This document shows, piece after piece, positions 1 to 64,000 of a stretch of DNA of 64,000 bases (position 1 is the stretch's first letter; each line of letters begins with the position of its first letter). Origin of the DNA: Serratia silvae. GTDB lineage: Bacteria > Pseudomonadota > Gammaproteobacteria > Enterobacterales > Enterobacteriaceae. Made by a program: the position numbers and the translations under genes. The stretch covers positions 62,001-126,000 of the forward strand of contig NZ_JAGQDC010000008.1 of assembly GCF_023282985.1 (NCBI RefSeq), in the 5' to 3' direction. The notes under the pieces are model-generated. The model saw nothing but the letters and a program-made list of their open reading frames with translations. It was not told the origin of the DNA and did no database searches.

Positions 1-274
1 TGTCACGGGTTTGCAACTGCGCCAATTCCTCTACTTGTTCAGTAATCAAATCGCTGACGCGATGCAGGATCGCCGCACGCTGATGCGGCACCAGTCCACG
101 CCAGCTCGGATCGCGCCAGGCTTTTTCTGCCGCCGCAACGGCCTCATTCACATCCTCGACGTTGGCCGCTCGCAGGCGAGCATTCACGCTGCCATCAGCC
201 GGGAAAACCGAACTCATCTCTTCGCCGCGCCCTTCGCACCAGCGGCCGGCAAGAAAAATCTTTAACGTTTCCAT
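1..274 (-). CDS. aldehyde dehydrogenase, N-terminal part (runs off the window)
   Basis: The first 91 codons of a protein that continues beyond the left edge. The start ATG at 274 follows an AGGAGC ribosome site and lies 16 bp after the stop of the aspartate-dehydrogenase-like gene. The N-terminus has the FLAGRWCEG opening, an FPADGSVNARLRAA stretch and an AEKAWRD helix, the usual pattern of the NAD(P)-dependent aldehyde dehydrogenase superfamily. The catalytic Cys and Glu lie outside the window. It is the last visible gene of the aromatic catabolic operon, where it would oxidise a semialdehyde produced by ring cleavage or side-chain processing; that role is inferred from position. Confidence 0.82.
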   Translation of the reverse strand, partial: METLKIFLAGRWCEGRGEEMSSVFPADGSVNARLRAANVEDVNEAVAAAEKAWRDPSWRGLVPHQRAAILHRVSDLITEQVEELAQLQTRD

Positions 275-290
275 GCTCTGCTCCTGCCAT

Positions 291-1085
291 TCAGGCAATA
301 AAACCGCCGTCCACCAGACTGCGGCAGGCTTGTACCGCACTCAGCGCCGCCAGCGTTGACGTTTTCGGGTTGCTGGCCAGTGGGTTGCCGCACAGCTCAA
401 TCTGGAACTCGCCAAACTGGCCGCACACCTGTAAGCGGTGAGTATTACGTTGAGTATGCGGATCTACCTGCAAGCGTACCCGCGTGGCATCCATCCCCAA
501 GCCATGCAGCGCAATGGTGGCCGCTACGTTGGCGTTGGCTGGGAACATGCTTGCGGCTTCCCGGGCCGACCCTTCAAAGAACACCTGCGCTTCGCTGACG
601 GCATCCAGATTAATCAGTTTTTCCGCCGGGCTGCCGCGCCAACTGGCCGGGCTTTTGCTGGACTGATAGGTCACACTGTCCAACCCGCCTTCCCGCGCCG
701 AAGCCAGGCCATCCATACCCGCCACCGCACCAGACAGCACAATCAGCTGCCCGTGGTAGCGTGCGCAGGCCTGCTGCAAACGCAGTTGCAATGCAGCATC
801 TGCCAGAGCGCCAGTAGAGATCACCGCCAGCCGCCAGCCACGTTTAACGATGGCCTCACCAAACTCGGCGACCGCCTGCTGGCTGGCACACTCCACCACC
901 AAATCAGGTTGCTCGGTACACTGGTCAGGATGGGTCAGCGCCTGCACCTGTCCGGCAAATGCAGCGTCGATCTCAACATGATGCGTTTCCCGTGCCACGA
1001 TCCAACCCACTGCCACGCCCTCCGGCAGGCGCGCAAGCACCTCTTTTGCCATCGCGCCATAGCCAATCATCATGATCTTTTTCAT
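291..1085 (-). CDS. L-aspartate dehydrogenase family protein
   Basis: 264 residues, the usual family size. An N-terminal Rossmann fold carries GYGAMA (residues 8-13). The C-terminal half has the family signatures NVAAT, GMDATRVRLQVDP, a histidine in RNTHRL matching the catalytic His position, FGEF and NPKTS. Known members reductively aminate oxaloacetate or oxidise L-aspartate with NAD(P). Here it sits between an SDR and an aldehyde dehydrogenase in an aromatic catabolic operon and not beside NAD biosynthesis genes, so the true substrate may be a keto or imino acid released from the aromatic compound (inference). The family call is firm; the substrate is not. Confidence 0.82.
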   Translation of the reverse strand: MKKIMMIGYGAMAKEVLARLPEGVAVGWIVARETHHVEIDAAFAGQVQALTHPDQCTEQPDLVVECASQQAVAEFGEAIVKRGWRLAVISTGALADAALQLRLQQACARYHGQLIVLSGAVAGMDGLASAREGGLDSVTYQSSKSPASWRGSPAEKLINLDAVSEAQVFFEGSAREAASMFPANANVAATIALHGLGMDATRVRLQVDPHTQRNTHRLQVCGQFGEFQIELCGNPLASNPKTSTLAALSAVQACRSLVDGGFIA

Positions 1086-1098
1086 CTTTTCAGTCCCG

Positions 1099-1893
1099 TC
1101 AGAGATGGCGATTGAAACCGCCGGAAACGTCCAGCGCCGCGCCGGTAGTAAAGGAGGACATGGGGGAGGCTAAAAACAGCAGCGCCCGTGCCGGTTCCTG
1201 CGGTTTACCTAAACGCCCCATAGGGATGCCACGCCGCTCGGCAATCGCTGCTGTCCACTGTTCCCAGCTTTGTTGTTGATCCTGGCGTTCGGCAAAGCGC
1301 CGCCGCCATTGGCCCGACTCCACCATGCCCAGTAGGATGGAATTGACGCGGACCCCTTTGCTCACCAGCTCTTTCGATAAGGTCAGCGTCATGTTGAGCA
1401 ACGCGGCACGGGCCGCCGAGGTGGCAATCATGTGCTCTTCCGGCTGCAGGGCCAGCAATGAGTTAACGCAGGTAATGGAGGCGATATCTGAACGCTCCAG
1501 CGCCGGTAAAAAGGCCTGCACCGGGTTGATCACCCCGAACAGTTTTAGCTCTGCCTCATGCAACCAGGCTTCACGCGGTGTCTGATCGAAATGTGCCACA
1601 AACCCCTGCCCGGCGTTGTTGATCAACATATCCACTGCGCCAAAATGCGTGCTGACCTGCTCGGCAAACTTGGCAACCTGCTCGGCGTCGAGCACATCAC
1701 AACGTAACGCCAGGATCTCCGCCTGCGGGAACTCTTCACGCAGGCTGGCCTCGGCGCTGGCCAGTTTGTCCTGATTGCGGCCACAGAAAGCGACTTTCGC
1801 CCCTTCGGCCAGCAATAGACGCAGCGTTTCAAAACCGATCCCCGAGGATCCTCCGGTGACCACCGCCACTCGCCGTTCAATCTGAAAATTCAT
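1099..1893 (-). CDS. SDR-family protein without the Tyr-Lys catalytic pair
   Basis: 264 residues with a classical short-chain dehydrogenase layout. The cofactor motif TGGSSGIG is at 13-20 and NNAG near 92, with a serine near 145 in the catalytic position and a C-terminal GAALDVSGG. The usual YxxxK is replaced by Thr158 and Arg162 (TSAAR), read directly from the DNA. Its start ATG overlaps the stop of the upstream hydrolase gene (ATGA), so the two are translationally coupled. NAD(P) binding is likely. Ordinary alcohol dehydrogenation is doubtful; it may have a non-redox or unusual role in the pathway. The reading frame is intact with no sign of decay. Confidence 0.8.
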   Translation of the reverse strand: MNFQIERRVAVVTGGSSGIGFETLRLLLAEGAKVAFCGRNQDKLASAEASLREEFPQAEILALRCDVLDAEQVAKFAEQVSTHFGAVDMLINNAGQGFVAHFDQTPREAWLHEAELKLFGVINPVQAFLPALERSDIASITCVNSLLALQPEEHMIATSAARAALLNMTLTLSKELVSKGVRVNSILLGMVESGQWRRRFAERQDQQQSWEQWTAAIAERRGIPMGRLGKPQEPARALLFLASPMSSFTTGAALDVSGGFNRHL

Positions 1894-2708
1894 GGTTGGA
1901 TTGCCCCCGTAAAGTCCTGCAAATAGCGGTTAAACAGCGCTGGCGCATCGAGATAGCTGGCATGCCCCGCCGCATCAATCAGACGGATTGTCGCATCCTG
2001 CTGTTGCGCCAACGTTGCGGCCCCCTGCGGTGGCGTGATGCGATCGACACTGCCACACCACACCTGTAACGAGCCGCGATAGCGCACCAGGTAACGGTTG
2101 ATATCGTCATTGGCCAGCATCCAGGCGGCACTGAGAAAACCGGCTGGATCAAGTTGCTGCATGCCGCTGCGTACCCAGGCAATATCCTGCGGATCCGCAT
2201 CTTCACGTAGCAGTGCCGCCGCTCGCTGTTCGCCGTAGCCCTGTGGGCCAAGCGTTTCGATCATCTGTTTGCGTTGGCCATACACCTGCTGGCGTTTTTC
2301 CAGCGGCGCAGTGGCATAGCCCTGCGCCGGATCGGCTAATACCAGTCCACTCACCCCATCTGGGTTGGCGGCAGCAAAGGCACTACCGATCAACGCACCG
2401 AGCGAATGCCCCACGATCAGCGGCTGTTGTAACTGCAACTCGGCGATCAGCGCCGCCAGCGCGTTGGCATAAGCAGTAGCATCTGGTTCTGCCTGCGCCA
2501 GCGCTGCGCTACTGCCATAACCCGGAGCATCCCAGGCAATCAGGCGGTGGCCGTCGGTCAGGGCGCGATCGCTGAACTGCTTCACCCACGAAGCGGAACC
2601 GGAACTGATGCCATGCAGCAGTACCACGGCCCGGCCATGCCCGGCTTCGCGCCAACTCAGCCGTCGGCCTCCACAATCCGCCTGCTGGCGTTCCGGTAAG
2701 CCGTTCAT
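1890..2708 (-). CDS. alpha/beta hydrolase, possible ring-cleavage product hydrolase
   Basis: 272 residues from the ATG at 2708, which overlaps the cupin stop by one base (TGATG); a longer upstream reading would sit inside the cupin gene. The oxyanion-side LLHG is at 31-33, and the nucleophile elbow GHSLG places Ser102. Asp222 (GSVDR) and His249 (AGHAS) complete the triad. It resembles meta-cleavage-product hydrolases and enol-lactone hydrolases. With an extradiol dioxygenase in the same operon, C-C or ester hydrolysis of a ring-opened product is the most economical role (inference). Confidence 0.82.
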   Translation of the reverse strand: MNGLPERQQADCGGRRLSWREAGHGRAVVLLHGISSGSASWVKQFSDRALTDGHRLIAWDAPGYGSSAALAQAEPDATAYANALAALIAELQLQQPLIVGHSLGALIGSAFAAANPDGVSGLVLADPAQGYATAPLEKRQQVYGQRKQMIETLGPQGYGEQRAAALLREDADPQDIAWVRSGMQQLDPAGFLSAAWMLANDDINRYLVRYRGSLQVWCGSVDRITPPQGAATLAQQQDATIRLIDAAGHASYLDAPALFNRYLQDFTGAIQP

Positions 2709-3232
2709 CAGTTGCGCTTCACTTTCGACAACGGGTGATCGGCCGGGTAAGTCGGGGTTTCCGGCTTGGAAGTACCGAGCATCACGCACATCAGCGCTTC
2801 TTCTTCGCCGTGATTGAACAGGCCGCGATAAATCCCCGCCGGAACAGAAATCAGGTCACGCTCTTTCAGGATGGTTTCGTAATACTCTTCACCGTCCTGG
2901 ATCATCAGCGTGATTTTGCCTTTGAGCATAAAGAACACTTCTTCAACGTCGTCATGCAGGTGCAATGGCCCCTCACATTTCGACGGCAGTACCATGGTAG
3001 AGAAGGTAAAGTTCCCCGCCGGAATGGTGTTGGTGTCGCTGACGACGCCAGTGGCACCAGTGCCGATATAACGCATCTGCGCACGGCGGTACTTTGGATC
3101 GTAATCGGCCTGAAACTTCAGCGCGTTCCAGTCATATTTACGGCCTTCGAAACGGGCGATACGCGATTCCACCCACTTCTCCATTGTCAGATCCTGCGGC
3201 TTGATGCCGGCTTTCTTCTCAACCTGGGACAT
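2708..3232 (-). CDS. single-domain cupin protein
   Basis: 174 residues. I chose the ATG at 3232 because AAGGAG precedes it at ideal spacing; an upstream in-frame start lacks this. The cupin metal site is visible as His91, His93 and Glu97/98 in motif 1 (GPLHLHDDVEE) and His141 in motif 2 (LFNHG). Cupins in such clusters act as metal-dependent oxygenases or isomerases, or protect intermediates. Nothing in the sequence separates these options. It is translationally coupled to the hydrolase downstream. Confidence 0.78.
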   Translation of the reverse strand: MSQVEKKAGIKPQDLTMEKWVESRIARFEGRKYDWNALKFQADYDPKYRRAQMRYIGTGATGVVSDTNTIPAGNFTFSTMVLPSKCEGPLHLHDDVEEVFFMLKGKITLMIQDGEEYYETILKERDLISVPAGIYRGLFNHGEEEALMCVMLGTSKPETPTYPADHPLSKVKRN

Positions 3233-3252
3233 GTTGTCTCTCCTTCGTTGCA

Positions 3253-4515
3253 TCAATACTTATTCAGTAACGGCAGCAGAATGGCGCAGCCGGCAAAGGC
3301 CATCACCACCAGGAACAGCAAACCGTTATCCATATTGCCGGTGGCGGCGATCAGCGCCCCCATCAGCACCGGTGCCAATGCGCCGGCAAAATTACCCAAT
3401 CCGTTAAATACCCCGCCAGCGGTAGCGCTCACCCGGCTGCTGGTTGCCTTGGCCAACAGCGCGAAGATGTTTGGCGCACCGGCTCCCCACATAAAGGTGC
3501 TGAAGGACATGGCGGCGATCACGCTGTAGGTACCTTGCATATGCAGAACGACACCCAAACCGATCCCGGCACCGCATAGCGAGATGAAACAGGCCAATGC
3601 GCGGCGATCCATCTTGTCCGATAACCAGGCCCCCACCACTTCACCCAGCAGCATGGCAATAAACGGCAGTGACGACAGGTATCCGGCGTGCTCCAGATGA
3701 ATGCCTTTGCCTTCGATCAGATAGCTCGGTAGCCAGCCGTTCATGCCCCACAGGTAGGTGAGAAACGCGATGTTAAACAGGCAAATCATCCAGAAATGTG
3801 GAGTGCTGAACAGTTCACGGCGCAGTTGTTTACGTTCGGCAACGGCCGGTTTACTGGTGTTGCTGGCAGCCGGGCGCGCCACGTTAAGGTGACGCATACC
3901 AAACAGCACCAGCAACATCACCGGCACGGTCAGAAACGCCATAAAGAAGAAGGTGGTTTCCCAGTTAAAGCGGCTGAGAATGAACAGCGTGACCGGGAAG
4001 CCCAGCGCCGCCCCAATCGGGGTCCCCAGCAGCCACAGCATGGTGGCACGCGCCTGGAGACGTTGCGGAAAAGCCTGGCGTACGATGGCATAAGCCATTG
4101 GCAACAACGGCCCTTCGGCGATGCCCAGCAGGATACGCAGCGTCATCATGGTGTGATAAGAGCGCGTCATCCCCATCAGCACCATCAGCACGCCCCAGGT
4201 CACCATCATGCCAATCAGCACTTTGACCGGATTGAGCCGATCGCCAATGCCGCTCAACAGCATCGAAGAAAAGCCGTAAGAGAATAAAAAGGCGCTCATC
4301 AGCAGCCCGAGCCGGGTGGGATCAAAGCCTATGCCCATCGCCTGCTGAAACTCGTGGTCAGAAAACAGCGCGGCAATGCTGATCTTGTCGAAAAACGCCA
4401 GTAACACGCAGGCAAACAGGGCTGCTGGCACCGACCAACGCACGCTGGTTGGCGAATTTTCGGCAACAGCATCCCCCACCCGACCGCTGCGGGCGTCGAT
4501 ATCTTGCGTAGTCAT
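3253..4515 (-). CDS. MFS transporter, aromatic or organic acid uptake
   Basis: 420 residues with about 12 hydrophobic segments. The first begins near residue 28 (VPAALFACVLLAFFDK), and a charged central loop is near 210-230. The loop between helices 2 and 3 (GIGDRLNPVKVLIG) and the 8-9 loop (AWLSDKMDRRALA) fit the anion:cation symporter branch that includes phthalate, hydroxybenzoate and glucarate importers. An aspartate in helix 1 (FFDK) is typical. Placed between the reductase and cupin genes, it most likely imports the substrate of the pathway. Confidence 0.82.
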   Translation of the reverse strand: MTTQDIDARSGRVGDAVAENSPTSVRWSVPAALFACVLLAFFDKISIAALFSDHEFQQAMGIGFDPTRLGLLMSAFLFSYGFSSMLLSGIGDRLNPVKVLIGMMVTWGVLMVLMGMTRSYHTMMTLRILLGIAEGPLLPMAYAIVRQAFPQRLQARATMLWLLGTPIGAALGFPVTLFILSRFNWETTFFFMAFLTVPVMLLVLFGMRHLNVARPAASNTSKPAVAERKQLRRELFSTPHFWMICLFNIAFLTYLWGMNGWLPSYLIEGKGIHLEHAGYLSSLPFIAMLLGEVVGAWLSDKMDRRALACFISLCGAGIGLGVVLHMQGTYSVIAAMSFSTFMWGAGAPNIFALLAKATSSRVSATAGGVFNGLGNFAGALAPVLMGALIAATGNMDNGLLFLVVMAFAGCAILLPLLNKY

Positions 4516-4539
4516 AAAACGCTCCCTTTGAGTCGGGCG

Positions 4540-5751
4540 TTATTTCAACGCCATCAGAGAAAATTCCACATCCGCCAGTTGCTGCGGATCCAGTACCCGG
4601 CCACTGGCCAGCCAGCGTTTACCCAACTTGATGGTACGCGCGTCGTTAAACGCGACCAGTTGCACCAATTGCCGATCGGCATTCAGGGTGAAAAACAGTT
4701 GTGACTGCGGTGTGCGGCGCACTATCTGGTGAACGCCGCCGGTAGGGACGCCCAGGATTTGAATATTGGCGTCGTATTGATCCGACCACAGCCAGGCCAC
4801 ATCATCGTAAGGTGCGGCAAACGCATCCAACATGGCGCAAGCGGTGCTGATCGCCTGATTCTGTGCGTAGGCCCAGGATTGCAGACACAGGCCGAGGGTG
4901 GGATGGCACGCAACATCGCCGGCGGCAAAAATGGCCGGGTGGCTGGTACGCCCTTGCCCATCTACGACGATCCCGCCTTCAAGGCGCAGCCCGGCTGTGC
5001 GTGCCAGTTCCAGATTCAGTTCAACGCCAATGCCGACAACCACCAGGTCGAAGGGCTGCGCGGTACTGCTGGCGCTGCCAATCCAGGCTTCACCATCGCG
5101 ATCTTCAAGCGTGATCTCGCCGCAGTCACAATGTACGGTAACGCCTTGCTGTTGATGCAGTTCCAGCAAAGCCTGGGAAACGCTAGCCCCTACGCTACGC
5201 ATACACAGCGCGGGTTGACGCTCAAACACCGTTACGTCAACGCCCAGCTTGCGGGCCGAGGCGGCAATCTCCAACCCGATCCAGCCACCACCCACAATCG
5301 CCAGCTTTTGGCATTGCAGTAAGCCTTGGCGCAGGCGTGCCGCATCATCCCAGGAACGCAGGGTCATCACTCGCGGGTGCTTGGCCCAACTGGCATCCGG
5401 CAGGCGTGGTCGGCCACCGGTGGCGATCAGCAGTTGATCGAACTGCAACTGGCTGCCGTCGCTGAGCGTGACGATTTGCTGCTGCCCGTCGATGGCTTCG
5501 GCACGAAGTGGGCGGTACCAGTCGATATTCATCCCGGCGACCACCTCTTCACTGAACAGGCGGCTGAGCGGCGCACTACCATCCAACAGCGCTGCCTTGG
5601 AGAGCGGTGGGCGTTCGTAAAAATCATAAGGCTCGTCACTGATCACCGACAGCCTGCCGCTATAACCGCGATCACGCAGCGTTTTCGCCGCCCAACCACC
5701 GGCCTGACCACCGCCGATAATGACAATGCCTGCACGGGTTGCTTGGCTCAT
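4540..5751 (-). CDS. FAD/NAD(P)H ferredoxin reductase of the Rieske oxygenase system
   Basis: 403 residues, glutathione-reductase-type. It has an FAD-binding GGGQAGGWAAKTLR near the N-terminus, an NAD-binding GGGWIGLEIA near residue 155 and the FAD-contacting IFAAGDVA near 275. This architecture matches BphA4/CarAd-like reductases, which pass electrons from NADH to a Rieske ferredoxin. The partner ferredoxin is encoded at 9786-10103 and the oxygenase at 8411-9454. The start overlaps the stop of the extradiol dioxygenase gene (ATGA). Confidence 0.88.
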   Translation of the reverse strand: MSQATRAGIVIIGGGQAGGWAAKTLRDRGYSGRLSVISDEPYDFYERPPLSKAALLDGSAPLSRLFSEEVVAGMNIDWYRPLRAEAIDGQQQIVTLSDGSQLQFDQLLIATGGRPRLPDASWAKHPRVMTLRSWDDAARLRQGLLQCQKLAIVGGGWIGLEIAASARKLGVDVTVFERQPALCMRSVGASVSQALLELHQQQGVTVHCDCGEITLEDRDGEAWIGSASSTAQPFDLVVVGIGVELNLELARTAGLRLEGGIVVDGQGRTSHPAIFAAGDVACHPTLGLCLQSWAYAQNQAISTACAMLDAFAAPYDDVAWLWSDQYDANIQILGVPTGGVHQIVRRTPQSQLFFTLNADRQLVQLVAFNDARTIKLGKRWLASGRVLDPQQLADVEFSLMALK

Positions 5752-6689
5752 ACCGCCCCCGGCTTCTTATGTTGGCGGCGGGTATCGTGATCGATACCGC
5801 CTTCGACCGCCCATTCGGTAAACGACACCAGCGAATGCTCCAGTTCACGCGGCTGCCAGTTTTCCGTCAGGTAGTCATCATTGGTGTAATACTCAAAGGC
5901 ACCGCCGGTCGGGCTGTTGACGTACCAAAAATAGGCCGAGGAGATCGGGTGGCGGCCTGGGCCAATAAAGGTGCTCCACTGCTCTTTATTCATCGCGATG
6001 CCGCCGCCGATCACTTCATGGATATCGCGTACGGTGAAAGCAACGTGGTTTAGGCCCCGTGGGCGGTTAGGCAGTTTCAGCAGGAACAGGTTGTGATGAC
6101 CACCGCGTGCCTGGGTTCTCAAGAAGACGGCGCGATCGATATAGCGGTCGGACACCTGGAAACCGAGCAGATCGCAGTAGAAGCGTTCGGTAGCAGCCAA
6201 ATCCTCAACGAAGAACACCACGTGGCCGATATTAACCGGTTCGGCTTTAGCATAAACCGGGCTAGGCTGGTCGATACGGCGTACATCGCCCCATTGGTTG
6301 ATCGGTGAAACCGGCAGCTCTACCACCCGCTGCGCGGTGACGGTAAAACGCAGCGTCATGCCGTTGGGATCGCGACATTCCAGTTCTTCGCCAACGTGGC
6401 GGAAGCCAGGCATCTGCACCAACAGGGGTTGCAACGCAGCCAGCGCGGCCGGGCTTTCAACCGCCCAGGTCATGCGGCGCAGGGTAGAACCGGCTTCAAA
6501 CGCGGCCGGTAAGACCTCGCTGTCTTGCGGATACAGCACCACGCTAGCCCCGCTCAACGTGGTAAATTCACGGCGCGGTTCGCCCCAATGTTGTAGCGTC
6601 GGTTGCAGACCGAAGTCCTGCATAAACTTTTCGCACGTTGGCAGATCTTCGACGCCAAATTCCAGCTTTTCGATTCCGGTTATGCTCAT
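5748..6689 (-). CDS. extradiol (VOC-type) ring-cleavage dioxygenase
   Basis: 313 residues with two vicinal-oxygen-chelate repeats (about 5-120 and 152-275). The C-terminal repeat carries the iron ligands of type I extradiol dioxygenases: His156 (IGHVVF), His215 (LNHVAF) and Glu266 (AFEYY), close to the H146/H210/E260 spacing of BphC. It should open a catechol ring next to the hydroxyl pair. The start has GAGGC upstream. It is the first gene after the IclR gene and a 138-bp gap containing a promoter, so it heads the second transcription unit of the cluster. Confidence 0.87.
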   Translation of the reverse strand: MSITGIEKLEFGVEDLPTCEKFMQDFGLQPTLQHWGEPRREFTTLSGASVVLYPQDSEVLPAAFEAGSTLRRMTWAVESPAALAALQPLLVQMPGFRHVGEELECRDPNGMTLRFTVTAQRVVELPVSPINQWGDVRRIDQPSPVYAKAEPVNIGHVVFFVEDLAATERFYCDLLGFQVSDRYIDRAVFLRTQARGGHHNLFLLKLPNRPRGLNHVAFTVRDIHEVIGGGIAMNKEQWSTFIGPGRHPISSAYFWYVNSPTGGAFEYYTNDDYLTENWQPRELEHSLVSFTEWAVEGGIDHDTRRQHKKPGAV

Positions 6690-6782
6690 TATTGTGCCTC
6701 ACGTTCTCGCTGAATGCGTTTTTCAGGCATGATCGACCCCGGCCCATGAAGCTCATGAGTCTTATCCCTGCCTGAGTGATTG

Positions 6783-6811
6783 GTAATAGGCGAATAGCTT
6801 CGCCCAGACAA
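6783..6811 (-). promoter_or_regulatory. candidate sigma70 promoter for the dioxygenase-to-ALDH operon
   Basis: Read on the minus strand: TTGTCT, a 17-bp spacer, then TATTAC, about 85 bp upstream of the extradiol dioxygenase start. The spacer contains an inverted repeat, GGCGAA-4-TTCGCC, which could be a repressor operator or a weak terminator for the IclR gene. Prediction from sequence only. Confidence 0.45.
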
Positions 6812-6827
6812 CAAAGCGTTCGGCCGG

Positions 6828-7622
6828 TTAGCCGACGTTAGCCTGCGGTGGCGCGCCCAGCAGGCCGGAAATTTTCACTGCGGCGTCTCGGACTTCCATG
6901 CGCAACCGCTCGCGATCCGCCTTTGGGATCTCATCGGACGGCACCATAATGCTGACCACCGCTTCCACCCGCTGTTCGCGGTTAAAGATCGGATAGACGA
7001 TTGAGGAAATGCCGTGGCGGAAGAAAGATTCGCCAATCACATAGCCACGGGCCTTATCCTGTTGCACCATCTGCCACAGCGCTTCGCGATTGGCCGGAGT
7101 CCCCGGGGCCGCATCGGGCAAGGCTTCATGCGGAAACAGGCGTTCAAACTCTTCCCGGCTGGAACTGGTCAGCAGCATACGGCCGAGAGAGGTGCGGTGC
7201 GCCGGTAAACGGGTGCCCACGCTGACCTGGTTGATCTGCGAACCAGCAGCGCTGACGCGGGCAATGTAGATCACATCATGCCCATCGCGGATCGCCAGAT
7301 GGCTGCTGCATTGGCTGTGATCGCGCAGTTGCTCGATCACCGGTTGGCCAGCCTGGGCAACATCCAGCGAGGCGATATACTCAAAGCCCAGACGCAGCAC
7401 TTTGATCCCCAGCGCAAAGGTGTTGGTGCGCGGGTTGCGCTCCAAAAAGCCCAAGTGCTCCAACGTTTGCACCACACGATAGGCGGTTGCCTTTGGCATA
7501 TCGACCAGGCGATGTAATTCTGCAAAGGTCATTTCCTTATGCTGCTCGCCGAAGGCCAGCAACAGTTGTAACCCGCGATCCAGCCCCGGGATCAGATATT
7601 TACACGCTTGATCGTCTGCCAT
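6828..7622 (-). CDS. IclR-family transcriptional regulator of the catabolic cluster
   Basis: 264 residues. An N-terminal winged helix-turn-helix (about 10-75) contains MTFAELHRLVDMPKATAYR and a recognition-helix/wing region. A C-terminal IclR effector domain (about 90-255) contains GTRLPAHRTSLGRMLL and the GISSIVYPIF stretch. IclR proteins bind aromatic or carboxylic acid effectors and control neighbouring catabolic operons as repressors or activators. It lies inside the cluster, 36 bp after the SDR gene, with its own AGGAG site. A perfect palindrome at 10126-10141 is the best candidate operator. Confidence 0.87.
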   Translation of the reverse strand: MADDQACKYLIPGLDRGLQLLLAFGEQHKEMTFAELHRLVDMPKATAYRVVQTLEHLGFLERNPRTNTFALGIKVLRLGFEYIASLDVAQAGQPVIEQLRDHSQCSSHLAIRDGHDVIYIARVSAAGSQINQVSVGTRLPAHRTSLGRMLLTSSSREEFERLFPHEALPDAAPGTPANREALWQMVQQDKARGYVIGESFFRHGISSIVYPIFNREQRVEAVVSIMVPSDEIPKADRERLRMEVRDAAVKISGLLGAPPQANVG

Positions 7623-7658
7623 GTGCTGCTCCTAAATGTTTGCCTGTCCGTCAGGCGG

Positions 7659-8414
7659 TCAGTTAAACACGAAACCACCGTTGACCGGTATCAGTTGGCC
7701 GGTGACAAAATCCGCCAGCGGCGACAGCAGATAAAGCACGCTACCGGTTACATCGTCCGGATGCTGTGCACCTGCCAGTGCCCGGCCTTGCTCGTAAAGC
7801 TGATGCCGTTCGGCAGGGACGTATTCGGTCGCTTCAACGCGCGTCAGGCCCGGTGCGATGGCGTTGACGCAGATGCCCTGCGGCCCCAGCTCACGCGCCA
7901 TGGAACGGGTCATCGAGATGATCGCCCCTTTGCTCGCGACATAGGCCATTAGCCTTGGCGCGCCCCACAATGCGGTATCCGAAGCAACATTGACGATTTT
8001 GGCATGCGGCGTTTGTGCCAATAATGGCACCGCCGCCTGGCTCACCAACCAGGTCCCCCGTACGTTGACCTGCATGACCTTGTCCCACAGCTCAATGTCG
8101 TATTCCATCATGGTTTTGCCACCGATACCGGTAGCCATCGCGGCGTTGTTCACTAGCCCGTCGATCACTCCGCCCTGGGCTATCGCACTGAACGCCGCGG
8201 TGATGGATTGCGGTGAAGCCAGATCGATAACCTGAGCTTCAACCTGTGCCCCCTGCTCACGCAGGCTGGCGGCGCTGTCCTGCAACTCCTTCGCCAGGAT
8301 GTCGCACATCACCACGCTGGCCCCGGCCTGAGCCACCGCAGCGGCAAAGCTGCGCCCCAGCCCACGCGCCGCACCGGTGACTACGATACGCTTTCCTGCC
8401 AGCAAGCCGTTCAC
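7659..8414 (-). CDS. SDR dehydrogenase, likely cis-dihydrodiol or alcohol dehydrogenase
   Basis: 251 residues, a complete classical SDR. TGAARGLG is at 13-20, NNAA near 90, a catalytic Ser lies in NVASD, YVASK supplies the Tyr and Lys, and GQLIPVNGG is at the C-terminus. It overlaps the stop of the Rieske oxygenase gene by ATGA. In Rieske systems the next enzyme oxidises the dihydrodiol to a catechol; this is the obvious candidate for that step, in contrast to the degenerate SDR at 1099-1893. Confidence 0.85.
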   Translation of the reverse strand: MNGLLAGKRIVVTGAARGLGRSFAAAVAQAGASVVMCDILAKELQDSAASLREQGAQVEAQVIDLASPQSITAAFSAIAQGGVIDGLVNNAAMATGIGGKTMMEYDIELWDKVMQVNVRGTWLVSQAAVPLLAQTPHAKIVNVASDTALWGAPRLMAYVASKGAIISMTRSMARELGPQGICVNAIAPGLTRVEATEYVPAERHQLYEQGRALAGAQHPDDVTGSVLYLLSPLADFVTGQLIPVNGGFVFN

Positions 8415-9454
8415 TGTGCAGCCTCCAGCTCGCTAAGCGTTGCCAGCTGCTTTTGTGCCTCTTTCTGCATCATACGGCGCAGGCGGGAGAGACCCACGTC
8501 ATGCTGATAAAGGTATTCACGACCGCGCGCGTTCGGTGCCATGTTTTCCAGCACGATGCGATCTTGCTCCAGTACGTCCCAATGCAGTTCTTCCAGACGA
8601 TTGCGGTACATAAAGCGCCACGCATCACGCTGCCAGTCTTTCACTTTGCGGATACGCCAGAAGAATACCCGGCAGTGATCTTTATCTTCCGGTACCACCA
8701 TGCCGATGATCCAGAAGTGGCCGCCTGGCCCAAAACGCTTTTTGTAAGGGATCGACAGGCGCATCCAATAGGCACCGCTGCTGCCAAATTCTACCCAGTC
8801 GAAGTTCACACCAATCTGGCCGTTCTTCTTAAAGATAAAACCGCTGTCGGTGGGTTCCAGCGCCATATCGGCCTTGCGATCTCCTTCCGCCATCGAATGC
8901 GATGAGGAGTGCAGGTAGGTGCCATGCATCGGGTCCATCACGTTTTCCAATGCGTATTGATAGTTGCAGTCCCAGCTGGCGGTACACAGGAAGTTGCTGT
9001 AGTTGGCCTCATCCGCCAGTTCCTGCGGGAAGGTCAGTTCGGCAGGCTGTTCGTCGGCAGTGACGCCGAAATACAGGAACACCGCACCGTAAGCCTCTTT
9101 TGCCTGGTAGGACTTCAGGCATTTCTGCCCAACCAGCGGGCAACGGTCTACCGCTGGCACATCTTTAACCTCACCATCACCGCCGACTTCAACGCCGTGA
9201 TACCAGCAGGCAATACGATCGCCGAGGTTCCAGCCCATCGACAGGCGAGCACCGCGGTGCGGGCAACGATCTTCCAGCGCGTGGATCGCCCCTTGTTTAT
9301 CGCGCCATACCACAATCTGTTGTTCAAGACGGGTAATGCCCACCGGGTTATTACCCACTTCCCAACTGGCCAATACCGGGTACCACATACCGCGCAGGCC
9401 CTGATCCAGATAGTCTTGTACCGTCTGCGCGGAGGATGTTGTGTTTGCTGTCAT
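8411..9454 (-). CDS. Rieske non-haem iron oxygenase, alpha subunit
   Basis: 347 residues. The Rieske 2Fe-2S site is Cys64-x-His66 and Cys83-x2-His86. The mononuclear iron site is Asp174-x2-His177-x4-His182 (DPMHGTYLH) in a C-terminal START-like catalytic domain. It lacks a recognisable beta subunit gene, so it belongs with alpha-only oxygenases such as the phthalate/phenoxybenzoate or CarAa types. GGGAGAAGG precedes the ATG. Electrons would come from the reductase at 4540-5751 through the ferredoxin at 9786-10103. Hydroxylation versus dealkylation cannot be told from the sequence. Confidence 0.9.
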   Translation of the reverse strand: MTANTTSSAQTVQDYLDQGLRGMWYPVLASWEVGNNPVGITRLEQQIVVWRDKQGAIHALEDRCPHRGARLSMGWNLGDRIACWYHGVEVGGDGEVKDVPAVDRCPLVGQKCLKSYQAKEAYGAVFLYFGVTADEQPAELTFPQELADEANYSNFLCTASWDCNYQYALENVMDPMHGTYLHSSSHSMAEGDRKADMALEPTDSGFIFKKNGQIGVNFDWVEFGSSGAYWMRLSIPYKKRFGPGGHFWIIGMVVPEDKDHCRVFFWRIRKVKDWQRDAWRFMYRNRLEELHWDVLEQDRIVLENMAPNARGREYLYQHDVGLSRLRRMMQKEAQKQLATLSELEAAQ

Positions 9455-9474
9455 TGTCCTTCTCCCTGTGCTGC

Positions 9475-9783
9475 TCAGAAACCGTTGACATGTAGGAATT
9501 CGCGGAACGTGGCTTCATTCCAAGGCTGACCACTGCGATCGAACAGGCGACGTTGATTAAGCGCGCTGACGATCTGCTCCAGCTCCTCCGCCCCTTGCTC
9601 AAAGATCTCTTCCAGCGCAGCCACCAGCGCGGTTTCAAACCCATCCGGCACGCGCGCCCGGTTTTGCCAGATCACATTCTGAAACTGGCCGGGTTGATGG
9701 ATTTGGCCGTTGCCGCCCTCACGTGCCGGGATCACCTGTTGGGTATCCGGCAGCCAAGGGTTGAAATCGGTAATGTGCTGCAT
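9475..9783 (-). CDS. small protein with recombinase-like helix-turn-helix motif
   Basis: 102 residues with no signal peptide or membrane segment. The N-terminal half is polar (NPWLPDTQQVIPAREGG). The C-terminal half (about 45-100) is helical and ends in LNQRRLFDRSGQPWNEATF, the kind of sequence found in the 'recombinase' helix-turn-helix domain of large serine recombinases, but no catalytic serine-recombinase domain is present. It lies between the ferredoxin and Rieske alpha genes, where a beta subunit gene often stands, with GAGGA before the ATG. It may be an accessory subunit or a DNA-binding protein; I do not assign a function. Confidence 0.7.
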   Translation of the reverse strand: MQHITDFNPWLPDTQQVIPAREGGNGQIHQPGQFQNVIWQNRARVPDGFETALVAALEEIFEQGAEELEQIVSALNQRRLFDRSGQPWNEATFREFLHVNGF

Positions 9784-9785
9784 GC

Positions 9786-10103
9786 TTATTCCTCCGCGAT
9801 AAAGGTGATTTGGATTTGATTATCGATCACCCGGGTAGGGTAGGTTTGCAGATCACGGCCACCGGGTTCGCGCAGGCATTGGCCGCTACGCACATCGAAC
9901 ACCGCTTCGTGCAGTGGACACTCCACTTTTCCGTCATCAACAAACCCTTGGCTGAGCAAGGCATAGGCATGCGGGCAAACGTCTTCCAGCGCGTAATATT
10001 GACCGTCGATCAAATAGACGCCGACTTCTTTTCCCTCAACGCTGGCGGAGAAAGGAAAATCTTCTTTCACTTGAGACACTTCGCACACGTTCTTCCAGCT
10101 CAT
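9786..10103 (-). CDS. Rieske 2Fe-2S ferredoxin
   Basis: 105 residues, a single Rieske domain with Cys43-x-His45 (CPHAYALL) and Cys62-x2-His65 (CPLHEAVFD), the spacing of BphA3/CarAc-like ferredoxins. It shuttles single electrons from the FAD reductase to the oxygenase. It is the first gene of the cluster, two bases upstream of the small helical protein gene, and is preceded by the promoter and palindrome at 10126-10192. Confidence 0.9.
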   Translation of the reverse strand: MSWKNVCEVSQVKEDFPFSASVEGKEVGVYLIDGQYYALEDVCPHAYALLSQGFVDDGKVECPLHEAVFDVRSGQCLREPGGRDLQTYPTRVIDNQIQITFIAEE

Positions 10104-10125
10104 TGCTTCTGTCCTCTATCTGATT

Positions 10126-10192
10126 GTTTCATATATGAAACTCAGTTTCTTATTTAATACAGTCACTATAGGTATGGCGAATCTTTCGTCAA
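10126..10192 (-). promoter_or_regulatory. promoter with downstream operator palindrome for the catabolic cluster
   Basis: On the minus strand TTGACG (10192-10187), a 16-bp spacer and TATAGT (10170-10165) form a strong sigma70-type promoter. About 10-30 bp downstream is the perfect palindrome GTTTCATATATGAAAC (10126-10141), followed by an overlapping GAAAC-TCA-GTTTC (10137-10149). Binding there would block transcription. The nearby IclR-family regulator is the natural candidate ligand-controlled repressor (inference). Confidence 0.6.
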
Positions 10193-10283
10193 GGCAGCAA
10201 AGAGAAGAATGTTAATGATTGGTTATTTTAAAGTTACAACTGCGGAGTGGATCACGAAAAAATGCACCGGGGGTGAAAACAAA

Positions 10284-10322
10284 GTAAAACGGCCCCAGTC
10301 ATCAAGACTGAGGCCGTTTAAT
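10284..10322 (-). terminator. rho-independent terminator after rluF
   Basis: An inverted repeat with AAACGGCC/GGCCGTTT outer arms and an AGTC/GACT inner arm, 28 bp downstream of the rluF stop. The minus-strand transcript ends in a T-rich tail. Confidence 0.8.
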
Positions 10323-10349
10323 CAGCAGTAATTGGCAGAAAGCGCCGAC

Positions 10350-11222
10350 TTATCGCCCTTTCTTTTTGCGCCCTGGCTGAGCAAAGCGCTTACGCGCTGG
10401 TGCGTGGCTGCCCGCTTTGTCCGCGGTTTTCTGCCCGCCGCTCGCCGGTTTTTTCACCGCAGGCTTGGGCTTGGCCGCTTTCTTCGCGGGTTTGGCCTCA
10501 GAGGAGGAATCTTCAATCAGCTTAAACAGCTCAACCAATTCGTCGTCCGTCAAATCGCGCCATTCTCCTAACGGCAGCCCAGACAGGCCCACGTTCATGA
10601 TGCGGGTACGCTCCAGCTTGGTCACCTCATAACCAAAATGTTCACACATGCGGCGGATCTGGCGGTTAAGCCCCTGCACCAGCACGATACGGAACACAAA
10701 GGGGGCTTCCTTCTTCACCTTGCATTTTTTGGTCACCGTGCCCAGCATTGGCACCCCGGCCCCCAAACCACGGATAAAGTCATCGGTCACCGGTTTGTTG
10801 ACCGTGACCAGGTATTCCTTTTCGTGATCGTTACCGGCACGCAGGATCTTGTTCACCAGATCGCCGTGGTTGGTAAGGAAGATCAGCCCCTGCGAGTCTT
10901 TATCCAACCGCCCTATCGGGAAGACACGGGTGCTGTGGTTGACGAAATCGACAATATTGTCTTTCTCACCGTCTTCGGTGGTGCTGACAATCCCCACCGG
11001 CTTGTTCAGCGCAATAAAAATCAGGTTGTCTTCGTTGCGGGGTTCAATAAGCTGCCCGTTAACCTTGACCACGTCGCCAGCGAATACCCGATCGCCGAGC
11101 GCCACGCGCTTACCGTTGATAAAAACATTGCCCTGTTCGATGTAACGATCGGCATCGCGACGCGAGCAGATGCCGCTCTCGCTAATATATTTGTTGAGGC
11201 GTATAGATGGTTTAGTCAGCAC
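10350..11222 (-). CDS. rluF: 23S rRNA pseudouridine synthase RluF
   Basis: 290 residues, the same length as E. coli RluF. An N-terminal S4 RNA-binding domain (about 8-65) precedes a catalytic domain with [10 protein letters not shown], where the Asp is the nucleophile, and the [13 protein letters not shown] motif. The C-terminal 40 residues are rich in Lys, Ala and Pro ([17 protein letters not shown]), a basic tail typical of this enzyme. It isomerises U2604 of 23S rRNA (known for the family). It is monocistronic, with its own terminator. Confidence 0.93.
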
Positions 11223-11306
11223 GGTTCCTCCGTAAACGCGAAATACACTTTATCTTCACGGCAATATTTTCATGATGGGTTGACGGGTAAGGGCCGCTGC
11301 CAAGTG

Positions 11307-11326
11307 GGCGCAGCATGCAGCGCCCC
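11307..11326. repeat. short palindromic unit between rluF and speB
   Basis: GGGCGCAGCATGCAGCGCCC, self-complementary except for two A-A positions. The rest of the 11223-11369 gap shows no gene. A near-identical unit (18 of 20 bases) is the stem after aceF at 63771-63790. It may be a speB terminator stem or a dispersed hairpin unit. Confidence 0.4.
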
Positions 11327-11369
11327 TACGGTCGACTATGTACGACCCCTACCCATTCAGCAAACTGAT

Positions 11370-12290
11370 TTAGCCCTGCTTTTTGGCAGCTTGTAGATAC
11401 AACATTTCCAGACCCAAGGTCGCCGCAGCCAATGCGGTGATCTCTGACTGGTCGTAAGCCGGAGCTACTTCTACCACATCCATGCCGACAATGTTCAGCG
11501 ACTGCATACCACGCACCAGTTTCAGAGCGCGATCGGAGGTCAGGCCGCCGATCACCGGGGTGCCGGTGCCAGGTGCGAAAGCCGGATCCAGGCAGTCGAT
11601 ATCGAAGGTCAGATAAACCGGCATATCGCCAACGATCTGTTTGATCTGCGCCAGCAGATCGTCCACGCCACGATCGTTAACCTGCGCAGCATCCAGTACG
11701 GTGAAGCCGTTGTCACGATCGAACTCGGTACGGATACCGATCTGTACCGAGTGATTTGGATCGATCAGGCCTTCGTTCGGTGCATGGAAGAACATGGTGC
11801 CGTGGTCAAACTTGCTACCGTTAGCGTAGGTATCGGTATGGGCATCGAAATGCACCAGCGCCATTTTGCCAAAATGCTTGGCATGCGCGCGCAGCAACGG
11901 CAGCGTCACGAAGTGGTCACCACCGAAAGAGAGCATGCGTTTGCCAGCTGCCAGCAGTTTTTCTGCGTGCGCCTGCAGCTTGTCGCTCATATCCTGGGCA
12001 TCACCAAAGTTGAATACCACGTCACCACAATCGACCACGTTCAGACGATCGCGCAGATCAAAGTTCCACGGCCAGCGCGCCCCTTCCCATGCCAGATTGG
12101 TAGAAACCTGGCGGATCGCCGCAGGGCCATGACGTCCACCGGCACGGCCGGAGGTAGCCATATCAAAAGGAACACCGGTGATCACCCACTCTGCATCGCT
12201 ATCGTAAGGCATAAAGTTCAGCGGAAAGCGCAGGAAACCAAAGGCGTTGGACACTAAGGAATTATCGGGCTGATGGCCTAAGGTACTCAT
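11370..12290 (-). CDS. speB: agmatinase
   Basis: 306 residues from the ATG at 12290 (MSTLGHQ), the E. coli start, with GAGGG upstream; a start four codons earlier is less likely. It is an ureohydrolase with the two-manganese ligand motifs [15 protein letters not shown] and DIDCLDP. It hydrolyses agmatine to putrescine and urea, acting after SpeA. In E. coli it directly follows speA; here msrB and msrA lie between the two, with a terminator at 12343-12390, so speB probably has its own promoter. Confidence 0.95.
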
Positions 12291-12342
12291 ATTTACCCTC
12301 ATTTTTCAACGGTTCGCCCGTAGCCGGACGCTTGGGCGGTAG

Positions 12343-12390
12343 CAAAAAAAAATCCCTCCCGCGTCGTTAGCCCGACGAGAAAGGGATTTA
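12343..12390 (-). terminator. rho-independent terminator after msrA
   Basis: On the minus strand AAATCCCT...CGTCG-loop-CGACG...AGGGATTT is followed by a run of at least eight T. It separates the msrBA transcript from speB. Confidence 0.8.
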
Positions 12391-12484
12391 TTCGATGTCT
12401 GTTTCAATGGGTAGATTATCGCCGTATTTGGTTCACTCTTCAAGGTGCCCGTTATTACCAAGTATAGGGGAGACCAGTCAGCGA

Positions 12485-13207
12485 TCAGTGTACCAATACT
12501 GGCTCCGCACGATATTGCGTTGGAAACAGCTGCTGTAGCTGTTTTACCTTCGGCAAATCATTCACCACGATATAGGGCTGATCCGGGTTAAGGGTGAGAT
12601 AGTTTTGGTGGTAAGCCTCGGCAGGATAAAAGTGGCCATTGTCCTCAATTCGGGTCACCAGCGGTTTAGCAAAACGTTTACTGGCATTCAGCTGTGCAAT
12701 ATAAGCCTCGGCAACCTGCTGTTGTGACGCCGACAGTGGGAAAACGGCTGAGCGATATTGCGTGCCGCTGTCTGGCCCTTGGCGATCGAGTTCGGTTGGG
12801 TTGTGTGCTACCGAAAAATAGATTTGCAGCAGTTGACCATAGGAAATCTGCTGTGGATCAAAGGTGACCTGCACCGACTCCGCATGGCCGGTATCACCTC
12901 CACTGACGGCCTCATAATTAGCCGTTTGTGCCGCACCACCGGTATATCCCGATACGGCATTGGCCACACCCTTGACATGCTGGAATACCCCTTGCACGCC
13001 CCAGAAACAACCGCCGGCAAAGATCGCGGTTTCCGTGCGTGATGTCGTTGGCGCTTCGTCTTTTACCGGTGCAGGGATCGCCACAGCCACCTCGGCATCA
13101 CCCAGTGGCCAGGCAATGCTTTGCCAGCAGAATACGCTAGCAGCCAATACCGCGCCCCATAGGCCGTATTTACCCAGCGATGGCATCACTTTGTCTACGT
13201 TTCTCAT
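12485..13207 (-). CDS. msrA: peptide methionine sulfoxide reductase MsrA, membrane-anchored or periplasmic form
   Basis: 240 residues from the ATG at 13207 (GAGGA upstream; a GTG four codons earlier is possible). Residues 12-33 form a hydrophobic signal/anchor, then comes a linker rich in Ala, Val and Pro. The MsrA domain starts near 58 with GGCFWG (catalytic Cys67) and has the conserved EAYHQNYL near the end. It reduces methionine-S-sulfoxide in proteins. The export signal and the partner msrB immediately upstream point to repair of oxidised envelope proteins. Confidence 0.9.
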   Translation of the reverse strand: MRNVDKVMPSLGKYGLWGAVLAASVFCWQSIAWPLGDAEVAVAIPAPVKDEAPTTSRTETAIFAGGCFWGVQGVFQHVKGVANAVSGYTGGAAQTANYEAVSGGDTGHAESVQVTFDPQQISYGQLLQIYFSVAHNPTELDRQGPDSGTQYRSAVFPLSASQQQVAEAYIAQLNASKRFAKPLVTRIEDNGHFYPAEAYHQNYLTLNPDQPYIVVNDLPKVKQLQQLFPTQYRAEPVLVH

Positions 13208-13227
13208 CTCATTCCTCACTATTCTGG

Positions 13228-13728
13228 TTAGGCCGAGCGTGGTGTAAAGAGCATGGCAGTACCATTCATGCAGTAGCGCAAACCGGTGGGTTGCGGGCCA
13301 TCGTCAAACACGTGCCCCAAATGCCCGCCGCAGCGGCTGCAATGCACCTCTTCGCGGACCATGCCCAGCGTTCGATCCTTACGCGTCGCCACCGCCTGTT
13401 CGAGGGGTTGCCAGAAACTGGGCCAGCCGGTATGGCTGTCAAACTTGGTGTGGGAAGAAAACAGCGCCTGCTGGCAACCCGCACAGGCAAACTGACCATC
13501 GCGGTGCTCATCGTTAAGCGGACTGCTGTAAGGCGGTTCCGTCCCCTCCTCCCGCAAAACCGCATATTGGCTGGCTGAAAGCCGTTGCCGCCATTGCTCT
13601 GCGGTATAATTGACAGCAAACGACTCCGCCATCGCCGAACGAGAGAAAATTGCAGGCAGCAGGCCCACGGCGTAGGCCATAGAGAGTGCCCCTCCGCCCA
13701 GAATAAAATACCGTCTGTTGATCATCAT
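13228..13728 (-). CDS. msrB: methionine-R-sulfoxide reductase MsrB with twin-arginine signal
   Basis: 166 residues. The N-terminus NRRYFILGGGA plus a hydrophobic stretch ending in AMAES is a Tat-type signal peptide. The MsrB domain has two CxxC zinc motifs (CAGC and CSRC), the GHVFDDGP loop and catalytic Cys153 in RYCMNG. It reduces methionine-R-sulfoxide and complements MsrA encoded 20 bp downstream. Together they form a periplasmic stereo-complete repair pair. Two consecutive ATG codons make the start uncertain by one residue. Confidence 0.9.
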   Translation of the reverse strand: MMINRRYFILGGGALSMAYAVGLLPAIFSRSAMAESFAVNYTAEQWRQRLSASQYAVLREEGTEPPYSSPLNDEHRDGQFACAGCQQALFSSHTKFDSHTGWPSFWQPLEQAVATRKDRTLGMVREEVHCSRCGGHLGHVFDDGPQPTGLRYCMNGTAMLFTPRSA

Positions 13729-13800
13729 CGTTACCTCAGGTGCTATTCACCGACAATGACAAACTACAGAGAAAGTCGTGACCAAATCCTCACGGAGAGT

Positions 13801-13814
13801 TCACAAATTTGTGA
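13801..13814. promoter_or_regulatory. perfect palindrome upstream of msrBA
   Basis: TCACAAATTTGTGA, a 14-bp perfect dyad 73 bp upstream of the msrB start in the 13729-13956 gap. It is a possible operator for an unidentified regulator. The half-sites are in the wrong order for a CRP site. Confidence 0.35.
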
Positions 13815-13956
13815 TAACTGAGGAGCACTGCATGAGTACGTTGAAATTTAAAGTGGAATTTTTAATTTGGCGGGGTACGGGCTAAGAGAGGTAAATGAAA
13901 GAGCGCAGCCCCTGCCGCGCCCCTTGATAGGAAGTATGTCAGCTTATCGGAATAGC

Positions 13957-15933
13957 TTACTCATCTTCTAAATAAGTGTAGCCATACAGACCGGCCTCGA
14001 ACTCTTCGACAAATTGCGCCTGCAACTCGCCATCCAGATCGGTTTCTTTCACCTGATCGCGGAATTTAGCCAGCAGTGCAATCGGATCGAGCTGCACGTA
14101 TTCCAACATATCGGCTACGCTATCGCCTTCATCAGACAGCTCGGTTTCTACGCTGCCGTCAGGGAACACAAACACATCCACCGAAGCCGTATCGCCAAAC
14201 AGGTTGTGCATATTACCCAGGATTTCCTGATAGGCACCGACCATGAAGAACCCAAGCAGAGGTGGGTTTTCCGGATCGTACGGCGGCATCGGCATGGTGG
14301 TGGCTACGCCGTCACCATCAATATAGTGATCGATAGTGCCATCGGAGTCACAGGTGATATCCAGCAATACCGCACGGCCTTCCGGCGGCTTGTCCAAACC
14401 TTCCAACGGCAAGACCGGGAACAGCTGGTCGATACCCCAGGCATCCGGCATCGACTGGAACAGTGAGAAGTTGACGTAGAACTTGTCCGCCATCCGCTCC
14501 TGCAATTCATCAATGATTGGCCGGTGCGCACGATTGCTCGGATCGAGCTGCTGCTGGATCTTGTTGCAGATGTTCAGATACAGCTGCTCGGCATAGGCTC
14601 GCTTGGTCAAATCCAACATGCCATGGGCATACTGGGTATGCACATCGTGCAGATCCATCTGGCTATCGTGCAACCATTCACGCAGCGAACGACGGTTTTC
14701 CGGCTCGTTCATTTCCTGCCAGGTTTCCCACATGCTTTCCAGCGCGCGCGGCGCATCTTCGACCGGAGGAACCGGCTCACAGAATTCGTTGCGCTCAACG
14801 CCAATAACATTGGAAACCAGCACCGTATGATGGGCGGTTACGGCACGGCCAGACTCGGTGATCACCGTTGGATGCGGCAGGCCATGCTCATTACAGGCAT
14901 CACCGATCCCCCAAATCACGTTGTTGGCATATTCATTCAGGCCGTAGTTCACCGAACAGTCGGACTGCGAACGGGTGCCTTCATAATCCACACCCAGGCC
15001 GCCACCCACGTCGAAACATTGAATGTTTACGCCCAGCTTATGCAGCTCTACGTAGAAACGCGCAGACTCACGTACGCCGGTAGCGATATCGCGAATATTG
15101 GCCAACTGAGAACCCAGGTGGAAATGCAGCAATTGCAGGCTATCCAGGCGGCCCGCTTCACGCAGGGTCTCCACCAGCTTTAATACCTGAATGGCTGCCA
15201 GACCGAACTTGGATTTTTCGCCACCGCTCGACTGCCATTTACCTGCCCCTTGTGAGGCCAGGCGGGCACGCACACCCAGGCGCGGGATCACATTCAGGCG
15301 TTCAGCTTCTTCCAGCACCATCTGGATTTCCGACATCTTCTCGATCACCAGGTACACTTTGTGCCCCAGCTTTTCACCGATCAGCGCCAGACGAACATAT
15401 TCACGGTCTTTGTAGCCGTTGCAAACGATCACCGAGCGGGTCATACCGGCATGGGCCAGTACCGCCATCAGTTCCGCCTTGGAACCGGCTTCCAGTCCCA
15501 ATGGTTCACCGGAGTTGACCAGTGATTCTATTACGCGACGGTGCTGGTTAACCTTGATCGGGTAAACCAGAAAGTAGCCACCTTCGTAGCCGAAGGATTC
15601 ACGCGCACGTTTGAACGCGGCGTTAATGGAACGCAGACGATGCTGCAAGATCTGCGGGAAGCAGAACAAGGCAGGCAGGCGCTGGCCATCTTTTTGGCGC
15701 TCTTTCACCAACTCGGCGAGATCGACGCGCGCATGCGGGACGTCTGGGTCCGGGCACACGCTGATGTGGCCCAGCTCATTGACGTCAAAGTAATTGTTGC
15801 CCCAGTAGGCGACGTTATAAGTGCGCAGCATCTTGCTGGCATTACGATCATTCATGGCAACCTCCTGCATGGAGCGTAAAGATAAATTTTCACCCGCTAC
15901 TGACGGGCGTTGGATCTGCATATCATCAGACAT
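13957..15933 (-). CDS. speA: biosynthetic arginine decarboxylase
   Basis: 658 residues from the ATG at 15933 (MSDDMQ), identical in length to E. coli SpeA; a GTG four codons upstream is not supported by family length. A fold III PLP enzyme: the PLP lysine lies in [11 protein letters not shown], a glycine-rich phosphate site in [12 protein letters not shown] and an active-site Cys in LDITCDSDG. It converts arginine to agmatine. The start region overlaps the yqgB-like gene by 8 bp, suggesting translational coupling. Confidence 0.96.
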
Positions 15934-16087
15934 TACTCGCCTCACCTTGCAAACTGACGATATAGTCAGCCACTATCGCAGCAACAACCCGCGAGAACAA
16001 CCCGGAAACACCCCATTTTAGCAGTGAATTCACCTGCCGTTCGTGGTCAGCGATCGGTTTATACCCAATAGATTTTTTGTAAGACAC
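15926..16087 (-). CDS. yqgB: YqgB-like small protein overlapping speA
   Basis: 53 codons from a GTG at 16087, with GAGG ten bases upstream; the exact start is uncertain. The peptide has [14 protein letters not shown] followed by a hydrophobic [18 protein letters not shown]. My recollection of E. coli YqgB (43 residues, KPVAQLERQHSLL then GLLSQFQAAIVV) matches this pattern, and YqgB is also encoded immediately upstream of speA. The stop TGA lies inside the first codons of speA. E. coli YqgB is linked to acid stress; its function is poorly known. Confidence 0.65.
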
Positions 16088-16648
16088 CCTGTTCAAACCT
16101 CGTGAATCGGGTCAAAAAACATCCCACAGGAAGGCTGCAGGCTACCCTTGTTCAGTGCTTCAGACAGCCGTTAACCGGCCCGAGCATCCTGAGTAGCGCC
16201 CAGATGTGTGTAACATCGGGTAGATGGTGTAGAGACAAGACGGGAAATAGCACAAGAATGCGCGCCAGAACGGCACTGCTGTTGAGAACCAACAACCAGT
16301 AGACAACGGATCATTAATCCAACCACCTCCACGCATGCCGCTCGCGATGAACGACAAAGCCTCTATATAGTATAAGAACGTGAACGTTCAATGAAGCGGT
16401 GGTCCCCTCATGGGGTACCTACGGCTGGTCATGGTGCGGCGTTGCTTTTACAGAGGGTGACAATTTCCTGCAATACGCTGTGCACCAAATGAACCGCGCG
16501 CGCAGTTTATACCGGACCCCTAGGCAAAATGCAAAATGAAAATTCGCCAGAAACTGTTTCAAGCGATGAAAATGGCGACAAGCGGTTTGCACAAAAGCGC
16601 GTTAGGGGAAAAAATTGCTGGCAATCCGGCTAAAGGCTGACCTAAAAT
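16088..16648. other. speA/yqgB-metK divergent intergenic region
   Basis: No convincing gene. It holds a perfect hairpin CCCC-TCA-TGGGG flanked by GGT/ACC near 16402-16422, a dyad GAACGTGAACGTTC near 16377 and AT-rich stretches close to metK. Short reading frames here have poor start signals and atypical composition. Confidence 0.5.
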
Positions 16649-16672
16649 AGACGTCCAGATGTTAATCCATCT
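16649..16672 (+). promoter_or_regulatory. MetJ-type met boxes upstream of metK
   Basis: Three contiguous 8-bp units, AGACGTCC, AGATGTTA and ATCCATCT, match the met-box consensus AGACGTCT at 7, 5 and 5 positions. They lie about 150 bp before the metK start. Tandem met boxes are bound by MetJ with SAM, giving feedback repression of SAM synthesis. Confidence 0.65.
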
Positions 16673-16824
16673 ATACCGATTAACTGATAAACTGCTTAAC
16701 GGCTTTGCCTGAGGGGCGTTGCAGGATGCATCTCGCCATCAGCGGAAGACCCTTCGCTTTGATGCCCGGATCTCCAGCGCTGTGCAGTAATTTCCAACCC
16801 GTCTTTTGCAAGGTAAAGAACACC

Positions 16825-17979
16825 ATGGCTAAACACCTCTTCACGTCCGAATCTGTTTCCGAAGGACATCCGGATAAAATTGCCGATCAGATCTCGGATG
16901 CCGTTCTTGATGCCATTCTGGAACAGGATCCAAAAGCCCGCGTAGCCTGCGAAACCTACGTGAAAACCGGCATGGTTCTGGTTGGCGGCGAGATCACCAC
17001 CAGCGCCTGGGTCGATATCGAAGAGATCACCCGCAAAACCGTGCGCGAGATTGGCTATATTCATTCTGATATGGGCTTTGATGCCAACTCCTGTGCCGTA
17101 TTGAGCGCCATTGGTAAACAGTCACCGGATATCAACCAGGGTGTTGACCGTAGCGATCCGCTGGAGCAAGGTGCTGGCGATCAGGGCTTGATGTTTGGCT
17201 ATGCCTCTAATGAAACCGACGTGTTGATGCCTGCGCCAATCACTTATGCCCACCGTCTGGTTCAACGCCAGGCCGAAGTGCGTAAAAATGGCACCCTACC
17301 TTGGCTGCGCCCAGACGCCAAAAGCCAGGTCACGTTCCAGTATGACGATGGCAAAATCGTCGGCATCGATGCCGTGGTGCTGTCCACCCAGCACTCCGAT
17401 GATATCGCGCTGAAAGAGCTGCAAGAAGCGGTGATGGAAGAGATCATCAAGCCGGTACTGCCAGCCGAGTGGCTGACCGCAGGCACCAAATACCACATCA
17501 ACCCAACCGGCCGTTTTGTTATCGGTGGCCCAATGGGCGATTGTGGCCTGACTGGCCGTAAAATCATTGTCGATACTTACGGCGGCATGGCTCGTCACGG
17601 TGGCGGCGCGTTCTCCGGCAAGGATCCTTCCAAGGTTGACCGCTCTGCAGCCTACGCTGCACGCTACGTGGCAAAAAACATCGTAGCCGCAGGCTTGGCA
17701 GATCGTTGTGAGATCCAGGTGTCCTACGCTATTGGCGTTGCGGAACCCACCTCCATCATGGTGGAAACCTTCGGCACCGAAAAGATCTCGACCGAGCAGT
17801 TGACCCTGTTGGTGCGTGAGTTCTTCGATCTGCGCCCATACGGCCTGATCCAGATGATGGATCTGCTGCAACCGATCTACCGTGAAACCGCCGCTTACGG
17901 CCACTTTGGCCGCGAACACTTCCCATGGGAAGCGACCGACAAGGCAGCCCAACTGCGTGAAGCGGCTGGTTTGAAGTAA
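16825..17979 (+). CDS. metK: S-adenosylmethionine synthetase
   Basis: 384 residues from [10 protein letters not shown], the same length as the E. coli enzyme. A longer in-frame reading from 16705 adds 40 residues that do not belong to the family. Visible signatures are GHPDKIADQ (ATP and Mg), GAGDQG and the [16 protein letters not shown] loop. It makes SAM from methionine and ATP, feeding the SAM decarboxylase encoded at 47959-48753. The MetJ boxes upstream indicate methionine-regulon control. A strong terminator follows. Confidence 0.97.
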
Positions 17980-18000
17980 GCCTGAGCGTTAGACGTAACA

Positions 18001-18027
18001 ACGGCGAGCCTGAGGCTCGCCGTTTTC
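18001..18027 (+). terminator. rho-independent terminator after metK
   Basis: ACGGCGAGCC-TGA-GGCTCGCCGT is a perfect 10-bp stem followed by TTTTCGTTT, 22 bp after the metK stop. Confidence 0.93.
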
Positions 18028-18059
18028 GTTTGTAGATGGGTGCTCATAGATCTCTATAC

Positions 18060-18188
18060 CATACCCTATGGATTTCAAGTTGCAGCTAGGCACCAAGCTA
18101 TCTCATCCCCAGGAGCTTACGTTTTTGTAAGTGACTGGGGTGAGATAGTGCAGGTAACAACGCTGCGACTTGAAAGACGACGGGTATA
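18060..18188 (+). repeat. ERIC element 1
   Basis: About 129 bp with the ERIC hallmarks: terminal ATACCCTATGG...GACGGGTATA and a central CCCCAGGAGCTTAC/GTAAGTGACTGGGG dyad, matching the ERIC primer core sequences. It lies just after the metK terminator, at the junction where E. coli-like gene order breaks. Confidence 0.93.
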
Positions 18189-18234
18189 CGCTTACAACCA
18201 ACGGGCGGGAGCTAGCCCCCGCCGTTGGGTTGCC

Positions 18235-18387
18235 TTACCGTTCGGATTCGTAGGCCAAAATGGCCGCAACCTCCGTGTTGCCCGATCGAATACGCAGCTC
18301 ACAAAGTTTGCTGCGCGTTATCCATACCAACAAGATCACCGTGGTACAGATAACGACCAGTTTTACGATATCTCCTCTGTTTGGCAT
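18235..18387 (-). CDS. Hok/Gef-family type I toxin
   Basis: 50 codons from the ATG at 18387, with AAGGAGG four bases upstream (the preceding ATG is also possible). The N-terminal transmembrane helix LVVICTTVILLVWITR is followed by a periplasmic tail SKLCELRIRSGNTEVAAILAYESE, which shows the family pattern LCE-x-R-x-R-x-G-x-TEV-x-A-x-AYE of HokC/HokD. Hok peptides insert in the inner membrane and depolarise it. Expression is held down by an antisense Sok RNA, for which a candidate lies at 18438-18490 on the opposite strand. The reading frame is intact. Confidence 0.9.
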   Translation of the reverse strand: MPNRGDIVKLVVICTTVILLVWITRSKLCELRIRSGNTEVAAILAYESER

Positions 18388-18402
18388 CATGCCTCCTTAT
18401 CC

Positions 18403-18431
18403 TTGCCTCGCGGCGAGTAAGAAGCTAACCT
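18403..18431 (+). promoter_or_regulatory. candidate promoter of the Sok-like antisense RNA
   Basis: TTGCCT, a 17-bp spacer and TAACCT on the plus strand, predicting a start near 18438, directly upstream of the hairpin-ended RNA and opposite the hok leader. Confidence 0.5.
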
Positions 18432-18437
18432 AACGTT

Positions 18438-18490
18438 GTCGAGCGTTAGAGTTGGCCTCGGGTTGATATTATCGACTCGGGGCTTTTCTC
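18438..18490 (+). ncRNA. Sok-like antisense RNA candidate
   Basis: A predicted short RNA, about 50 nt, antisense to the hok mRNA leader. It ends in the stem GCCTCGGGT/ACTCGGGGC (18455-18483, with G-U pairs) followed by TTTT. Size, position and terminator are as expected for a Sok RNA. The 5' end is inferred from the promoter prediction only. Confidence 0.6.
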
Positions 18491-18553
18491 TTTGTACCTT
18501 TCGCTCAGGCTCCAGATACAAAGATCCAGAGCACCCATCCGCAGTATATTCAT
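18446..18553 (-). other. hok leader reading frame (mok-like candidate)
   Basis: A short frame beginning MNILRMGALDLCIWSL in the hok leader, ending 58 bp before the hok start. In hok loci a leader peptide (mok) couples translation to toxin expression; here it does not overlap hok, so the assignment is tentative. Confidence 0.3.
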
Positions 18554-18632
18554 CTCACCAGCCCGACTGGCGGCCGTTTTACCCCTAACTTTCAACTTTG
18601 CGCAGTGCCACGCAATGCTTTGCAACTGCCTG

Positions 18633-18666
18633 AAAAACCAAGGGCCCAGCAATGCTGAGCCCTTGG
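18633..18666 (-). terminator. rho-independent terminator after fhuB
   Basis: CCAAGGGC...CAGCA-A-TGCTG...GCCCTTGG is a long stem followed on the minus strand by TTTTT, 27 bp past the fhuB stop. Confidence 0.88.
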
Positions 18667-18692
18667 TGACAATAGTGGTGACCCGAGATAGT

Positions 18693-20681
18693 CTACGAAG
18701 TTTGCTTACGCAGCAGATAGACAAAGTACGGCGCACCAATAAAGGTCGCCAGCAGCCCTGCGGGGATTTGGTAAGGGAACATCACCATCCGGCCACACCA
18801 GTCTGCAAACACCATCAGCAGGCCGCCTAGCAGCGCAGCAATCACCATCTGCGGCAGCGCCCGGCGGAATCCCAACATGCGGGCCATATGCGGTGCCATC
18901 AGGCCAATAAAGCTCAGCGGCCCGACGGTTAGCGTCGCCATCGCCGTCAGCGTTGCCGCCAGCAGTAAAATGCTCAGCCGGGTCGGCGTCAGGGCAATCC
19001 CTACGGAACGTGCTGTAGCGCCGCCCAACGGCAGAATGGTCAGCCAACGTCTACACAGCGGGGCCAACACGATCAACACGCCAGCAATCGCCGCCGTACG
19101 TATTGCCTGCGGAGCATCCACCGAGTAGGTAGAGCCTGAGAGCCACACCAACAGCCCCCCCATACGAGGATCGCCACTGGCCAACAGCAGGAAAATGGTG
19201 GTGGTAAAGGCGGTGCTGAGGGCGATCCCCGCCAGCAGCATGCGTTCAGTAGAGAATCCGCCGCGCCCAGCCGCAATCATGATGATCAACAGCGTAGCCG
19301 CCGCCCCCAGACTCCCGGCGGGCAACAGCCAGATAAAAGCATCGCCGGGGACGATAAACAGCATCACCACCACGCCAAAAGCCGCGCCGGAACTGATCCC
19401 CAGCACTTCCGGGCTGGACATCGGGTTACCGGTCAGTTTCTGGATTAACGTTCCGGCGACTGCCAACATCATCCCGGCCGCCAGGGCAGAAAGCACTCGT
19501 GGCCAGCGCCAAGGCATCAGCGCCTGTAATTCACTGCCTACGCTCCAGTGCCAGCCGTGGGGGTTTTGCCCAAACATCAGCGCCACCGCAATCCCGGCCA
19601 ATAGTAAAACGCTCCCCAGCAGGATCCATATCGGCAAGTTGCCACGTTCGACAGGCACTCTGTCACCAAGATCCATCGGCGGCGGGGTTGCGCTGCTGCG
19701 TAAGCGTGGCAGTAGCCAAAGCAACAACGGCGCACCAATCAGTGCCGTCGCCGCGCCGGTCGGGATTTCGCGCCATACCAGCGTCAGCCAGATCATCACC
19801 TGATCGGTCAACCACAGCAGCAATGCCCCCAATAGCGGAGCCAACATCATGCGATGCGCCAGACGGCGAGCTCCCAGCATCTTGGCCATCAACGGAGCAA
19901 ATAGGCCGATAAAACCGATCACGCCGACCGCATTGACCAACATGGCGCTGAACACGATCGCCACCGCCAAGGCGGCAAAGCGCGACATTGCCAGGCCCAG
20001 GCCCAGATTACGCGCCACCCCGTCATCCAGCCCTAACAGCGTTAATGGGCGGATCAATAACGCGGCCAGCACGGCAACCAGCAGCAAGCGTGGCAGGATA
20101 AACTGCACCGTCCCCCAATCCTGCTGATTTAGCGCACCGGTACTCCACAGGAACAGGCCTTGCAGCTGATCGTAATTGAACAACGCCAGCAGGCTATTGA
20201 CCGCACCGCAGTACAGCCCAAGAACCAGACCGGCCAGAATCAACGTCACGGGCGACATCCGTTTGCCCCAGGCAACACCGAACACCAGCCCACCAACCAC
20301 AATGGCACCGACCATCGCCGCCAGTTGTCGGGTCAATTCGCCCCCTGGCAGCATCCACAGCGTGGCAATCGTCAAGCCTAGCTGAGCACCGGCAGCCACG
20401 CCGAGCGTGGCGGGTTCCGCCAAAGGATTGCGTAATACCTGCTGGAACAGGACGCCGACCAATCCCAGTCCGGCCCCCACCAGCAAGGAAACCGACAGGC
20501 GTGGCAACAGGCTGTAGTGGAACAGCATCTGATCGACATTGTCGATGTCTGGTTGTACCAACGCCTGTGACCACTGGCCCCACGGCAGTTGATGCAGCAG
20601 GTTGAATAGCGTCAGGCCACTCGCCGTTGCCAGCATTAGCATAATCAGCGCTATCGGCAAGATACGCAGGCGTGCACTCAT
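18693..20681 (-). CDS. fhuB: ferric hydroxamate ABC transporter permease FhuB
   Basis: 662 residues from MSARLRILPI; the start overlaps the fhuD stop (ATGA). It is two fused BtuC-like permease halves (about 1-330 and 335-660), each with roughly ten transmembrane segments and a conserved GxxxGGxxQ-like coupling region (GVLFQQVLRNPLAEPATLG and GTLIQKLTGNPMSSPEVLG). It moves ferric hydroxamates across the inner membrane with FhuC as ATPase and FhuD as binding protein. Gene order fhuA-C-D-B is as in E. coli. Confidence 0.95.
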   Translation of the reverse strand: MSARLRILPIALIMLMLATASGLTLFNLLHQLPWGQWSQALVQPDIDNVDQMLFHYSLLPRLSVSLLVGAGLGLVGVLFQQVLRNPLAEPATLGVAAGAQLGLTIATLWMLPGGELTRQLAAMVGAIVVGGLVFGVAWGKRMSPVTLILAGLVLGLYCGAVNSLLALFNYDQLQGLFLWSTGALNQQDWGTVQFILPRLLLVAVLAALLIRPLTLLGLDDGVARNLGLGLAMSRFAALAVAIVFSAMLVNAVGVIGFIGLFAPLMAKMLGARRLAHRMMLAPLLGALLLWLTDQVMIWLTLVWREIPTGAATALIGAPLLLWLLPRLRSSATPPPMDLGDRVPVERGNLPIWILLGSVLLLAGIAVALMFGQNPHGWHWSVGSELQALMPWRWPRVLSALAAGMMLAVAGTLIQKLTGNPMSSPEVLGISSGAAFGVVVMLFIVPGDAFIWLLPAGSLGAAATLLIIMIAAGRGGFSTERMLLAGIALSTAFTTTIFLLLASGDPRMGGLLVWLSGSTYSVDAPQAIRTAAIAGVLIVLAPLCRRWLTILPLGGATARSVGIALTPTRLSILLLAATLTAMATLTVGPLSFIGLMAPHMARMLGFRRALPQMVIAALLGGLLMVFADWCGRMVMFPYQIPAGLLATFIGAPYFVYLLRKQTS

Positions 20682-21583
20682 GAGCGAGCCTCCTGTGCCT
20701 GCTCCAGCAAACGGCAAAAACGCATGGCTGACAGCGTGGCACCATAGAACCACACCGCTGGCACCTGCCGCAGTTGGCCCTGGCGGATAAACGGCAAGGC
20801 CTGCCACAGCGGCGTCTTGCTGACCTTATCCATCATCGCCTGATTACCATGATCGAGATAAATCGCTCGCGCATTTTTTATCACAGCCAGACGTTCAATC
20901 CCTACCACCGAGGTGCCCCAGAAGTTGGTTTCACCCTGCCAGGCATTCTCGATGCCTAGCTGATCCATCACTTCCTGAAACAGACTCTTCTGGCCGATCA
21001 CCAACACATGCCGAGGATCAAGCAAAGAAAACAGCAGTAGCGGCTGTTGCCGATACCCCGCCAGGCGGTTACGCGCCTCCAGCATGAAAGCATCAAACTG
21101 TTGCAGATGCTGAGTAGCCCGCGCTTCCAGACCTATCCGCTGTGCCAATTGCAGCAACGAGTTTTTGCCCACGGTGAGCGGTTTACCGCTGCCGTCGTTA
21201 AAGCCAAACTCCATGGTCGGGCCGATAGGTTGCAGTTTTTGTGGCGAGGGGCCATAGCCTTTGGAAAGCAGGATCAGAGAAGGCTTGAGCTGTTGCAACA
21301 GCTCCAGATTAGGTTCTGTACGTTGACCGACGTCGATCACCGAGTCCGGCAATCGAGGATCTTGTACCCACAGGTTATAGTTGTGGATATCGGCAACCGC
21401 CTGCGGCATCACGCCCAGTGCAATCAGTAGCTCGACCGGTAGCCACTCCAACGCCGCGATACGGGTGATATCGGGCGAACCTGCCGCACGAGTCGGTAAA
21501 GAGAACAGCAGTGGCGATAATGCCATCGCCGTTAATAAACGCCGGCGCAGCGGGTCATGATGAAAATCGGCAGAGGTAGGCAT
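20678..21583 (-). CDS. fhuD: periplasmic ferric hydroxamate-binding protein FhuD
   Basis: 301 residues from the ATG at 21583, which overlaps the fhuC stop by one base. The signal sequence RRRLLTAMALSPLLF has a twin-arginine character, ending near TRAAGS. The mature part is a class III binding protein with ALGVMPQAVADI and LPDSVIDVGQRTEPNLELL in the N-lobe and a long helix-linked C-lobe. It hands hydroxamate siderophores to FhuB. Confidence 0.94.
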   Translation of the reverse strand: MPTSADFHHDPLRRRLLTAMALSPLLFSLPTRAAGSPDITRIAALEWLPVELLIALGVMPQAVADIHNYNLWVQDPRLPDSVIDVGQRTEPNLELLQQLKPSLILLSKGYGPSPQKLQPIGPTMEFGFNDGSGKPLTVGKNSLLQLAQRIGLEARATQHLQQFDAFMLEARNRLAGYRQQPLLLFSLLDPRHVLVIGQKSLFQEVMDQLGIENAWQGETNFWGTSVVGIERLAVIKNARAIYLDHGNQAMMDKVSKTPLWQALPFIRQGQLRQVPAVWFYGATLSAMRFCRLLEQAQEARS

Positions 21584-22380
21584 CAATAAACGAAGCTCAC
21601 TGGTGCACCGCCACTTGGATGCGGCAATATGCCCATCGGGATGCCGTAGATCTGTTCCAGCACCGGCCCTTGCATCAGCTCAAGCGATGCCCCCTGGGCA
21701 ATCATTTCGCCGCCGCGCAACGCCACCAGATGGTCGCAATAACGAGCCGCCATGTTGATATCGTGCAGCACCGCGATCACCGTCAAGCCGCGCTCGTGGC
21801 TCAGGCGTTGAATTAACGCCAGCACTTCAACCTGATGGGCAATGTCCAGCGCCGAGGTCGGTTCATCCAACAGCAGGCAACGGCTATCCTGTGCGACCAT
21901 CATCGCCAGCCAGGCACGTTGACGTTCACCACCGGAGAGGCTGTCTACCAGGCGGTTGGCAAAGGGTTTCAGCCCCACCAACCCGATCGCCTCTTCTACC
22001 AGCTCGCGATCGCCAGCCTTGAAACGGCCTAACGCGCCGTGCCACGGGTAGCGGCCGATGGCGACCAGTTCGCGCACCGTCATCCCTTCCGCTGCGGGCA
22101 ATTGCTGCGGCAGATAGGCGACTTGGCGAGCAAAGGCTTTGCTACCCCATTGGCCCAGCGGTTGCCCGTTAAGCAGCGCCTGGCCGGAGGTAGGATTTTG
22201 GTGACGACCGAGGATTTTCAGCAGCGTAGATTTGCCGGAGCCATTATGACCAATCAATCCACACACTTTGCCTTGAGGAAAGGCCAATGACAGGGGCTGT
22301 AACAGCACCCGCCCTGGCACGGCAAAGCTCACGCGGTCGAGCTGGAACGTAGCATCGCGATTAAGGTGTTTATCCTGCAT
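21583..22380 (-). CDS. fhuC: ferric hydroxamate ABC transporter ATPase FhuC
   Basis: 265 residues from MQDKHLNRD, the E. coli length. Walker A GHNGSGKST, Q-loop LPQQLP, signature LSGGERQR, Walker B CLLLDEP and switch His in VLHDINMAARY are all intact. The C-terminus IYGIPMGILPHPSGG is nearly identical to E. coli. It energises FhuB. It starts 47 bp after the fhuA stop and is translationally linked to fhuD. Confidence 0.96.
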   Translation of the reverse strand: MQDKHLNRDATFQLDRVSFAVPGRVLLQPLSLAFPQGKVCGLIGHNGSGKSTLLKILGRHQNPTSGQALLNGQPLGQWGSKAFARQVAYLPQQLPAAEGMTVRELVAIGRYPWHGALGRFKAGDRELVEEAIGLVGLKPFANRLVDSLSGGERQRAWLAMMVAQDSRCLLLDEPTSALDIAHQVEVLALIQRLSHERGLTVIAVLHDINMAARYCDHLVALRGGEMIAQGASLELMQGPVLEQIYGIPMGILPHPSGGAPVSFVY

Positions 22381-22427
22381 AGGCCCTGCTTGGCGGGGAG
22401 CGACCAAAGGCCGCTCCCGTTAGCCGA

Positions 22428-24629
22428 TTAGAAACTGAAGGTTGCCGTGGCGACCACTTGACGTTCTGCACCCCAGAAGCAGCCATAGGTGGCGAAACAG
22501 CTAGAGACATACTCTTTATCAAACAGGTTGTTAACGTTAAGCGCTACGGAAGAACCTGGCAGGTTGAAGCGTGCCAAATCATATTTGATCACGGTATTCC
22601 ACACGGTGTAGTCCGGCACTTTGAAGGTGTTGGCTTCATCACCATAGGTTGAGCCGGTATAACGCACACCCGCGCCCAGCGTCAGGCCACTCAATGCGGT
22701 TTCGTGGAAGGTGTAATCTCCCCACAACGAGGCCATATGCTTAGGAATGATCGCTGGCGTATTGCCTTGGTTGGTGGTGTCTTCGGTGTATTCAGCATCG
22801 GTATAGGTATAGGACGCCAGCAGGTTGACGTTAGCCGTCAGCGCCGCCTTGCCTTCCAACTCTACACCGCGAGAACGAATCTCTCCAGTTTGCTGCTGGA
22901 ACCAACCTTTATCGGCATGCTCAACATCCGTGACCAGGTTATTTGACTTGGTCAGTTGGTAGATGGCAATAGTGGCAGAGACAGGGCGATCTTTTGGCAT
23001 GTATTTCACGCCAGCTTCATACTGTTCGCCTTTGGAAGGAACGAAGGCTTTGCCGTCATAACCTGAGCCCACGTTCGGCTCGAAGGATTGTGCGTAGCTG
23101 ACATACGGCGAGATGCCGTTGTCGAACAGATAGTTCAGACCGATGCGATTGGTAGATTGGTGGTCTTTCTGCTCGCTGTAGGGGATCGTAGCCATGTCGG
23201 TGCGATCCTCAACGGTGCTCTTAGCCCAGTCATAGCGCGTACCGGCAGTCAGGATCCATTGGTTCCACTCGGCCTGCTCCTGCAAATAAATGCCCACCTG
23301 CCGTTGGCCATTGACCTTACTGGTTGGGTTTAACGTCCCCTTGGTATAATTACCAAACTGCGGGTTTGCCAGATCCAGTGGACTGGCCACGCCCCAGCCG
23401 CCCTGAATATCGTTACTCATGCGCATAAAATCTACGCCAGCCAGCAACGTATGATCCACGCGGCCAGTAGCAAACTTGGCCTGGCCCTGGGTATCGACGC
23501 TGAAGTTATTCAGGCGCTCATCCGAAGCGATATAGTTACGGTTCAGAGTCGTGTTGTCGGCGTTTACGCCAGTGCCATAGATATTGTTCTGGTTGGTATG
23601 CAGCTGCATATAACGCAGGTTCTGGCGTACGGCCCAGGTATCATCGAAATCATGAGAGAAGCTGTAACCAAACATGCGCGTCTGGCGCGAATAGAAGTTA
23701 CTCTTTTCGCCTTCGTTGAAGTTGGTTGGCAGCTTGCCATAAGGCGCGTTTTGCACCGTTCCCTGCATCGGCAACCAACCGTAGTAGCCAAGGTTAGGAT
23801 CGTTTTGCAGGTAAGAATACAGCGTCAGGTTGGTATGCTCATCGGGCTGCCAACTGAATGAAGGCGCTATGGTATAGCGTTTTTCCTTGGCCATCTCCTG
23901 CTGAGCATCTGCGTCTTTTGCCAACCCGGTCAGGCGGAAGGAATACTTGCCGTCATCATCCAGCGCATTACTGAAATCAAATCCAGTCTGGAACAAATTA
24001 TCTGTGCCCATTTTGAATTGGACTTCGTTAAGCGGTTCCGTGGTTGGGCGCTTGCTGATCAGCGAGACAATCCCACCCGGGCTACTTTTACCGTAAAGCA
24101 CGGAAGAAGGCCCGCGCAGCACTTCGGCCCGCTCCAGGAAATAAGGATCTATCACCGCTTCGTTAAAATAGTCGCCTTGCAGCTTCAAACCATCCAGATA
24201 GATATTCTGGTTGACCGAGCCAAAACCACGAATATAAACCGCATCGTAGACGTTGGAGCTACCGCGGCTGCCCACCATCACACCCGGAGTGAAGCCTAGC
24301 GCTTCTTTCACCGAGGAAGGCTGCATAACGTCCATTTGTTCACGCGTGATCACAGACACCGATTGCGGAGTCTTCACCAGCGGCGTATCCGTTTTGGTGC
24401 CGGTCGCGCTGCGTTTCGCCACGATGGTGCCAACTGGGCCCCAGGCGCTTTCCTGTGAAGCACCACCGCTGCCGCCCCCTACCACCGTAATAGTATCGGC
24501 ATCCGCGGCAGCTGTAGTCTGAGCCGCAACCGCAGGCAAGGTTAGCGTAGCCGCGATTGTGGCAGCCAAAACGCTTACGGGGAACAAGCCTGATTTGGCC
24601 GGTGATGAGGAATGACGCTTGGTCGGCAT
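22428..24629 (-). CDS. fhuA: TonB-dependent ferrichrome receptor FhuA
   Basis: 733 residues. A signal peptide (about 1-36, cleaving near AVAAQ) is followed by the TonB box DTITVV, a plug domain with PQSVSVITREQM and VLRGPSSVLYGKSSPGG, and a 22-strand barrel ending in aromatic ATATFSF. The end contains a Cys pair (CFATYGC) as in E. coli FhuA. It imports ferrichrome across the outer membrane and is a typical phage/colicin receptor. A Fur-like site overlaps its predicted start of transcription. Confidence 0.93.
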   Translation of the reverse strand: MPTKRHSSSPAKSGLFPVSVLAATIAATLTLPAVAAQTTAAADADTITVVGGGSGGASQESAWGPVGTIVAKRSATGTKTDTPLVKTPQSVSVITREQMDVMQPSSVKEALGFTPGVMVGSRGSSNVYDAVYIRGFGSVNQNIYLDGLKLQGDYFNEAVIDPYFLERAEVLRGPSSVLYGKSSPGGIVSLISKRPTTEPLNEVQFKMGTDNLFQTGFDFSNALDDDGKYSFRLTGLAKDADAQQEMAKEKRYTIAPSFSWQPDEHTNLTLYSYLQNDPNLGYYGWLPMQGTVQNAPYGKLPTNFNEGEKSNFYSRQTRMFGYSFSHDFDDTWAVRQNLRYMQLHTNQNNIYGTGVNADNTTLNRNYIASDERLNNFSVDTQGQAKFATGRVDHTLLAGVDFMRMSNDIQGGWGVASPLDLANPQFGNYTKGTLNPTSKVNGQRQVGIYLQEQAEWNQWILTAGTRYDWAKSTVEDRTDMATIPYSEQKDHQSTNRIGLNYLFDNGISPYVSYAQSFEPNVGSGYDGKAFVPSKGEQYEAGVKYMPKDRPVSATIAIYQLTKSNNLVTDVEHADKGWFQQQTGEIRSRGVELEGKAALTANVNLLASYTYTDAEYTEDTTNQGNTPAIIPKHMASLWGDYTFHETALSGLTLGAGVRYTGSTYGDEANTFKVPDYTVWNTVIKYDLARFNLPGSSVALNVNNLFDKEYVSSCFATYGCFWGAERQVVATATFSF

Positions 24630-24665
24630 AGCTGTTTCTCTGGTGTAGTTTGATAACGAATGTGA

Positions 24666-24721
24666 ACGAGAATAATTATTATAAGCGCGGCATTTTATGC
24701 AGAAGGCGAACAGGACTGCAA
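24666..24721 (-). promoter_or_regulatory. fhuA promoter with Fur-like box
   Basis: On the minus strand TTGCAG (24721-24716), an 18-bp spacer and TAAAAT (24697-24692). Around the predicted start, 24668-24684, the sequence GAGAATAATTATTATAA fits the repeated NATWAT hexamer pattern of Fur sites. Iron-dependent repression of the whole fhuACDB operon is expected. Confidence 0.6.
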
Positions 24722-24803
24722 GCGTATTTCAGCCGTAAAAAGGCTATGGGATTGGCGTAGAAACCAGGTTAACTGAGTGGAAATAAAATAAACGGTAAAG
24801 AGA

Positions 24804-24833
24804 AGGAAGCCCGTAACAGAACGCTACGGGCTT
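24804..24833 (-). terminator. rho-independent terminator after mrcB
   Basis: AAGCCCGTA/TACGGGCTT stem with a 9-base loop, T-rich on the minus strand (CCTTCTCTTT), 51 bp past the mrcB stop. Confidence 0.75.
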
Positions 24834-24884
24834 GATAACACAGTAAAATCAAATGATAAATATGCTTAACATAACGGCAGGGAT

Positions 24885-27386
24885 TTATTTGCCAAACATA
24901 TCTTTTATCCAGCCAGCAACGCCGTCGGCATCTTTCTGTTCGCCAGCTTGTTGCTGCTGAGTTTGCTGTTGCGCAGCCTGACTCGCCTGGCATAGCCCCT
25001 GCGGGTTCTCAGTCCAAACCGGGATGGTGCGCCAACTACCACCACCACAGATAAAGTTTCCGGCGGAATCAATACCCATCTGGCTAATGCCTTCTGGTTG
25101 TTGCAGCTTCAGCACCAGCGGCGTCTGGTTTTCCAGATAGCGGCGATACAGCGTCAAGGCACCGTTGGCACCGGTCAGCTTGGCTGGGCCGTTATTGTCG
25201 CGCCCTACCCAGGCAATCGCCACTTCCTTGCCATCGATACCGGCAAACCAGCTGTCACGCAGATCGTTAGTGGTACCGGTTTTCGCCGCCAGATTGTAAT
25301 TGGGGAACTTGACCGACAGCGAACGGGAAGTCCCGCGTGCCACACCCTGCTGCATCGCATACAAGGTCAGGTAAGCCGCCTGTGCCGGCACCATGCGCTC
25401 AGCCTGAGGGAAGCTCTGATACAACGCGGTGCCATCTTCGGCCATCACCGAACGCACCGCAGACAGTGGCGCACGGTTGCCCCCGCTGGCGATGGTCTGA
25501 TATTCCTGCGCCACTTCCATCGGCGTCAGGCCGATAGCCCCCAGCAACATGGAAGGCACCGGATTGATTGCCGTTTTAGGAATACCCAACTTTTGCAGGG
25601 TCGCGCTGATCTGATCCAGCCCCACCGACATCCCCAGGTTGACCGTTGGCACGTTGAGCGAGTTGGCCAACGCATCCACCAGCATCACCCGGCCACGGAA
25701 CTGACGATCGTAGTTGTTCGGCTGCCACGAACTGCCATTAGACAGTTTGATCGACAGCGGCTGATCGGCCAGCCAGGTATTGAGCCGATACTTATCCGGT
25801 TCCGACAGCGCGGTCAGATAGGTTGGCGGCTTAGCCAATGATCCCACCAGACGGCGCGCCTGCATCGCACGGTTAAAGCCGGCAAACTGAGGCTCGGCAC
25901 CGCCCACCATGGCACGAACCTCTCCGGTAAAGCGATCGACAATCACCATCGCCGCTTCCAGATCGTTGAGATGGCGCGCAGCACGCAGCGCCGGGATACC
26001 GTCTTCCACCGCCTTCTCGGCCGCATCCTGTGAAACCGGATCCAGCGTAGTGAAGATCTTCACGCCGGAAAGATCGTTAACCTTGTCACCCAGCTTGGCC
26101 TGTAACTCCTGACGCACCAGTTGCATAAACGCAGGCTGCGGTGAAATTACCCCGCCTTTTGGTTGTACGCCCAACGGACGAGCGCTGAGCATGTTATACA
26201 GCTCAGCGTCGATCACCCCCTGGTTCTGTAACAGCTTGAGCACCAGGTTACGGCGCTCCAGCGCCAACGTTGGGTTACGCCAAGGGTTATACAGCGAGGC
26301 CCCCTTCACCATGCCCACCAGCAGCGCCTGCTGATCCAGGCTCAGTTCATCGACCGGTCGACCAAAGTAGTACAGGCTGGCCAATGGGAAGCCACGGATC
26401 TGATCGCTGCCGCTCTGGCCGAGATACACCTCGTTCAGATACAGCTCCAGAATACGGTCTTTGCTATAACGGTAATCCACCAACAAGGCCATGTAGGCTT
26501 CGTTGACCTTACGCCACAGCGAACGCTCGTTGGTCAGGAACAGGTTTTTTACCAGCTGCTGAGTCAAGGTACTGCCGCCCTGCACCGCACGCCCGGCAGT
26601 CAGGTTGGCCACCACCGCACGGCCAATGGAGTAGAAGCTGATGCCATCATGCTCGTAGAAATGACGGTCTTCGGTAGCGATCAGCGTATCGACCAGCAGA
26701 TCCGGGAAACCAGAGCGCGGCACAAACAGGCGTTGCTCGCCATTCGGCGATTGCAGCATGGTGATCAGGCGTGGATCGAGGCGGAAAAAGCCAAAGTTAC
26801 GCTGATTTTCCATGTTGACGATTTTCGCCAGGCCATTGTTTTGGAAATCGAGGCGGGCGTGGATCTGGCCTTCTTTGCCATCCGGGAAATCAAACGGGCG
26901 GCGCAGCATCTCGATGCTGTTGGCCTGCACGGTAAACTCCCCTGGCCGGGTCATACGGCTGACCTGGCGATATTGCATCCCTTCCAGCAGGGCGACCATT
27001 TCCTTTTTGCTGTAAGGCATACCCGGTTCAAGGTTAACCATGCGGCCATACACCGCCGCTGGTAGCTGCCAGACTTTGCCATCGATGCGGCTACGGATCT
27101 GGGAGTCCAGGTATACACCATAGATTGCCAGCAACACGGCAATCACCAGCACCAGTTTTATCAACAGGCCGAGCCAACGGCGCTTTTTACGGGGCGACTT
27201 CGCTTTTACCTTGGGCGGCATGCGTTGTTCCTCTTCGTCGTCATCGTATTCATCATCGTCATACTCATCCTGATACTCGTCTTCTTCATAATCGTCGTCA
27301 CGTTGACGACGCGCCGATTTACGCGGCGGATTAAGTTTTGGTTGTTTGTCTTTGCGCCCGATGGGCTCGCGGTCATCCCCAGCCAT
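24885..27386 (-). CDS. mrcB: bifunctional penicillin-binding protein 1B
   Basis: 833 residues from [12 protein letters not shown]; a longer reading from 27452 would translate ERIC sequence and is rejected. A cytoplasmic acidic stretch (about 30-55, mostly Asp/Glu/Tyr) precedes a basic KSPRKKRR and one transmembrane helix (about 70-92). Then come a UB2H-like region, glycosyltransferase GT51 ([22 protein letters not shown]) and transpeptidase with active Ser in GSLAKP, SLN near 590 and KTGTT. It builds and crosslinks peptidoglycan with its activator LpoB. An ERIC element lies 29 bp upstream of the start codon. Confidence 0.95.
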
Positions 27387-27415
27387 TGCGGTTCTTCTCC
27401 ACGCTTGCTGCAATC

Positions 27416-27542
27416 TATACCCTATGGATTTCAAGCTGCCGCTAGACGACAAGCTATCTCATCCCCAGGAGCTTACTTTTGGGTAAGTGACTGGGGTGAG
27501 ATAACGCAGGTAACAACGCTGCAGCTTGAAAGACGACGGGTC
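27416..27542 (+). repeat. ERIC element 2, in the mrcB leader
   Basis: TATACCCTATGG start, core CCCCAGGAGCTTAC/GTAAGTGACTGGGG and AGACGACGGG end; the final TATA is degraded. It lies between hrpB and mrcB, so any transcript into mrcB, from hrpB or from the 27543-27606 stretch, carries it in the leader. Confidence 0.92.
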
Positions 27543-27606
27543 CGTTATTTTGTCGCTTAATCTGTGCCTATGTTAACGGGCTGAACAGAAGAAACATCTG
27601 AATTCG

Positions 27607-30045
27607 TTACTGGTATTTCTTGGTGCGCCGGGTGGGGGCGGTGTTAGCCGGATCGTCTGGCCATACGTGTTTGGGATAGCGCCCCTTCATCTCCTTTTGC
27701 ACCTCGCGGTACGCCCCTTGCCAGAAGGCGGCCAGATCGCCAGTGATCTGCAATGGCCGGTGTGCAGGAGAGAGTAACTCAAGCACCACCGGGATGCGAC
27801 CCTCAGCCAACGTTGGGCTACGCTGCTCACCAAACATCTCCTGTAAACGCACCGCCAATGCCGGCGGTTTATCGGCATCGTAGCGGATCGGCAAACGGCT
27901 ACCGGTCGGCACAGCATAATGAGTTGGCAGGGCATTATCCAGCCGTTGCTTTTGCTGCCAGTCTAACCGGCGGGCCAAGGCTTCGGCGATATTGACCTGC
28001 TTTAATCCGCGCAGATCGCGAACGCCGCTCAATGACGGTAGCAACCAGCTTTCCAGGGTGTCGAGCAACGTCTCGTCATCCACCAGCGGCCAAGCGGCCT
28101 CTGGCAACCAACGCTGGGCACAGTGTAAACGCAGGCGCAACTGTTCGGCAGCGGTGTCCCAATTAAGCACAGCCAATCCCTGGGCGCGGACCCAATTTAT
28201 CAGTGCCTGTTGCAGTTCCTCTTCCGCCGGTTTGGCCAGCGGCTGAGCCCGCAGCGTTAAGCGGCCAATCTGTTGACGCTTCCAGGCTCGCAAGGTGCCC
28301 TTCTCTTCATCCCACTCGACGGCGGTCTGGCTGCTGACAATCTCGGGCAACCTCGCCACCAGCGCATCAATCTCGACCGGTAACGCCAGCAGGATACGGG
28401 CATCCGGGCTGTTATGGCCTTGCAACAGGCTGGGAATAATCAACCAGGGAGCCCTGGAGAGCGCTTCGTCCTGAGCCATCGCTGCGCCCAGGCCATTGGC
28501 CAACAGATAGCGCCCATCCTGCCCGCGCCGTTGGGCGATACGATCGGCAAATGCCTGCGCCAACAAAGGAGCGGCCAGATCGGCATCAATCTGCCCGCTT
28601 TTTTGCGGTAAGCGCTTACTTAATTGATTTGCCCGGCGCTGCCAATGCGGTTGGGGACGGCTCAGCCAATAGCCGATATCCATCTGCCCACTGCGTGGCG
28701 GTTCCTCCAGCAAGGCGGCCAGCATCGCCGCCGTGGCTAATCCATCGGCTCCCATCTTGGCTCCAGCACACAGCATGGCTGCCAGCCTGGGATCGCAACC
28801 CAACCCGGCCATTTGGCGACCTTTGGTGGTTAACTTATCACCGTCATCGATAGCCGCCAGGGTATGCAATAAACGGCGAGCGGCGGCTAATGCGGCCAAC
28901 GGCGGCTGATCGAGCCAGGTGAGTTGCCCCACATCCACACAGCCCCATTGCAGCAGCTCAAGCCAGAAGCTGGCCAGATCGCTTTGCAGGATCTCCGGCT
29001 CGGCATGTTCCGCAGCGCGCTCAGCCTGCTCTTTGGCAAACAGATGCCAGCAAATTCCAGGTTCCAAGCGCCCGGCACGCCCGGCGCGTTGGATCATCGA
29101 CGCCTGACTGATGCGCTGGGTGGCCAATCGAGTGAGGCCATTACGGACTTCATAACGCGCTACGCGCTCCAGCCCGCTGTCGACGACCAGACGGATGCCT
29201 TCAATGGTCAAACTGGTTTCGGCGATATTGGTCGCCAACACCACTTTACGCCGCCCGTGCTGCGCGGGTTGGATCGCCTTTTGCTGCTGTGCCAACGGCA
29301 ATGCGCCATACAGCGGGCAGAGATCGGTATCCGCTGGCACCTCGCCAATGAGCCGTTCCTGCACCCGGTTAATCTCCGCCACGCCCGGCAAGAATAGCAA
29401 CAGCGAACCTGATTGCTCAGCCAACAGGCGCTTCACCGCCGAGGCTACGCCATCCTCCAACCGTTGATGGCTTGGCAGCGGTTGGTACTGCCGCTCAACC
29501 GGGTAGCTGCGCCCTTCCGACACCACCACCGGCGCTTGTGGCAGCAATTGTGATAGGCGTGCATTATCCAGCGTCGCCGACATGATCAGCAGTTTCAGAT
29601 CGTCACGCAGCCCCTGCTGCACATCCAGCAGCAGGGCCAGGGCCAGATCGGCCTGTAAACTGCGCTCATGGAATTCATCAAGAATAATCAGCGAGACACC
29701 CTGCAGTTCAGCGTCCTGCTGCAACATGCGGGTGAGAATGCCCTCGGTCACCACCTCAAGTCGCGTATGCGGCCCGCTTTTGCTCTCGGCACGCATGCGA
29801 TAGCCCACGGTTTGGCCCGGTTCTTCACCCAGTTGTTGAGCCAAGCGATACGCGACGTTTTTTGCCGCCAACCGCCGTGGCTCCAGCATGATGATTCGCC
29901 CCGGCAGCCCGGCTTTTGCCAGGATCTGCAACGGCAGCCAGGTGGATTTCCCGGCACCGGTGGGGGCATGCAACAACACCTGCGGAGCAGATTGCAGTGC
30001 GGCAAGCAGCTCATCAAGAACCGCGCTGACGGGCAGTGAGGACAC
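27607..30045 (-). CDS. hrpB: ATP-dependent helicase HrpB
   Basis: 812 residues from a GTG at 30045, which aligns with the E. coli start (SSLPV) and has GGAG six bases upstream; an ATG four codons earlier (30057) lacks such a site. It is a DEAH-box protein: GAGKST, DEFHERS, SATLD, LFLPG, ATNIAETSLTIEG and QRAGRAGR, then helicase-associated and HrpB C-terminal domains ending ANTAPTRRTKKYQ. In E. coli its exact substrate is unsettled. ERIC copies sit on both sides of the gene. Confidence 0.92.
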   Translation of the reverse strand: MSSLPVSAVLDELLAALQSAPQVLLHAPTGAGKSTWLPLQILAKAGLPGRIIMLEPRRLAAKNVAYRLAQQLGEEPGQTVGYRMRAESKSGPHTRLEVVTEGILTRMLQQDAELQGVSLIILDEFHERSLQADLALALLLDVQQGLRDDLKLLIMSATLDNARLSQLLPQAPVVVSEGRSYPVERQYQPLPSHQRLEDGVASAVKRLLAEQSGSLLLFLPGVAEINRVQERLIGEVPADTDLCPLYGALPLAQQQKAIQPAQHGRRKVVLATNIAETSLTIEGIRLVVDSGLERVARYEVRNGLTRLATQRISQASMIQRAGRAGRLEPGICWHLFAKEQAERAAEHAEPEILQSDLASFWLELLQWGCVDVGQLTWLDQPPLAALAAARRLLHTLAAIDDGDKLTTKGRQMAGLGCDPRLAAMLCAGAKMGADGLATAAMLAALLEEPPRSGQMDIGYWLSRPQPHWQRRANQLSKRLPQKSGQIDADLAAPLLAQAFADRIAQRRGQDGRYLLANGLGAAMAQDEALSRAPWLIIPSLLQGHNSPDARILLALPVEIDALVARLPEIVSSQTAVEWDEEKGTLRAWKRQQIGRLTLRAQPLAKPAEEELQQALINWVRAQGLAVLNWDTAAEQLRLRLHCAQRWLPEAAWPLVDDETLLDTLESWLLPSLSGVRDLRGLKQVNIAEALARRLDWQQKQRLDNALPTHYAVPTGSRLPIRYDADKPPALAVRLQEMFGEQRSPTLAEGRIPVVLELLSPAHRPLQITGDLAAFWQGAYREVQKEMKGRYPKHVWPDDPANTAPTRRTKKYQ

Positions 30046-30084
30046 AAAACTCTCCATAAGGTAGTTAACGGACGGCACACATTG

Positions 30085-30213
30085 TATACCCGTCGCCTTT
30101 CAAGCTGCAGCGTTGTTACCTGCACTATCTCACCCCAGTCACTTACCCAAAAGTAAGCTCCTGGGGATGAGATAGCTTGTCGCCTAGCTGCAGCTTGAAA
30201 TTCATAGGGTATA
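30085..30213 (-). repeat. ERIC element 3, between hrpB and thpR
   Basis: TATACCCGTCG...CCCCAGTCACTTAC/GTAAGCTCCTGGGG...CATAGGGTATA, inverted relative to copies 1, 2 and 5. It fills 129 of the 206 bp between the divergent hrpB and thpR starts. Confidence 0.93.
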
Positions 30214-30251
30214 GAATTAGGCTCACTGTTTCACTAATTTACCGGGGTTCC

Positions 30252-30794
30252 ATGTCCAGCTCTCGCCGCCTGTTCTTCGCCTTGTCGCTACCCGATGCCT
30301 TGCAGCAGCAGGTGATCCGCTGGCGTACCGAGGCATTTAAACCTGAAGATGGCCGCCCGGTGGCCGCCGCCAATCTGCATCTGACGCTAGCCTTTCTCGG
30401 CGAGGTCAGTGCACAGAAAGAACAGGCGCTAAAAACACAGGCCGGGCGTATCGCACAGGCGGGTTTTAGCCTCAATCTGGACGATCTTGGCCACTGGCCT
30501 CGCCCTGGCGTGGTGTGGTTGGGCAGCAAACGCCCCCCACGAGCGCTGTTACAGTTGGCGGAATTGCTGCGTTCGCAAGCAGCCCGCAGCGGCTGTTATC
30601 AAAGCCCGTTACCGTTTCACCCCCATATCACGTTATTACGGGCCGCAACCCAGCCGGTCGCTATTCCTCCTGGCACGCCGGGTTGGCCGTTCAACGCCAG
30701 CCATTTCTCTCTCTACCAATCGTCGTTTGAACAGGGCCGTACCCGCTACCACGAATTGGAGCAGTGGCCACTCGGCCCACAGGATAAATCATGA
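30252..30794 (+). CDS. thpR: RNA 2',3'-cyclic phosphodiesterase (2H family)
   Basis: 180 residues from [11 protein letters not shown] with a GGGG site upstream; the 25 codons before it come from the ERIC element. The two HxTx motifs of the 2H phosphoesterases are HLTL (near 46) and HITL (near 130). Family members (formerly LigT) open 2',3'-cyclic phosphates and can ligate tRNA halves in vitro. The stop overlaps the sfsA start (ATGA), as in E. coli, so the two genes form an operon. Confidence 0.93.
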
Positions 30795-31495
30795 TCTTTG
30801 ACCCACCGCTAAAACCGGCCACGCTCATCAAGCGCTACAAGCGTTTTCTAGCCGATGTGATCACTCCCGAAGGTGAAACCTTTACCCTGCACTGCGCCAA
30901 CACCGGTGCAATGACCGGTTGTGCTACGCCTGGGGACACCGTTTGGTACTCCACCTCGGATAACGCCAAACGCAAATATGCCCACAGTTGGGAGCTGACG
31001 CATACCCAGGCCGGCGACTGGATCTGCGTCAACACGCTGCGTGCCAACACTCTGGTTCGTGAAGCCATTGAACAGAATATAATCAGTGAATTATCCGGTT
31101 ACAGTAAAATCACCGGCGAAGTGAAATATGGCAGCGAAAACAGCCGTATCGATTTGTTATTACAGGCAGAAAACCGGATTGACTGCTATATTGAAGTTAA
31201 GTCAGTCACATTATTGCAACATCAACAGGGCTACTTCCCTGATGCCGTAACGCTGAGAGGGCAAAAGCATCTGCGTGAGTTGCAAAACGTGGTTGAACAA
31301 GGGCAGCGGGCGGTGCTGTTTTTTGCCGTGTTACACAGCGGTATCAGCAGCGTTGCCCCGGCAAATCATATAGATGAGCATTATGCGGCACTACTAGCGC
31401 AGGTTCAGCGGTTGGGAGTGGAAGTTGTTTGTTACGGGGCAAAATTATCACCTGACGGTATCTCGCTAAGCGCTAAGTTACCGTTTTTTTATTGA
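30791..31495 (+). CDS. sfsA: SfsA, DNA/RNA nuclease family (sugar fermentation stimulation protein)
   Basis: 234 residues. An N-terminal OB-like half has [14 protein letters not shown]. The C-terminal half has a nuclease-like core with [16 protein letters not shown] (an E-x-K motif) and [16 protein letters not shown]. It was first described as affecting maltose use in E. coli; later work describes nuclease activity. The gene order thpR-sfsA-dksA is conserved. Confidence 0.94.
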
Positions 31496-31706
31496 CTAGC
31501 GGTGCCGGGCACAAATAAATCGACAGCCGGATATTGCGTCGCCAAATACGCCTTCCTTCACACCATTGTCAAGCAGGCGACAGGAATAATTGCCATCCCT
31601 CTTCCCTTCTGTTATTTATAGCGGCCTGTTTTTCCCCCGTATTGGGGATTCGACATACCCTACTAGCATTAAAGGGTATAGTGCGTGTGTATGTAGGAGA
31701 AGCAAT

Positions 31707-32162
31707 ATGCAAGAAGGGCAAACCCGTAAAACCTCGTCCTTGAGCATTCTCGCCATCGCTGGGGTGGAGCCGTATCAAGAGAAACCGGGCGAAGAGTACA
31801 TGAACGACGCCCAGTTGACGCATTTCAGGCGCATCCTTGAAGCATGGCGCAACCAACTCAGGGACGAAGTTGATCGTACCGTGTCGCATATGCAAGAAGA
31901 GGCAGCCAACTTCCCCGATCCGGCAGACCGTGCCACTCAGGAAGAAGAGTTCAGCCTCGAACTGCGTAACCGTGACCGCGAGCGCAAACTGATCAAAAAG
32001 ATCGAGAAAACGCTGAAGAAAGTAGAAGACGATGATTTCGGCTTCTGCGAGTCTTGCGGCGTGGAGATTGGCATTCGCCGCCTTGAAGCGCGTCCGACCG
32101 CCGATTTGTGCATCGACTGCAAGACGTTGGCCGAAATCCGCGAAAAGCAGATGGCAGGCTAA
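31707..32162 (+). CDS. dksA: RNA polymerase-binding transcription factor DksA
   Basis: 151 residues from MQEGQTRK, preceded by TAGGAG; a longer in-frame reading has no family support. A coiled coil (about 33-108) carries Asp71 and Asp74 at its tip (DPADRA). The zinc finger is Cys114-x2-Cys117-x17-Cys135-x2-Cys138. It binds the secondary channel of RNA polymerase with ppGpp during the stringent response. Almost identical to E. coli DksA. A 210-bp promoter region lies upstream; gluQ follows. Confidence 0.97.
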
Positions 32163-32235
32163 GCAGTTGTTACCTCCTGCGGCGCGTGCCAATAACGCGC
32201 GCCGCACAGAGTTAAGGGAAGCAATCCCTTCTGAT

Positions 32236-33147
32236 ATGTTAGCAAGTCACTATGTGGGGCGCTTTGCCCCATCGCCTTCTGGGGATCTGCATTTCGGTTC
32301 GCTGATTGCCGCTCTGGGAAGCTACCTCCAGGCTCGTGCTCAACACGGGCAATGGCTGGTACGTATTGAAGATATCGACCCTCCACGCGAAGTCGCTGGA
32401 GCTGCAGGGCGTATCTTATCCGCACTTGAACACTATGGTCTCCACTGGGACGGCCAGGTCATCTATCAATCCCAACGCTCCGAAGCTTACCGCGCGACCC
32501 TAGATTGGCTGCAACGCCAGGATCTCAGCTATTACTGTACCTGTACCCGCAGCCGCATCCAGCAGATCGGCAGTTTGTACGATGGCCATTGCCGTCAGCT
32601 ACGGCTTGGCTCGCAGGGTGCCGCGATCCGCTTACGTCAATCAAACCCGGTGTATGCCTTCCACGATCGGTTACAGGGCGAGTTACGGGCCGATCCGGCG
32701 CTGGCACAGGAAGATTTCATCATCCGCCGCCGCGATGGCCTGTTTGCCTACAATCTTGCCGTAGTGATCGACGATCATTTTCAAGGCGTGACCGAAATCG
32801 TCCGCGGTGCCGATCTGATCGAACCCACGGTGCGCCAGATTGCGCTGTATCAGCAATTGCAGGCACCGGTTCCAGCCTATGTGCATTTGCCGCTGGCGCT
32901 GGGGAACAACGGCATTAAACTGTCGAAACAAAATCATGCCCCCGCGCTGCCTACTGGCGATCCACGGCCAGTACTGGTTGCTGCCCTGAAGTTTCTGCGC
33001 CAACCGCTGCCGGAAAACTGGCAAGATCTTGATCTGCCGTTATTATTGAGCTGGGCGGTTGAGCATTGGCAGTTAGAAAATGTGCCGCGCCAGCTAGCGA
33101 TCCCGCAGTGTGAAAACACAACGGCATTCTCAAAACAGCTGGGGTAA
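32236..33147 (+). CDS. gluQ: glutamyl-Q tRNA(Asp) synthetase
   Basis: 303 residues from [16 protein letters not shown]. It is a truncated GluRS-like catalytic domain with the HIGH-equivalent GDLHFGSL and KMSKS-equivalent KLSKQ, and a Cys/Tyr zinc site (YYCTCTRSR...YDGHC). It attaches glutamate to queuosine in tRNA(Asp). It follows dksA by 73 bp, as in E. coli. The upstream site AAGGGA is rather far from the ATG, so translation may be weak. Confidence 0.94.
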
Positions 33148-33209
33148 GCTATGATTAGCCGCTATTTTTTTGTTAGCGCCATTTTTATCCGTCACTATCG
33201 AGGTGTACC

Positions 33210-34757
33210 ATTTTTACCCGAGTAGCCAATTTCTGCCGTAAGGTACTAATCCGCGATGACAAGTTGACCCGCGATGATGCGCCGGCCAGCGATAAAAACC
33301 CAGTCCGCGAAGAAAGCGCACCTGCAGAACCGTTAGCAACAACGCTACCGCGCTCCACCGAGAGTGGCAAAGAGGCTCCTGCCCGCCGCCCGGCACCGCG
33401 GAAACGCCCACCATTTGCAGCCGCCGAGGGAACGCGCTCAATGACCGTTATCCCCCGCGATCAGCATGCGATCTCGCGCAAAGATATCAGCGAAAATGCG
33501 CTGAAGGTGCTGTATCGCCTGAATAAGTCCGGCTACGAAGCCTATCTGGTCGGCGGCGGTGTACGCGATCTGTTGCTCGGTAAAAAACCGAAGGATTTCG
33601 ACATTACCACCAACGCCACGCCAGAGCAGGTACGCAAACTGTTCCGCAACTGCCGCCTGGTCGGCCGCCGTTTCAGGCTGGCGCATGTGATGTTCGGGCC
33701 GGAAATCATCGAAGTCGCCACCTTCCGTGGCCATCACGAACAGAGTCAGGAATCTGACAAGAACTCCTCCCAGCAGGCCCAGAACGGTATGCTGCTGCGC
33801 GATAACATCTTCGGCACCATCGAAGACGATGCCCAGCGCCGCGATTTTACCATCAACAGCCTGTATTACGGCGTAGCCGACTTTGCCCTGCGTGATTACG
33901 TCGGTGGCATGCGCGATCTGCAACAGGGCGTGATCCGCCTGATCGGCGATCCGGAAACCCGCTACCGCGAAGATCCGGTGCGGATGCTACGCGCGGTGCG
34001 CTTTGCCGCCAAGCTGGATATGACCATCAGCGAAGAAACCGCCGAGCCTATCCCACGCCTGGCCTCGCTGCTGCACGAAATCCCACCGGCTCGCCTGTTT
34101 GAAGAGGCGCTGAAGTTGCTGCAAACGGGTTACGGTTACCAGACCTACCTGAAGCTGTGTGAATATCAGCTGTTCCAACCGCTGTTCCCATTGATCGCAC
34201 GCAACTTCACGCCGAATCACGACACGCCGATGGAACGCATTCTGGTGCAGGTACTGAAAAATACCGATCACCGCCTGCAGAACGACAAGCGAGTCAACCC
34301 GGCGTTCCTGTTTGCCGCCATGCTGTGGTACCCGCTGCTGGAGCACGCACAGAAACTGGCGCAGGAAAGCGGCCTGGCCTATTACGACGCCTTTGCGCTG
34401 GCCATGAACGACGTGCTGGACGAAGAGTGCCGTTCACTGGCAATCCCCAAACGAATCACTACACTGGTACGTGACATCTGGCAACTGCAGTTACGCCTGT
34501 CCCGTCGTCAGGGCAAGCGTGCGCACAAACTGATGGAACACCCTAAATTCCGTGCGGCGTATGATTTGCTGGCACTGCGTGCCGAAGTGGAAAACAACCC
34601 GGAGATGCTGCGTCTTGCCGAATGGTGGGATGAGTTCCAGGTGGCCACCGCGGCCCGCCAGAAAAACATGTTGAGCACGCTAGGCGAAGATCCGGCACCG
34701 CGTCGGGCTCGTCAGCGCCGCCCACGCCGCAGGTCTCCAAATAACGAAGGAGCATAA
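33210..34757 (+). CDS. pcnB: poly(A) polymerase I, AUU start codon
   Basis: 515 residues if read from ATT at 33210. That frame opens (I/M)[12 protein letters not shown], the N-terminus I recall for E. coli PcnB, whose start is known to be AUU, and GAGGT sits five bases upstream. The first conventional-type starts (TTG 33264, ATG 33441) would remove this conserved segment. Nucleotidyltransferase motifs are [10 protein letters not shown] and DFDITT, then [11 protein letters not shown] and [10 protein letters not shown]. The C-terminus is Arg-rich. A Pro/Ala-rich insert of about 40 residues follows the N-terminal motif. It polyadenylates RNAs for decay and controls ColE1-type plasmid copy number. 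Confidence 0.93.
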
Positions 34758-35251
34758 TGATCCGCGTTTATATCGCGCTGGGTAGCAATCTTGCGCAACC
34801 TTTGCAACAGGTGAATACCGCGCTGGAGGCGTTGGAGCATATTCCACGCACCCGTCTGATCGTTTGTTCACCGCTGTACCGCACCAAACCACTGGGGCCA
34901 CAGAACCAGCCGGATTATCTCAACGCGGTGGTGGCACTGGATACCCAGTTGCCACCGGAACAGCTGCTCGACCACACCCAGGAGATAGAACGTAATCAGG
35001 GCCGAGTGCGTAAAGATGAACGCTGGGGCCCTCGCACGCTGGATCTGGATATGATGTTGTACGGCGATCTGGTGATCAACACCGAACGCCTCACCGTGCC
35101 CCATTACGGCCTGAAACAACGTGAATTTATGCTCTACCCGCTGGCCGATATCGCTCCGGGCCTGGTGTTCCCAGACGGTGAAACCCTGGCGGAGTGCCTG
35201 CAACGTGTGCCAAAAAACGGCATGACGCTGTGGCATCAGCCCAAGGCTTGA
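34757..35251 (+). CDS. folK: hydroxymethyldihydropterin pyrophosphokinase
   Basis: 164 residues. The start overlaps the pcnB stop (TAATG). HPPK signatures are IALGSNL at the N-terminus and RWGPRTLDLDMMLYG with the two Mg-binding Asp residues. It transfers pyrophosphate from ATP in folate biosynthesis. The 3' end overlaps the convergent qseC by 16 bp. Confidence 0.95.
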   Translation: MIRVYIALGSNLAQPLQQVNTALEALEHIPRTRLIVCSPLYRTKPLGPQNQPDYLNAVVALDTQLPPEQLLDHTQEIERNQGRVRKDERWGPRTLDLDMMLYGDLVINTERLTVPHYGLKQREFMLYPLADIAPGLVFPDGETLAECLQRVPKNGMTLWHQPKA

Positions 35252-36621
35252 ATACCACTCCCAGACAACGTTAACGTCGCGATAAACCCACCTTCCGGCC
35301 GATTGGCAAAGCTCACCCGCAGTCCGTGCAAGCTGACAATCCGCTGCACAATAGACAAGCCTAGCCCGCTTCCCGTCTGTTCCTGCCCCGGTGGGCGATA
35401 AAAGCGCTCCCCCAGTCTTTCCAGATGCTCAACCGTGACGCCAGGGCCGTCGTCCTCCACCGTCAGTTGCCGCTGGCTGAGCGTGATCGTTACCGTGCCT
35501 CCGGCCGGTGTGTAACGCACCGCATTGTCCACCAGATTGCGCACCAACAGCGATAACAGCAGCGGCTGGCCCGATAGTGTAGGAGGTTCGCCCTGCTGCT
35601 GGTAACGCAGTGTGATCCCGGAGGTATGCGCCTGTCGATCCAGTTCCGCCAGGGTCATCGGCACCAGTTGGCACCAATCGACCAAGGCCAGATCGTGCAA
35701 ATCGGCGAGCGAGTCCAGCCGGGACAAGGTGAGCAGTTGATCCACCAGGCGCGTGGCGCGATCGATACCCACCGTCAGGTTGTTCACCGCATGTTCACGC
35801 ATGGGCACATCGTCCCCTGCCAGTTGCACCACCTCGGTCTGCACCCGCAATGCGGCCAATGGGCTGCGCAACTCATGGGCAGCATCCGAAGTAAACCGAC
35901 GCTCACGCACCAGCAGGCTATTTATGCGCGTAAACAGCGTATTCAGCGCTTCCACCAGCGGGCGTACCTCACTGGGTACCTGATGTGCATTCAGCGGCGT
36001 AGCGTCGTCTGGTGCTCGCTTACGCAAGCTGGCGGCCACCTCGCGCAACGGTCTTAGCTCGCGGCCAACCATCAGGGCGATCAACAACATCAGGATCGGC
36101 AACGTCACCAGCCAGGGCAGCAACTGCCCCATCACCAACCCCAACGCCATATCATGCCGATAATCCCATTCCTGACCGACCACAATGCGGTAACGTCCAT
36201 CCGGGCTGGTGAGCCATAGCAACCGCCAACTGTCGCTATCTCCTTTGCGTTGACCATCGACAAACCCTTGCCGCTCGCCGTCAAACTGAAAATCCTCACC
36301 GTTCTCACCGTCGTTGAGCAGCATACGCCCATCTTGGGAAAAGATGGCAAACGCCAACGCATCATCGTCCTGCTCTCCGCGCTTGCCGTGGTTCAGCATC
36401 TTCTTGGTTTTTGGCAGGCTGCGCACTTGCTGATTAGCCAGCAAATTCCCCAGATCGGTAGTCGCCAGTCGTTTGGCAAACAGCATCTGTTGGGTGTCGA
36501 ATACTTCGTTGATATTGTGGCGCGTCATCATCCACGCCACCACGCTGGCGGAACACCAGGTCAGCAATGCCAGCAGGCTGAAGATCAGGATCAGCCGCAA
36601 CCGCAAACTCAATGACTTCAC
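35236..36621 (-). CDS. qseC: sensor histidine kinase QseC
   Basis: 461 residues. Two transmembrane helices (about 9-31 and 163-185) bracket a periplasmic domain with [21 protein letters not shown] and YRIVVGQEW, close to E. coli QseC. HAMP region, then the phosphorylated His249 in [15 protein letters not shown]-box NLVDNAVRY and G-boxes DDGPG and GSGLGLSIV. It senses adrenergic hormones/AI-3 in E. coli. It overlaps qseB by ATGA. This pair sits between folK and panB, which are close neighbours in E. coli. Confidence 0.9.
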
Positions 36622-37280
36622 GGTTCATCCCCCAGCGTGTAGCCCACGCCATGTACGGTGCGGATAAAACCATTACCCAACTTGCGCCGCAGATGATGGA
36701 TATGGACCTCAACCGCGTTACTGCTCACGTCGTCATCCCAGTTATACAGTTTTTCCTGGATCAGCGGCCGTGCCAGCACACGCCCCTTGTTGTGCAGAAA
36801 CAGTTCCAGCACCGCCAGTTCGCGCGGGGTCAACGTCACGGGCTCACCGTTGCAGCTCACGCTGCGGGATGCGGCATCAAACACCAGATTGCCGTGGACC
36901 AGTTGAGGTGTCAGTTGCCCATGGCGGCGGCGGATCAACGCCTGTAAACGCGCGGCGACCTCCGTCAGAGCAAAAGGCTTGCACAGGTAATCATCGGCTC
37001 CGCTTTGCAACCCGCTGACACGCTGTTCCAACGCGTCACGCGCGGTCAGGATCAGTACTGGCACATCCTGCCCGGCCAGACGCCACTGGCGCAGCAGATC
37101 CAACCCGTCCAACCCCGGCAAGCTGAGATCGAGGATCACCGCATCATAAGGTGCACTGTCCAGGGCGTTCTTACCGACGATGCCATCGGTGAACCAGTCG
37201 AGGTTAAACCCCAACTTGGTCAAGCCCGCCTTGATGCCATCACCGATCAGTTTATCGTCTTCAATCAACAGAATTCTCAT
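36618..37280 (-). CDS. qseB: response regulator QseB
   Basis: 220 residues. Receiver domain with Asp8/Asp9 and phospho-acceptor Asp51 (VILDLSLPG), Lys in LCKPFAL, and an OmpR-type winged helix with [12 protein letters not shown] and the [10 protein letters not shown] recognition helix. It is the partner of QseC and heads the qseBC operon. A direct repeat resembling PmrA/QseB boxes lies 39 bp upstream. Confidence 0.92.
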
Positions 37281-37318
37281 GGGCTCTCCCTATAGACAGA
37301 CCATTACATCATAAGCTT

Positions 37319-37335
37319 CTTAAGAACATCTTAAC
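37319..37335. promoter_or_regulatory. QseB/PmrA-type direct repeat
   Basis: CTTAAG-5-CTTAAC, matching the YTTAAK-N5-YTTAAK pattern of PmrA-type boxes. It lies between the divergent qseB and panB starts, consistent with qseBC autoregulation. Confidence 0.55.
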
Positions 37336-37442
37336 CATCAGCATCGGAGCTACCCACCCCTGAAGGGTTACAGTAGAATGACAACACTTTTTACCACCGT
37401 GCTACAAATCCAGGCCGCGCGGTTACTGCAGGAGACGTTGTG

Positions 37443-38237
37443 ATGAAACCTACCACCCTGAGCCATTTACGCCAGTGGAAGCAGGAGCAGCGCAAGTTTG
37501 CGACTATTACCGCCTACGATGCCAGCTTTGCCCAGCTGTTTGAAGAACAAGGTATTAAAGTATTACTGGTCGGAGACTCGCTGGGCATGACGCTGCAAGG
37601 GCATGACTCAACGCTGCCGGTAACCGTGGCCGACGTGGCTTACCATACCCGTGCGGTACGCCGTGGGGCACCAGCCAGCCTGCTGTTGGCCGATCTGCCT
37701 TTCATGAGTTACGCCACGCCAGAGCAGGCCTGCCAGAGCGCGGCCGAGGTGATGCGCGCCGGGGCCAACATGGTCAAACTAGAAGGCGGCAGTTGGCTCT
37801 GCGAAACGGTGAAAATGCTCGCTGAGCGCGCCGTCCCCGTCTGCGGCCATCTTGGCCTCACGCCGCAATCCGTCAACGTGTTTGGCGGCTACAAGGTGCA
37901 GGGGCGCGATGAGTTGGCGGCCAAACAACTGTTGATCGACGCCCAGAATCTGGAGCTGGCCGGTATGCAGCTGCTGGTGCTGGAGTGCGTACCGACCGAA
38001 CTGGCCCGCCAGGTTACTGAAGCCTTGTCGATCCCGGTGATCGGTATTGGTGCCGGTAATGCTACCGATGGCCAGATCCTGGTAATGCATGACGCCTTGG
38101 GGATCACCGGCGGCCATACCCCTAAATTTGCCAAAAACTTTCTGGCGCAGGGCGGCGATATTCGCGGCGCCGTGCAGCTGTATATTCGGGAAGTCGAGCA
38201 AGGTATTTATCCCGACGAAGAGCACTCGTTCAACTGA
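37443..38237 (+). CDS. panB: ketopantoate hydroxymethyltransferase
   Basis: 264 residues from the ATG at 37443 (MKPTTL); the GTG one codon earlier is possible. A TIM barrel with VGDSLGM (metal-binding Asp), [21 protein letters not shown] and VIGIGAG. It adds a hydroxymethyl group from methylene-THF to ketoisovalerate, the first step to pantothenate. AGGAG lies eight bases upstream. panC follows by 58 bp. Confidence 0.96.
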
Positions 38238-38295
38238 GTGACCGGCCACGATTGATAGCTAACTAGCTTATCCCTCAACACCGAGGAGTTATGGA

Positions 38296-39150
38296 ATGGT
38301 AATTATCGAAACTCTGCCACTGCTGCGCCAACAGATCCGCCGCTGGCGGCAAGAGGGCAAACGCGTTGCGCTGGTGCCCACCATGGGCAATCTGCATGAA
38401 GGCCATATGACGCTGGTGGAAGAAGCCCGCGCCCGCGCCGATGTGGTGGTAGTGAGCATTTTCGTTAACCCGCTGCAGTTCGAACGTGCAGACGATCTGG
38501 AGCGCTATCCGCGCACCTTGCAGGAAGACTGTGAAAAGCTCAATCGCCGTAATGTCGAGTTGATCTTCGCCCCTGCCCCGGCAGAAATTTACCCCAAAGG
38601 GCTGGAAGAACACACCAGCGTCGACGTACCGGTGATCTCCACCATGTTGGAAGGCGCCAGCCGTCCGGGCCACTTCCGCGGTGTCTCCACCATTGTCAGC
38701 AAACTGTTCAATCTGATCCAGCCGGATCTGGCCTGCTTTGGCGAGAAGGATTATCAGCAGTTGGCGTTGATCCGCAAGATGGTGGCGGATATGGGCTATG
38801 ACATTGATATCGTTGGCGTGCCAACGGTGCGCGCCAAAGATGGGCTGGCGCTAAGCTCCCGCAACGGCTATCTCACCGCAGAAGAACGCAAGATCGCGCC
38901 ACAGTTGAGCAAAATCATGAACGCCCTGGCAGAGCAGCTCGGCAACGGTGAACGCCACATCGAAGAGTTGCTGGCGCAGACGGCCGAGAAGCTGCGCACA
39001 GCAGGTTTCACCCCAGACGAGCTGTTTATTCGCGATGCAGACACGCTGCAACCGCTGGGCGTAGAAAGCCGCCGGGCCGTGGTGCTGATGGCCGCCTGGT
39101 TGGGCAAAGCCCGCCTGATCGATAATCAGCAGGTCGATCTGACGCAGTAA
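38296..39150 (+). CDS. panC: pantothenate synthetase
   Basis: 284 residues. ATP site [14 protein letters not shown] (HIGH-like), [12 protein letters not shown] and the SSRNGYL loop are intact. It condenses pantoate and beta-alanine with ATP; the beta-alanine comes from PanD encoded next. GAGGAG lies upstream. In operon with panB. Confidence 0.96.
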
Positions 39151-39180
39151 GCCATTTGTTGTACAGTCGTTGCCGTTTTT

Positions 39181-39210
39181 ACCCGGTTGGCGGTAGACTG
39201 GCCGGGTTTT
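39181..39210 (+). terminator. hairpin between panC and panD
   Basis: ACCCGG...CCGGGT stem followed by TTTTC, 30 bp after panC. It may terminate or attenuate read-through, leaving panD with its own start signal. Confidence 0.5.
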
Positions 39211-39286
39211 CGGTGACGATAAATATTGCAAGGAAGCAGCTCTTCCTCAGCTGCCTGAAAAGGCCGATATTCAGTTAGGTAACGCT

Positions 39287-39667
39287 ATGATACGTACTAT
39301 GTTGCAAGGCAAGCTGCATCGGGTGAAAGTGACTCAGGCTGACTTGCACTACGAAGGTTCCTGCGCCATTGATCAGGATTTTCTGGAAGCCGCCGGGATC
39401 CTGGAATATGAAGCGATCGATATTTATAACGTGGATAACGGCCAACGTTTCTCCACCTATGCCATTGCTGCCGAACGCGGTTCGCGCATTATTTCGGTCA
39501 ACGGTGCCGCGGCTCGCTGTGCCTGCGTGGGTGACAAACTGATCATTTGTTCTTACGTACAGATGAGCGATGCCGATGCCCGCCAGCACCACCCCAAAGT
39601 CGCCTACTTCGAAGGTGAAAACCACCTGCAACGCAAGGCGAAAGCCGTCCCCGTTCAAGTTGCCTAA
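39287..39667 (+). CDS. panD: aspartate 1-decarboxylase (pyruvoyl enzyme)
   Basis: 126 residues. The self-cleavage site Gly24-Ser25 (YEGSCAID) creates the pyruvoyl group on the larger chain; Lys9, Tyr58 and Arg54 region residues are in place ([10 protein letters not shown]). It makes beta-alanine from aspartate. A convergent terminator separates it from yadE. Confidence 0.96.
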
Positions 39668-39672
39668 AAAAT

Positions 39673-39691
39673 CGGGCGCTTTCCGCGCCCG
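39673..39691. terminator. bidirectional terminator panD/yadE
   Basis: CGGGCGC-TTTCC-GCGCCCG, a 7-bp stem with A-rich sequence before and T-rich after, between two convergent stops. Confidence 0.85.
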
Positions 39692-39699
39692 TCTTCTCT

Positions 39700-40992
39700 C
39701 TATTCTGTTACCGTCACACCTGGCAACGCACCAGGCTTGTTGGCTATCCGCTCCGCCATGGTAGGGATGGAGTCGGTACGCAGGATATACAACCGCTTCA
39801 AGGTATAGGGATTATCGCCCGGCTTCACTTTGCCCTGCACCGTGGTCACCGCCATATGTAGCCCGGCATCTTTTGCCGCCTGAATCGCCTTTTGGTTATA
39901 GCCACCAAATGGGTAGGAAAGGTACAGCACATGCGGATTAAACTGCTCTAACGCCCGCCTTGAGTGCTCAAAATCGAATTCGATATTATGCAATGAACGG
40001 CTGAGCAGGATCGGCCGACGGTTGCCATCGGTACGATGTAAGAAATGGGTGTGTGACTGGATATCAAACACATCCTGGATCGCTTTCAGCTCCGAAATAC
40101 TCATAAACTGCAGAGAATCCGGGTTCCATTTCTGCGGATGGCGTTTAATGCGCGACGAGATGATAAACGCCGTGGCGCGGAAACCGTAGTCCTTCAGTAC
40201 CGGGTATGCATAGCGATAGACCGACTTCAACCCGTCATCAAAGGTCAGTAGTACCACTTTCCCTGGCAGGTTGATTTGATTTTTCAGGTAGGCTTCCAGC
40301 TGATACATCGAGATAGTGTCGTAACCCGTCTGTTTCAGGTAGGTCATCTGGTTGCTGAAAGCGACGTCCGAGGTGGTCGTTGAGGTATTACGAAAGCGTT
40401 TGTTTTCTTCATTTTTCAGCAGATGATGATAGGTTAGCACCGGAATGCCGTTGTCGACCTCGCAGTCCAACTCACTGACAAATCCCAGACGATCGCCAAT
40501 ATTGACCTCATACCAGGTGTTATTCAGCCGATCTTTCAGCTTGCCGGTAATCGGATAGCGCAGGTTCTCTTCCAGTACGCCAAAGATTTCACTTTTGTTA
40601 TCCGCCGCCGTATAGACGTTAATTGCGCGCTGGGTGATCAGATTCTGATTGGTCAGCGGTTTGTTCAGATCCCCCAGATCGTCCTTCACCTTACGGGTTT
40701 TGCTGATTGCACGAACGTCGTTTTTATCGATAAAGCCGGTGCCGTAGCCAAACTTAAGCTCGTAATATTCCGCATCCGCCGGGAACATCTGGATCAGTTG
40801 CCCTTTTTTCACTTCACCGACCGGGATCACATTCTCACCGATCAACGAATAAACCTCGCTGTTACGCTGCACTTCCATGTATTGGGCTTGAATAGCGCTG
40901 TCTTCTGACAGCAAATCCGCCAACGCCGCCGGTGCCAACAACGACATAACAATGCCGAGTAGCCCTGCTGCTATCTTATGTTGAGGCTGCAT
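39700..40992 (-). CDS. yadE: YadE-like polysaccharide deacetylase
   Basis: 430 residues. A signal peptide (about 1-25, ending AALA) is followed by an SH3-like region (about 30-170) and a carbohydrate esterase 4 domain with [18 protein letters not shown] and [10 protein letters not shown]. Close to E. coli YadE in sequence and position. CE4 enzymes remove acetyl groups from glycans; the natural substrate of YadE is not established. Likely periplasmic. Monocistronic. Confidence 0.9.
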
Positions 40993-41134
40993 GGTTTGTT
41001 CTGCTTACGAGTGAGTCATGAAAAAATGAAGAAAATGTGGAGCGCCAGCATAGCACGATTTAAATCGCCGGGAGAAAGGGCTTATTACCTTAATTCTATA
41101 GATTTAAGTGATGTATGTGCTAAATCAATAAACG

Positions 41135-41159
41135 CCCTCCCCCGGCAACAGGGGGAGGG
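41135..41159 (-). terminator. terminator after yadGH
   Basis: CCCTCCCCC-7-GGGGGAGGG, a 9-bp GC stem 9 bp past the yadH stop, with GTTTATT following on the minus strand. Confidence 0.8.
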
Positions 41160-41167
41160 AAATGACA

Positions 41168-41938
41168 TCAGGAACGCAAGCCGCGGCCGCGCTCAATCAG
41201 ATACCAGGCCAGCCCGTAGAACACCACAATAAAGGCTACCAGCACCAGCATGGTCAGCGCTAACGGCACGTCGGAAATGCCAAGAAAACCGAAGCGGAAA
41301 CCGCTGATCATGTAGACGATAGGGTTCAGTTTGGAAACCACCTGCCAGAACGGCGGTAACAGCGTCAACGAGTAAAATACCCCGCCCAGATAGGTCAGCG
41401 GCGTCAGCACAAAGGTCGGGATCAGGCTGATATCGTCGAACGTGTTGGCAAAGACGGCATTAAGCAAACCGCCTAGCGAGAACAGGATCGCCGTCAGCAG
41501 CAGCGTCACCGCGATCACCCACCATGAATGGACTACCAGGGGAACGAAGAACAGCGAGATCACTGTCACCAGGATCCCCACACAGATACCACGCGCTACG
41601 CCACCGCCAACATAACCGGCAATCACCACGTGCGTCGGCACCGGTGCCACCAGCAGCTCTTCAATATTCCGCTGGAACTTGGCACTAAAGAAAGACGCCG
41701 CCACGTTAGCGTAGGAGTTGGTGATCACCGCCATCATGATCAGGCCCGGCACGATAAACTGCATATAATCAAAACCGTGCATCTCACCAATACGCGACCC
41801 AATCAGATTGCCAAAGATGATGAAATACAGGGTCATGGTGATCACTGGCGGTACCAGTGTCTGGATCCAGATGCGGGCGAAGCGGTTGATCTCTTTGGCC
41901 CAGATGCTTTTCAAGGCCACCCAATACAAATGCATCAT
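41168..41938 (-). CDS. yadH: ABC-2 type transporter permease YadH
   Basis: 256 residues with six hydrophobic segments and the ABC-2 motif region (LTPLTYLGGVFYS near 180). Forms an exporter with YadG; substrate unknown, though drug or lipid-like compounds are suspected for this family. It overlaps the yadG stop by ATGA. Confidence 0.92.
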   Translation of the reverse strand: MMHLYWVALKSIWAKEINRFARIWIQTLVPPVITMTLYFIIFGNLIGSRIGEMHGFDYMQFIVPGLIMMAVITNSYANVAASFFSAKFQRNIEELLVAPVPTHVVIAGYVGGGVARGICVGILVTVISLFFVPLVVHSWWVIAVTLLLTAILFSLGGLLNAVFANTFDDISLIPTFVLTPLTYLGGVFYSLTLLPPFWQVVSKLNPIVYMISGFRFGFLGISDVPLALTMLVLVAFIVVFYGLAWYLIERGRGLRS

Positions 41939-42858
41939 GCTTGCTCTCCATTGCCATTCACCAGGTTGACGAACAGCTCTTCCAGCCGGTTGGCCTTGTT
42001 ACGCATACTCAGGACCTGGATCCCCTGCGCGCTCAGTTGGGTGAACAGACCGTTCAGACCTTGCTCACGCATCACTTCCACTTCCAGCGTGGAGGTGTCC
42101 GTCAAACGGCTGTGGTAACCCTCAAGATGGGGTAATGGGCTTTTCGACGCCAAATCGAGGATGAAGGTTTCGGACTTCAGCTTGGCCAGCAACCCCTTCA
42201 TCGAGGTATTCTCTACCAGCTCACCGTTCTGAATAATGCCGATATTGCGGCACAGCATTTCTGCTTCCTCCAGATAATGCGTGGTCAGGATAATGGTGGT
42301 GCCCTGGGCGTTCAGCTCTTTGAGGAAGCCCCACATCGAGCGACGCAGTTCGATATCCACCCCAGCAGTCGGTTCGTCGAGGATCAGCAGTTTGGGCTGA
42401 TGCATCAGCGCACGGGCAATCATCAGGCGGCGTTTCATCCCGCCAGACAACATACGCGCCCGCTCGTTACGTTTACCCCAAAGATCGAGCTGATTGAGGT
42501 ACTTTTCTGCCCGCGCCATCGCCTCGCGGCGTTCTACGCCATAGTAACCCGCCTGGTTGACCACAATCTGCAGCACGGTTTCAAACGGGTTAAAGTTGAA
42601 CTCCTGCGGCACCAGCCCGAGCTGGCGCTTGGCGTTGACGATATCCTTATCGATATCGTAACCAAACACCCGCACGGTGCCCGCCGTCTTGTTGACCAGC
42701 GAACTGATAATGCCGATGGTGGTGGATTTCCCGGCGCCGTTCGGCCCCAGCAGGGCATAAAAGTCCCCCGCCTCCACGTTCAGATCGATGCCGCGCAATG
42801 CCTTGACGCCACCCGCGTAGGTTTTGGTCAGATGCGCTATTTCCAGTGCATAATTCAT
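41935..42858 (-). CDS. yadG: ABC transporter ATPase YadG
   Basis: 307 residues. Walker A GPNGAGKST, Q-loop VPQEF, signature LSGGMKRR, Walker B LLILDEPTAGVD and His in TTHYLEEAE, followed by a roughly 90-residue C-terminal regulatory extension. Nearly identical layout to E. coli YadG. First gene of yadGH; its upstream region carries ERIC element 4. Confidence 0.94.
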   Translation of the reverse strand: MNYALEIAHLTKTYAGGVKALRGIDLNVEAGDFYALLGPNGAGKSTTIGIISSLVNKTAGTVRVFGYDIDKDIVNAKRQLGLVPQEFNFNPFETVLQIVVNQAGYYGVERREAMARAEKYLNQLDLWGKRNERARMLSGGMKRRLMIARALMHQPKLLILDEPTAGVDIELRRSMWGFLKELNAQGTTIILTTHYLEEAEMLCRNIGIIQNGELVENTSMKGLLAKLKSETFILDLASKSPLPHLEGYHSRLTDTSTLEVEVMREQGLNGLFTQLSAQGIQVLSMRNKANRLEELFVNLVNGNGEQA

Positions 42859-42955
42859 AAGCTATGAGAGTACCTTGTGATGGTGTAGGCTGCCGAACTT
42901 GTCTAAGAGGGAGTTTATCATCAGCGGCCTTATTACCGAGTTGAATCCGTGCGCA

Positions 42956-43160
42956 AATATCCGTCGTCTTTCAAACCACAGCGTTGTTACCTGCACAGCT
43001 ATTCGGCCCATCCCTGGGCCTCACCCCTTCGGGGCCGCTGTGTACAGCGTTCAAATCTGTTCCAGACAGATTTGTCACACCCCAGTCACTTACTAAACGT
43101 AAGCTCCTGGGGATGAGATAGCTTGTCGCCTAGCTGTGGCTTGAAATCCATAGGATATAA
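42956..43160 (-). repeat. ERIC element 4 with an internal insertion
   Basis: ERIC ends and core as in copy 3, but about 205 bp long. Extra sequence of roughly 70-80 bp begins after CTGCAC at 42996 and holds three successive hairpins: GGCCCA-TCCC-TGGGCC (43007-43022), CCCC-TTC-GGGG, and CAAATCTGT-5-ACAGATTTG (43052-43074). It lies between the divergent yadG and can; the rest of that 389-bp gap shows no gene. Confidence 0.9.
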
Positions 43161-43247
43161 ATTTGATCAACTGTTCCGATTTCCAAATTGTGACGCTTGC
43201 CATATATTACATCAACGCAATTCGTTCATAACAGGCCAATAACCGCC

Positions 43248-43907
43248 ATGCAAGAAATCGAAAGGCTTATCGCCAATAACCAAGCCTGGTCCGCTAACAT
43301 CAACAAAGAAGATCCCGGCTTTTTTGAACGTTTGGCTCAAGCGCAAAAACCGCGATTCTTGTGGATCGGCTGCTCAGACAGCCGCGTGCCTGCCGAACGC
43401 CTGACCGGCCTGGAGCCGGGTGAGCTGTTCGTTCACCGTAACGTCGCCAATCTGGTGATCCATACCGATTTGAACTGCCTGTCAGTGGTGCAGTATGCCG
43501 TCGACGTACTGGAGGTGGAACATATCATTATCTGTGGTCACCTGGGCTGCGGTGGGGTAGAAGCGGCAGTAGAGAACCCGGAACTGGGGTTGATCAACAA
43601 CTGGCTGCTGCACATTCGCGATCTGTGGTACAAGCACAGTTCCCTGCTCGGCGAGCTGGAACCGGAACAACGTCTGGATGTGCTGTGCGAGATCAACGTC
43701 ATTGAGCAGGTGTATAACCTGGGCCACTCAACCATCATGCAGTCTGCCTGGAAACGCGGCCAGAAAGTGATGATCCACGGTTGGGTGTACGGCATCCAGG
43801 ACGGTCGTTTGCACGATCTGGAGGTCACCGCCACCAGCCGTGAAAGTCTGGAGATGGGCTACCGCAAAGCGATAGCCACACTCAAGCAGGAGAAAGGCCT
43901 GTTCTAG
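43248..43907 (+). CDS. can: beta-class carbonic anhydrase
   Basis: 219 residues from MQEIERLI; a 17-codon longer reading has no family support. Zinc ligands Cys42 (GCSDSR), His98 and Cys101 (GHLGCGG), with Asp44/Arg46 as the gating pair. It interconverts CO2 and bicarbonate and is needed for growth in air in E. coli. Convergent with hpt through a shared terminator. Confidence 0.96.
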
Positions 43908-43915
43908 CGCCTTTT

Positions 43916-43942
43916 CGGGGTTCAGCGCCCTGCTGAACCCCG
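43916..43942. terminator. bidirectional terminator can/hpt
   Basis: CGGGGTTCAG-7-CTGAACCCCG, a perfect 10-bp stem between the convergent can and hpt stops. Confidence 0.85.
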
Positions 43943-43948
43943 GCCGGA

Positions 43949-44485
43949 TTATTCGTCCAGCATCACCACTTTGCCGATGTAAGGCAGATGGCGATAACGC
44001 TGGGCGTAATCGATGCCATAACCCACCACGAACTCGTCCGGGATCGGGAAACCGACGTATTCCACTGGCACTTCAACCTCACGGCGCTCAGGCTTGTCCA
44101 ACAGCGTACAAATCGCCAAAGACTTCGGCCCACGCAATGCCAGGATCTCGCGCACCTTGTTCAGGGTGTTGCCGGAATCGATAATGTCTTCGACGATCAA
44201 CACGTCTTTACCACGGATGTCTTCATCCAGATCTTTGAGGATTTTCACGTCGCGGGTGGTAGACATGCCGCTGCCATAGCTGGAGGCGGTCATAAAATCG
44301 ACCTCATGCGGCACTTCAATGGTGCGGCACAAATCGGCCATAAACATGAAAGAACCGCGCAGCAGCCCAACCAGCACCATGTCACTGCCGCTATCGCGGT
44401 AGTCTTCGGTGATCTGGCGGCCAAGTTCAGCAATACGGGTCTTAACTTCCTGCTCGGAAATCATTACTTCTACAGTGTGTTTCAT
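43949..44485 (-). CDS. hpt: hypoxanthine phosphoribosyltransferase
   Basis: 178 residues from MKHTVEVMI, the E. coli length; the longer in-frame reading is not conserved. PRPP loop [20 protein letters not shown] near 45 and the [13 protein letters not shown]-terminus. It salvages hypoxanthine to IMP. The ribosome site is weak. Confidence 0.95.
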
Positions 44486-44600
44486 AGTTTTCAGGTCAGT
44501 TGCCGGAAGAAGGGCGCAGAGTTTAGCATAGCTGGCGGGCGGTGGCGACGCGAGTGCGTCACCACCTGTTTCTTTGCCGTCTTTTTGAAACCACAAGCTT

Positions 44601-44780
44601 TATACCCTATGGATTTCAAGTTGGCCGCTCTAGCGCATCCATGCGCTTGCGGCATTTGTACATCCCTGTACGGCACAGCTCAGGCGACAAGCTTGTTCAT
44701 CCCCAGGAGCTTACTTTTGTAAGTGACTGGGGTGAACAAGCGCAGGTAACAACGCTGCAGCTTGAAAGACGACGGGTATA
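44601..44780 (+). repeat. ERIC element 5 with an internal insertion at a different site
   Basis: TATACCCTATGG start, usual core, GACGGGTATA end, about 180 bp. Roughly 55 bp of extra sequence lies in the left arm, between AAGTTG and CAGGCGACAAG, and forms nested hairpins (GCCGC..AGCGCAT-CC-ATGCGCT..GCGGC, then GTACATCCCTGTAC). The right end abuts the cueO stop codon exactly. Confidence 0.9.
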
Positions 44781-46397
44781 TTAATCAGCTACGGTAAAGC
44801 CTAGCATCATCCCTGTATCTTCATGTTCCAGCAGGTGGCAGTGGGCCATATAGGCCTGATCGGCACTGGCCAGATGATTGAAACGCACCAGCACTTCACT
44901 GCGCCAACCTTCTACCAGTACCGTATCTTTCCAGCCTGCCCGATGGGCCGCCGGTGGTTTGCCGTTTTCCGACAGAATGCGGAACTGGGTGCCATGGATA
45001 TGGAACGGATGCAGCATCATGTCGCCTTCGCCGGAAATGGTCCATTTCTCGTATTTGCCACGCTTGGCCTCAAACGCCGGCTTGGCCATATCATAGGCTT
45101 TGCCGTTGATGGTATTGGCATGGCTGAAATCAAACGGCTTGCTGCCATGATCCATCTTGCTGTGATCCATTCCCGCCATGTTTCCGTGATCCATGCCTTG
45201 CATCTTGCCATGATCCATCTCGGCCATGTTGCCAGCGGCATTACCGTGATCCATGCTCATCCCGGCCATCGCCTGGTGACCATAACGATCCATCAAAGCC
45301 TGCATCCCCAGCATATCCAGCTTAGGATCCATCATCAGCTGCAACCAGCGTTCCTGTACCCCGGCAAGCGATGGCAGCGCAGGCAATTTCACCAGGCTGT
45401 CCGGCATGGATTTCACCCCCAATGCCAAGGATGGCTGAATGTGCAATACCGGCAGCGGCTGGTCGAACGGCGCCAGCGTCATGCCCATTTGCTTCACCGG
45501 CAGGGTGACGATATCGAAAGGCTTGCCATCGGAAGCATCCACCAACACTTCAAAGCGCTCGCCCATCAGCATCGGCAGTTCGGTCAGCTTAACCGGTTCG
45601 CCCAGAAAGCCACCGTCACTGGCAATCACGTATAATGGTCGATTGTCGCTGGTGGACAGGTTAAGCGAGCGGGCGTTACAGCCGTTCAGGAAACGCAGAC
45701 GCAGCCAGCCGCGCGGTGCAATGTGTTGCGGATAACTGGCACCATTGGTGAACATGCGGTCACCAAACCAGCCCACCGCCGCACTCATGATGTCTAACTG
45801 ATATTCAATCTGGCCATCTTTACCCAGGCGTTTATCTTGCAGGATCACCGGAATATCGTCGGTTCCCCAGGTCTTCGGCAAGGGCAACTGGCTGCTTTCG
45901 TCATCTTCCAGCAGCACCAGCCCGCCCAGCCCCATCATCACCTGCTGGCCGGTTTTGCCATGCGTATGGGGATGGAACCAGCAGGTAGACGCTGGCTGAT
46001 CGGCAGTGAAACTCACCGTACGGGTGGTGCCCGGTTGGATCAAGGCTTGTGGACCCCCATCGACATTACCGGGGATCTCCAGCCCGTGCCAATGCACCGT
46101 GCTGGCCTCTGGCAGCTTATTACTGATATCCACCGTCACCGGCTTACCCCGTTGCAAACGAACCGCTGGACCAAGCAACGCGCCGTTGATCCCCCAGGTG
46201 CGGGTAGCCACGTTAGGTAACCAGTTCATCTCACCGGTTTGTAGCGCCAATGCGATCTTTCCTTGCGCATCTGGCGTCAAAATCGATGGGATCGGCAAGG
46301 CAGGGCGATCAGCCGCCCAGGCGACACGGCTCCATAATGGCAAGGCGCTTGCGGCACCTATTGCGGCGGTCAGTTTGATAAAATCACGGCGTAACAT
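44781..46397 (-). CDS. cueO: multicopper oxidase CueO
   Basis: 538 residues. Tat signal [12 protein letters not shown], cleaving near AWAAD. Copper ligand motifs HWHG, HPHTHG, HPFHIHG and [13 protein letters not shown] (type 1, 2 and 3 sites) are complete. A Met/His-rich insert (about 370-420, repeated MDHG and MDHS units) covers the substrate Cu(I) site as in E. coli. It oxidises periplasmic Cu(I). The stop codon touches ERIC element 5. A CueR-type promoter lies upstream. Confidence 0.95.
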
Positions 46398-46438
46398 CGC
46401 AGGTTCCCTTTCTCAGTGATCGATAGCTTAATCCCCGC

Positions 46439-46469
46439 AGCCTAAACCCTCCCCTTAGTGGAAGGTCAA
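46439..46469 (-). promoter_or_regulatory. CueR-type cueO promoter with 19-bp spacer
   Basis: On the minus strand TTGACC, a 19-bp spacer and TAGGCT. The spacer carries CCTTCC...GGGAGG, a dyad like those of copA and cueO in E. coli. Overlong spacers with a dyad are the mark of MerR-family activation; Cu(I)-CueR control is expected. Confidence 0.75.
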
Positions 46470-46564
46470 GAGCTACTATTAAAGAGTGTTAAGCCCGCAT
46501 AATTAATTTGGTGCCTTTACAGCCAAGTGTGGTAACGTCAGCAGATATTGAACAGGTCTATTTC

Positions 46565-46915
46565 ATGATGAAAAAAACAACGTTGTTAATGCTATTGCTG
46601 ACTATGCTGGGCTTTTCCAATGCCAGCCTGGCGCTGAATGAATCCGAAGCGGAAGATCTTGCCGATCTGACCGCGGTGTTTGTCTATCTCAAAAACGACT
46701 GTGGCTATAATGATTTGCCTAACGCGCAAATAAAACGCGCCATCGTGTACTTCGCCCAGCAAAACCGTTGGGATTTGACTAACTATAATAGCTTTAATAT
46801 GAAATCCCTGGGTGAAGACAGCTACCGCGATCTCAGCGGCATTGCTATTCCTACCCCCAATAAGTGCAAATCTCTGGCGCGCGACTCCTTGAGCCTTCTG
46901 GCCTACGCCAACTAA
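46565..46915 (+). CDS. yacC: YacC family protein, PulS/OutS-like
   Basis: 116 residues; two adjacent ATGs make the start uncertain by one. A signal peptide (about 1-24, ending SLA) is followed by a small domain with NESEAEDLADLTAVF, a Cys (KNDCGY) paired with one near the end (NKCKSLARD), and EDSYRDLSG. Matches E. coli YacC in sequence and place. The OutS/PulS fold suggests a pilotin-like role but function is unproven. Confidence 0.9.
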   Translation: MMKKTTLLMLLLTMLGFSNASLALNESEAEDLADLTAVFVYLKNDCGYNDLPNAQIKRAIVYFAQQNRWDLTNYNSFNMKSLGEDSYRDLSGIAIPTPNKCKSLARDSLSLLAYAN

Positions 46916-47069
46916 CTTCCCCCTGCTTTCTCTCAGCCTTGCCAACGATAGCTGGCAGGGTTTGCTATCGCCTATCTGTTGCCCTGCCGACAATGCTGTA
47001 ATTTGCCACACGGAGGGTTTATGATGTTGCGCTCATTTTTCATGGTTGTTATTACGGAGTAACCCGCAC

Positions 47070-47933
47070 ATGACCCAGAAAGAGATTTGGTATGAAACGC
47101 TGCATGCCAACTTTGGCCAGTACTTCTCAGTAGAGCAGGTACTTTACCGTGAGAAAACCGAACATCAGGATCTGGTGATCTTTGAAAACCCGGTGCTGGG
47201 CCGCGTGATGGCTCTCGATGGCGTGGTACAGACCACCGAGCGCGATGAGTTTATCTATCACGAAATGATGACCCACGTGCCGCTGCTGGCCCATGGCCAG
47301 GCCAGGAAAGTGCTGATTATCGGCGGTGGCGACGGCGCTATGCTGCGTGAAGTCTGCCGCCATCAGGGCGTTGAACATATCACCATGGTTGAGATCGACG
47401 CGGGCGTGGTGGAGTTCTGCCGCCAATACTTACCGAATCACAACGCCGGGGCCTATGACGATCCCCGCTTCAAGCTGGTGATCGACGATGGCGTCAATTT
47501 CGTCAACCAGAGCGACGAAAAGTTCGACGTGATTATTTCTGACTGTACCGATCCGATCGGCCCCGGTGAAAGCCTGTTTACCTCGGCGTTCTATGAAGGT
47601 TGCGCACGCTGCCTCAACGAAGGCGGTATCTTCGTAGCCCAGAACGGCGTCTGCTTCCTGCAACAGGACGAAGCGGTCAACAGCCACACCAAGCTCAGCC
47701 AGTATTTTAACGACGTCAGCTTCTATCAGGCGGCGATCCCGACCTATTACGGCGGCATCATGACCTTTGCCTGGGCCAGCCAGAACCCAGCCTTGCGCCA
47801 GCTGGATGCCACCACGCTGCAACAACGCTTTCATCAAAGTGGCTTAGACTGCCGCTACTACAATCCGGCAATTCACGCTGGCAGCTTTGCCCTGCCGCAG
47901 TATTTGCTTAATGCACTGAACGTTTCACGTTAA
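47070..47933 (+). CDS. speE: spermidine synthase
   Basis: 287 residues from [14 protein letters not shown] lies ten bases upstream. Aminopropyltransferase signatures [38 protein letters not shown] and [10 protein letters not shown] are intact. It transfers the aminopropyl group from decarboxylated SAM to putrescine. Forms the speED operon with the next gene and completes the putrescine route from SpeA/SpeB. Confidence 0.96.
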
Positions 47934-47958
47934 GCGAGAAGATAGGGGCTAAAACTAA

Positions 47959-48753
47959 TTGCAAAAGATCAAACTGCACGGCTTCAATAACCTGACCAAA
48001 AGCCTGAGTTTTTGTATTTACGATATTTGTTATGCCAAAACCGCAGACGATCGCGATGGCTATATCGCCTACATTGACGAACAGTACAATGCCAACCGCC
48101 TGACCGAGATCCTCAGTGAAACCTGCTCGATCATCGGCGCCAATATTCTCAACGTCGCCCGCCAGGACTACGATCCGCAAGGCGCCAGCGTCACCATTCT
48201 GATGAGCGAAGAGCCCGTCGATCCGAAAGACGTGGATACCTCTGAACACCCAGGGCCGCTGCCCAAGACGGTGGTGGCACATCTGGATAAAAGCCATATC
48301 TGTGTCCACACCTACCCGGAAAGCCACCCAGAAGGCGGCCTGTGTACCTTCCGGGCCGATATTGAAGTCTCTACCTGCGGCGTGATTTCACCGCTCAAAG
48401 CGCTGAACTATCTGATCCACCAGTTGGAATCCGATATCGTCACCATGGACTATCGCGTACGCGGTTTCACCCGCGATGTAGCCGGCGTAAAGCATTACAT
48501 CGATCATGAGATCAATTCGATCCAGAACTTTATGTCCGAGGATATGAAGGCGCTGTACCACATGATGGATGTCAATGTGTATCAGGAGAACATCTTCCAC
48601 ACCAAGATGCTGCTGAAGGATTTCGATCTGAAGCACTATCTGTTTAACGCCAGGCCGGACGAACTGAGCGAGGCGGAGCGGAAAAGGATCACCGATCTGC
48701 TGTGGAAAGAGATGCAGGAGATTTACTACGGGCGCAATATTCCTCACCTGTGA
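47959..48753 (+). CDS. speD: S-adenosylmethionine decarboxylase proenzyme, TTG start
   Basis: 264 residues, the E. coli length, reading from TTG at 47959 with AGGGG upstream; no ATG fits the conserved N-terminus [14 protein letters not shown]. The self-cleavage site Lys111-Ser112 lies in [13 protein letters not shown] and generates the pyruvoyl cofactor. The rare start codon probably limits expression relative to speE, 25 bp upstream. Confidence 0.96.
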
Positions 48754-48759
48754 CTGCCC

Positions 48760-48790
48760 CCGCCGTAAATTGGGCAAGGGTTTACGGCGG
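48760..48790. terminator. hairpin between convergent speD and the methyltransferase gene
   Basis: CCGCCGTAAA-11-TTTACGGCGG, a perfect 10-bp stem with no clear T-run on either side; a probable shared 3' end signal. Confidence 0.5.
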
Positions 48791-48828
48791 ACCTTGCTAA
48801 AGACACCTTATTAGCCTTGTGAAGCAAA

Positions 48829-49521
48829 TCAGGGTAAATCCATGGAGTTTTGCTTCTTCGGTGACGATTTATCCACCCGCAACAACGCAAACCCATCCCA
48901 GCCCTTTTCGCCCACCGTTTGTAACGCGGTTGCTGTCAATTCTGGAAATTGTTTCACCGCTTCAAGCGTCTGGCAGATCCCATCAGCATGAACATCACGT
49001 TCAGTATCAATAATCGCACCACCGCGGATCACATTGTCCATGATGATCACACTGCCCGTCCGGCCAAGGCTGATGGACCATTGCAGATATAACAGCGCAT
49101 TCTGTTTATCAGCATCGATAAAAACCAGGTCGAACGGAGCTTGTTCTTGTAACTCAGGCAACAGCTCTGCCGCCTCGCCAACCTTGATCGTCACCTTGCC
49201 GGACAAGCCAGCACGCGCAATATTTTCACGAGCAACAGCGGCATTTCTCTCTTCTTTCTCCAACGAGATCAAGCAACCATCAGGGGGTAACGCCTGTGCC
49301 ATGAGCTGAGTGCTGAATCCACCCAAGGTCCCTATCTCCAGCACTCGCTGCGCCGCGCTGATCTGCACCATCAACAGCAAGAACTGCCCCTGTAGGGGAG
49401 AAACATCGTGCGGCGGCAATCCTTGCGCCGCGTTGGCCAGAAGCGTTTGCGCCAGATTTGGATCCTCGTTTAGTAAATGTCGCTTAAGGTATTCATCTAC
49501 TTGCTGCCATTTTTGCTGCAT
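48829..49521 (-). CDS. class I SAM-dependent O-methyltransferase (COMT/YrrM-like)
   Basis: 230 residues. SAM motif VLEIGTLGGFSTQLMA near 60, acidic loop in SLEKEERN, metal-binding Asp in FIDADKQN and DNVIRGG, as in cation-dependent catechol and caffeoyl-CoA O-methyltransferases. The N-terminal helices resemble YrrM. Substrate unknown. It is not at this place in E. coli; it lies between speD and yacL, each likely separately transcribed. Confidence 0.85.
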   Translation of the reverse strand: MQQKWQQVDEYLKRHLLNEDPNLAQTLLANAAQGLPPHDVSPLQGQFLLLMVQISAAQRVLEIGTLGGFSTQLMAQALPPDGCLISLEKEERNAAVARENIARAGLSGKVTIKVGEAAELLPELQEQAPFDLVFIDADKQNALLYLQWSISLGRTGSVIIMDNVIRGGAIIDTERDVHADGICQTLEAVKQFPELTATALQTVGEKGWDGFALLRVDKSSPKKQNSMDLP

Positions 49522-49640
49522 CCTGTTTCTCCAGTAAACATTCCGGTAACAGTATAACGCAAAGGAAAATACTAGCCGCTTAACCCCAGATGGTCTCGCA
49601 AGGTGCGCCCAGTGTCATGCTGGCGAAACTGACCATTACA

Positions 49641-50003
49641 TCAGTAGTTGAGCATAAACGAGCGGTAGGCTTTCAGCACCGTCAGGAAGTCTTCGATGCC
49701 ACAGAAAGAGAGGCTCTCTTCGTCGTAGTAGTTCATCCCCTCTTCCATTTCGTCGCCTTCGAACTCCAACTGGTTGGCGCGAACCATCACCTCTTCACCA
49801 TCCATCAGTAAAGTATATTCATGACCTTCTAACTGCCATTGACGCTCACTGCCCTTGACCCCTGCCGCACCGGCTTCGATGCGGTCCAGCAGGTTAAAAT
49901 CACCGTTAAGCTCTTCGTTAATCCAATGGCCGATGGCCTCATGCCCCATCGAAAATCTGACCACCACCTGACCGGTTACGTCACGCAGAAATTCGTAATC
50001 CAT
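49641..50003 (-). CDS. yacL: YacL family protein (UPF0231)
   Basis: 120 residues from MDYEFLRD, the E. coli length, with AGGAGG upstream. Small acidic protein with [36 protein letters not shown] and the conserved [15 protein letters not shown]. No catalytic motif is recognised and its function is unknown. Confidence 0.92.
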
Positions 50004-50212
50004 AGCATGCCCTCCTGAGCCGTGTCTAAGACTAAGTTTAACCCTTATTGGGTGACTATCGCACTGAGCGCTCACAAAATTGAGCAATAATCTGTGGCGC
50101 AATATAACGGTTCCCCCCTCCGCTTGGGAAGCGGGAAGGCTCTTGGTGCCTGCTACGGACGGGCAATTGTTGTTATCATGACATTTCTTAGCCCTTACCC
50201 AAGCCTGAGCCG

Positions 50213-51133
50213 ATGATCGACAACGAAATCACCCTGAAAAAACTAGAAATCTTTCTGGCGTTTATGGAGAAGGAGAACATCGGCCGAGCCGCCGAACAGC
50301 TTGGCTTGAGCAGCGTTAGCGTGCATCGTGCGTTACATACCTTGGAAGAGGGCTTTCGCTGCCCGCTGTTTATTCATAAAGGGCGCAACCTGCTGCCCCT
50401 GCCCGCAGCACTTACGCTGGCAGAATACGCCCGCGACATCGTGGATCTGACCTACACAGGCATCGAAGAAACTCGTTTGAAGGCGGGGTTTGGCCAGCAA
50501 CGCATGCGTATCGGCACGCTCTACTCACTGACGCTGGAAACCATTCCACGGTTGATCATGGGGCTGAAGGTACGCCGCCCGGCCATGGAGATCAGCCTGA
50601 CGATGGGATCGAATGAGGATCTGCTGACCCAGTTGGAGAACCAATTGCTGGACGCCATCCTGATTTCGGTTTCGGACAGCCAGATCGATCCGCTGCGCTT
50701 TGAGATCCTGCCGCTGTTTGAGGATGATATCTATCTTGCCGCACCGGCAGCCTCGGCGCTAAACAGCGATGGCACGGCAGACCTGCAAGACTTTCGCAGC
50801 CAGAAGTTTGTCTCCCTGACCGAAGGCTTCGCCACCTACCACGGCTTTAGCGAAGCGTTTCAGATTGCCGGTTTTGAACCGGAAATCGTCACCCGGGTGA
50901 ATGATATTTTCTCAATGCTCAGCCTGGTGCAGGCCGGGGTGGGCTACACGCTGGTGCCTGGGCGGATGAAGAAGATGTATGAACACACGTTGAAATTACT
51001 GCCGCTGTGCGAACAGTACCAGATGCGCCAAACCATCGCGCTGGTGTTCAACCGTAACCAGCAGCAGGATCCGAACCTGCTGGCGTTAACGGCGGAAGGC
51101 CGCATGTACGCACGCGGTGAAGGGCCGGTTTAA
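50213..51133 (+). CDS. mdcR: LysR-type regulator of malonate decarboxylase genes
   Basis: 306 residues. N-terminal winged helix with [25 protein letters not shown] and a periplasmic-binding-like effector domain (about 95-295). It is convergent with mdcH, the genes overlapping by 4 bp, which matches the mdcABCDEFGH-R layout of Klebsiella. It is expected to activate the mdc operon with malonate; the operator is probably in 58288-58453. Confidence 0.88.
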
Positions 51134-52059
51134 TCGCGCCGATATTTGGCCACAATGCCGCAGACCGCGTTCAGCCCCAGTTGGCAGCGGGACAGCGCTT
51201 CCCCTTGCTCCATCACTTTTTTGGTCAAGCCGGTTAATACCGCGCCCGGCGGCATCTCGATCGCCAGACGGACTTCCCGTTCGTAGGCCGCCACCATTGC
51301 CTCATGCCAGCGCACGGTGCGGGCCATGTTGAAGGCCAGATCGTCGGCAATCCGCTCCGGCTGCCATAGCACACGCCCGGTACTGCCACTGAGATACGCA
51401 ACCTGCGGCCGGTTGATGTTTACCTGCTTCATGGCCTGCGCCAGCTTTTCCGCCGGTTGTGCCAACAGGGCACAGTGGGAAGGGACGCTCACCGCCAAAC
51501 GCTGGGTTTTAGCTGCACCTGCGGTTTTTGCCAGTGCCATGACCTGCACCATTGCGGCTTCGCTACCCGCGATAACCAATTGGTCTTCGGCATTGATATT
51601 GGCCAGATAGACTGGTAACTCAGCGCTATTGACCTCTGCTATCAGCCTTTCCACCTGGCGCAACGGCAAACCGACAATCGCCGCCAGGCCATATCCCACC
51701 GGATATGCCTCCTCCATTAGCTGGCCACGCAGCGCCACCAGCCGGACGGCGTCGGGAAATGCCAAAGCCCCGGCGATGACTGCGGCCGGAAAAGCGCCGA
51801 TGGATAACCCACTGACAAAGTCGGCCTCAATCCCCTGCTGCTGTAATTCCCGCGCGTAGGCCACACCGGCTATCAGCAGGCACAGCTGCACCGCCCGGGT
51901 TTTCTGTAAGGCTTCGGCGCTGTCCAACGCCAGTACATCCTGGTCAAGAACAGCGCAGGCCTCGCTTAACAACCGCTGGGTTGTTTCATTGGCCGGCAGT
52001 TGGTGCAGCATTTGAGGCACCTGCGGCCCCTGACCGGGAAAGGTAAATAAAATCTTCAT
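51130..52059 (-). CDS. mdcH: malonate decarboxylase epsilon subunit, malonyl transferase
   Basis: 309 residues from MKILFTFPGQG, the start overlapping the mdcG stop by one base; a longer reading is rejected. An acyltransferase with GQGPQ and the nucleophile Ser86 in GLSIGAFPA, plus His in SVPSHCALL. It loads malonate from malonyl-CoA onto the carrier protein MdcC, priming the enzyme. Last gene of the operon. Confidence 0.92.
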   Translation of the reverse strand: MKILFTFPGQGPQVPQMLHQLPANETTQRLLSEACAVLDQDVLALDSAEALQKTRAVQLCLLIAGVAYARELQQQGIEADFVSGLSIGAFPAAVIAGALAFPDAVRLVALRGQLMEEAYPVGYGLAAIVGLPLRQVERLIAEVNSAELPVYLANINAEDQLVIAGSEAAMVQVMALAKTAGAAKTQRLAVSVPSHCALLAQPAEKLAQAMKQVNINRPQVAYLSGSTGRVLWQPERIADDLAFNMARTVRWHEAMVAAYEREVRLAIEMPPGAVLTGLTKKVMEQGEALSRCQLGLNAVCGIVAKYRRD

Positions 52060-52682
52060 CAAGCCTCCTGAGAGCTGGCCCATGGATCCGTCGTCAACAA
52101 CGGCCCCTCAGCGGCTTTCAGCATCGCTCGCCCATCTCGCAGCCATTCGCTCAGGGCAAAGCCGCCGAGCGGTGTTTCTATCTGAGCATCGGATCGGCAA
52201 GGCAATGCCTGCAACCACTGCGCCAGCAACTGCAACGCCTCAAGGCTGGCGGGCTGCGGGCAGCGAACCAACAGATCCAGATCGCTGTCGGCATGCATCA
52301 CCGGGATTTCGGTCGCCAGCGCATAACCACAGCTGCCGGTCACGCCCCAGACCCACGGCCAAGGGCGCTGAGCCAGCATAATGAGCGCCTGCACCGGAGG
52401 CTGGGAAACAAAGCTCGAGTGTAACAATGCCAACGGCTCGCTCACCAAAGACTCCGGCGTCACTACGCGGCGGATAGCCTCTGCGCTAACCCAAGCTGCG
52501 GCGCGCTGGCTGCGTTTCATACCCCGGATACCGACCGGGATCCGCCCGCTATCCTGGACATCGCGCCGTACCACCAACGGTAATGAGGTGCGCCACTGCT
52601 GGCTAACCCACTCCGGCAACGCCTCATCGGCGCTGAGGGCTGCACGGTCACTAATCCAAATCAAGTCATGCGGGCGAATCAT
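52059..52682 (-). CDS. mdcG: phosphoribosyl-dephospho-CoA transferase
   Basis: 207 residues with the nucleotidyltransferase SDLDLLVR (Asp-x-Asp metal site) and GSCGYALATE. It transfers the prosthetic group made by MdcB onto MdcC. Twelve bp after mdcF, overlapping mdcH. Confidence 0.92.
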   Translation of the reverse strand: MIRPHDLIWISDRAALSADEALPEWVSQQWRTSLPLVVRRDVQDSGRIPVGIRGMKRSQRAAAWVSAEAIRRVVTPESLVSEPLALLHSSFVSQPPVQALIMLAQRPWPWVWGVTGSCGYALATEIPVMHADSDLDLLVRCPQPASLEALQLLAQWLQALPCRSDAQIETPLGGFALSEWLRDGRAMLKAAEGPLLTTDPWASSQEA

Positions 52683-52694
52683 CGGCTTCTCCAG

Positions 52695-53654
52695 TTACAT
52701 CCCTGAAGTCAGGGTGATAAACAACGGTAAGGTAATGATACACAACACGGAACTGATCAGTAACGTGGCTTCGGCATCCGGCGACTGCACGCCAAAACGG
52801 TTACCAAAGACGATACCGAAGAAACCAGCGGAAAGGGCGATCATCAAAATAGCGGTGATAGCCACGCTACCGTGCAGGCCCAATGCCAAAACCAATCCCC
52901 AGGCAATAAACGGTTGGATCAGCAGTTTGGTTACGCTCGACAGCAGCACCGGGCCGTTGATCTGCAACTTACGGGCAGACAGGATCACCCCGGTCAGGAA
53001 CAGCGCTGTCGCCGTAGCCGACAGGCCAAGCGGTTTAATCGCGGCCAGCACCATCTCAGGCATATGGACGCCTACCGCCGACAGCACCACCCCAAGCAGC
53101 GGCCCCCAGACGATCGGTTTTTTCACCGAGCGCCACATCAGCACCGGCAACATGCCCAGGCTGGAACCTTGAACCGCACCAGCTGCGCGGGCTTTTTCAC
53201 GCTCGAGGATCAGCAGGCAGAACGGCGTCATCAGTACCGAACCACAGGCGATTGCCACCGCCACGGACAGCGAGGTTCCCGGCGTTTCCCCCAGTACGCT
53301 ACCGAGGATCGGCAGGCCAAGCGCGGCATAGTTGGGCAACGCCACGGTGAGCGTCAGCACCGCGGCATCCTGCGGAGACTTATGGAAGATCCCGGTGTAG
53401 GTAAAATAGATCGCCGCATAGGTGATCCACATCGCCAGCACCAACACCACGATCAGCGGCGACTGCTCAACGATCCCCGCCCAAGGCGTTTGTACGGTGG
53501 CACCGAACAGGGCCGCCGGCAGTGCAAAATCCATCACGAAGATGTTGAGTAATGAAACGTTCTGGTTATCGACCATTTTTGCCTTACCGGCAAAAAAGCC
53601 CAGCAGCATAATGACAAAAATCGGCGCCAAGGCATGAATAATTACGTATGTCAT
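52695..53654 (-). CDS. mdcF: malonate transporter, AEC family
   Basis: 319 residues with about ten transmembrane segments in the two-repeat pattern of auxin-efflux-carrier-like proteins (first helix from residue 5, IHALAPIFVIMLLGFFAG; FALPAALF near 50). In Klebsiella MdcF carries malonate. Here it follows mdcE after a 164-bp gap containing a strong hairpin. Confidence 0.9.
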   Translation of the reverse strand: MTYVIIHALAPIFVIMLLGFFAGKAKMVDNQNVSLLNIFVMDFALPAALFGATVQTPWAGIVEQSPLIVVLVLAMWITYAAIYFTYTGIFHKSPQDAAVLTLTVALPNYAALGLPILGSVLGETPGTSLSVAVAIACGSVLMTPFCLLILEREKARAAGAVQGSSLGMLPVLMWRSVKKPIVWGPLLGVVLSAVGVHMPEMVLAAIKPLGLSATATALFLTGVILSARKLQINGPVLLSSVTKLLIQPFIAWGLVLALGLHGSVAITAILMIALSAGFFGIVFGNRFGVQSPDAEATLLISSVLCIITLPLFITLTSGM

Positions 53655-53744
53655 AAATCACCTGTTAAAAAGAAAAAATCAGTCAGATCAGGTGCGATGG
53701 TGTTAGTTATATTGTTATATGCAGGTGAAGCTATATGCCAAGCT

Positions 53745-53765
53745 AGAGCGCATCATATGCGCTCT
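53745..53765. other. perfect hairpin in the mdcE-mdcF gap
   Basis: AGAGCGCAT-CAT-ATGCGCTCT, a 9-bp stem with a 3-base loop, without a T-run. Within the operon it may protect or process the mRNA and lower expression of mdcFGH. The rest of 53655-53818 is AT-rich without a gene. Confidence 0.5.
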
Positions 53766-53818
53766 CTCGGCGGGGTATTAAATCCCTGAGTTCTGACGTA
53801 AAAATGGCTAACGTGGCA

Positions 53819-54625
53819 TTACCACCCTGCGCGCATACGTTCACGCACCAGCGAAGAACTATGGCGGTTATCTGCCCCCAAGCGGTTAGTTAAACCAACG
53901 CCTTCACTGCGAGTTTTGGCAATCGCCTGGGTCAACGCGTAGCGTACCAGATTAAGTTCCTGCTCACTGGCCTGCAGCGGGTCACGGATATCCAGTAACT
54001 GTTCCAGCAGGCCCAGCGAGCTGTAATGCTCAATGTCATAAGCCATCGGTGGAATGGTTGCTGCCAGCTTCTCCAGCGCCTCTACGGAACGTAACGTGAT
54101 GCGCGCCGCAGACTCTTTACCCATCGCATGGATCATCACGCCTGCATCGTTGAAGGCAATCAAGCGGTTGGCCTGATAGCCGTGCGCCAGAAACGCGCCG
54201 GACATGGCTTTCCCGACGATCAAACCAATCACCGGATGGCCTGCCAGCCGAGCCTTGGCATAAGCTCCGGCCGCGCCGGCCAACGCCTGATGAATACCAA
54301 AGGCCTCTTCACGGCGGCCATAGGCCTGGCTTGGCACATCGATCACCGCCACGATGGTGCGCTTTTGTGCTTTACCAACGTCAGCCGCGAGCGCTTCACT
54401 GACTACCTGGGCTAACGTCCAACCTTCCAGCAAACCGACTTCACCGCGTGCGGCACGTGGGTAATGGTTATTGGCATCCGGCACCACGGCGATAAAACGC
54501 ACCGGCTGGCCCTCAAGCTCACCATCCGCGACCCGGATCGAGGCACACTGCCCCTGGCGCTGTTCGGCCCCCGCCGTCAGCAAAGAGAACCAATATTCTC
54601 CACGGCTTGATGATGACGTACTCAT
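53819..54625 (-). CDS. mdcE: malonate decarboxylase gamma subunit
   Basis: 268 residues from MSTSSSSRGEY, whose ATG overlaps the mdcD stop; a longer frame is spurious. Crotonase-fold carboxyltransferase half with VIGLIVGKAMSGAFLAHG and PAYDIEHY-like PMAYDIEHYSS. With MdcD it decarboxylates malonyl-S-ACP to acetyl-S-ACP without biotin. Confidence 0.93.
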   Translation of the reverse strand: MSTSSSSRGEYWFSLLTAGAEQRQGQCASIRVADGELEGQPVRFIAVVPDANNHYPRAARGEVGLLEGWTLAQVVSEALAADVGKAQKRTIVAVIDVPSQAYGRREEAFGIHQALAGAAGAYAKARLAGHPVIGLIVGKAMSGAFLAHGYQANRLIAFNDAGVMIHAMGKESAARITLRSVEALEKLAATIPPMAYDIEHYSSLGLLEQLLDIRDPLQASEQELNLVRYALTQAIAKTRSEGVGLTNRLGADNRHSSSLVRERMRAGW

Positions 54626-55458
54626 ACCCGATCCTCCGCAGCAAACAGTTGAGCAATGACTGCCGAGTCCGCCTGCTGGCGGGTATCGAACTGCGACAGT
54701 TTCGGCAAGTAGTAGTGATAATTGTCGGAGCGGTGCTGAGCAGGCACGCCGCGTTGCAGGCAACCTGTCATCGCCGCCTTGACCGCATGCAGCGCATCCG
54801 GGACTTCTTCATCGACAAAGCCGCTGCGATAGCGCACATCGCCGCCGGTCATGCTCCAGATAAAAGGCCGATCGCGGGAATCGTATTCGTCGATACCGGC
54901 TTCCTGTTCAATTACCTGTGGGCCGTTTAAGCCCAGACGCGCTTCACGGGTGACGATCAAATAGCTACATAAAGCCGCCGCAATGGACATCCCACCAAAA
55001 CAACCCACGGTACCGGCAATAATGCCCACCACCGGGGTATATCGGCGCAGATCGACAATCGCCGCATGAATATCCGCAATCGCCGCCAGCCCCAGGTTGG
55101 CTTCCTGCAAACGTACGCCGCCGGTTTCCAGCAGCAATACGGCCTGGGTCGCAATACCGTTACGGTTATCTTCTGCGGCCAGTTCCAGGGCCGCTGCCAT
55201 CTTGGCACCGGAAACCTCCCCCATGCTGCCGCCCTGGAACGCCCCTTCTACCGCCACCACCACTGCCGGTTTACCGTCAATGGTGCCTTTAGCGACCACC
55301 ATGCCGTCATCGGCCTGGGTGACGATGCCCTGCGGCTCCAGCCAGGGTGAAGTAATACGCTCAAATGGCCCCAATAGTTCACGGAAACTGCCGCTGTCCA
55401 ACAAATTGCGGGCGCGCTCCCGGGCGCTGAGTTCGATAAAGCTGAGATCATCACGCAT
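54622..55458 (-). CDS. mdcD: malonate decarboxylase beta subunit
   Basis: 278 residues from MRDDLSFIELSAR, overlapping mdcC by 8 bp. Crotonase-like carboxyltransferase with GAFQGGSMGEVSGAKM, LLLETGGVRLQEAN and VGIIAGTVGCFGGMS (oxyanion glycine loops). Forms the decarboxylase core with MdcE. Confidence 0.93.
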   Translation of the reverse strand: MRDDLSFIELSARERARNLLDSGSFRELLGPFERITSPWLEPQGIVTQADDGMVVAKGTIDGKPAVVVAVEGAFQGGSMGEVSGAKMAAALELAAEDNRNGIATQAVLLLETGGVRLQEANLGLAAIADIHAAIVDLRRYTPVVGIIAGTVGCFGGMSIAAALCSYLIVTREARLGLNGPQVIEQEAGIDEYDSRDRPFIWSMTGGDVRYRSGFVDEEVPDALHAVKAAMTGCLQRGVPAQHRSDNYHYYLPKLSQFDTRQQADSAVIAQLFAAEDRV

Positions 55459-55750
55459 GGGCGGCCTCCTCAAATACCTGTTCAATACGCAGCCGAGCCA
55501 CTCCCGGCGTAGCGCCGAAGTCGTTAATCTCTAACCGCCCGGCAGGTAAATCGCGCAATGACGCCAGGCGTTCAAACAGGTGTTGCCAACGCTGCCGGCT
55601 ACCGTCTACGGAGGTTTTGATCGCTACCGTCAGCGTGCCGTCAGCCGCAGGCTCAAACAAAGCCTCCATGTCACCGGAGCCTACGACGCCGGTGAGTGCC
55701 TTACCCGGCAGCGTAAGACTGGCCGGATAACTCAAATCGATATGTTCCAT
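55451..55750 (-). CDS. mdcC: malonate decarboxylase acyl carrier protein (delta subunit)
   Basis: 99 residues. Ser25 in VVGSGDMEAL is the attachment site of the phosphoribosyl-dephospho-CoA group. The fold resembles citrate lyase gamma (CitD) and not ordinary ACP. AGAGGA lies upstream. Confidence 0.94.
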   Translation of the reverse strand: MEHIDLSYPASLTLPGKALTGVVGSGDMEALFEPAADGTLTVAIKTSVDGSRQRWQHLFERLASLRDLPAGRLEINDFGATPGVARLRIEQVFEEAAHA

Positions 55751-55771
55751 AACATCCTCTGGATTGATTAT

Positions 55772-56626
55772 TCAGCGGGCCGTAGCCCGATCGAGGAACA
55801 GAGCCGCAGCCAGCAAATCGGCCGCGCCACCGGGTGAAGCGTTGCTCGCCAATAGCCGTTGTTCCAGTCTGACCAACGCCGCCTGCCCTGCCGGATGTTG
55901 ATATCCTCCGGCATGCAGTACCTCGGCGGCCCCCTGCTGCATCGCATTCAGCGCCGTTAACCCACCACGCGACAGCACGCAGGTATCGCTCAGGGTGGTC
56001 ATGATGGCCATCAACGCATCGATCTGTGCGGCTGACTCACTGGCCCCCTGGCTCCTGCTGTGCCACAGCTGCGGCAACGCCCGTTGCATCACATGCGGAA
56101 AACCTTGCTGTGCCTCTTCCCGCGCGCCGGGTACCTGATAGCGTTGAGTGGCTCGCAAGCCTTTGCTGAACACCTTCGGGCTGGCGTGATCCGGCAACTG
56201 CGCCAACTGGGCGGCTAATGCACAACTGCTGGAAGGTGTTGCGTTACCCCCTTGCATGGCTACTGCCGTCACCAGCAGGCCCATCGCCCAGATCGCCCCG
56301 CGATGTGTATTAACACCGGCGGTGGCTGCCATCATCCGCTGTTCACCTTCCCGGCCAATCCGGCCCACTTCCTGACGTAACGCGCTATCTGCCGGACGCT
56401 GCCAACCGGCAATCGCCAACCGATGGAAGATTGGCGTCAGGCTGTTGGCCGAACGCTCCATCAACGCCAGCGTCAGATCCTGATGCGCACCGGAGCCTCG
56501 TGCATCCACCAGCCCCGGTTTCGGGCTGAGGTGCACCTCATCCACTAGCGCCTGCGTAGCAAGCTCCGCCAATCGTGTGGCAACAACATCCGCATCGGAG
56601 GCGATCAAACAGGGGGAAAGTTTCAT
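55772..56626 (-). CDS. mdcB: triphosphoribosyl-dephospho-CoA synthase
   Basis: 284 residues of the CitG/MdcB family: EVHLSPKPGLVDARGSGAH, GVNTHRGAIWAMG and LTALNAMQQGA are characteristic. It makes the prosthetic-group precursor from dephospho-CoA and ATP. Start overlaps the mdcA stop (TAATG). Confidence 0.93.
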   Translation of the reverse strand: MKLSPCLIASDADVVATRLAELATQALVDEVHLSPKPGLVDARGSGAHQDLTLALMERSANSLTPIFHRLAIAGWQRPADSALRQEVGRIGREGEQRMMAATAGVNTHRGAIWAMGLLVTAVAMQGGNATPSSSCALAAQLAQLPDHASPKVFSKGLRATQRYQVPGAREEAQQGFPHVMQRALPQLWHSRSQGASESAAQIDALMAIMTTLSDTCVLSRGGLTALNAMQQGAAEVLHAGGYQHPAGQAALVRLEQRLLASNASPGGAADLLAAALFLDRATAR

Positions 56627-58287
56627 TACCAGCTCCGGAATTTAGCTGGCGGGTTATACAGGCCGCCGGACCACTCGACCAGATCCGCTACGCTGCCCGC
56701 GGCCAGTAAAGAACGCGAAGCCTCGGTGCGCCGAATGTCGAGATCTTCCGGGAACACCACTTTGCCTTCACGGCGCAGCTCGGCCACGCGTTTGGCGTCC
56801 ACACCCAACCCGATATCGGTGATACCGGCCACCGCAGCCACCATAGCGCGGCGCTCTTCCAGCGAGCGCGCACGATACAGATAAGCAATGCCCTCTTCGG
56901 TCAGCACGTGGGTCACGTCATCGCCGTAAATCATCACTGGCGCCAACGGCATACCAGATTCTTGCGCCACATCGACGGCATCAAGTTTTTCTACGAAGGT
57001 CGGTTTGGCTCCTGCCTGGAAGGTTTCCACCATCTGCACCACCAGCTTGCGGCCACGGGCCAACGGATCCGGCTCTTCGATCATATCCAACCAGGCAGGC
57101 GTAGCGTGGCGACGACCGTGTGGATCGTGCCCCATGTTCGGTGCCCCGCCAAAACCGGAGAGACGGCCACGCGTCACGGTAGATGAGTGAGCCATACCGT
57201 CGATCTGCAAGGTAGAGCCGATAAACATATCTACGGCGTACTGACCGGCCATCTGGCAAAACGCACGGTTGGAGCGCATGGAACCGTCGCTACCGGTAAA
57301 GAAAATATCCGGGCGGGCGGCGATGTAATTCTCCATCCCCAGCTCACCGCCAAAACAGTGCACGGTCTCCACCCAACCGCTTTCGATCGCCGGGATTAGG
57401 GTTGGATGTGGGTTCAGAGTCCAGTGTTTACAGATTTTGCCCTTCAGGCCCAGTTGCTCGCCGTAAGTAGGTAACAGCAACTCGATAGCTGCGGTGTTAA
57501 AACCGATACCGTGGTTCAGCGATTGCACCTGATGTTTGGCGTAGATGCCTTTGATTGCCATCATTCCCATCAACACATGCACCGGTTTGATCAGACGCGG
57601 ATCGCGGGTAAACAGCGGCTCAATAAAGAATGGTTTGTCTGCCACCACCACAAAATCGATCCAGGAACCGGGGATATCGACCCTTGGCAGATCCGTTTCA
57701 TCATCGACCAGTTCGTTAACCTGAGCGATGACGATGCCGTCTTTAAACGCGGTGGCCTCAACCAGTGCCGGGGTATCCTCGGTACTTGGCCCGGTGTACA
57801 GATTGCCATGACGATCGGCCTTGAACCCGGCCACTAGCGCCACGTTCGGCACCAGATCCACATACAGGCGGGAATAGAGTTCGATATAGGTGTGGATGGC
57901 ACCGATTTCGAGCTGCCCATCCTCCAGCAGTTGGGAAATGCGCAGGCTCTGGGTACCAGAGAAGGCAAAATCGAGCTTGCGGGCGATGCCCTTTTCAAAA
58001 ATATCCAGATGCTCGGCGCGGCCAACGCTTGGCATGATCATATGCAGATCGTGGACTTTGGCGGGGTTGACCTCGGCGAGCATACGGGAGAGAAAATCGG
58101 CCTGTTTCTGGTTATTGCCTTCCAGCACCACCCGATCGCCAGAAACCAGCAGTTTTTCCAGCACGCTGGTCAGATCGGCGGTGGGGATCACTTTGCCCTG
58201 CGACTGCCCTTGCACACTCGCGATACGGCGTTTTTTTTCCTGCCGCCGGGTATCCCAAACGCGCGTGGGGCTTTGATGAAGCGACAT
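56626..58287 (-). CDS. mdcA: malonate decarboxylase alpha subunit (acetyl-ACP:malonate ACP transferase)
   Basis: 553 residues with AGGAGG upstream. A CoA-transferase-type fold like CitF; VLEGNNQKQADFLSRML, GSDGSMRSNRAFCQMAGQYA and a conserved GFGGAPNMGHDPHGRRHATP. It swaps malonate for acetate on the carrier Ser25 thioester. First gene of the eight-gene operon, whose products together convert malonate to acetate and CO2. Confidence 0.94.
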   Translation of the reverse strand: MSLHQSPTRVWDTRRQEKKRRIASVQGQSQGKVIPTADLTSVLEKLLVSGDRVVLEGNNQKQADFLSRMLAEVNPAKVHDLHMIMPSVGRAEHLDIFEKGIARKLDFAFSGTQSLRISQLLEDGQLEIGAIHTYIELYSRLYVDLVPNVALVAGFKADRHGNLYTGPSTEDTPALVEATAFKDGIVIAQVNELVDDETDLPRVDIPGSWIDFVVVADKPFFIEPLFTRDPRLIKPVHVLMGMMAIKGIYAKHQVQSLNHGIGFNTAAIELLLPTYGEQLGLKGKICKHWTLNPHPTLIPAIESGWVETVHCFGGELGMENYIAARPDIFFTGSDGSMRSNRAFCQMAGQYAVDMFIGSTLQIDGMAHSSTVTRGRLSGFGGAPNMGHDPHGRRHATPAWLDMIEEPDPLARGRKLVVQMVETFQAGAKPTFVEKLDAVDVAQESGMPLAPVMIYGDDVTHVLTEEGIAYLYRARSLEERRAMVAAVAGITDIGLGVDAKRVAELRREGKVVFPEDLDIRRTEASRSLLAAGSVADLVEWSGGLYNPPAKFRSW

Positions 58288-58453
58288 ACCTCAACCTCCT
58301 GGGTTTACTTGGTTCTGTTCAGTACGGTTAGAGTAAGAGTCTAGGAGAGCGCCATCAATCAAGCAGGGGGATGGTTTGTTAGCCTGAGAGTAATGATTTC
58401 ATCAAAACAATACTAATCAGCCGGTTAACATCAATAAAAGCGGGGAGCGATCA

Positions 58454-58484
58454 CAAAAAAACGGGGAACCCAAAGGCTCCCCGT
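58454..58484 (-). terminator. rho-independent terminator after acnB
   Basis: ACGGGGA.../TCCCCGT stem followed by seven T on the minus strand, 24 bp past the acnB stop. It separates acnB from mdcA. Confidence 0.9.
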
Positions 58485-58507
58485 GATGATGCTAACTCAG
58501 TACCGAA

Positions 58508-61105
58508 TTACACCGCGGTTTGGAAGATCACACCGTCGGCTTTTTCCGTGTACTGGGTCAGTTGGTCGAAGTTCAGGTAGCGATAGGTATCCGCCGCCGT
58601 CTTGTCGACCTGTGCCATATAGGTCTGATACTCATCAGGCGTTGGCAAACGGCCCAGCAGTGATGCCACTGCTGCCAGCTCTGCGGAGGCCAAATAAACG
58701 TTGGCTCCAGTACCCAGACGGTTCGGGAAGTTACGAGTCGAGGTGGAAACCACGGTCGCACCGTCCGCCACGCGTGCCTGGTTACCCATACACAGTGAAC
58801 AGCCAGGGATCTCGATACGCGCACCGCTCTTGCCAAAGACGCTGTAGTAGCCTTCTTCAGTCAGTTGCGCTGCGTCCATCTTGGTTGGCGGAGCCACCCA
58901 CAGGCGAGTTGGCAGTTGGCCTTTATGCTGATCCAACAGTTTACCCGCCGCACGGAAGTGGCCGATGTTGGTCATGCAGGAACCGATAAACACTTCGTCG
59001 ATCTTGCTGTTGGCCACGTCGGACAGCAGGCGCGCGTCGTCCGGATCGTTCGGCGCACACAGGATTGGCTGCTTGATATCGGCCAGATCGATTTCGATCA
59101 CTGCGGCATATTCCGCATCCGCATCGCCTTCCAGCAACTGCGGATCCGCCAGCCATTTTTCCATCCCCTGAATACGGCGCTCCAGGGTACGGCGATCGCC
59201 ATAACCTTCGGAGATCATCCACTTCAGCAGCACGATGTTAGAGCTCAGATATTCGGCGATCGGTGCCTTATCCAGCTTGATGGTGCAACCGGCAGCGGAA
59301 CGTTCTGCCGAGGCATCGGTCAGTTCAAACGCCTGCTCGACCTTCAACTCCGGCAGACCTTCGATCTCCAGAATGCGGCCAGAGAAGATGTTCTTCTTGC
59401 CCTTCTTCTCTACGGTCAACAGGCCCTGCTGGATCGCGTAGTAAGGGATAGCATGCACTAAATCTCGCAGGGTGATACCAGGCTGCATTTTGCCTTTGAA
59501 GCGCACCAGCACCGACTCAGGCATATCCAGCGGCATCACGCCGGTCGCGGCAGCAAAGGCCACCAGACCAGAACCGGCCGGGAAGGAAATGCCGATCGGG
59601 AAGCGGGTGTGGGAGTCGCCACCGGTACCAACGGTATCCGGCAATAACATACGGTTCAGCCAAGAGTGGATCACACCATCACCAGGGCGCAGCGAAACAC
59701 CGCCACGGTTCATGATGAAGTCCGGCAGCGTATGGTGAGTCGTGACGTCAACCGGTTTCGGATACGCGGCAGTATGACAGAACGACTGCATCACCAGATC
59801 GGCAGAGAAGCCCAGGCAAGCCAGATCTTTCAGCTCGTCACGGGTCATCGGGCCGGTGGTATCCTGTGAACCTACCGAGGTCATCTTGGGTTCGCAGTAT
59901 TCGCCAGGGCGAACACCAGCAACGCCACAGGCGCGGCCAACCATTTTCTGCGCCAGCGAGAAGCCCTTGCTGCTAGCCGCTACCGGCTTGGCAATACGGA
60001 ACACTTCGCTGTGCGGCAGGCCCAGCGCTTCACGCGCCTTGGTGGTCAGGCCACGGCCGATAATCAGTGGGATACGGCCACCGGCACGCACTTCATCCAG
60101 CAGCACATCGGTTTTCAGCTCGAAGCTGGCAACCAGTTCACCGGTTTCATGGTTACGCACTTCGCCTTTATACGGGAAGATGTCGATCACATCGCCCATG
60201 TTCAGGTTGGAGACATCTACTTCAATTGGCAACGCACCGGCATCTTCCATAGTGTTAAAGAAGATTGGCGCAATCTTGCCGCCCAGCACCACACCGCCGC
60301 CACGCTTGTTCGGCACGTAGGGGATGTCGTCCCCCATAAACCACAGCACCGAGTTGGTGGCAGATTTACGGGAAGAACCGGTACCAACCACGTCACCGAC
60401 GTAGGCCAGCGGGAAGCCTTTCTTGTTCAGCTCTTCAATCTGCTTGATCGGGCCAACGCTACCCGGCTGATCCGGGAAAATACCTTCACGTTCGCTCTTG
60501 AGCATTGCCAACGCATGCAGTGGGATATCTGGACGTGACCAGGCATCCGGAGCGGGTGACAGATCATCGGTGTTGGTTTCGCCAGTCACTTTGAACACGG
60601 TCACGGTGATCTTTTCCGCCAACGGTGAGCGAGACAGATACCATTCGGCATCGGCCCAGGACTGCATGATCTGCTTGGCGTGTGGGTTACCGGCTTTGGC
60701 TTTCTCTTCTACGTCGTAGAAGTTATCAAACATCAGCAGCGTATGGGAAAGCGCCTTGGCAGCAATCGGTGCCAGCTTTTCGTTATCCAACGCATCGATC
60801 AGCGGATGAATGTTGTAACCGCCCTGCATGGTGCCTAGCAGTTCAATGGCTTTTTCGGGGGTAACCAGGGGGGAAGTGGCTTCGCCTTTGGCAACGGCTG
60901 CCAGAAAACCTGCTTTGACATAGGCGGCTTCGTCGACGCCCGGTGGTACACGGTTAATCAGCAGGTCTAACAGAAATTCTTCTTCGCCTTTTGGCGGATT
61001 TTTTAATGATTCAACCAGCGCTGCCATTTGTGTCGCATCTAATGGCTTAGGGACGATGCCCTCTGCAGCACGCTCGGCCACGTGCTTACGGTATTCTTCT
61101 AGCAC
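58508..61105 (-). CDS. acnB: aconitate hydratase B
   Basis: 865 residues, identical in length to E. coli AcnB, starting with GTG ([11 protein letters not shown]) after AGGAGAAAG. HEAT-like N-terminal domain, then the swivel domain and the 4Fe-4S domains with cluster cysteines in SFCHTAAYP and [16 protein letters not shown] is conserved. It interconverts citrate and isocitrate and, as apo-protein, binds mRNA in E. coli. A CRP-like site lies upstream. Confidence 0.96.
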
Positions 61106-61271
61106 GACTTTCTCCTCGCTCTCATTGTCATTTATTGTGCCTGGCGTTTTATATTCAAACCGGGTTTAGCGCACGGCGATATTTGACGGGGCACTGCTGT
61201 CGATATCCTGGACTGTAAGTAAGGTACAGTGCCCGGTTCCGCCCAGCCAGCATATCAGGATTTGAATCGGT

Positions 61272-61287
61272 TGTTAATTCGTTCACA
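61272..61287. promoter_or_regulatory. CRP-like site upstream of acnB
   Basis: TGTTA-6-TCACA, 9 of 10 matches to the CRP half-site consensus, about 165 bp before the acnB start. E. coli acnB is known to be CRP-activated. Confidence 0.4.
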
Positions 61288-61471
61288 TAAAAGCAACATT
61301 AAATCTTTGCTGAATCGTTGACCGCAGCGTAATCGGCTGCAAAGCAGGCGGGACGGGCTCGGGTTCGTTACGGCACAACCGCAATCTCAGCCCAATGAGC
61401 ACAACATAACGTCCATACTTTTACAATGGTTATCGATAGGGTTGGGAGAAATTGGCGGGCGTTGAGCACAA

Positions 61472-61496
61472 AAAAACCGCCATAAAGACGGTTCTT
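61472..61496. terminator. short hairpin in the acnB-lpd region
   Basis: AACCG-9-CGGTT with A-runs before and T-runs after, so it could terminate from either side. No gene is assigned to it. Confidence 0.4.
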
Positions 61497-61551
61497 TTGT
61501 ATCCGTGCGGTGTTAGCAGGCACCGAACGGATTTTTTACATCGTTAAAGAA

Positions 61552-61571
61552 CGATACAAGCACTACCAAGT
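61552..61571. repeat. direct repeat, copy A
   Basis: CGATACAAGCACTACCAAGT, matching copy B at 61711-61730 in 19 of 20 bases, 159 bp apart. Part of the otherwise unassigned 61106-61793 stretch. Confidence 0.75.
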
Positions 61572-61710
61572 TCCAACATTGTGCGTAAAGATGGTTAAAA
61601 AATCAACCGATTTGATGCAAAAAAACGCTGTTTTATGTACTCTGATTTTGGGTCTGTTCTGCCGGTTTAGCAGCCGGTCATCGGGCTTGAGAACAGTGCT
61701 GCAACTACTG

Positions 61711-61730
61711 CGATACAAGCATTACCAAGT
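61711..61730. repeat. direct repeat, copy B
   Basis: CGATACAAGCATTACCAAGT, one base different from copy A. It lies 64 bp before the small gene at 61794. Confidence 0.75.
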
Positions 61731-61793
61731 GCTTGTTCCACTGGGGCTTTCCCGGTGAAGTCGCGGTGGTCGTGGTTCCACAGGGAACGCGCA

Positions 61794-61916
61794 ATGAAAG
61801 GGAGATTTTTCTTTATCCTGCTCATTGTACTGGGATCGATGTTTGGAGTCAGTAAAGGTGGCTGGTCAGTTTCCGGCAATCAACTGATCTTCAACGTCGT
61901 ATTCCAGAACAAGTAA
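61794..61916 (+). CDS. small hydrophobic protein, unrecognised
   Basis: 40 codons. AGGGA lies seven bases before the ATG. Residues 1-20 (MKGRFFFILLIVLGSMFGVS) form a basic-then-hydrophobic signal or membrane segment; the tail GGWSVSGNQLIFNVVFQNK is polar to amphipathic. A perfect terminator follows six bases after the stop, on the same strand, although neighbours acnB and lpd read the other way. I do not recognise the family. A real small membrane or secreted peptide is likely; an sRNA with a chance frame is the alternative. Confidence 0.6.
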   Translation: MKGRFFFILLIVLGSMFGVSKGGWSVSGNQLIFNVVFQNK

Positions 61917-61922
61917 GCTACT

Positions 61923-61946
61923 GGCCGCTCTTTTGAGCGGCCTTTT
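61923..61946 (+). terminator. terminator after the small gene
   Basis: GGCCGCTC-TTTT-GAGCGGCC followed by TTTTA, a perfect 8-bp stem on the plus strand. Confidence 0.9.
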
Positions 61947-61957
61947 ATCCGCTACTC

Positions 61958-61992
61958 ACCAAATAAAAACGGCCCCTTTACAGGAGCCGCTT
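61958..61992 (-). terminator. terminator after lpd
   Basis: On the minus strand GCGGCTCC-6-GGGGCCGT (two G-U pairs) followed by TTTTATTT, 23 bp past the lpd stop. Confidence 0.75.
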
Positions 61993-62015
61993 ATCAACCT
62001 TACCAACCGCAGAAG

Positions 62016-63440
62016 TTACTTCTTCTTGGCTTTCGGGTTTGGCAGATCGGTGATGCTGCCTTCGTAGATCTCTGCTGCCAGGCCTACGGATTCGTGCAGG
62101 GTTGGGTGAGCGTGGATAGTCAACGCGATATCTTCTGCGTCACAACCCATCTCAATAGCCAGACCGATTTCACCCAACAGTTCGCCGCCGTTGGTGCCAA
62201 CAATCGCGCCACCGATGATACGGTGCGTTTCTTTGTCGAAGATCAGTTTGGTCATACCGTCAGCACAGTCAGAAGCGATAGCACGGCCTGAAGCTGCCCA
62301 CGGGAAGGTGGAAGTTTCGTAGCTGATGCCTTTCTCTTTGGCTTCTTTCTCGGTCATCCCTACCCATGCCACTTCTGGCTCGGTGTAAGCGATCGATGGG
62401 ATCACTTTCGGGTCGAAGTAGTGCTTCATACCAGCGATAACTTCAGCAGCTACGTGGCCTTCATGCACGCCTTTGTGCGCCAGCATCGGTTGACCGACGA
62501 TGTCACCAATCGCGAAGATGTGCGGCACATTGGTACGCAGCTGTTTGTCGACGTGGATAAAGCCACGTTCGTCAACTTCGACACCGGCTTGGCCAGCGTC
62601 CAGCAGTTTACCATTCGGCACACGGCCGATCGCTACCAGCACCGCGTCGTAACGCTGTGGTTCCGCAGGCGCTTTTTTACCTTCCATCGTAACGTAGATG
62701 CCGTCTTCTTTGGCTTCTACCGCAGTCACTTTGGTTTCCAGCATCAGGTTAAACTGCTTGCTGATACGCTTGGTAAAGACTTTTACCACGTCTTTATCTG
62801 CAGCCGGGATCACCTGATCGAACATTTCAACCACGTCGATCTGTGAGCCCAGCGCATGGTATACGGTGCCCATTTCCAGGCCGATGATACCGCCGCCCAT
62901 GACCAGCAGGCGCTCTGGAACGGTTTTCAGCGCCAGTGCATCGGTGGAATCCCACACGCGTGGATCTTCATGAGGAATAAATGGCAGTTGGATCGGACGG
63001 GAGCCTGCGGCGATGATGGCATTGTCGAAGTTGATGGTGGTAGCACCATTCTCGCCTTCAACCACTAGCGTGTTGGCGCCGGTGAATTTACCCAGGCCGT
63101 TGACCACTTTCACTTTGCGGCCTTTAGCCATGCCAGCCAGACCACCGGTCAGCTGATTGATGACTTTCTCTTTCCAGACGCGCACTTTGTCGATGTCGGT
63201 TTTCGGCTCGCCGAAAACGATGCCGTGTTCGGCCAACGCTTTGGCTTCTTCGATCACTTTGGCAACGTGCAGCAGTGCTTTGGAAGGAATACAGCCCACG
63301 TTCAGGCAAACACCGCCCAGAGTGGAGTAACGCTCAACCAGAATGGTTTCAAGACCTAAGTCAGCGCAACGAAAAGCAGCAGAGTAACCTGCAGGGCCCG
63401 CCCCAAGTACCACGACCTGAGTTTTAATTTCAGTACTCAT
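62016..63440 (-). CDS. lpd: dihydrolipoamide dehydrogenase (E3)
   Basis: 474 residues from the second of two adjacent ATGs, the E. coli length. FAD motif GAGPAG, redox disulfide Cys45-Cys50 (GGVCLNVGCIPSK), NAD motif GGGIIGLEMG, FAIGDIVG and the C-terminal HAHPTLHE proton-relay His-Glu. It reoxidises lipoyl groups for pyruvate and 2-oxoglutarate dehydrogenases and glycine cleavage. Downstream of aceF with its own predicted promoter. Confidence 0.97.
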   Translation of the reverse strand: MSTEIKTQVVVLGAGPAGYSAAFRCADLGLETILVERYSTLGGVCLNVGCIPSKALLHVAKVIEEAKALAEHGIVFGEPKTDIDKVRVWKEKVINQLTGGLAGMAKGRKVKVVNGLGKFTGANTLVVEGENGATTINFDNAIIAAGSRPIQLPFIPHEDPRVWDSTDALALKTVPERLLVMGGGIIGLEMGTVYHALGSQIDVVEMFDQVIPAADKDVVKVFTKRISKQFNLMLETKVTAVEAKEDGIYVTMEGKKAPAEPQRYDAVLVAIGRVPNGKLLDAGQAGVEVDERGFIHVDKQLRTNVPHIFAIGDIVGQPMLAHKGVHEGHVAAEVIAGMKHYFDPKVIPSIAYTEPEVAWVGMTEKEAKEKGISYETSTFPWAASGRAIASDCADGMTKLIFDKETHRIIGGAIVGTNGGELLGEIGLAIEMGCDAEDIALTIHAHPTLHESVGLAAEIYEGSITDLPNPKAKKK

Positions 63441-63482
63441 CATGACCTCTTAATTAGTTGTCCGGCGGGTCAGACGTCATTT

Positions 63483-63609
63483 TATACCCGTCATCCTTGA
63501 AGCTGCCTCGGCGTTGGCTGCGTTCGTTCACCTGAATCACTTACTGAAAGTAAGCTCATCAGGATTCACGAACTTGCCGCCTTGATGCAGCTCCAATTAT
63601 TTTGGGTAT
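63483..63609 (-). repeat. ERIC element 6, divergent, in the lpd leader
   Basis: TATACCCGTCATCC...CACTTACTGAAAGTAAGCTCAT...GGGTAT, about 127 bp. The ends and central CACTTAC/GTAAGCTC dyad are ERIC-like but the CCCC/GGGG flanks of the core are lost. It starts 42 bp upstream of the lpd start codon, downstream of the predicted lpd promoter. Confidence 0.8.
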
Positions 63610-63664
63610 GTTATTAATCAATCTCATAACGCCCTTCATCCACCGGGACGCATACACCGCGAGC

Positions 63665-63692
63665 AGTTTACAGAATTGTTAATAATCTGCAA
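63665..63692 (-). promoter_or_regulatory. lpd promoter with ArcA-like sequence
   Basis: On the minus strand TTGCAG, a 16-bp spacer and TAAACT. The spacer holds ATTATTAACAATT, close to what I recall of the E. coli lpd promoter and resembling ArcA sites. The predicted leader is over 200 nt and contains ERIC element 6. Confidence 0.55.
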
Positions 63693-63768
63693 AGCGTGTT
63701 CGAGTGACCCGTGTCCCAACAATTCTGTCGAGTCATGCAAAACCCGACAAAACTGCTACTGAATTACT

Positions 63769-63796
63769 AAGGGCGCAGCATACTGCGCCCTTTTTT
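63769..63796 (-). terminator. hairpin after aceF
   Basis: GGGCGCAG-CATA-CTGCGCCC, flanked by AA/TT, three bp past the aceF stop. The T-run is better on the plus strand, so termination of aceF may be partial, allowing read-through into lpd. Confidence 0.65.
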
Positions 63797-63798
63797 CA

Positions 63799-64000
63799 TT
63801 ACATCACCAGACGGCGAATGTCGGCCAGCATGTTGTTGATGATGGTGATAAAGCGTGCACCATCAGCACCGTCAATCACACGGTGGTCGAAGGAGAGTGA
63901 CATCGGCATCATCAGACGCGGCGTGAACTCTTTACCGTTCCAGACCGGCTCCATCGCAGACTTGGAGACGCCCAGGATAGCCACTTCCGGCGCGTTAACA
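63799..64000 (-). CDS. aceF: pyruvate dehydrogenase E2, C-terminal end (runs off the window)
   Basis: The last 67 codons of the dihydrolipoamide acetyltransferase, continuing past the right edge. The sequence [20 protein letters not shown] and the catalytic-domain motif [15 protein letters not shown] (with the active His and Asp) are almost identical to the E. coli C-terminus, ending IRRLVM. It forms the core of the pyruvate dehydrogenase complex with Lpd encoded next. Confidence 0.96.

Follow-up and report, generated by a model that had tools for sequence, protein, structure and literature searches.

Which compound is broken down by an aromatic catabolic operon that matches no named pathway is the question raised by the first 10,192 bases of a 64-kb stretch of Serratia silvae DNA (the window). 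We consider it likely that the operon degrades kynurenate (4-hydroxyquinoline-2-carboxylate), and that it supplies the lower part of a "quinoline route" for the breakdown of tryptophan. The substrate, the reactions and the activity are inferred. They are inferred from what is directly observed, namely the set of enzyme genes with their motifs and conservation, an operator shared with a kynurenine-linked operon, and a tryptophan 2,3-dioxygenase (TDO) gene in a genome with no detectable kynureninase. The original prediction, that the substrate is a nitrogen-containing aromatic, draws support from the same three lines of evidence.

Thirteen minus-strand open reading frames occupy positions 1 to 10192, and family matches bear out the functions named for them beforehand (Table 1). 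The cluster had also been called complete; its components are indeed present, but the window contains neither the ThDP enzyme nor the greater part of the aldehyde dehydrogenase. Since the aldehyde dehydrogenase gene, which is cut at the window edge, runs on past base 1 and is followed by a gene for a ThDP enzyme of 546 amino acids, the operon contains 14 genes rather than 13. Five stop/start overlaps had been counted, of which three are clear (GTGA between Rieske alpha and SDR1, and ATGA both between the VOC enzyme and the ferredoxin reductase and between the hydrolase and SDR2), while the other two depend on the choice of start codon. The TGATG overlap of cupin and hydrolase presupposes that the hydrolase starts at an internal ATG, with which the onset of conservation agrees. 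The overlap of the MFS and cupin genes needs a TTG start for the cupin, and an ATG 24 bases later has a better ribosome site.

Table 1. Features of the operon, in order of transcription, with their predicted roles.
Feature	Position	Strand	Basis and remarks
Sigma-70-like promoter, TTGACG-16-TATAGT	10165..10192	-	1 found vs 0.6 +/- 0.8 in shuffles; weak alone
Putative operator, 32-bp double palindrome TTAAATAAGAAACTGAGTTTCATATATGAAAC	10126..10157	-	between promoter and first gene
Rieske ferredoxin, electron carrier for oxygenase	9786..10103	-	PF00355 2.4e-21; under AndAb and HcaC equivalog cut-offs
HTH_62 "recombinase-like HTH" protein, 102 aa	9475..9783	-	PF20552 2.3e-21; present in 80/80 best-matching loci
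Rieske oxygenase alpha; proposed kynurenate 7,8-dioxygenase	8411..9454	-	PF00355 and PF19112
SDR1; proposed cis-7,8-dihydrodiol dehydrogenase	7659..8414	-	S-YxxxK intact
IclR-family regulator; candidate operator reader	6828..7622	-	PF01614 4e-33, PF09339
VOC extradiol dioxygenase; proposed 7,8-dihydroxykynurenate 8,8a-dioxygenase	5748..6689	-	HpaD-like 2.6e-22, under cut-off
FAD ferredoxin reductase	4540..5751	-	PF07992 4e-57, PF14759 1.5e-18
MFS transporter; proposed importer	3253..4515	-	PF07690 3e-54
Cupin; proposed ring-opening dioxygenase or other ring-processing step (inferred)	2708..3232	-	PF07883 2.3e-11; HxHx4E kept
Alpha/beta hydrolase; proposed enamide/ring hydrolase (inferred)	1890..2708	-	PF12697 1.8e-22; Ser-Asp-His motifs; start = internal ATG
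SDR2 without Tyr/Lys; proposed enone (C=C) reductase (inferred)	1099..1893	-	NF005468 (PRK07062) 440 bits vs cut-off 266
L-aspartate dehydrogenase homologue; proposed iminosuccinate reductase	291..1085	-	NF009828 394 bits vs cut-off 177; 2dc1 5e-33
Aldehyde dehydrogenase, N-terminal part	1..274	-	start = internal ATG; gene goes on outside window
ThDP decarboxylase-like gene	G000:C96, L004:8916-10556		after aldehyde dehydrogenase; RGEAGA and GDG...ND motifs

Motif conservation was read from aligned open reading frames with more than 70% coverage, more than 60 bits, at least 30% identity and less than 1.5 times the reference length. The Rieske and Fe motifs of the oxygenase alpha subunit are kept across its homologues, as are the His/His/Glu residues of the VOC enzyme. 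The aspartate dehydrogenase, which is of the NadX type, passes its family score and keeps the NxH and NPKTS motifs in 90 aligned rows. SDR2 had been described as degenerate, and its Tyr/Lys pair is indeed gone. However, the motif that replaces it, VNSLLALQPE.HM..TS.ARA, is itself kept (each lettered position at least 80%, most at least 97%, in 92 aligned rows), so SDR2 looks re-tooled rather than decaying. The cupin is without the usual His of the second motif, and its fold search was unspecific (mean pLDDT 67), which is too weak for a functional call. For the IclR protein, the PcaR/PobR subfamily is the nearest model, with a score under its cut-off. By homology, the oxygenase system (alpha subunit, ferredoxin and FAD reductase), SDR1, the VOC enzyme, the ThDP enzyme and the aldehyde dehydrogenase match the classes of the kynurenate route, in class only and not in substrate. 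The roles of the cupin, SDR2 and the HTH_62 protein are inferred, and the identity of the regulator is assumed.

The statement that the cluster fits no named pathway held up, in that neither the Rieske nor the extradiol parts reach any NCBIfam equivalog cut-off, on which ground the and, hca, hpa and bph pathways were rejected as the identity of the cluster. Scores against the cut-offs were 98/150 bits for AndAb, 300/650 for AndAa, 313/450 for HcaD and 33/830 for HcaE. Homoprotocatechuate and catechol 2,3-dioxygenases were rejected likewise (HpaD 79/321, catechol_2_3 58/320). The iac pathway is not known to match the cluster either.

The cluster is found well beyond Serratia, with carriers in Enterobacterales, Acinetobacter and Burkholderiaceae. 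In the 80 best-matching loci of a ranked list, which sets no upper bound on the number of carriers, 11 core genes occur together in 68 (67 by ORF calling and one more by tblastn). The grouping is not due to chance, because the core genes co-occur on one strand throughout the 67 ORF-called loci. A neighborhood check on Rieske alpha and the 102-residue protein, suggested in the original prediction, finds the HTH_62 gene in all 80, always in company with this alpha gene. At individual loci, L041 has a full Rieske alpha by tblastn and was scored complete, the genes absent from ORF calling in L125 and L126 are all present, the cluster of L092/L135 has no SDR2, and that of L057 ends within the hydrolase for a reason other than a contig end. 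Complete E. coli genomes contain no near match to the cluster.

The 32-bp palindrome occurs once more in the Serratia silvae genome, ahead of an operon for a hydrolase, RidA, an aminotransferase and a permease. With no more than one mismatch, it was found exactly twice in 13 of the 19 genomes searched, while a reversed-pattern control gave no match in any of the 19. The chance of such a pair, estimated from base composition, is at most about 1e-7 per genome. One site lies 0.4–0.7 kb ahead of the cluster's HTH_62 or Rieske alpha gene; the second lies ahead of the hydrolase-RidA-aminotransferase-permease operon in Serratia silvae and in all 12 other two-site genomes, and it overlaps the start codon and is therefore partly coding. 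Five genomes of the sample (G007, G046, G444, G445 and G457) already had a second 16-bp site beforehand; in the nine that were not preselected (G001-G006, G008, G015 and G022), the second 32-bp site was present in seven. In Burkholderiaceae, 9 of 14 genomes searched yielded a single copy of a local operator variant and the other 5 yielded none, with no second operon there.

Further, weaker sites were also seen. G445 and G007 have a third site (3 and 2 mismatches, respectively), and 16-bp sites in G447 (L171), at G007:69886, at G017:2429204 and at G444:112161 do not lie ahead of the kynurenine operon. Four more sites have secreted proteins behind them, none of which had a match in Pfam. Serratia silvae has third and fourth 16-bp matches at G000:C36:356090 (same spacer) and at C50:5830 (near nadA, 2 mismatches), which may be due to chance.

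The second operon encodes a kynurenine-formamidase-like hydrolase, RidA, an aromatic aminotransferase of the broad family PRK09257 and an amino-acid permease. The hydrolase (L146:9263-10078) contains HGGYW and has Drosophila kynurenine formamidase (4e11, 7e-14) among its PDB matches. However, it scores higher against "Lipase 1" (9n8r, 1e-51, the best) and the putative esterase 2pbl than against the formamidase, and its NCBIfam match is a lipase model, under cut-off. The hydrolase shares 41% and the permease 53% identity with Acinetobacter baumannii proteins that adjoin KynU. This is the arrangement of the A. baumannii kynurenine cluster ESGC-0452, whose deletion is reported to abolish growth on kynurenine (PMC9162365). 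That cluster has a permease and a formamidase-like alpha/beta hydrolase, homologous to those of the Serratia operon, together with a kynureninase that leads to anthranilate, whereas Serratia has an aminotransferase and RidA instead, with the Rieske operon tied to them by the operator. Kynurenate or one of the intermediates is the probable signal for the IclR protein at this shared operator, its part as regulator being assumed. At 8 of 13 loci a LysR gene is the neighbor of the kynurenine operon, and its product could regulate that operon in place of IclR.

The genome also carries a TDO gene (G000:C36:385989), which has no copy of the operator, and no match to kynureninase. TDO was found in 12 of 17 genomes searched, all 12 of them two-site genomes; G007 is a two-site genome without it. 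Kynureninase (PF22580) was detected in 6 of the 23 genomes searched: G446, a relative with a single site, and five from other groups. It went undetected in all 13 genomes with two sites. With TDO present and kynureninase undetected, the evident exit for kynurenine is kynurenate (kynurenine 3-monooxygenase was outside the search). Thus, Serratia silvae may supply its own kynurenate from tryptophan within the same cell, a prediction that rests on homology only. In a set of 15 cluster carriers, TDO was present in 9. It was not found in single cluster-bearing genomes of Klebsiella, Acinetobacter, Psychrobacter, Ignatzschineria and Billgrantia, and carriers without it would rely on kynurenate from outside. 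G255, probably an alphaproteobacterium, has TDO and KynU 9 kb from the cluster, and two related Oceanospirillales have a TDO paralogue and a kynureninase-like enzyme, under the Pfam cut-off (24.6 of 27), 6-10 kb away. This proximity is supportive but not decisive, because other genes separate the kynurenine genes from the cluster.

In the proposed route, TDO would produce N-formylkynurenine, and the operator-bearing operon would supply the permease, the formamidase-like hydrolase, RidA and the aminotransferase that converts kynurenine to kynurenate, the keto acid cyclizing spontaneously. Kynurenate, which may also be imported by the MFS transporter, would be converted by the three-part Rieske system to the 7,8-cis-dihydrodiol and by SDR1 to 7,8-dihydroxykynurenate. 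Cleavage between C8 and C8a by the VOC enzyme would then give a dihydroxypicolinate bearing a 2-oxobutenoate side chain. This side chain is predicted to be saturated by a reductase (candidate SDR2), decarboxylated as a 2-oxo acid by the ThDP enzyme and oxidized from the aldehyde by the aldehyde dehydrogenase, yielding 5-(2-carboxyethyl)-4,6-dihydroxypicolinate. The cupin may open the pyridine ring of this compound, and the hydrolase may split the opened compound to give a C5 diacid (2-oxoglutarate in the case of an oxidative opening) and iminosuccinate, which the aspartate dehydrogenase would reduce to aspartate. Such an enzyme is to be expected if the picolinate ring ends as N-C(COOH)=CH-COOH. 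As judged from kept motifs, each enzyme class needed appears to have a candidate, and only the role of SDR2 departs from the usual residues of its family. A more far-reaching version remains tentative and is, on balance, doubtful: that in Serratia and many relatives the route from tryptophan through kynurenate to central metabolism is complete and co-regulated, that oxidative opening of the 4,6-dihydroxypicolinate ring by the cupin to N-(2-oxoglutaryl)aminofumarate, hydrolysis to 2-oxoglutarate and iminosuccinate and capture of the imine as aspartate by aspartate dehydrogenase are new chemistry, and that in marine and halophilic carriers of the cluster an FAD hydroxylase and a sulfatase feed xanthurenate and its sulfate into the same catechol.

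Shared regulation indicates a kynurenine-linked role, yet it could be compatible with xanthurenate or another kynurenine product. The main substrate might therefore be another kynurenine-derived quinoline, such as xanthurenate (8-hydroxykynurenate) or quinaldate, with kynurenate at most one entry among several. Hydroxylation of xanthurenate at C7 would yield the same 7,8-dihydroxykynurenate, and an FAD aromatic hydroxylase is encoded in variants of the cluster from halophiles, from probable alphaproteobacteria and from others, some of which have a TRAP importer and a sulfatase as well. We regard this as unlikely, since the Serratia silvae cluster has no FAD hydroxylase, a Rieske system and diol dehydrogenase are needed only when the ring has no 8-hydroxyl group, and, on the present reading, kynurenate is the direct product of the co-regulated operon. 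Very improbable is an ordinary aromatic-acid operon for a compound without nitrogen, such as a plant phenolic or an aromatic hydrocarbon acid, to which the aspartate dehydrogenase and shared operator would be incidental. The Rieske, extradiol and hydrolase parts do resemble hca, and, hpa and bph-type proteins, but without reaching an equivalog cut-off; moreover, the aspartate dehydrogenase and ThDP enzyme remain part of the cluster in different classes of Proteobacteria, no hydratase-aldolase is found among the 14 genes, and chance does not explain why, in 13 genomes, the cluster and a kynurenine-linked operon share a 32-bp site. Detoxification or scavenging of an indolic tryptophan product of the aminotransferase (for example indole-3-pyruvate or indole-acetate) has least to recommend it, for although an enzyme of so broad a family could act on tryptophan, the first gene of its operon resembles kynurenine formamidase, the permease resembles the one adjoining KynU, kynureninase is undetected where TDO is present in these genomes, and an indole ring offers no obvious iminosuccinate to the aspartate dehydrogenase.

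For degradation of kynurenate, the intermediates of the classical pathway are known from the work of the Hayaishi group on cell extracts around 1960. The enzyme classes and their order in Pseudomonas fit the 14 genes, but the classical scheme is not known to include the cupin, the aspartate dehydrogenase and the HTH_62 protein, all three of which the operon has. Delftia acidovorans also uses the quinoline route for tryptophan. The gene combination is thus probably not new to biochemistry, and only the genes appear unassigned. A review describes pseudomonads as turning kynurenate into glutamate, alanine and organic acids (PMC11354673, which cites Horibata et al. 1961). Among the open-access matches listed, none assigned genes to this breakdown, which is weak evidence of absence. 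The alpha-only carbazole 1,9a-dioxygenase (CarAa) is among the closest solved relatives of the Rieske alpha subunit by sequence, slightly below the putative phthalate dioxygenase 7fhr, and the best by fold. CarAa-type systems also receive electrons through a ferredoxin and a reductase, but identity is only about 22% and the downstream genes differ. The lum cluster for riboflavin/lumichrome catabolism also combines Rieske, extradiol and ThDP-dependent decarboxylation steps on an N-heterocycle (PMC12746152). However, it has 25 genes, a Rieske oxygenase with alpha and beta subunits and a ThDP step on the heterocycle, and "aspartate" does not appear in the main text of its description.

Kynurenate is a brain-active product of tryptophan. 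It is reported to target NMDA and GPR35 receptors, to be produced by gut microbes and to be excreted by mammals, and its breakdown by bacteria was described in extracts about 1960. If the kynurenate assignment is true, a group of orphan enzymes would gain their genes, and the puzzling presence of aspartate dehydrogenase in clusters of this kind would have a possible reason. It would also point to Serratia, Klebsiella, Enterobacter, Acinetobacter, Paraburkholderia and others as bacteria that might eliminate kynurenate in the gut, in soil and on plants.

The minus-strand cluster of Serratia silvae is proposed to degrade kynurenate, as the lower half of a tryptophan "quinoline route". ORF calling and profile searches recover all thirteen same-strand genes of the original prediction, in the order ferredoxin, HTH_62 (a 102-residue recombinase-like HTH protein), Rieske alpha, first short-chain dehydrogenase (SDR1), IclR, VOC extradiol dioxygenase, ferredoxin reductase, MFS, cupin, alpha/beta hydrolase, second short-chain dehydrogenase (SDR2), aspartate dehydrogenase, and aldehyde dehydrogenase (ALDH). 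The cluster had also been called complete, but the ALDH is truncated by the window edge. In the assembly beyond, the ALDH is full length and is followed, after a 248-base spacer, by a gene for a ThDP enzyme of 546 residues; the operon therefore comprises 14 genes. Of five reported stop/start overlaps, three are clear and two depend on start-codon choice. Part of the ALDH–ThDP spacer is GC-rich and repeat-like, and a 23-base word of that part has an exact second copy in the window, so it is probably a repeat dispersed in this genome.

Pooled alignments show conservation of the Rieske and iron motifs, S-YxxxK of SDR1, His/His/Glu of VOC, the hydrolase triad, Glu and GDG...ND of the ThDP enzyme, and NxH and NPKTS of aspartate dehydrogenase. 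SDR2, earlier termed degenerate, indeed lacks Tyr and Lys, but its substitute motif is itself conserved in these alignments; this speaks against decay and for another reaction, such as C=C reduction. The cupin retains HxHx4E, with YR at the usual His of the second motif; its predicted structure is weak (pLDDT 67) and its fold matches are generic. By profile score, no Rieske component reaches a named equivalog cut-off, in agreement with the earlier failure to match any named pathway. The closest relatives of the Rieske alpha by sequence are a putative phthalate dioxygenase and carbazole 1,9a-dioxygenase, and the latter is also closest by fold (predicted structure, mean pLDDT 84).

HTH_62 matches occur in 29 of 398 Pseudomonadota genomes, and 15 of the 29 are small stand-alone ORFs above cut-off, that of S. 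silvae included. A Rieske alpha gene lies near the ORF in 14 of 14 other genomes, with more cluster parts in most. A contig scan took the best 80 of 518 candidate loci. Among these 80, eleven core genes (the 14 without IclR, MFS and ThDP) were all called in 67, in a single direction in all 67, and L041 is also complete by tblastn (68/80). Four incomplete loci (L028, L067, L079, L090) are truncated by a contig or locus end. In five halophile loci (L046, L047, L048, L054, L055) other genes interrupt the operon, and the remaining genes were fetched and located. L092 has a different gene order, and SDR2 was not found in the 38 kb read there. The ThDP gene is visible on the same strand in just 41 of these 80 loci because many flanks stop short of its position. 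The nearest named Rieske alpha proteins in this sample (94–96% identity) belong to Serratia liquefaciens, S. grimesii, S. bockelmannii, and S. ureilytica. All or most of the set is present in annotated records of Klebsiella, Acinetobacter, two Caballeronia, and Novosphingobium. The cluster of Zobellella denitrificans stops within the hydrolase gene, through rearrangement or misassembly, and is whole in two sister species. Candidatus Symbiopectobacterium has three cluster genes only, and a shortened gene for an aromatic aminotransferase lies 9 kb from them; this looks like symbiont decay.

The putative operator before the cluster is retained in most Enterobacterales loci displayed and is discernible in some more distant ones. 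Its 16-bp core occurs at four places in the S. silvae genome (≤2 mismatches): before the cluster, twice in one spacer on contig C36, and near nadA (quinolinate synthase), where the 2-mismatch word may be chance. The C36 sites stand before a four-gene operon that encodes an alpha/beta hydrolase with an HGGYW motif, RidA, an aromatic aminotransferase of class I, and a permease for amino acids. Between the cluster site and one on C36 the match widens to 32 bp, TTAAATAAGAAACNNAGTTTNATATATGAAAC, without mismatch in either. This motif was searched in 19 genomes at ≤3 mismatches, with the reversed pattern as control (0 in all 19). Exactly two sites at 0–1 mismatch occur in 13 genomes and a single site at 0–2 in four; G015 has one site at 0 and one at 2 mismatches, and G052 has none at ≤3. 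In S. silvae the second site stands before this four-gene operon, as it does in all 12 of the other two-site genomes, and the first, judged from coordinates, immediately precedes the cluster. The chance estimate from base composition is about 1e-7 per genome or less. The IclR protein is assumed to be the regulator, but this is not settled because a LysR gene adjoins the four-gene operon in 8 of 13 two-site loci.

Locations of features of the cluster, the operator words, and related loci
Feature	Location	Remarks
Thirteen cluster genes	window 10103 down to 1	minus strand
Promoter-like TTGACG-16-TATAGT	window 10192-10165	minus strand; sequence match
Putative operator GAAACTGAGTTTCATATATGAAAC	between promoter and first cluster gene	
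ALDH–ThDP spacer	L004:10557-10804	
Second copy of 23-base word	window 43016-43038	
C36 operator sites	G000:C36:356090 and 356254	L146:9090 and 9254
nadA operator word	G000:C50 (L147) 5830	directly upstream of nadA
398-residue protein	L173:6134-7330; L187:755-1951	signal-like start
Second Rieske alpha (51%) and neighbours	L120 (G017), about 9785-13758 and on	
Operator word near L120 set	G017:C1:4257239	1 mismatch
TDO paralogue and kynureninase-like pair	L068:301-2749; L137:6506-8941	
Z. denitrificans cluster break	L057, about 16350 on	
Symbiopectobacterium remnant	L045:9328-11014	ferredoxin, HTH_62, Rieske alpha
Shortened aminotransferase	L045:20237-20944	

In two genomes, a 2-mismatch 32-bp operator precedes a 398-residue protein without Pfam match, which may be an outer-membrane channel belonging to this regulon. 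The L120 set, possibly a paralogous pathway, joins its Rieske alpha to a second HTH_62 match, a RidA-family protein, a Fer2-type reductase, a VOC (47%), and an MFS gene.

Transaminated kynurenine cyclises spontaneously to kynurenate. The four-gene operon shares a homologous permease (53% identity) and alpha/beta hydrolase (41%) with a kynurenine cluster of A. baumannii (NZ_CP077849: AsnC-like regulator, kynureninase, permease, hydrolase), but has an aromatic aminotransferase and RidA instead of the kynureninase, whose identity in A. baumannii the KYNU_C profile confirms. For the Serratia hydrolase, Drosophila kynurenine formamidase (4e11) is a match at 7e-14, ranking behind an entry named as a lipase and a putative esterase. 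The A. baumannii cluster ESGC-0452 has the same layout as in NZ_CP077849, and its deletion abolished growth on kynurenine (PMC9162365); kynurenate is produced by an enzyme from the aspartate aminotransferase clade, human AATM (KAT4) (PMC9309667).

Tryptophan 2,3-dioxygenase (TDO) occurs in 12 of 17 genomes searched, precisely the two-site genomes except G007; in S. silvae it lies 30 kb from the kynurenine operon, on the same contig. Kynureninase (PF22580) was found in 6 of 23 genomes searched, namely the one-site relative Serratia microhaemolytica (G446) and five genomes of other groups; the 13 two-site genomes gave no match. Because TDO is present, kynureninase undetected, and the aminotransferase co-regulated, kynurenate is, from gene content, the evident exit for kynurenine in TDO-bearing two-site genomes, kynurenine 3-monooxygenase being left out of account. 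Elsewhere, the cluster of G255 has TDO and kynureninase at a distance of about 9 kb, and a TDO paralogue and kynureninase-like enzyme lie 6–10 kb from the cluster in Marinobacterium (with pyrimidine genes between) and an Oceanospirillaceae MAG; this proximity is supportive, not decisive. L068 and L137 each pair a divergent TDO paralogue with a PLP enzyme that distantly resembles kynureninase, and their genomes carry a second TDO and a kynureninase as well.

Kynurenate breakdown proceeds by C7-C8 dihydroxylation, dehydrogenation, C8-C8a cleavage, reduction, decarboxylation, and oxidation to 5-(2-carboxyethyl)-4,6-dihydroxypicolinate. This would require a Rieske system, diol dehydrogenase, extradiol enzyme, reductase, 2-oxo-acid decarboxylase, and aldehyde dehydrogenase, and the cluster supplies a candidate for each, with activities inferred. 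The cupin, hydrolase, and aspartate dehydrogenase would be left for the remaining pyridine ring. Together with the carboxylate, its N, C2, C3, and C4 make up an iminosuccinate skeleton, iminosuccinate being the imine that corresponds to aspartate, and the five other carbons would yield glutarate or 2-oxoglutarate; these last steps are inference. Pseudomonads convert kynurenate to glutamate, alanine, and organic acids, according to a review (PMC11354673, citing Horibata 1961). Among the open-access literature matches listed, none assigns genes to kynurenate breakdown, and an unseen paper is possible.

TDO was not found in 6 of 15 cluster carriers searched, and these would depend on external kynurenate. 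In halophiles, several probable alphaproteobacteria, and some others, an FAD aromatic hydroxylase stands beside the cluster (tblastn, with Pfam for three), and some variants further have a sulfatase and TRAP transporter genes, identified by Pfam at L048 alone and by similarity elsewhere. The FAD_binding_3 hydroxylase recurs at L046, L047, L048, L055, L116, L117, and L119, most of which have the transporter genes, the sulfatase, or both. Since hydroxylation of xanthurenate would likewise yield 7,8-dihydroxykynurenate, this enzyme, whose activity is inferred, may provide a second entry, for xanthurenate or its sulfate.

Follow-up and report, generated by a model that had tools for sequence, protein, structure and literature searches.

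Introduction

Rieske oxygenases with alpha subunits of the VanA_C type form alpha3 trimers without a beta subunit. Among the VanA-type, alpha-only systems, carbazole dioxygenase and the systems using HcaCD/AndAab-like carriers have the same alpha, Rieske ferredoxin, and reductase components as the locus described here, and we know of no helix-turn-helix (HTH) companion in any of them. That a Rieske-type oxygenase can take a partner of an unrelated fold has a precedent in the caffeine pathway, where the demethylase NdmC works with NdmE, a protein of glutathione-S-transferase fold. NdmE serves here by analogy only, as its fold differs from that of the protein described below and the two have no sequence relation. 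On the side of the HTH fold, the systems for comparison are the short serine resolvases, in which a catalytic domain (PF00239) precedes an HTH or Recombinase domain (PF07508). Here, we describe a small gene from Serratia silvae, found in a 64,000-nucleotide stretch of DNA (the window), that combines a resolvase-like HTH with an obligate place next to a Rieske oxygenase.

Results and Discussion

The HTH_62 Gene and Its Operon

An earlier note, made from the sequence alone, had described an open reading frame of 102 residues lying between ferredoxin and Rieske alpha genes. The frame is present on the minus strand, and its position is borne out by the gene order and the Pfam matches of its neighbors (Table 1). 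It starts 2 nt past the ferredoxin stop codon, preceded by the ribosome-binding site GGAGGA, and the Rieske alpha gene starts 20 nt beyond its end. Comparison with relatives from Serratia, Yersinia, Pragia, and Budvicia gave dN/dS ratios of 0.01–0.15, so the gene is under strong purifying selection and the frame is therefore a real, translated, and constrained gene. Several Serratia encode the protein with 97% identity, and the chromosome is Serratia-like.

On the minus strand, the genes follow in the order ferredoxin, HTH_62, Rieske alpha, SDR, IclR, VOC, FAD reductase, MFS, cupin, alpha/beta hydrolase, SDR, aspartate dehydrogenase, and aldehyde dehydrogenase, contents that suggest the catabolism of an aromatic compound. 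None of the NCBIfam equivalog models scored above its cut-off with the oxygenase. The alignment of alpha subunits shows no variation in the Rieske ligand motifs or in the His/Asp residues that are presumed, by analogy, to be catalytic. The HTH protein had been placed in the slot of a beta subunit; the oxygenase has a VanA_C-type alpha subunit, and because enzymes of this type, as alpha3 trimers, have no beta subunit, the phrase can only be positional. The HTH protein likewise has no Pfam match to the SnoaL/NTF2-like fold of beta subunits and is predicted by AlphaFold2 to have a helical HTH core instead. Elsewhere in the window (12485–13728), adjoining MsrA-like and MsrB-like frames carry N-terminal extensions that resemble export signals by eye. 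A study of Acinetobacter baumannii and mucin reported differential expression of genes for aspartate dehydrogenase (A1S_0956), betaine-aldehyde dehydrogenase (A1S_0957), and acetolactate synthase (A1S_0958) (PMC5757984).

Table 1. Features of the HTH_62 operon and its upstream region, in window coordinates.
Feature	Position	Strand	Remarks or basis
Sigma-70-like promoter TTGACG-16-TATAGT	10165..10192	(-)	Upstream of palindrome
Perfect palindrome GTTTCATATATGAAAC, 16 nt	10126..10141	(.)	Proposed IclR operator
Rieske-type [2Fe-2S] ferredoxin, 105 aa	9786..10103	(-)	First operon gene; PF00355; nearest AndAb, under cut-off
HTH_62 protein, 102 aa	9475..9783	(-)	Disordered N-terminal tail (~1-45) and three-helix HTH (48-62, 68-77, 90-100)
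Rieske oxygenase alpha subunit, 347 aa	8411..9454	(-)	Rieske + VanA_C; obligate neighbor of HTH_62
SDR oxidoreductase	7659..8414	(-)	4-nt overlap with alpha gene; ORF and Pfam
IclR-family regulator, PcaR/PobR-like	6828..7622	(-)	Profile searches
VOC/extradiol dioxygenase-like protein	5748..6689	(-)	Profile searches
FAD ferredoxin reductase, HcaD/AndAa-like	4540..5751	(-)	Profile searches
MFS transporter	3253..4515	(-)	Profile search
Cupin protein	2708..3256	(-)	Pfam
Alpha/beta hydrolase	1890..2789	(-)	Pfam
Second SDR oxidoreductase	1099..1893	(-)	Pfam
Aspartate dehydrogenase-like protein	291..1085	(-)	Pfam
Aldehyde dehydrogenase, start; leaves window	2..340	(-)	Homologous position annotated in other records

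The Fold and Its Kinship with Serine Resolvases

In the hmmscan search of Pfam, the protein proved to be a clear member of the family PF20552 (HTH_62, "Recombinase-like helix-turn-helix domain"; E 2.3e-21, 76 bits against a curated cut-off of 27 bits), which all 33 aligned homologues also match. The proposed comparison with the Recombinase domain thus came out on two sides, with PF20552 clearly matched and PF07508 itself below its cut-off (E 0.23, 12.2 bits against 21.1). The catalytic resolvase domain PF00239 was not matched by hmmscan, and the protein, at 102 residues, lacks a catalytic domain as had been supposed. The domain is already catalogued by Pfam and NCBI, where homologues bear the product name "recombinase-like helix-turn-helix domain-containing protein," and this family name records a likeness only. 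Our literature search returned no paper that names HTH_62, PF20552, or the phrase, and none on the function of the domain or its pairing with an oxygenase.

The AlphaFold2 model, computed from an alignment of 24 homologues, shows a three-helix HTH spanning residues 48–100 with a core pLDDT of about 92, following a tail of about 45 residues that is predicted to be disordered (mostly pLDDT 52–55). The helix-turn-helix on which the earlier reading depended is thus predicted. A Foldseek search of the model against the PDB gave nothing significant (no match below E 3), and a sequence search of the PDB found no relative; a weak match to HomA (E 0.095) looks like chance and was discarded. We saw no metal-binding motif in the protein, and a comparison with a library of defence systems gave no match.

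The weak end of the PF20552 genome search also includes longer frames of about 220–310 residues, several recognizable by eye as serine resolvases, and Pfam confirmed PF00239 in all three that were scanned. In hhalign, HTH_62 aligns over 75 columns to the HTH at the C-terminus of short serine resolvases, with a probability of 95.5% and an E-value of 1.6e-8 that applies to one single comparison. On the strength of this alignment, we take the two domains as homologous, and the likeness to a recombinase DNA-binding domain noticed earlier is upheld by Pfam, hhalign, and the AlphaFold2 model alike. Leu, Gly, and Trp positions are common to HTH_62 and the short resolvases, but HTH_62 lacks the catalytic domain, is acidic instead of basic, has lost a conserved Arg, and has gained a [WHF]-Q-x-R motif and a tail.

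Reversal of Charge in the HTH Core

The charge of the HTH domain is reversed between the two groups. The cores of the oxygenase-linked proteins are acidic in 33/33 cases (net charge −2 to −10, pI 4.05–5.5), whereas the resolvase HTHs are basic in 14/14 (net +3 to +8, pI 9.4–12). With a net charge of −5 and a pI of 4.6, the core of the window protein is devoid of basic DNA-binding character, the charge being that of the whole domain rather than of a mapped surface. The Arg just before the recognition helix, near-invariant among resolvases (12/13), is mostly replaced by the neutral or acidic residues Ser, Asp, Gly, Gln, or Glu. The [WHF]-Q-x-R motif preceding helix 1, in turn, is invariant or nearly so in the oxygenase-linked proteins, with Gln40 present throughout and Arg42 in 31/33; Glu50, outside the motif, is invariant as well. 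These features suggest that HTH_62 has lost the ability to bind DNA.

Pairing with One Oxygenase Clade

The pairing of the HTH_62 gene with the oxygenase gene is firmly established, as is the reversal of charge. Across the pooled samples, where the oxygenase was searched for independently of HTH_62, an HTH_62 gene lies upstream on the same strand in 93 of 94 oxygenase copies, within 150 nt in 90 of them and at a median distance of 69 nt. The sole unpaired copy is a fragment of 87 residues, and the PF20552 hits that lack an oxygenase, four in number, comprise two whole resolvases and two C-terminal pieces of resolvases. Standalone HTH_62 occurs in 15 of about 399 genomes of the phylum sample, and these are precisely the genomes that have the oxygenase (E ≤ 1e-30); in the sample of the window's own family, both occur in the same 12 of 118 genomes. 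The family of genome G583 has the oxygenase in 70 and PF20552 in 71 of 150 genomes. Since the full-length oxygenase hits all cluster tightly together (E 1e-98 or better), the pairing is a property of one clade and not of Rieske oxygenases generally.

Replicons of Acinetobacter, Klebsiella, Caballeronia, Novosphingobium, and Streptomyces also carry the pair, and two genomes with two oxygenase clusters each (G667 and G829; loci L084, L087, L116, and L164) have an HTH_62 gene for each cluster. At three alphaproteobacterial loci (L078, L079, and L082), HTH_62 is found about 2.7 kb upstream of the oxygenase; in L078, the gap holds an ABC transporter ATPase gene. At many loci (L004, L016, L020, L088, L119, and others), the two genes share a reading frame, with one or two stop codons and a short spacer between them, and we saw no natural fusion.

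Sequence kinship with resolvases could also point to a functionless remnant of a resolvase or mobile element. The gene keeps its place in gamma-, beta-, and alphaproteobacteria as well as in Streptomyces, which contradicts such a remnant, as does its low dN/dS, and we give this explanation practically no credence.

Regulator or Oxygenase Partner?

A constant gene order alone does not tell whether a protein is a subunit or a regulator. The earlier note had offered both options, an oxygenase accessory protein and a local regulator embedded in the operon. As a local regulator, the HTH might bind the promoter DNA of the operon, or bind and tune the IclR protein; its fold is akin to resolvase DNA-binding domains, and the sequence just ahead of the operon contains a conserved palindrome. 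The palindrome GTTTCATATATGAAAC is kept in Serratia, Yersinia, Budvicia, and Klebsiella, and the Pragia copy differs from it by one mismatch. However, a symmetric TGTTCC...GGAACA occupies its position in Burkholderiales, and this change of letters with retention of symmetry fits the dimeric IclR regulators encoded in the clusters. The palindrome is probably the operator of IclR, which would bind it at 10126–10141. A third half-site flanks the palindrome (10126–10149; GAAACTGAGTTTCATATATGAAAC on the minus strand). Against a regulatory role also stand the acidity of every linked domain and the loss of the resolvase Arg, together with the fact that the gene tracks the oxygenase, one copy per oxygenase copy, and not any regulator. 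We regard the local regulator as quite unlikely, and of the two options a protein-level partner of the oxygenase, be it a subunit or a docking or assembly factor, is favored because of the 1:1 pairing, the acidic domain, and the presence of a separate IclR with a conserved operator-like palindrome.

As a whole, our proposal is that HTH_62 acts at the protein level as the dedicated partner of one alpha-only Rieske oxygenase clade, most likely binding the oxygenase, and we consider it reasonably probable. The HTH_62 core has a common ancestor with the HTH found at the C-terminus of serine resolvases; its DNA-contacting chemistry would be gone, and the fold would now serve protein contact. HTH_62 may bind the oxygenase as a small subunit or as a factor for assembly or electron-transfer docking, and its disordered tail may fold on the partner where a separate Rieske ferredoxin is used.

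Within a protein-level role, HTH_62 could instead be a transient chaperone of oxygenase assembly, acting in iron or [2Fe-2S] insertion or in folding and remaining outside the finished enzyme. The position directly upstream of the alpha gene and the 1:1 pairing agree with a chaperone, as does a small, tailed, and acidic protein; the want of a visible metal-binding motif and of any homologue with a chaperone role among those found speaks against it, and we judge this sub-case rather doubtful.

The single-chain AlphaFold2 model of HTH_62 and the oxygenase, for which glycine took the place of the intervening stop codon in the Serratia relative L004, gave a pTM of 0.71 and no sign of an interface in a construct comprising neither the trimer nor the ferredoxin. 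The first 20 residues of the tail stayed at a pLDDT of about 30, and the confidence of the HTH was not raised, with a shallow alignment of 42 rows. Tree distances (mirror-tree, 18 loci) revealed no coupling beyond that common to all operon genes; the value of 0.96 for HTH_62 and the ferredoxin was not specific once all genes were compared over the same 18 loci.

The N-Terminal Tail and the Electron Donor

All loci with an adjoining Rieske ferredoxin gene encode the long form of HTH_62, and a tailless form is encoded at L068, L070, L072, and L084, four loci that have a VanB-type reductase instead. In G667 and G829, one HTH_62 copy per genome is tailed and the other short. The rule is incomplete, as the tail also occurs at some Cupriavidus-like loci that lack a neighboring ferredoxin gene and the N-terminus of the alphaproteobacterial forms is shorter and of a different kind; the correlation between tail and ferredoxin is also confounded by phylogeny. 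We advance only tentatively, as a possibility somewhat short of probable, that in one Rieske oxygenase clade a resolvase-type DNA-binding domain was converted to a subunit or docking factor that the enzyme cannot do without, with a tail adapted to the electron donor, ferredoxin or VanB-type reductase.

Implications

The annotation "recombinase-like" at present misdirects researchers. If HTH_62 is required for activity, a component has gone unlisted throughout the oxygenase clade of Serratia, Klebsiella, Acinetobacter, Burkholderia, and others, and expression from the alpha subunit, ferredoxin, and reductase alone would fail. If true, the proposal would clearly exemplify the conversion of a DNA-binding domain to the partner of an enzyme, and relatives that still bind DNA are available for comparison.
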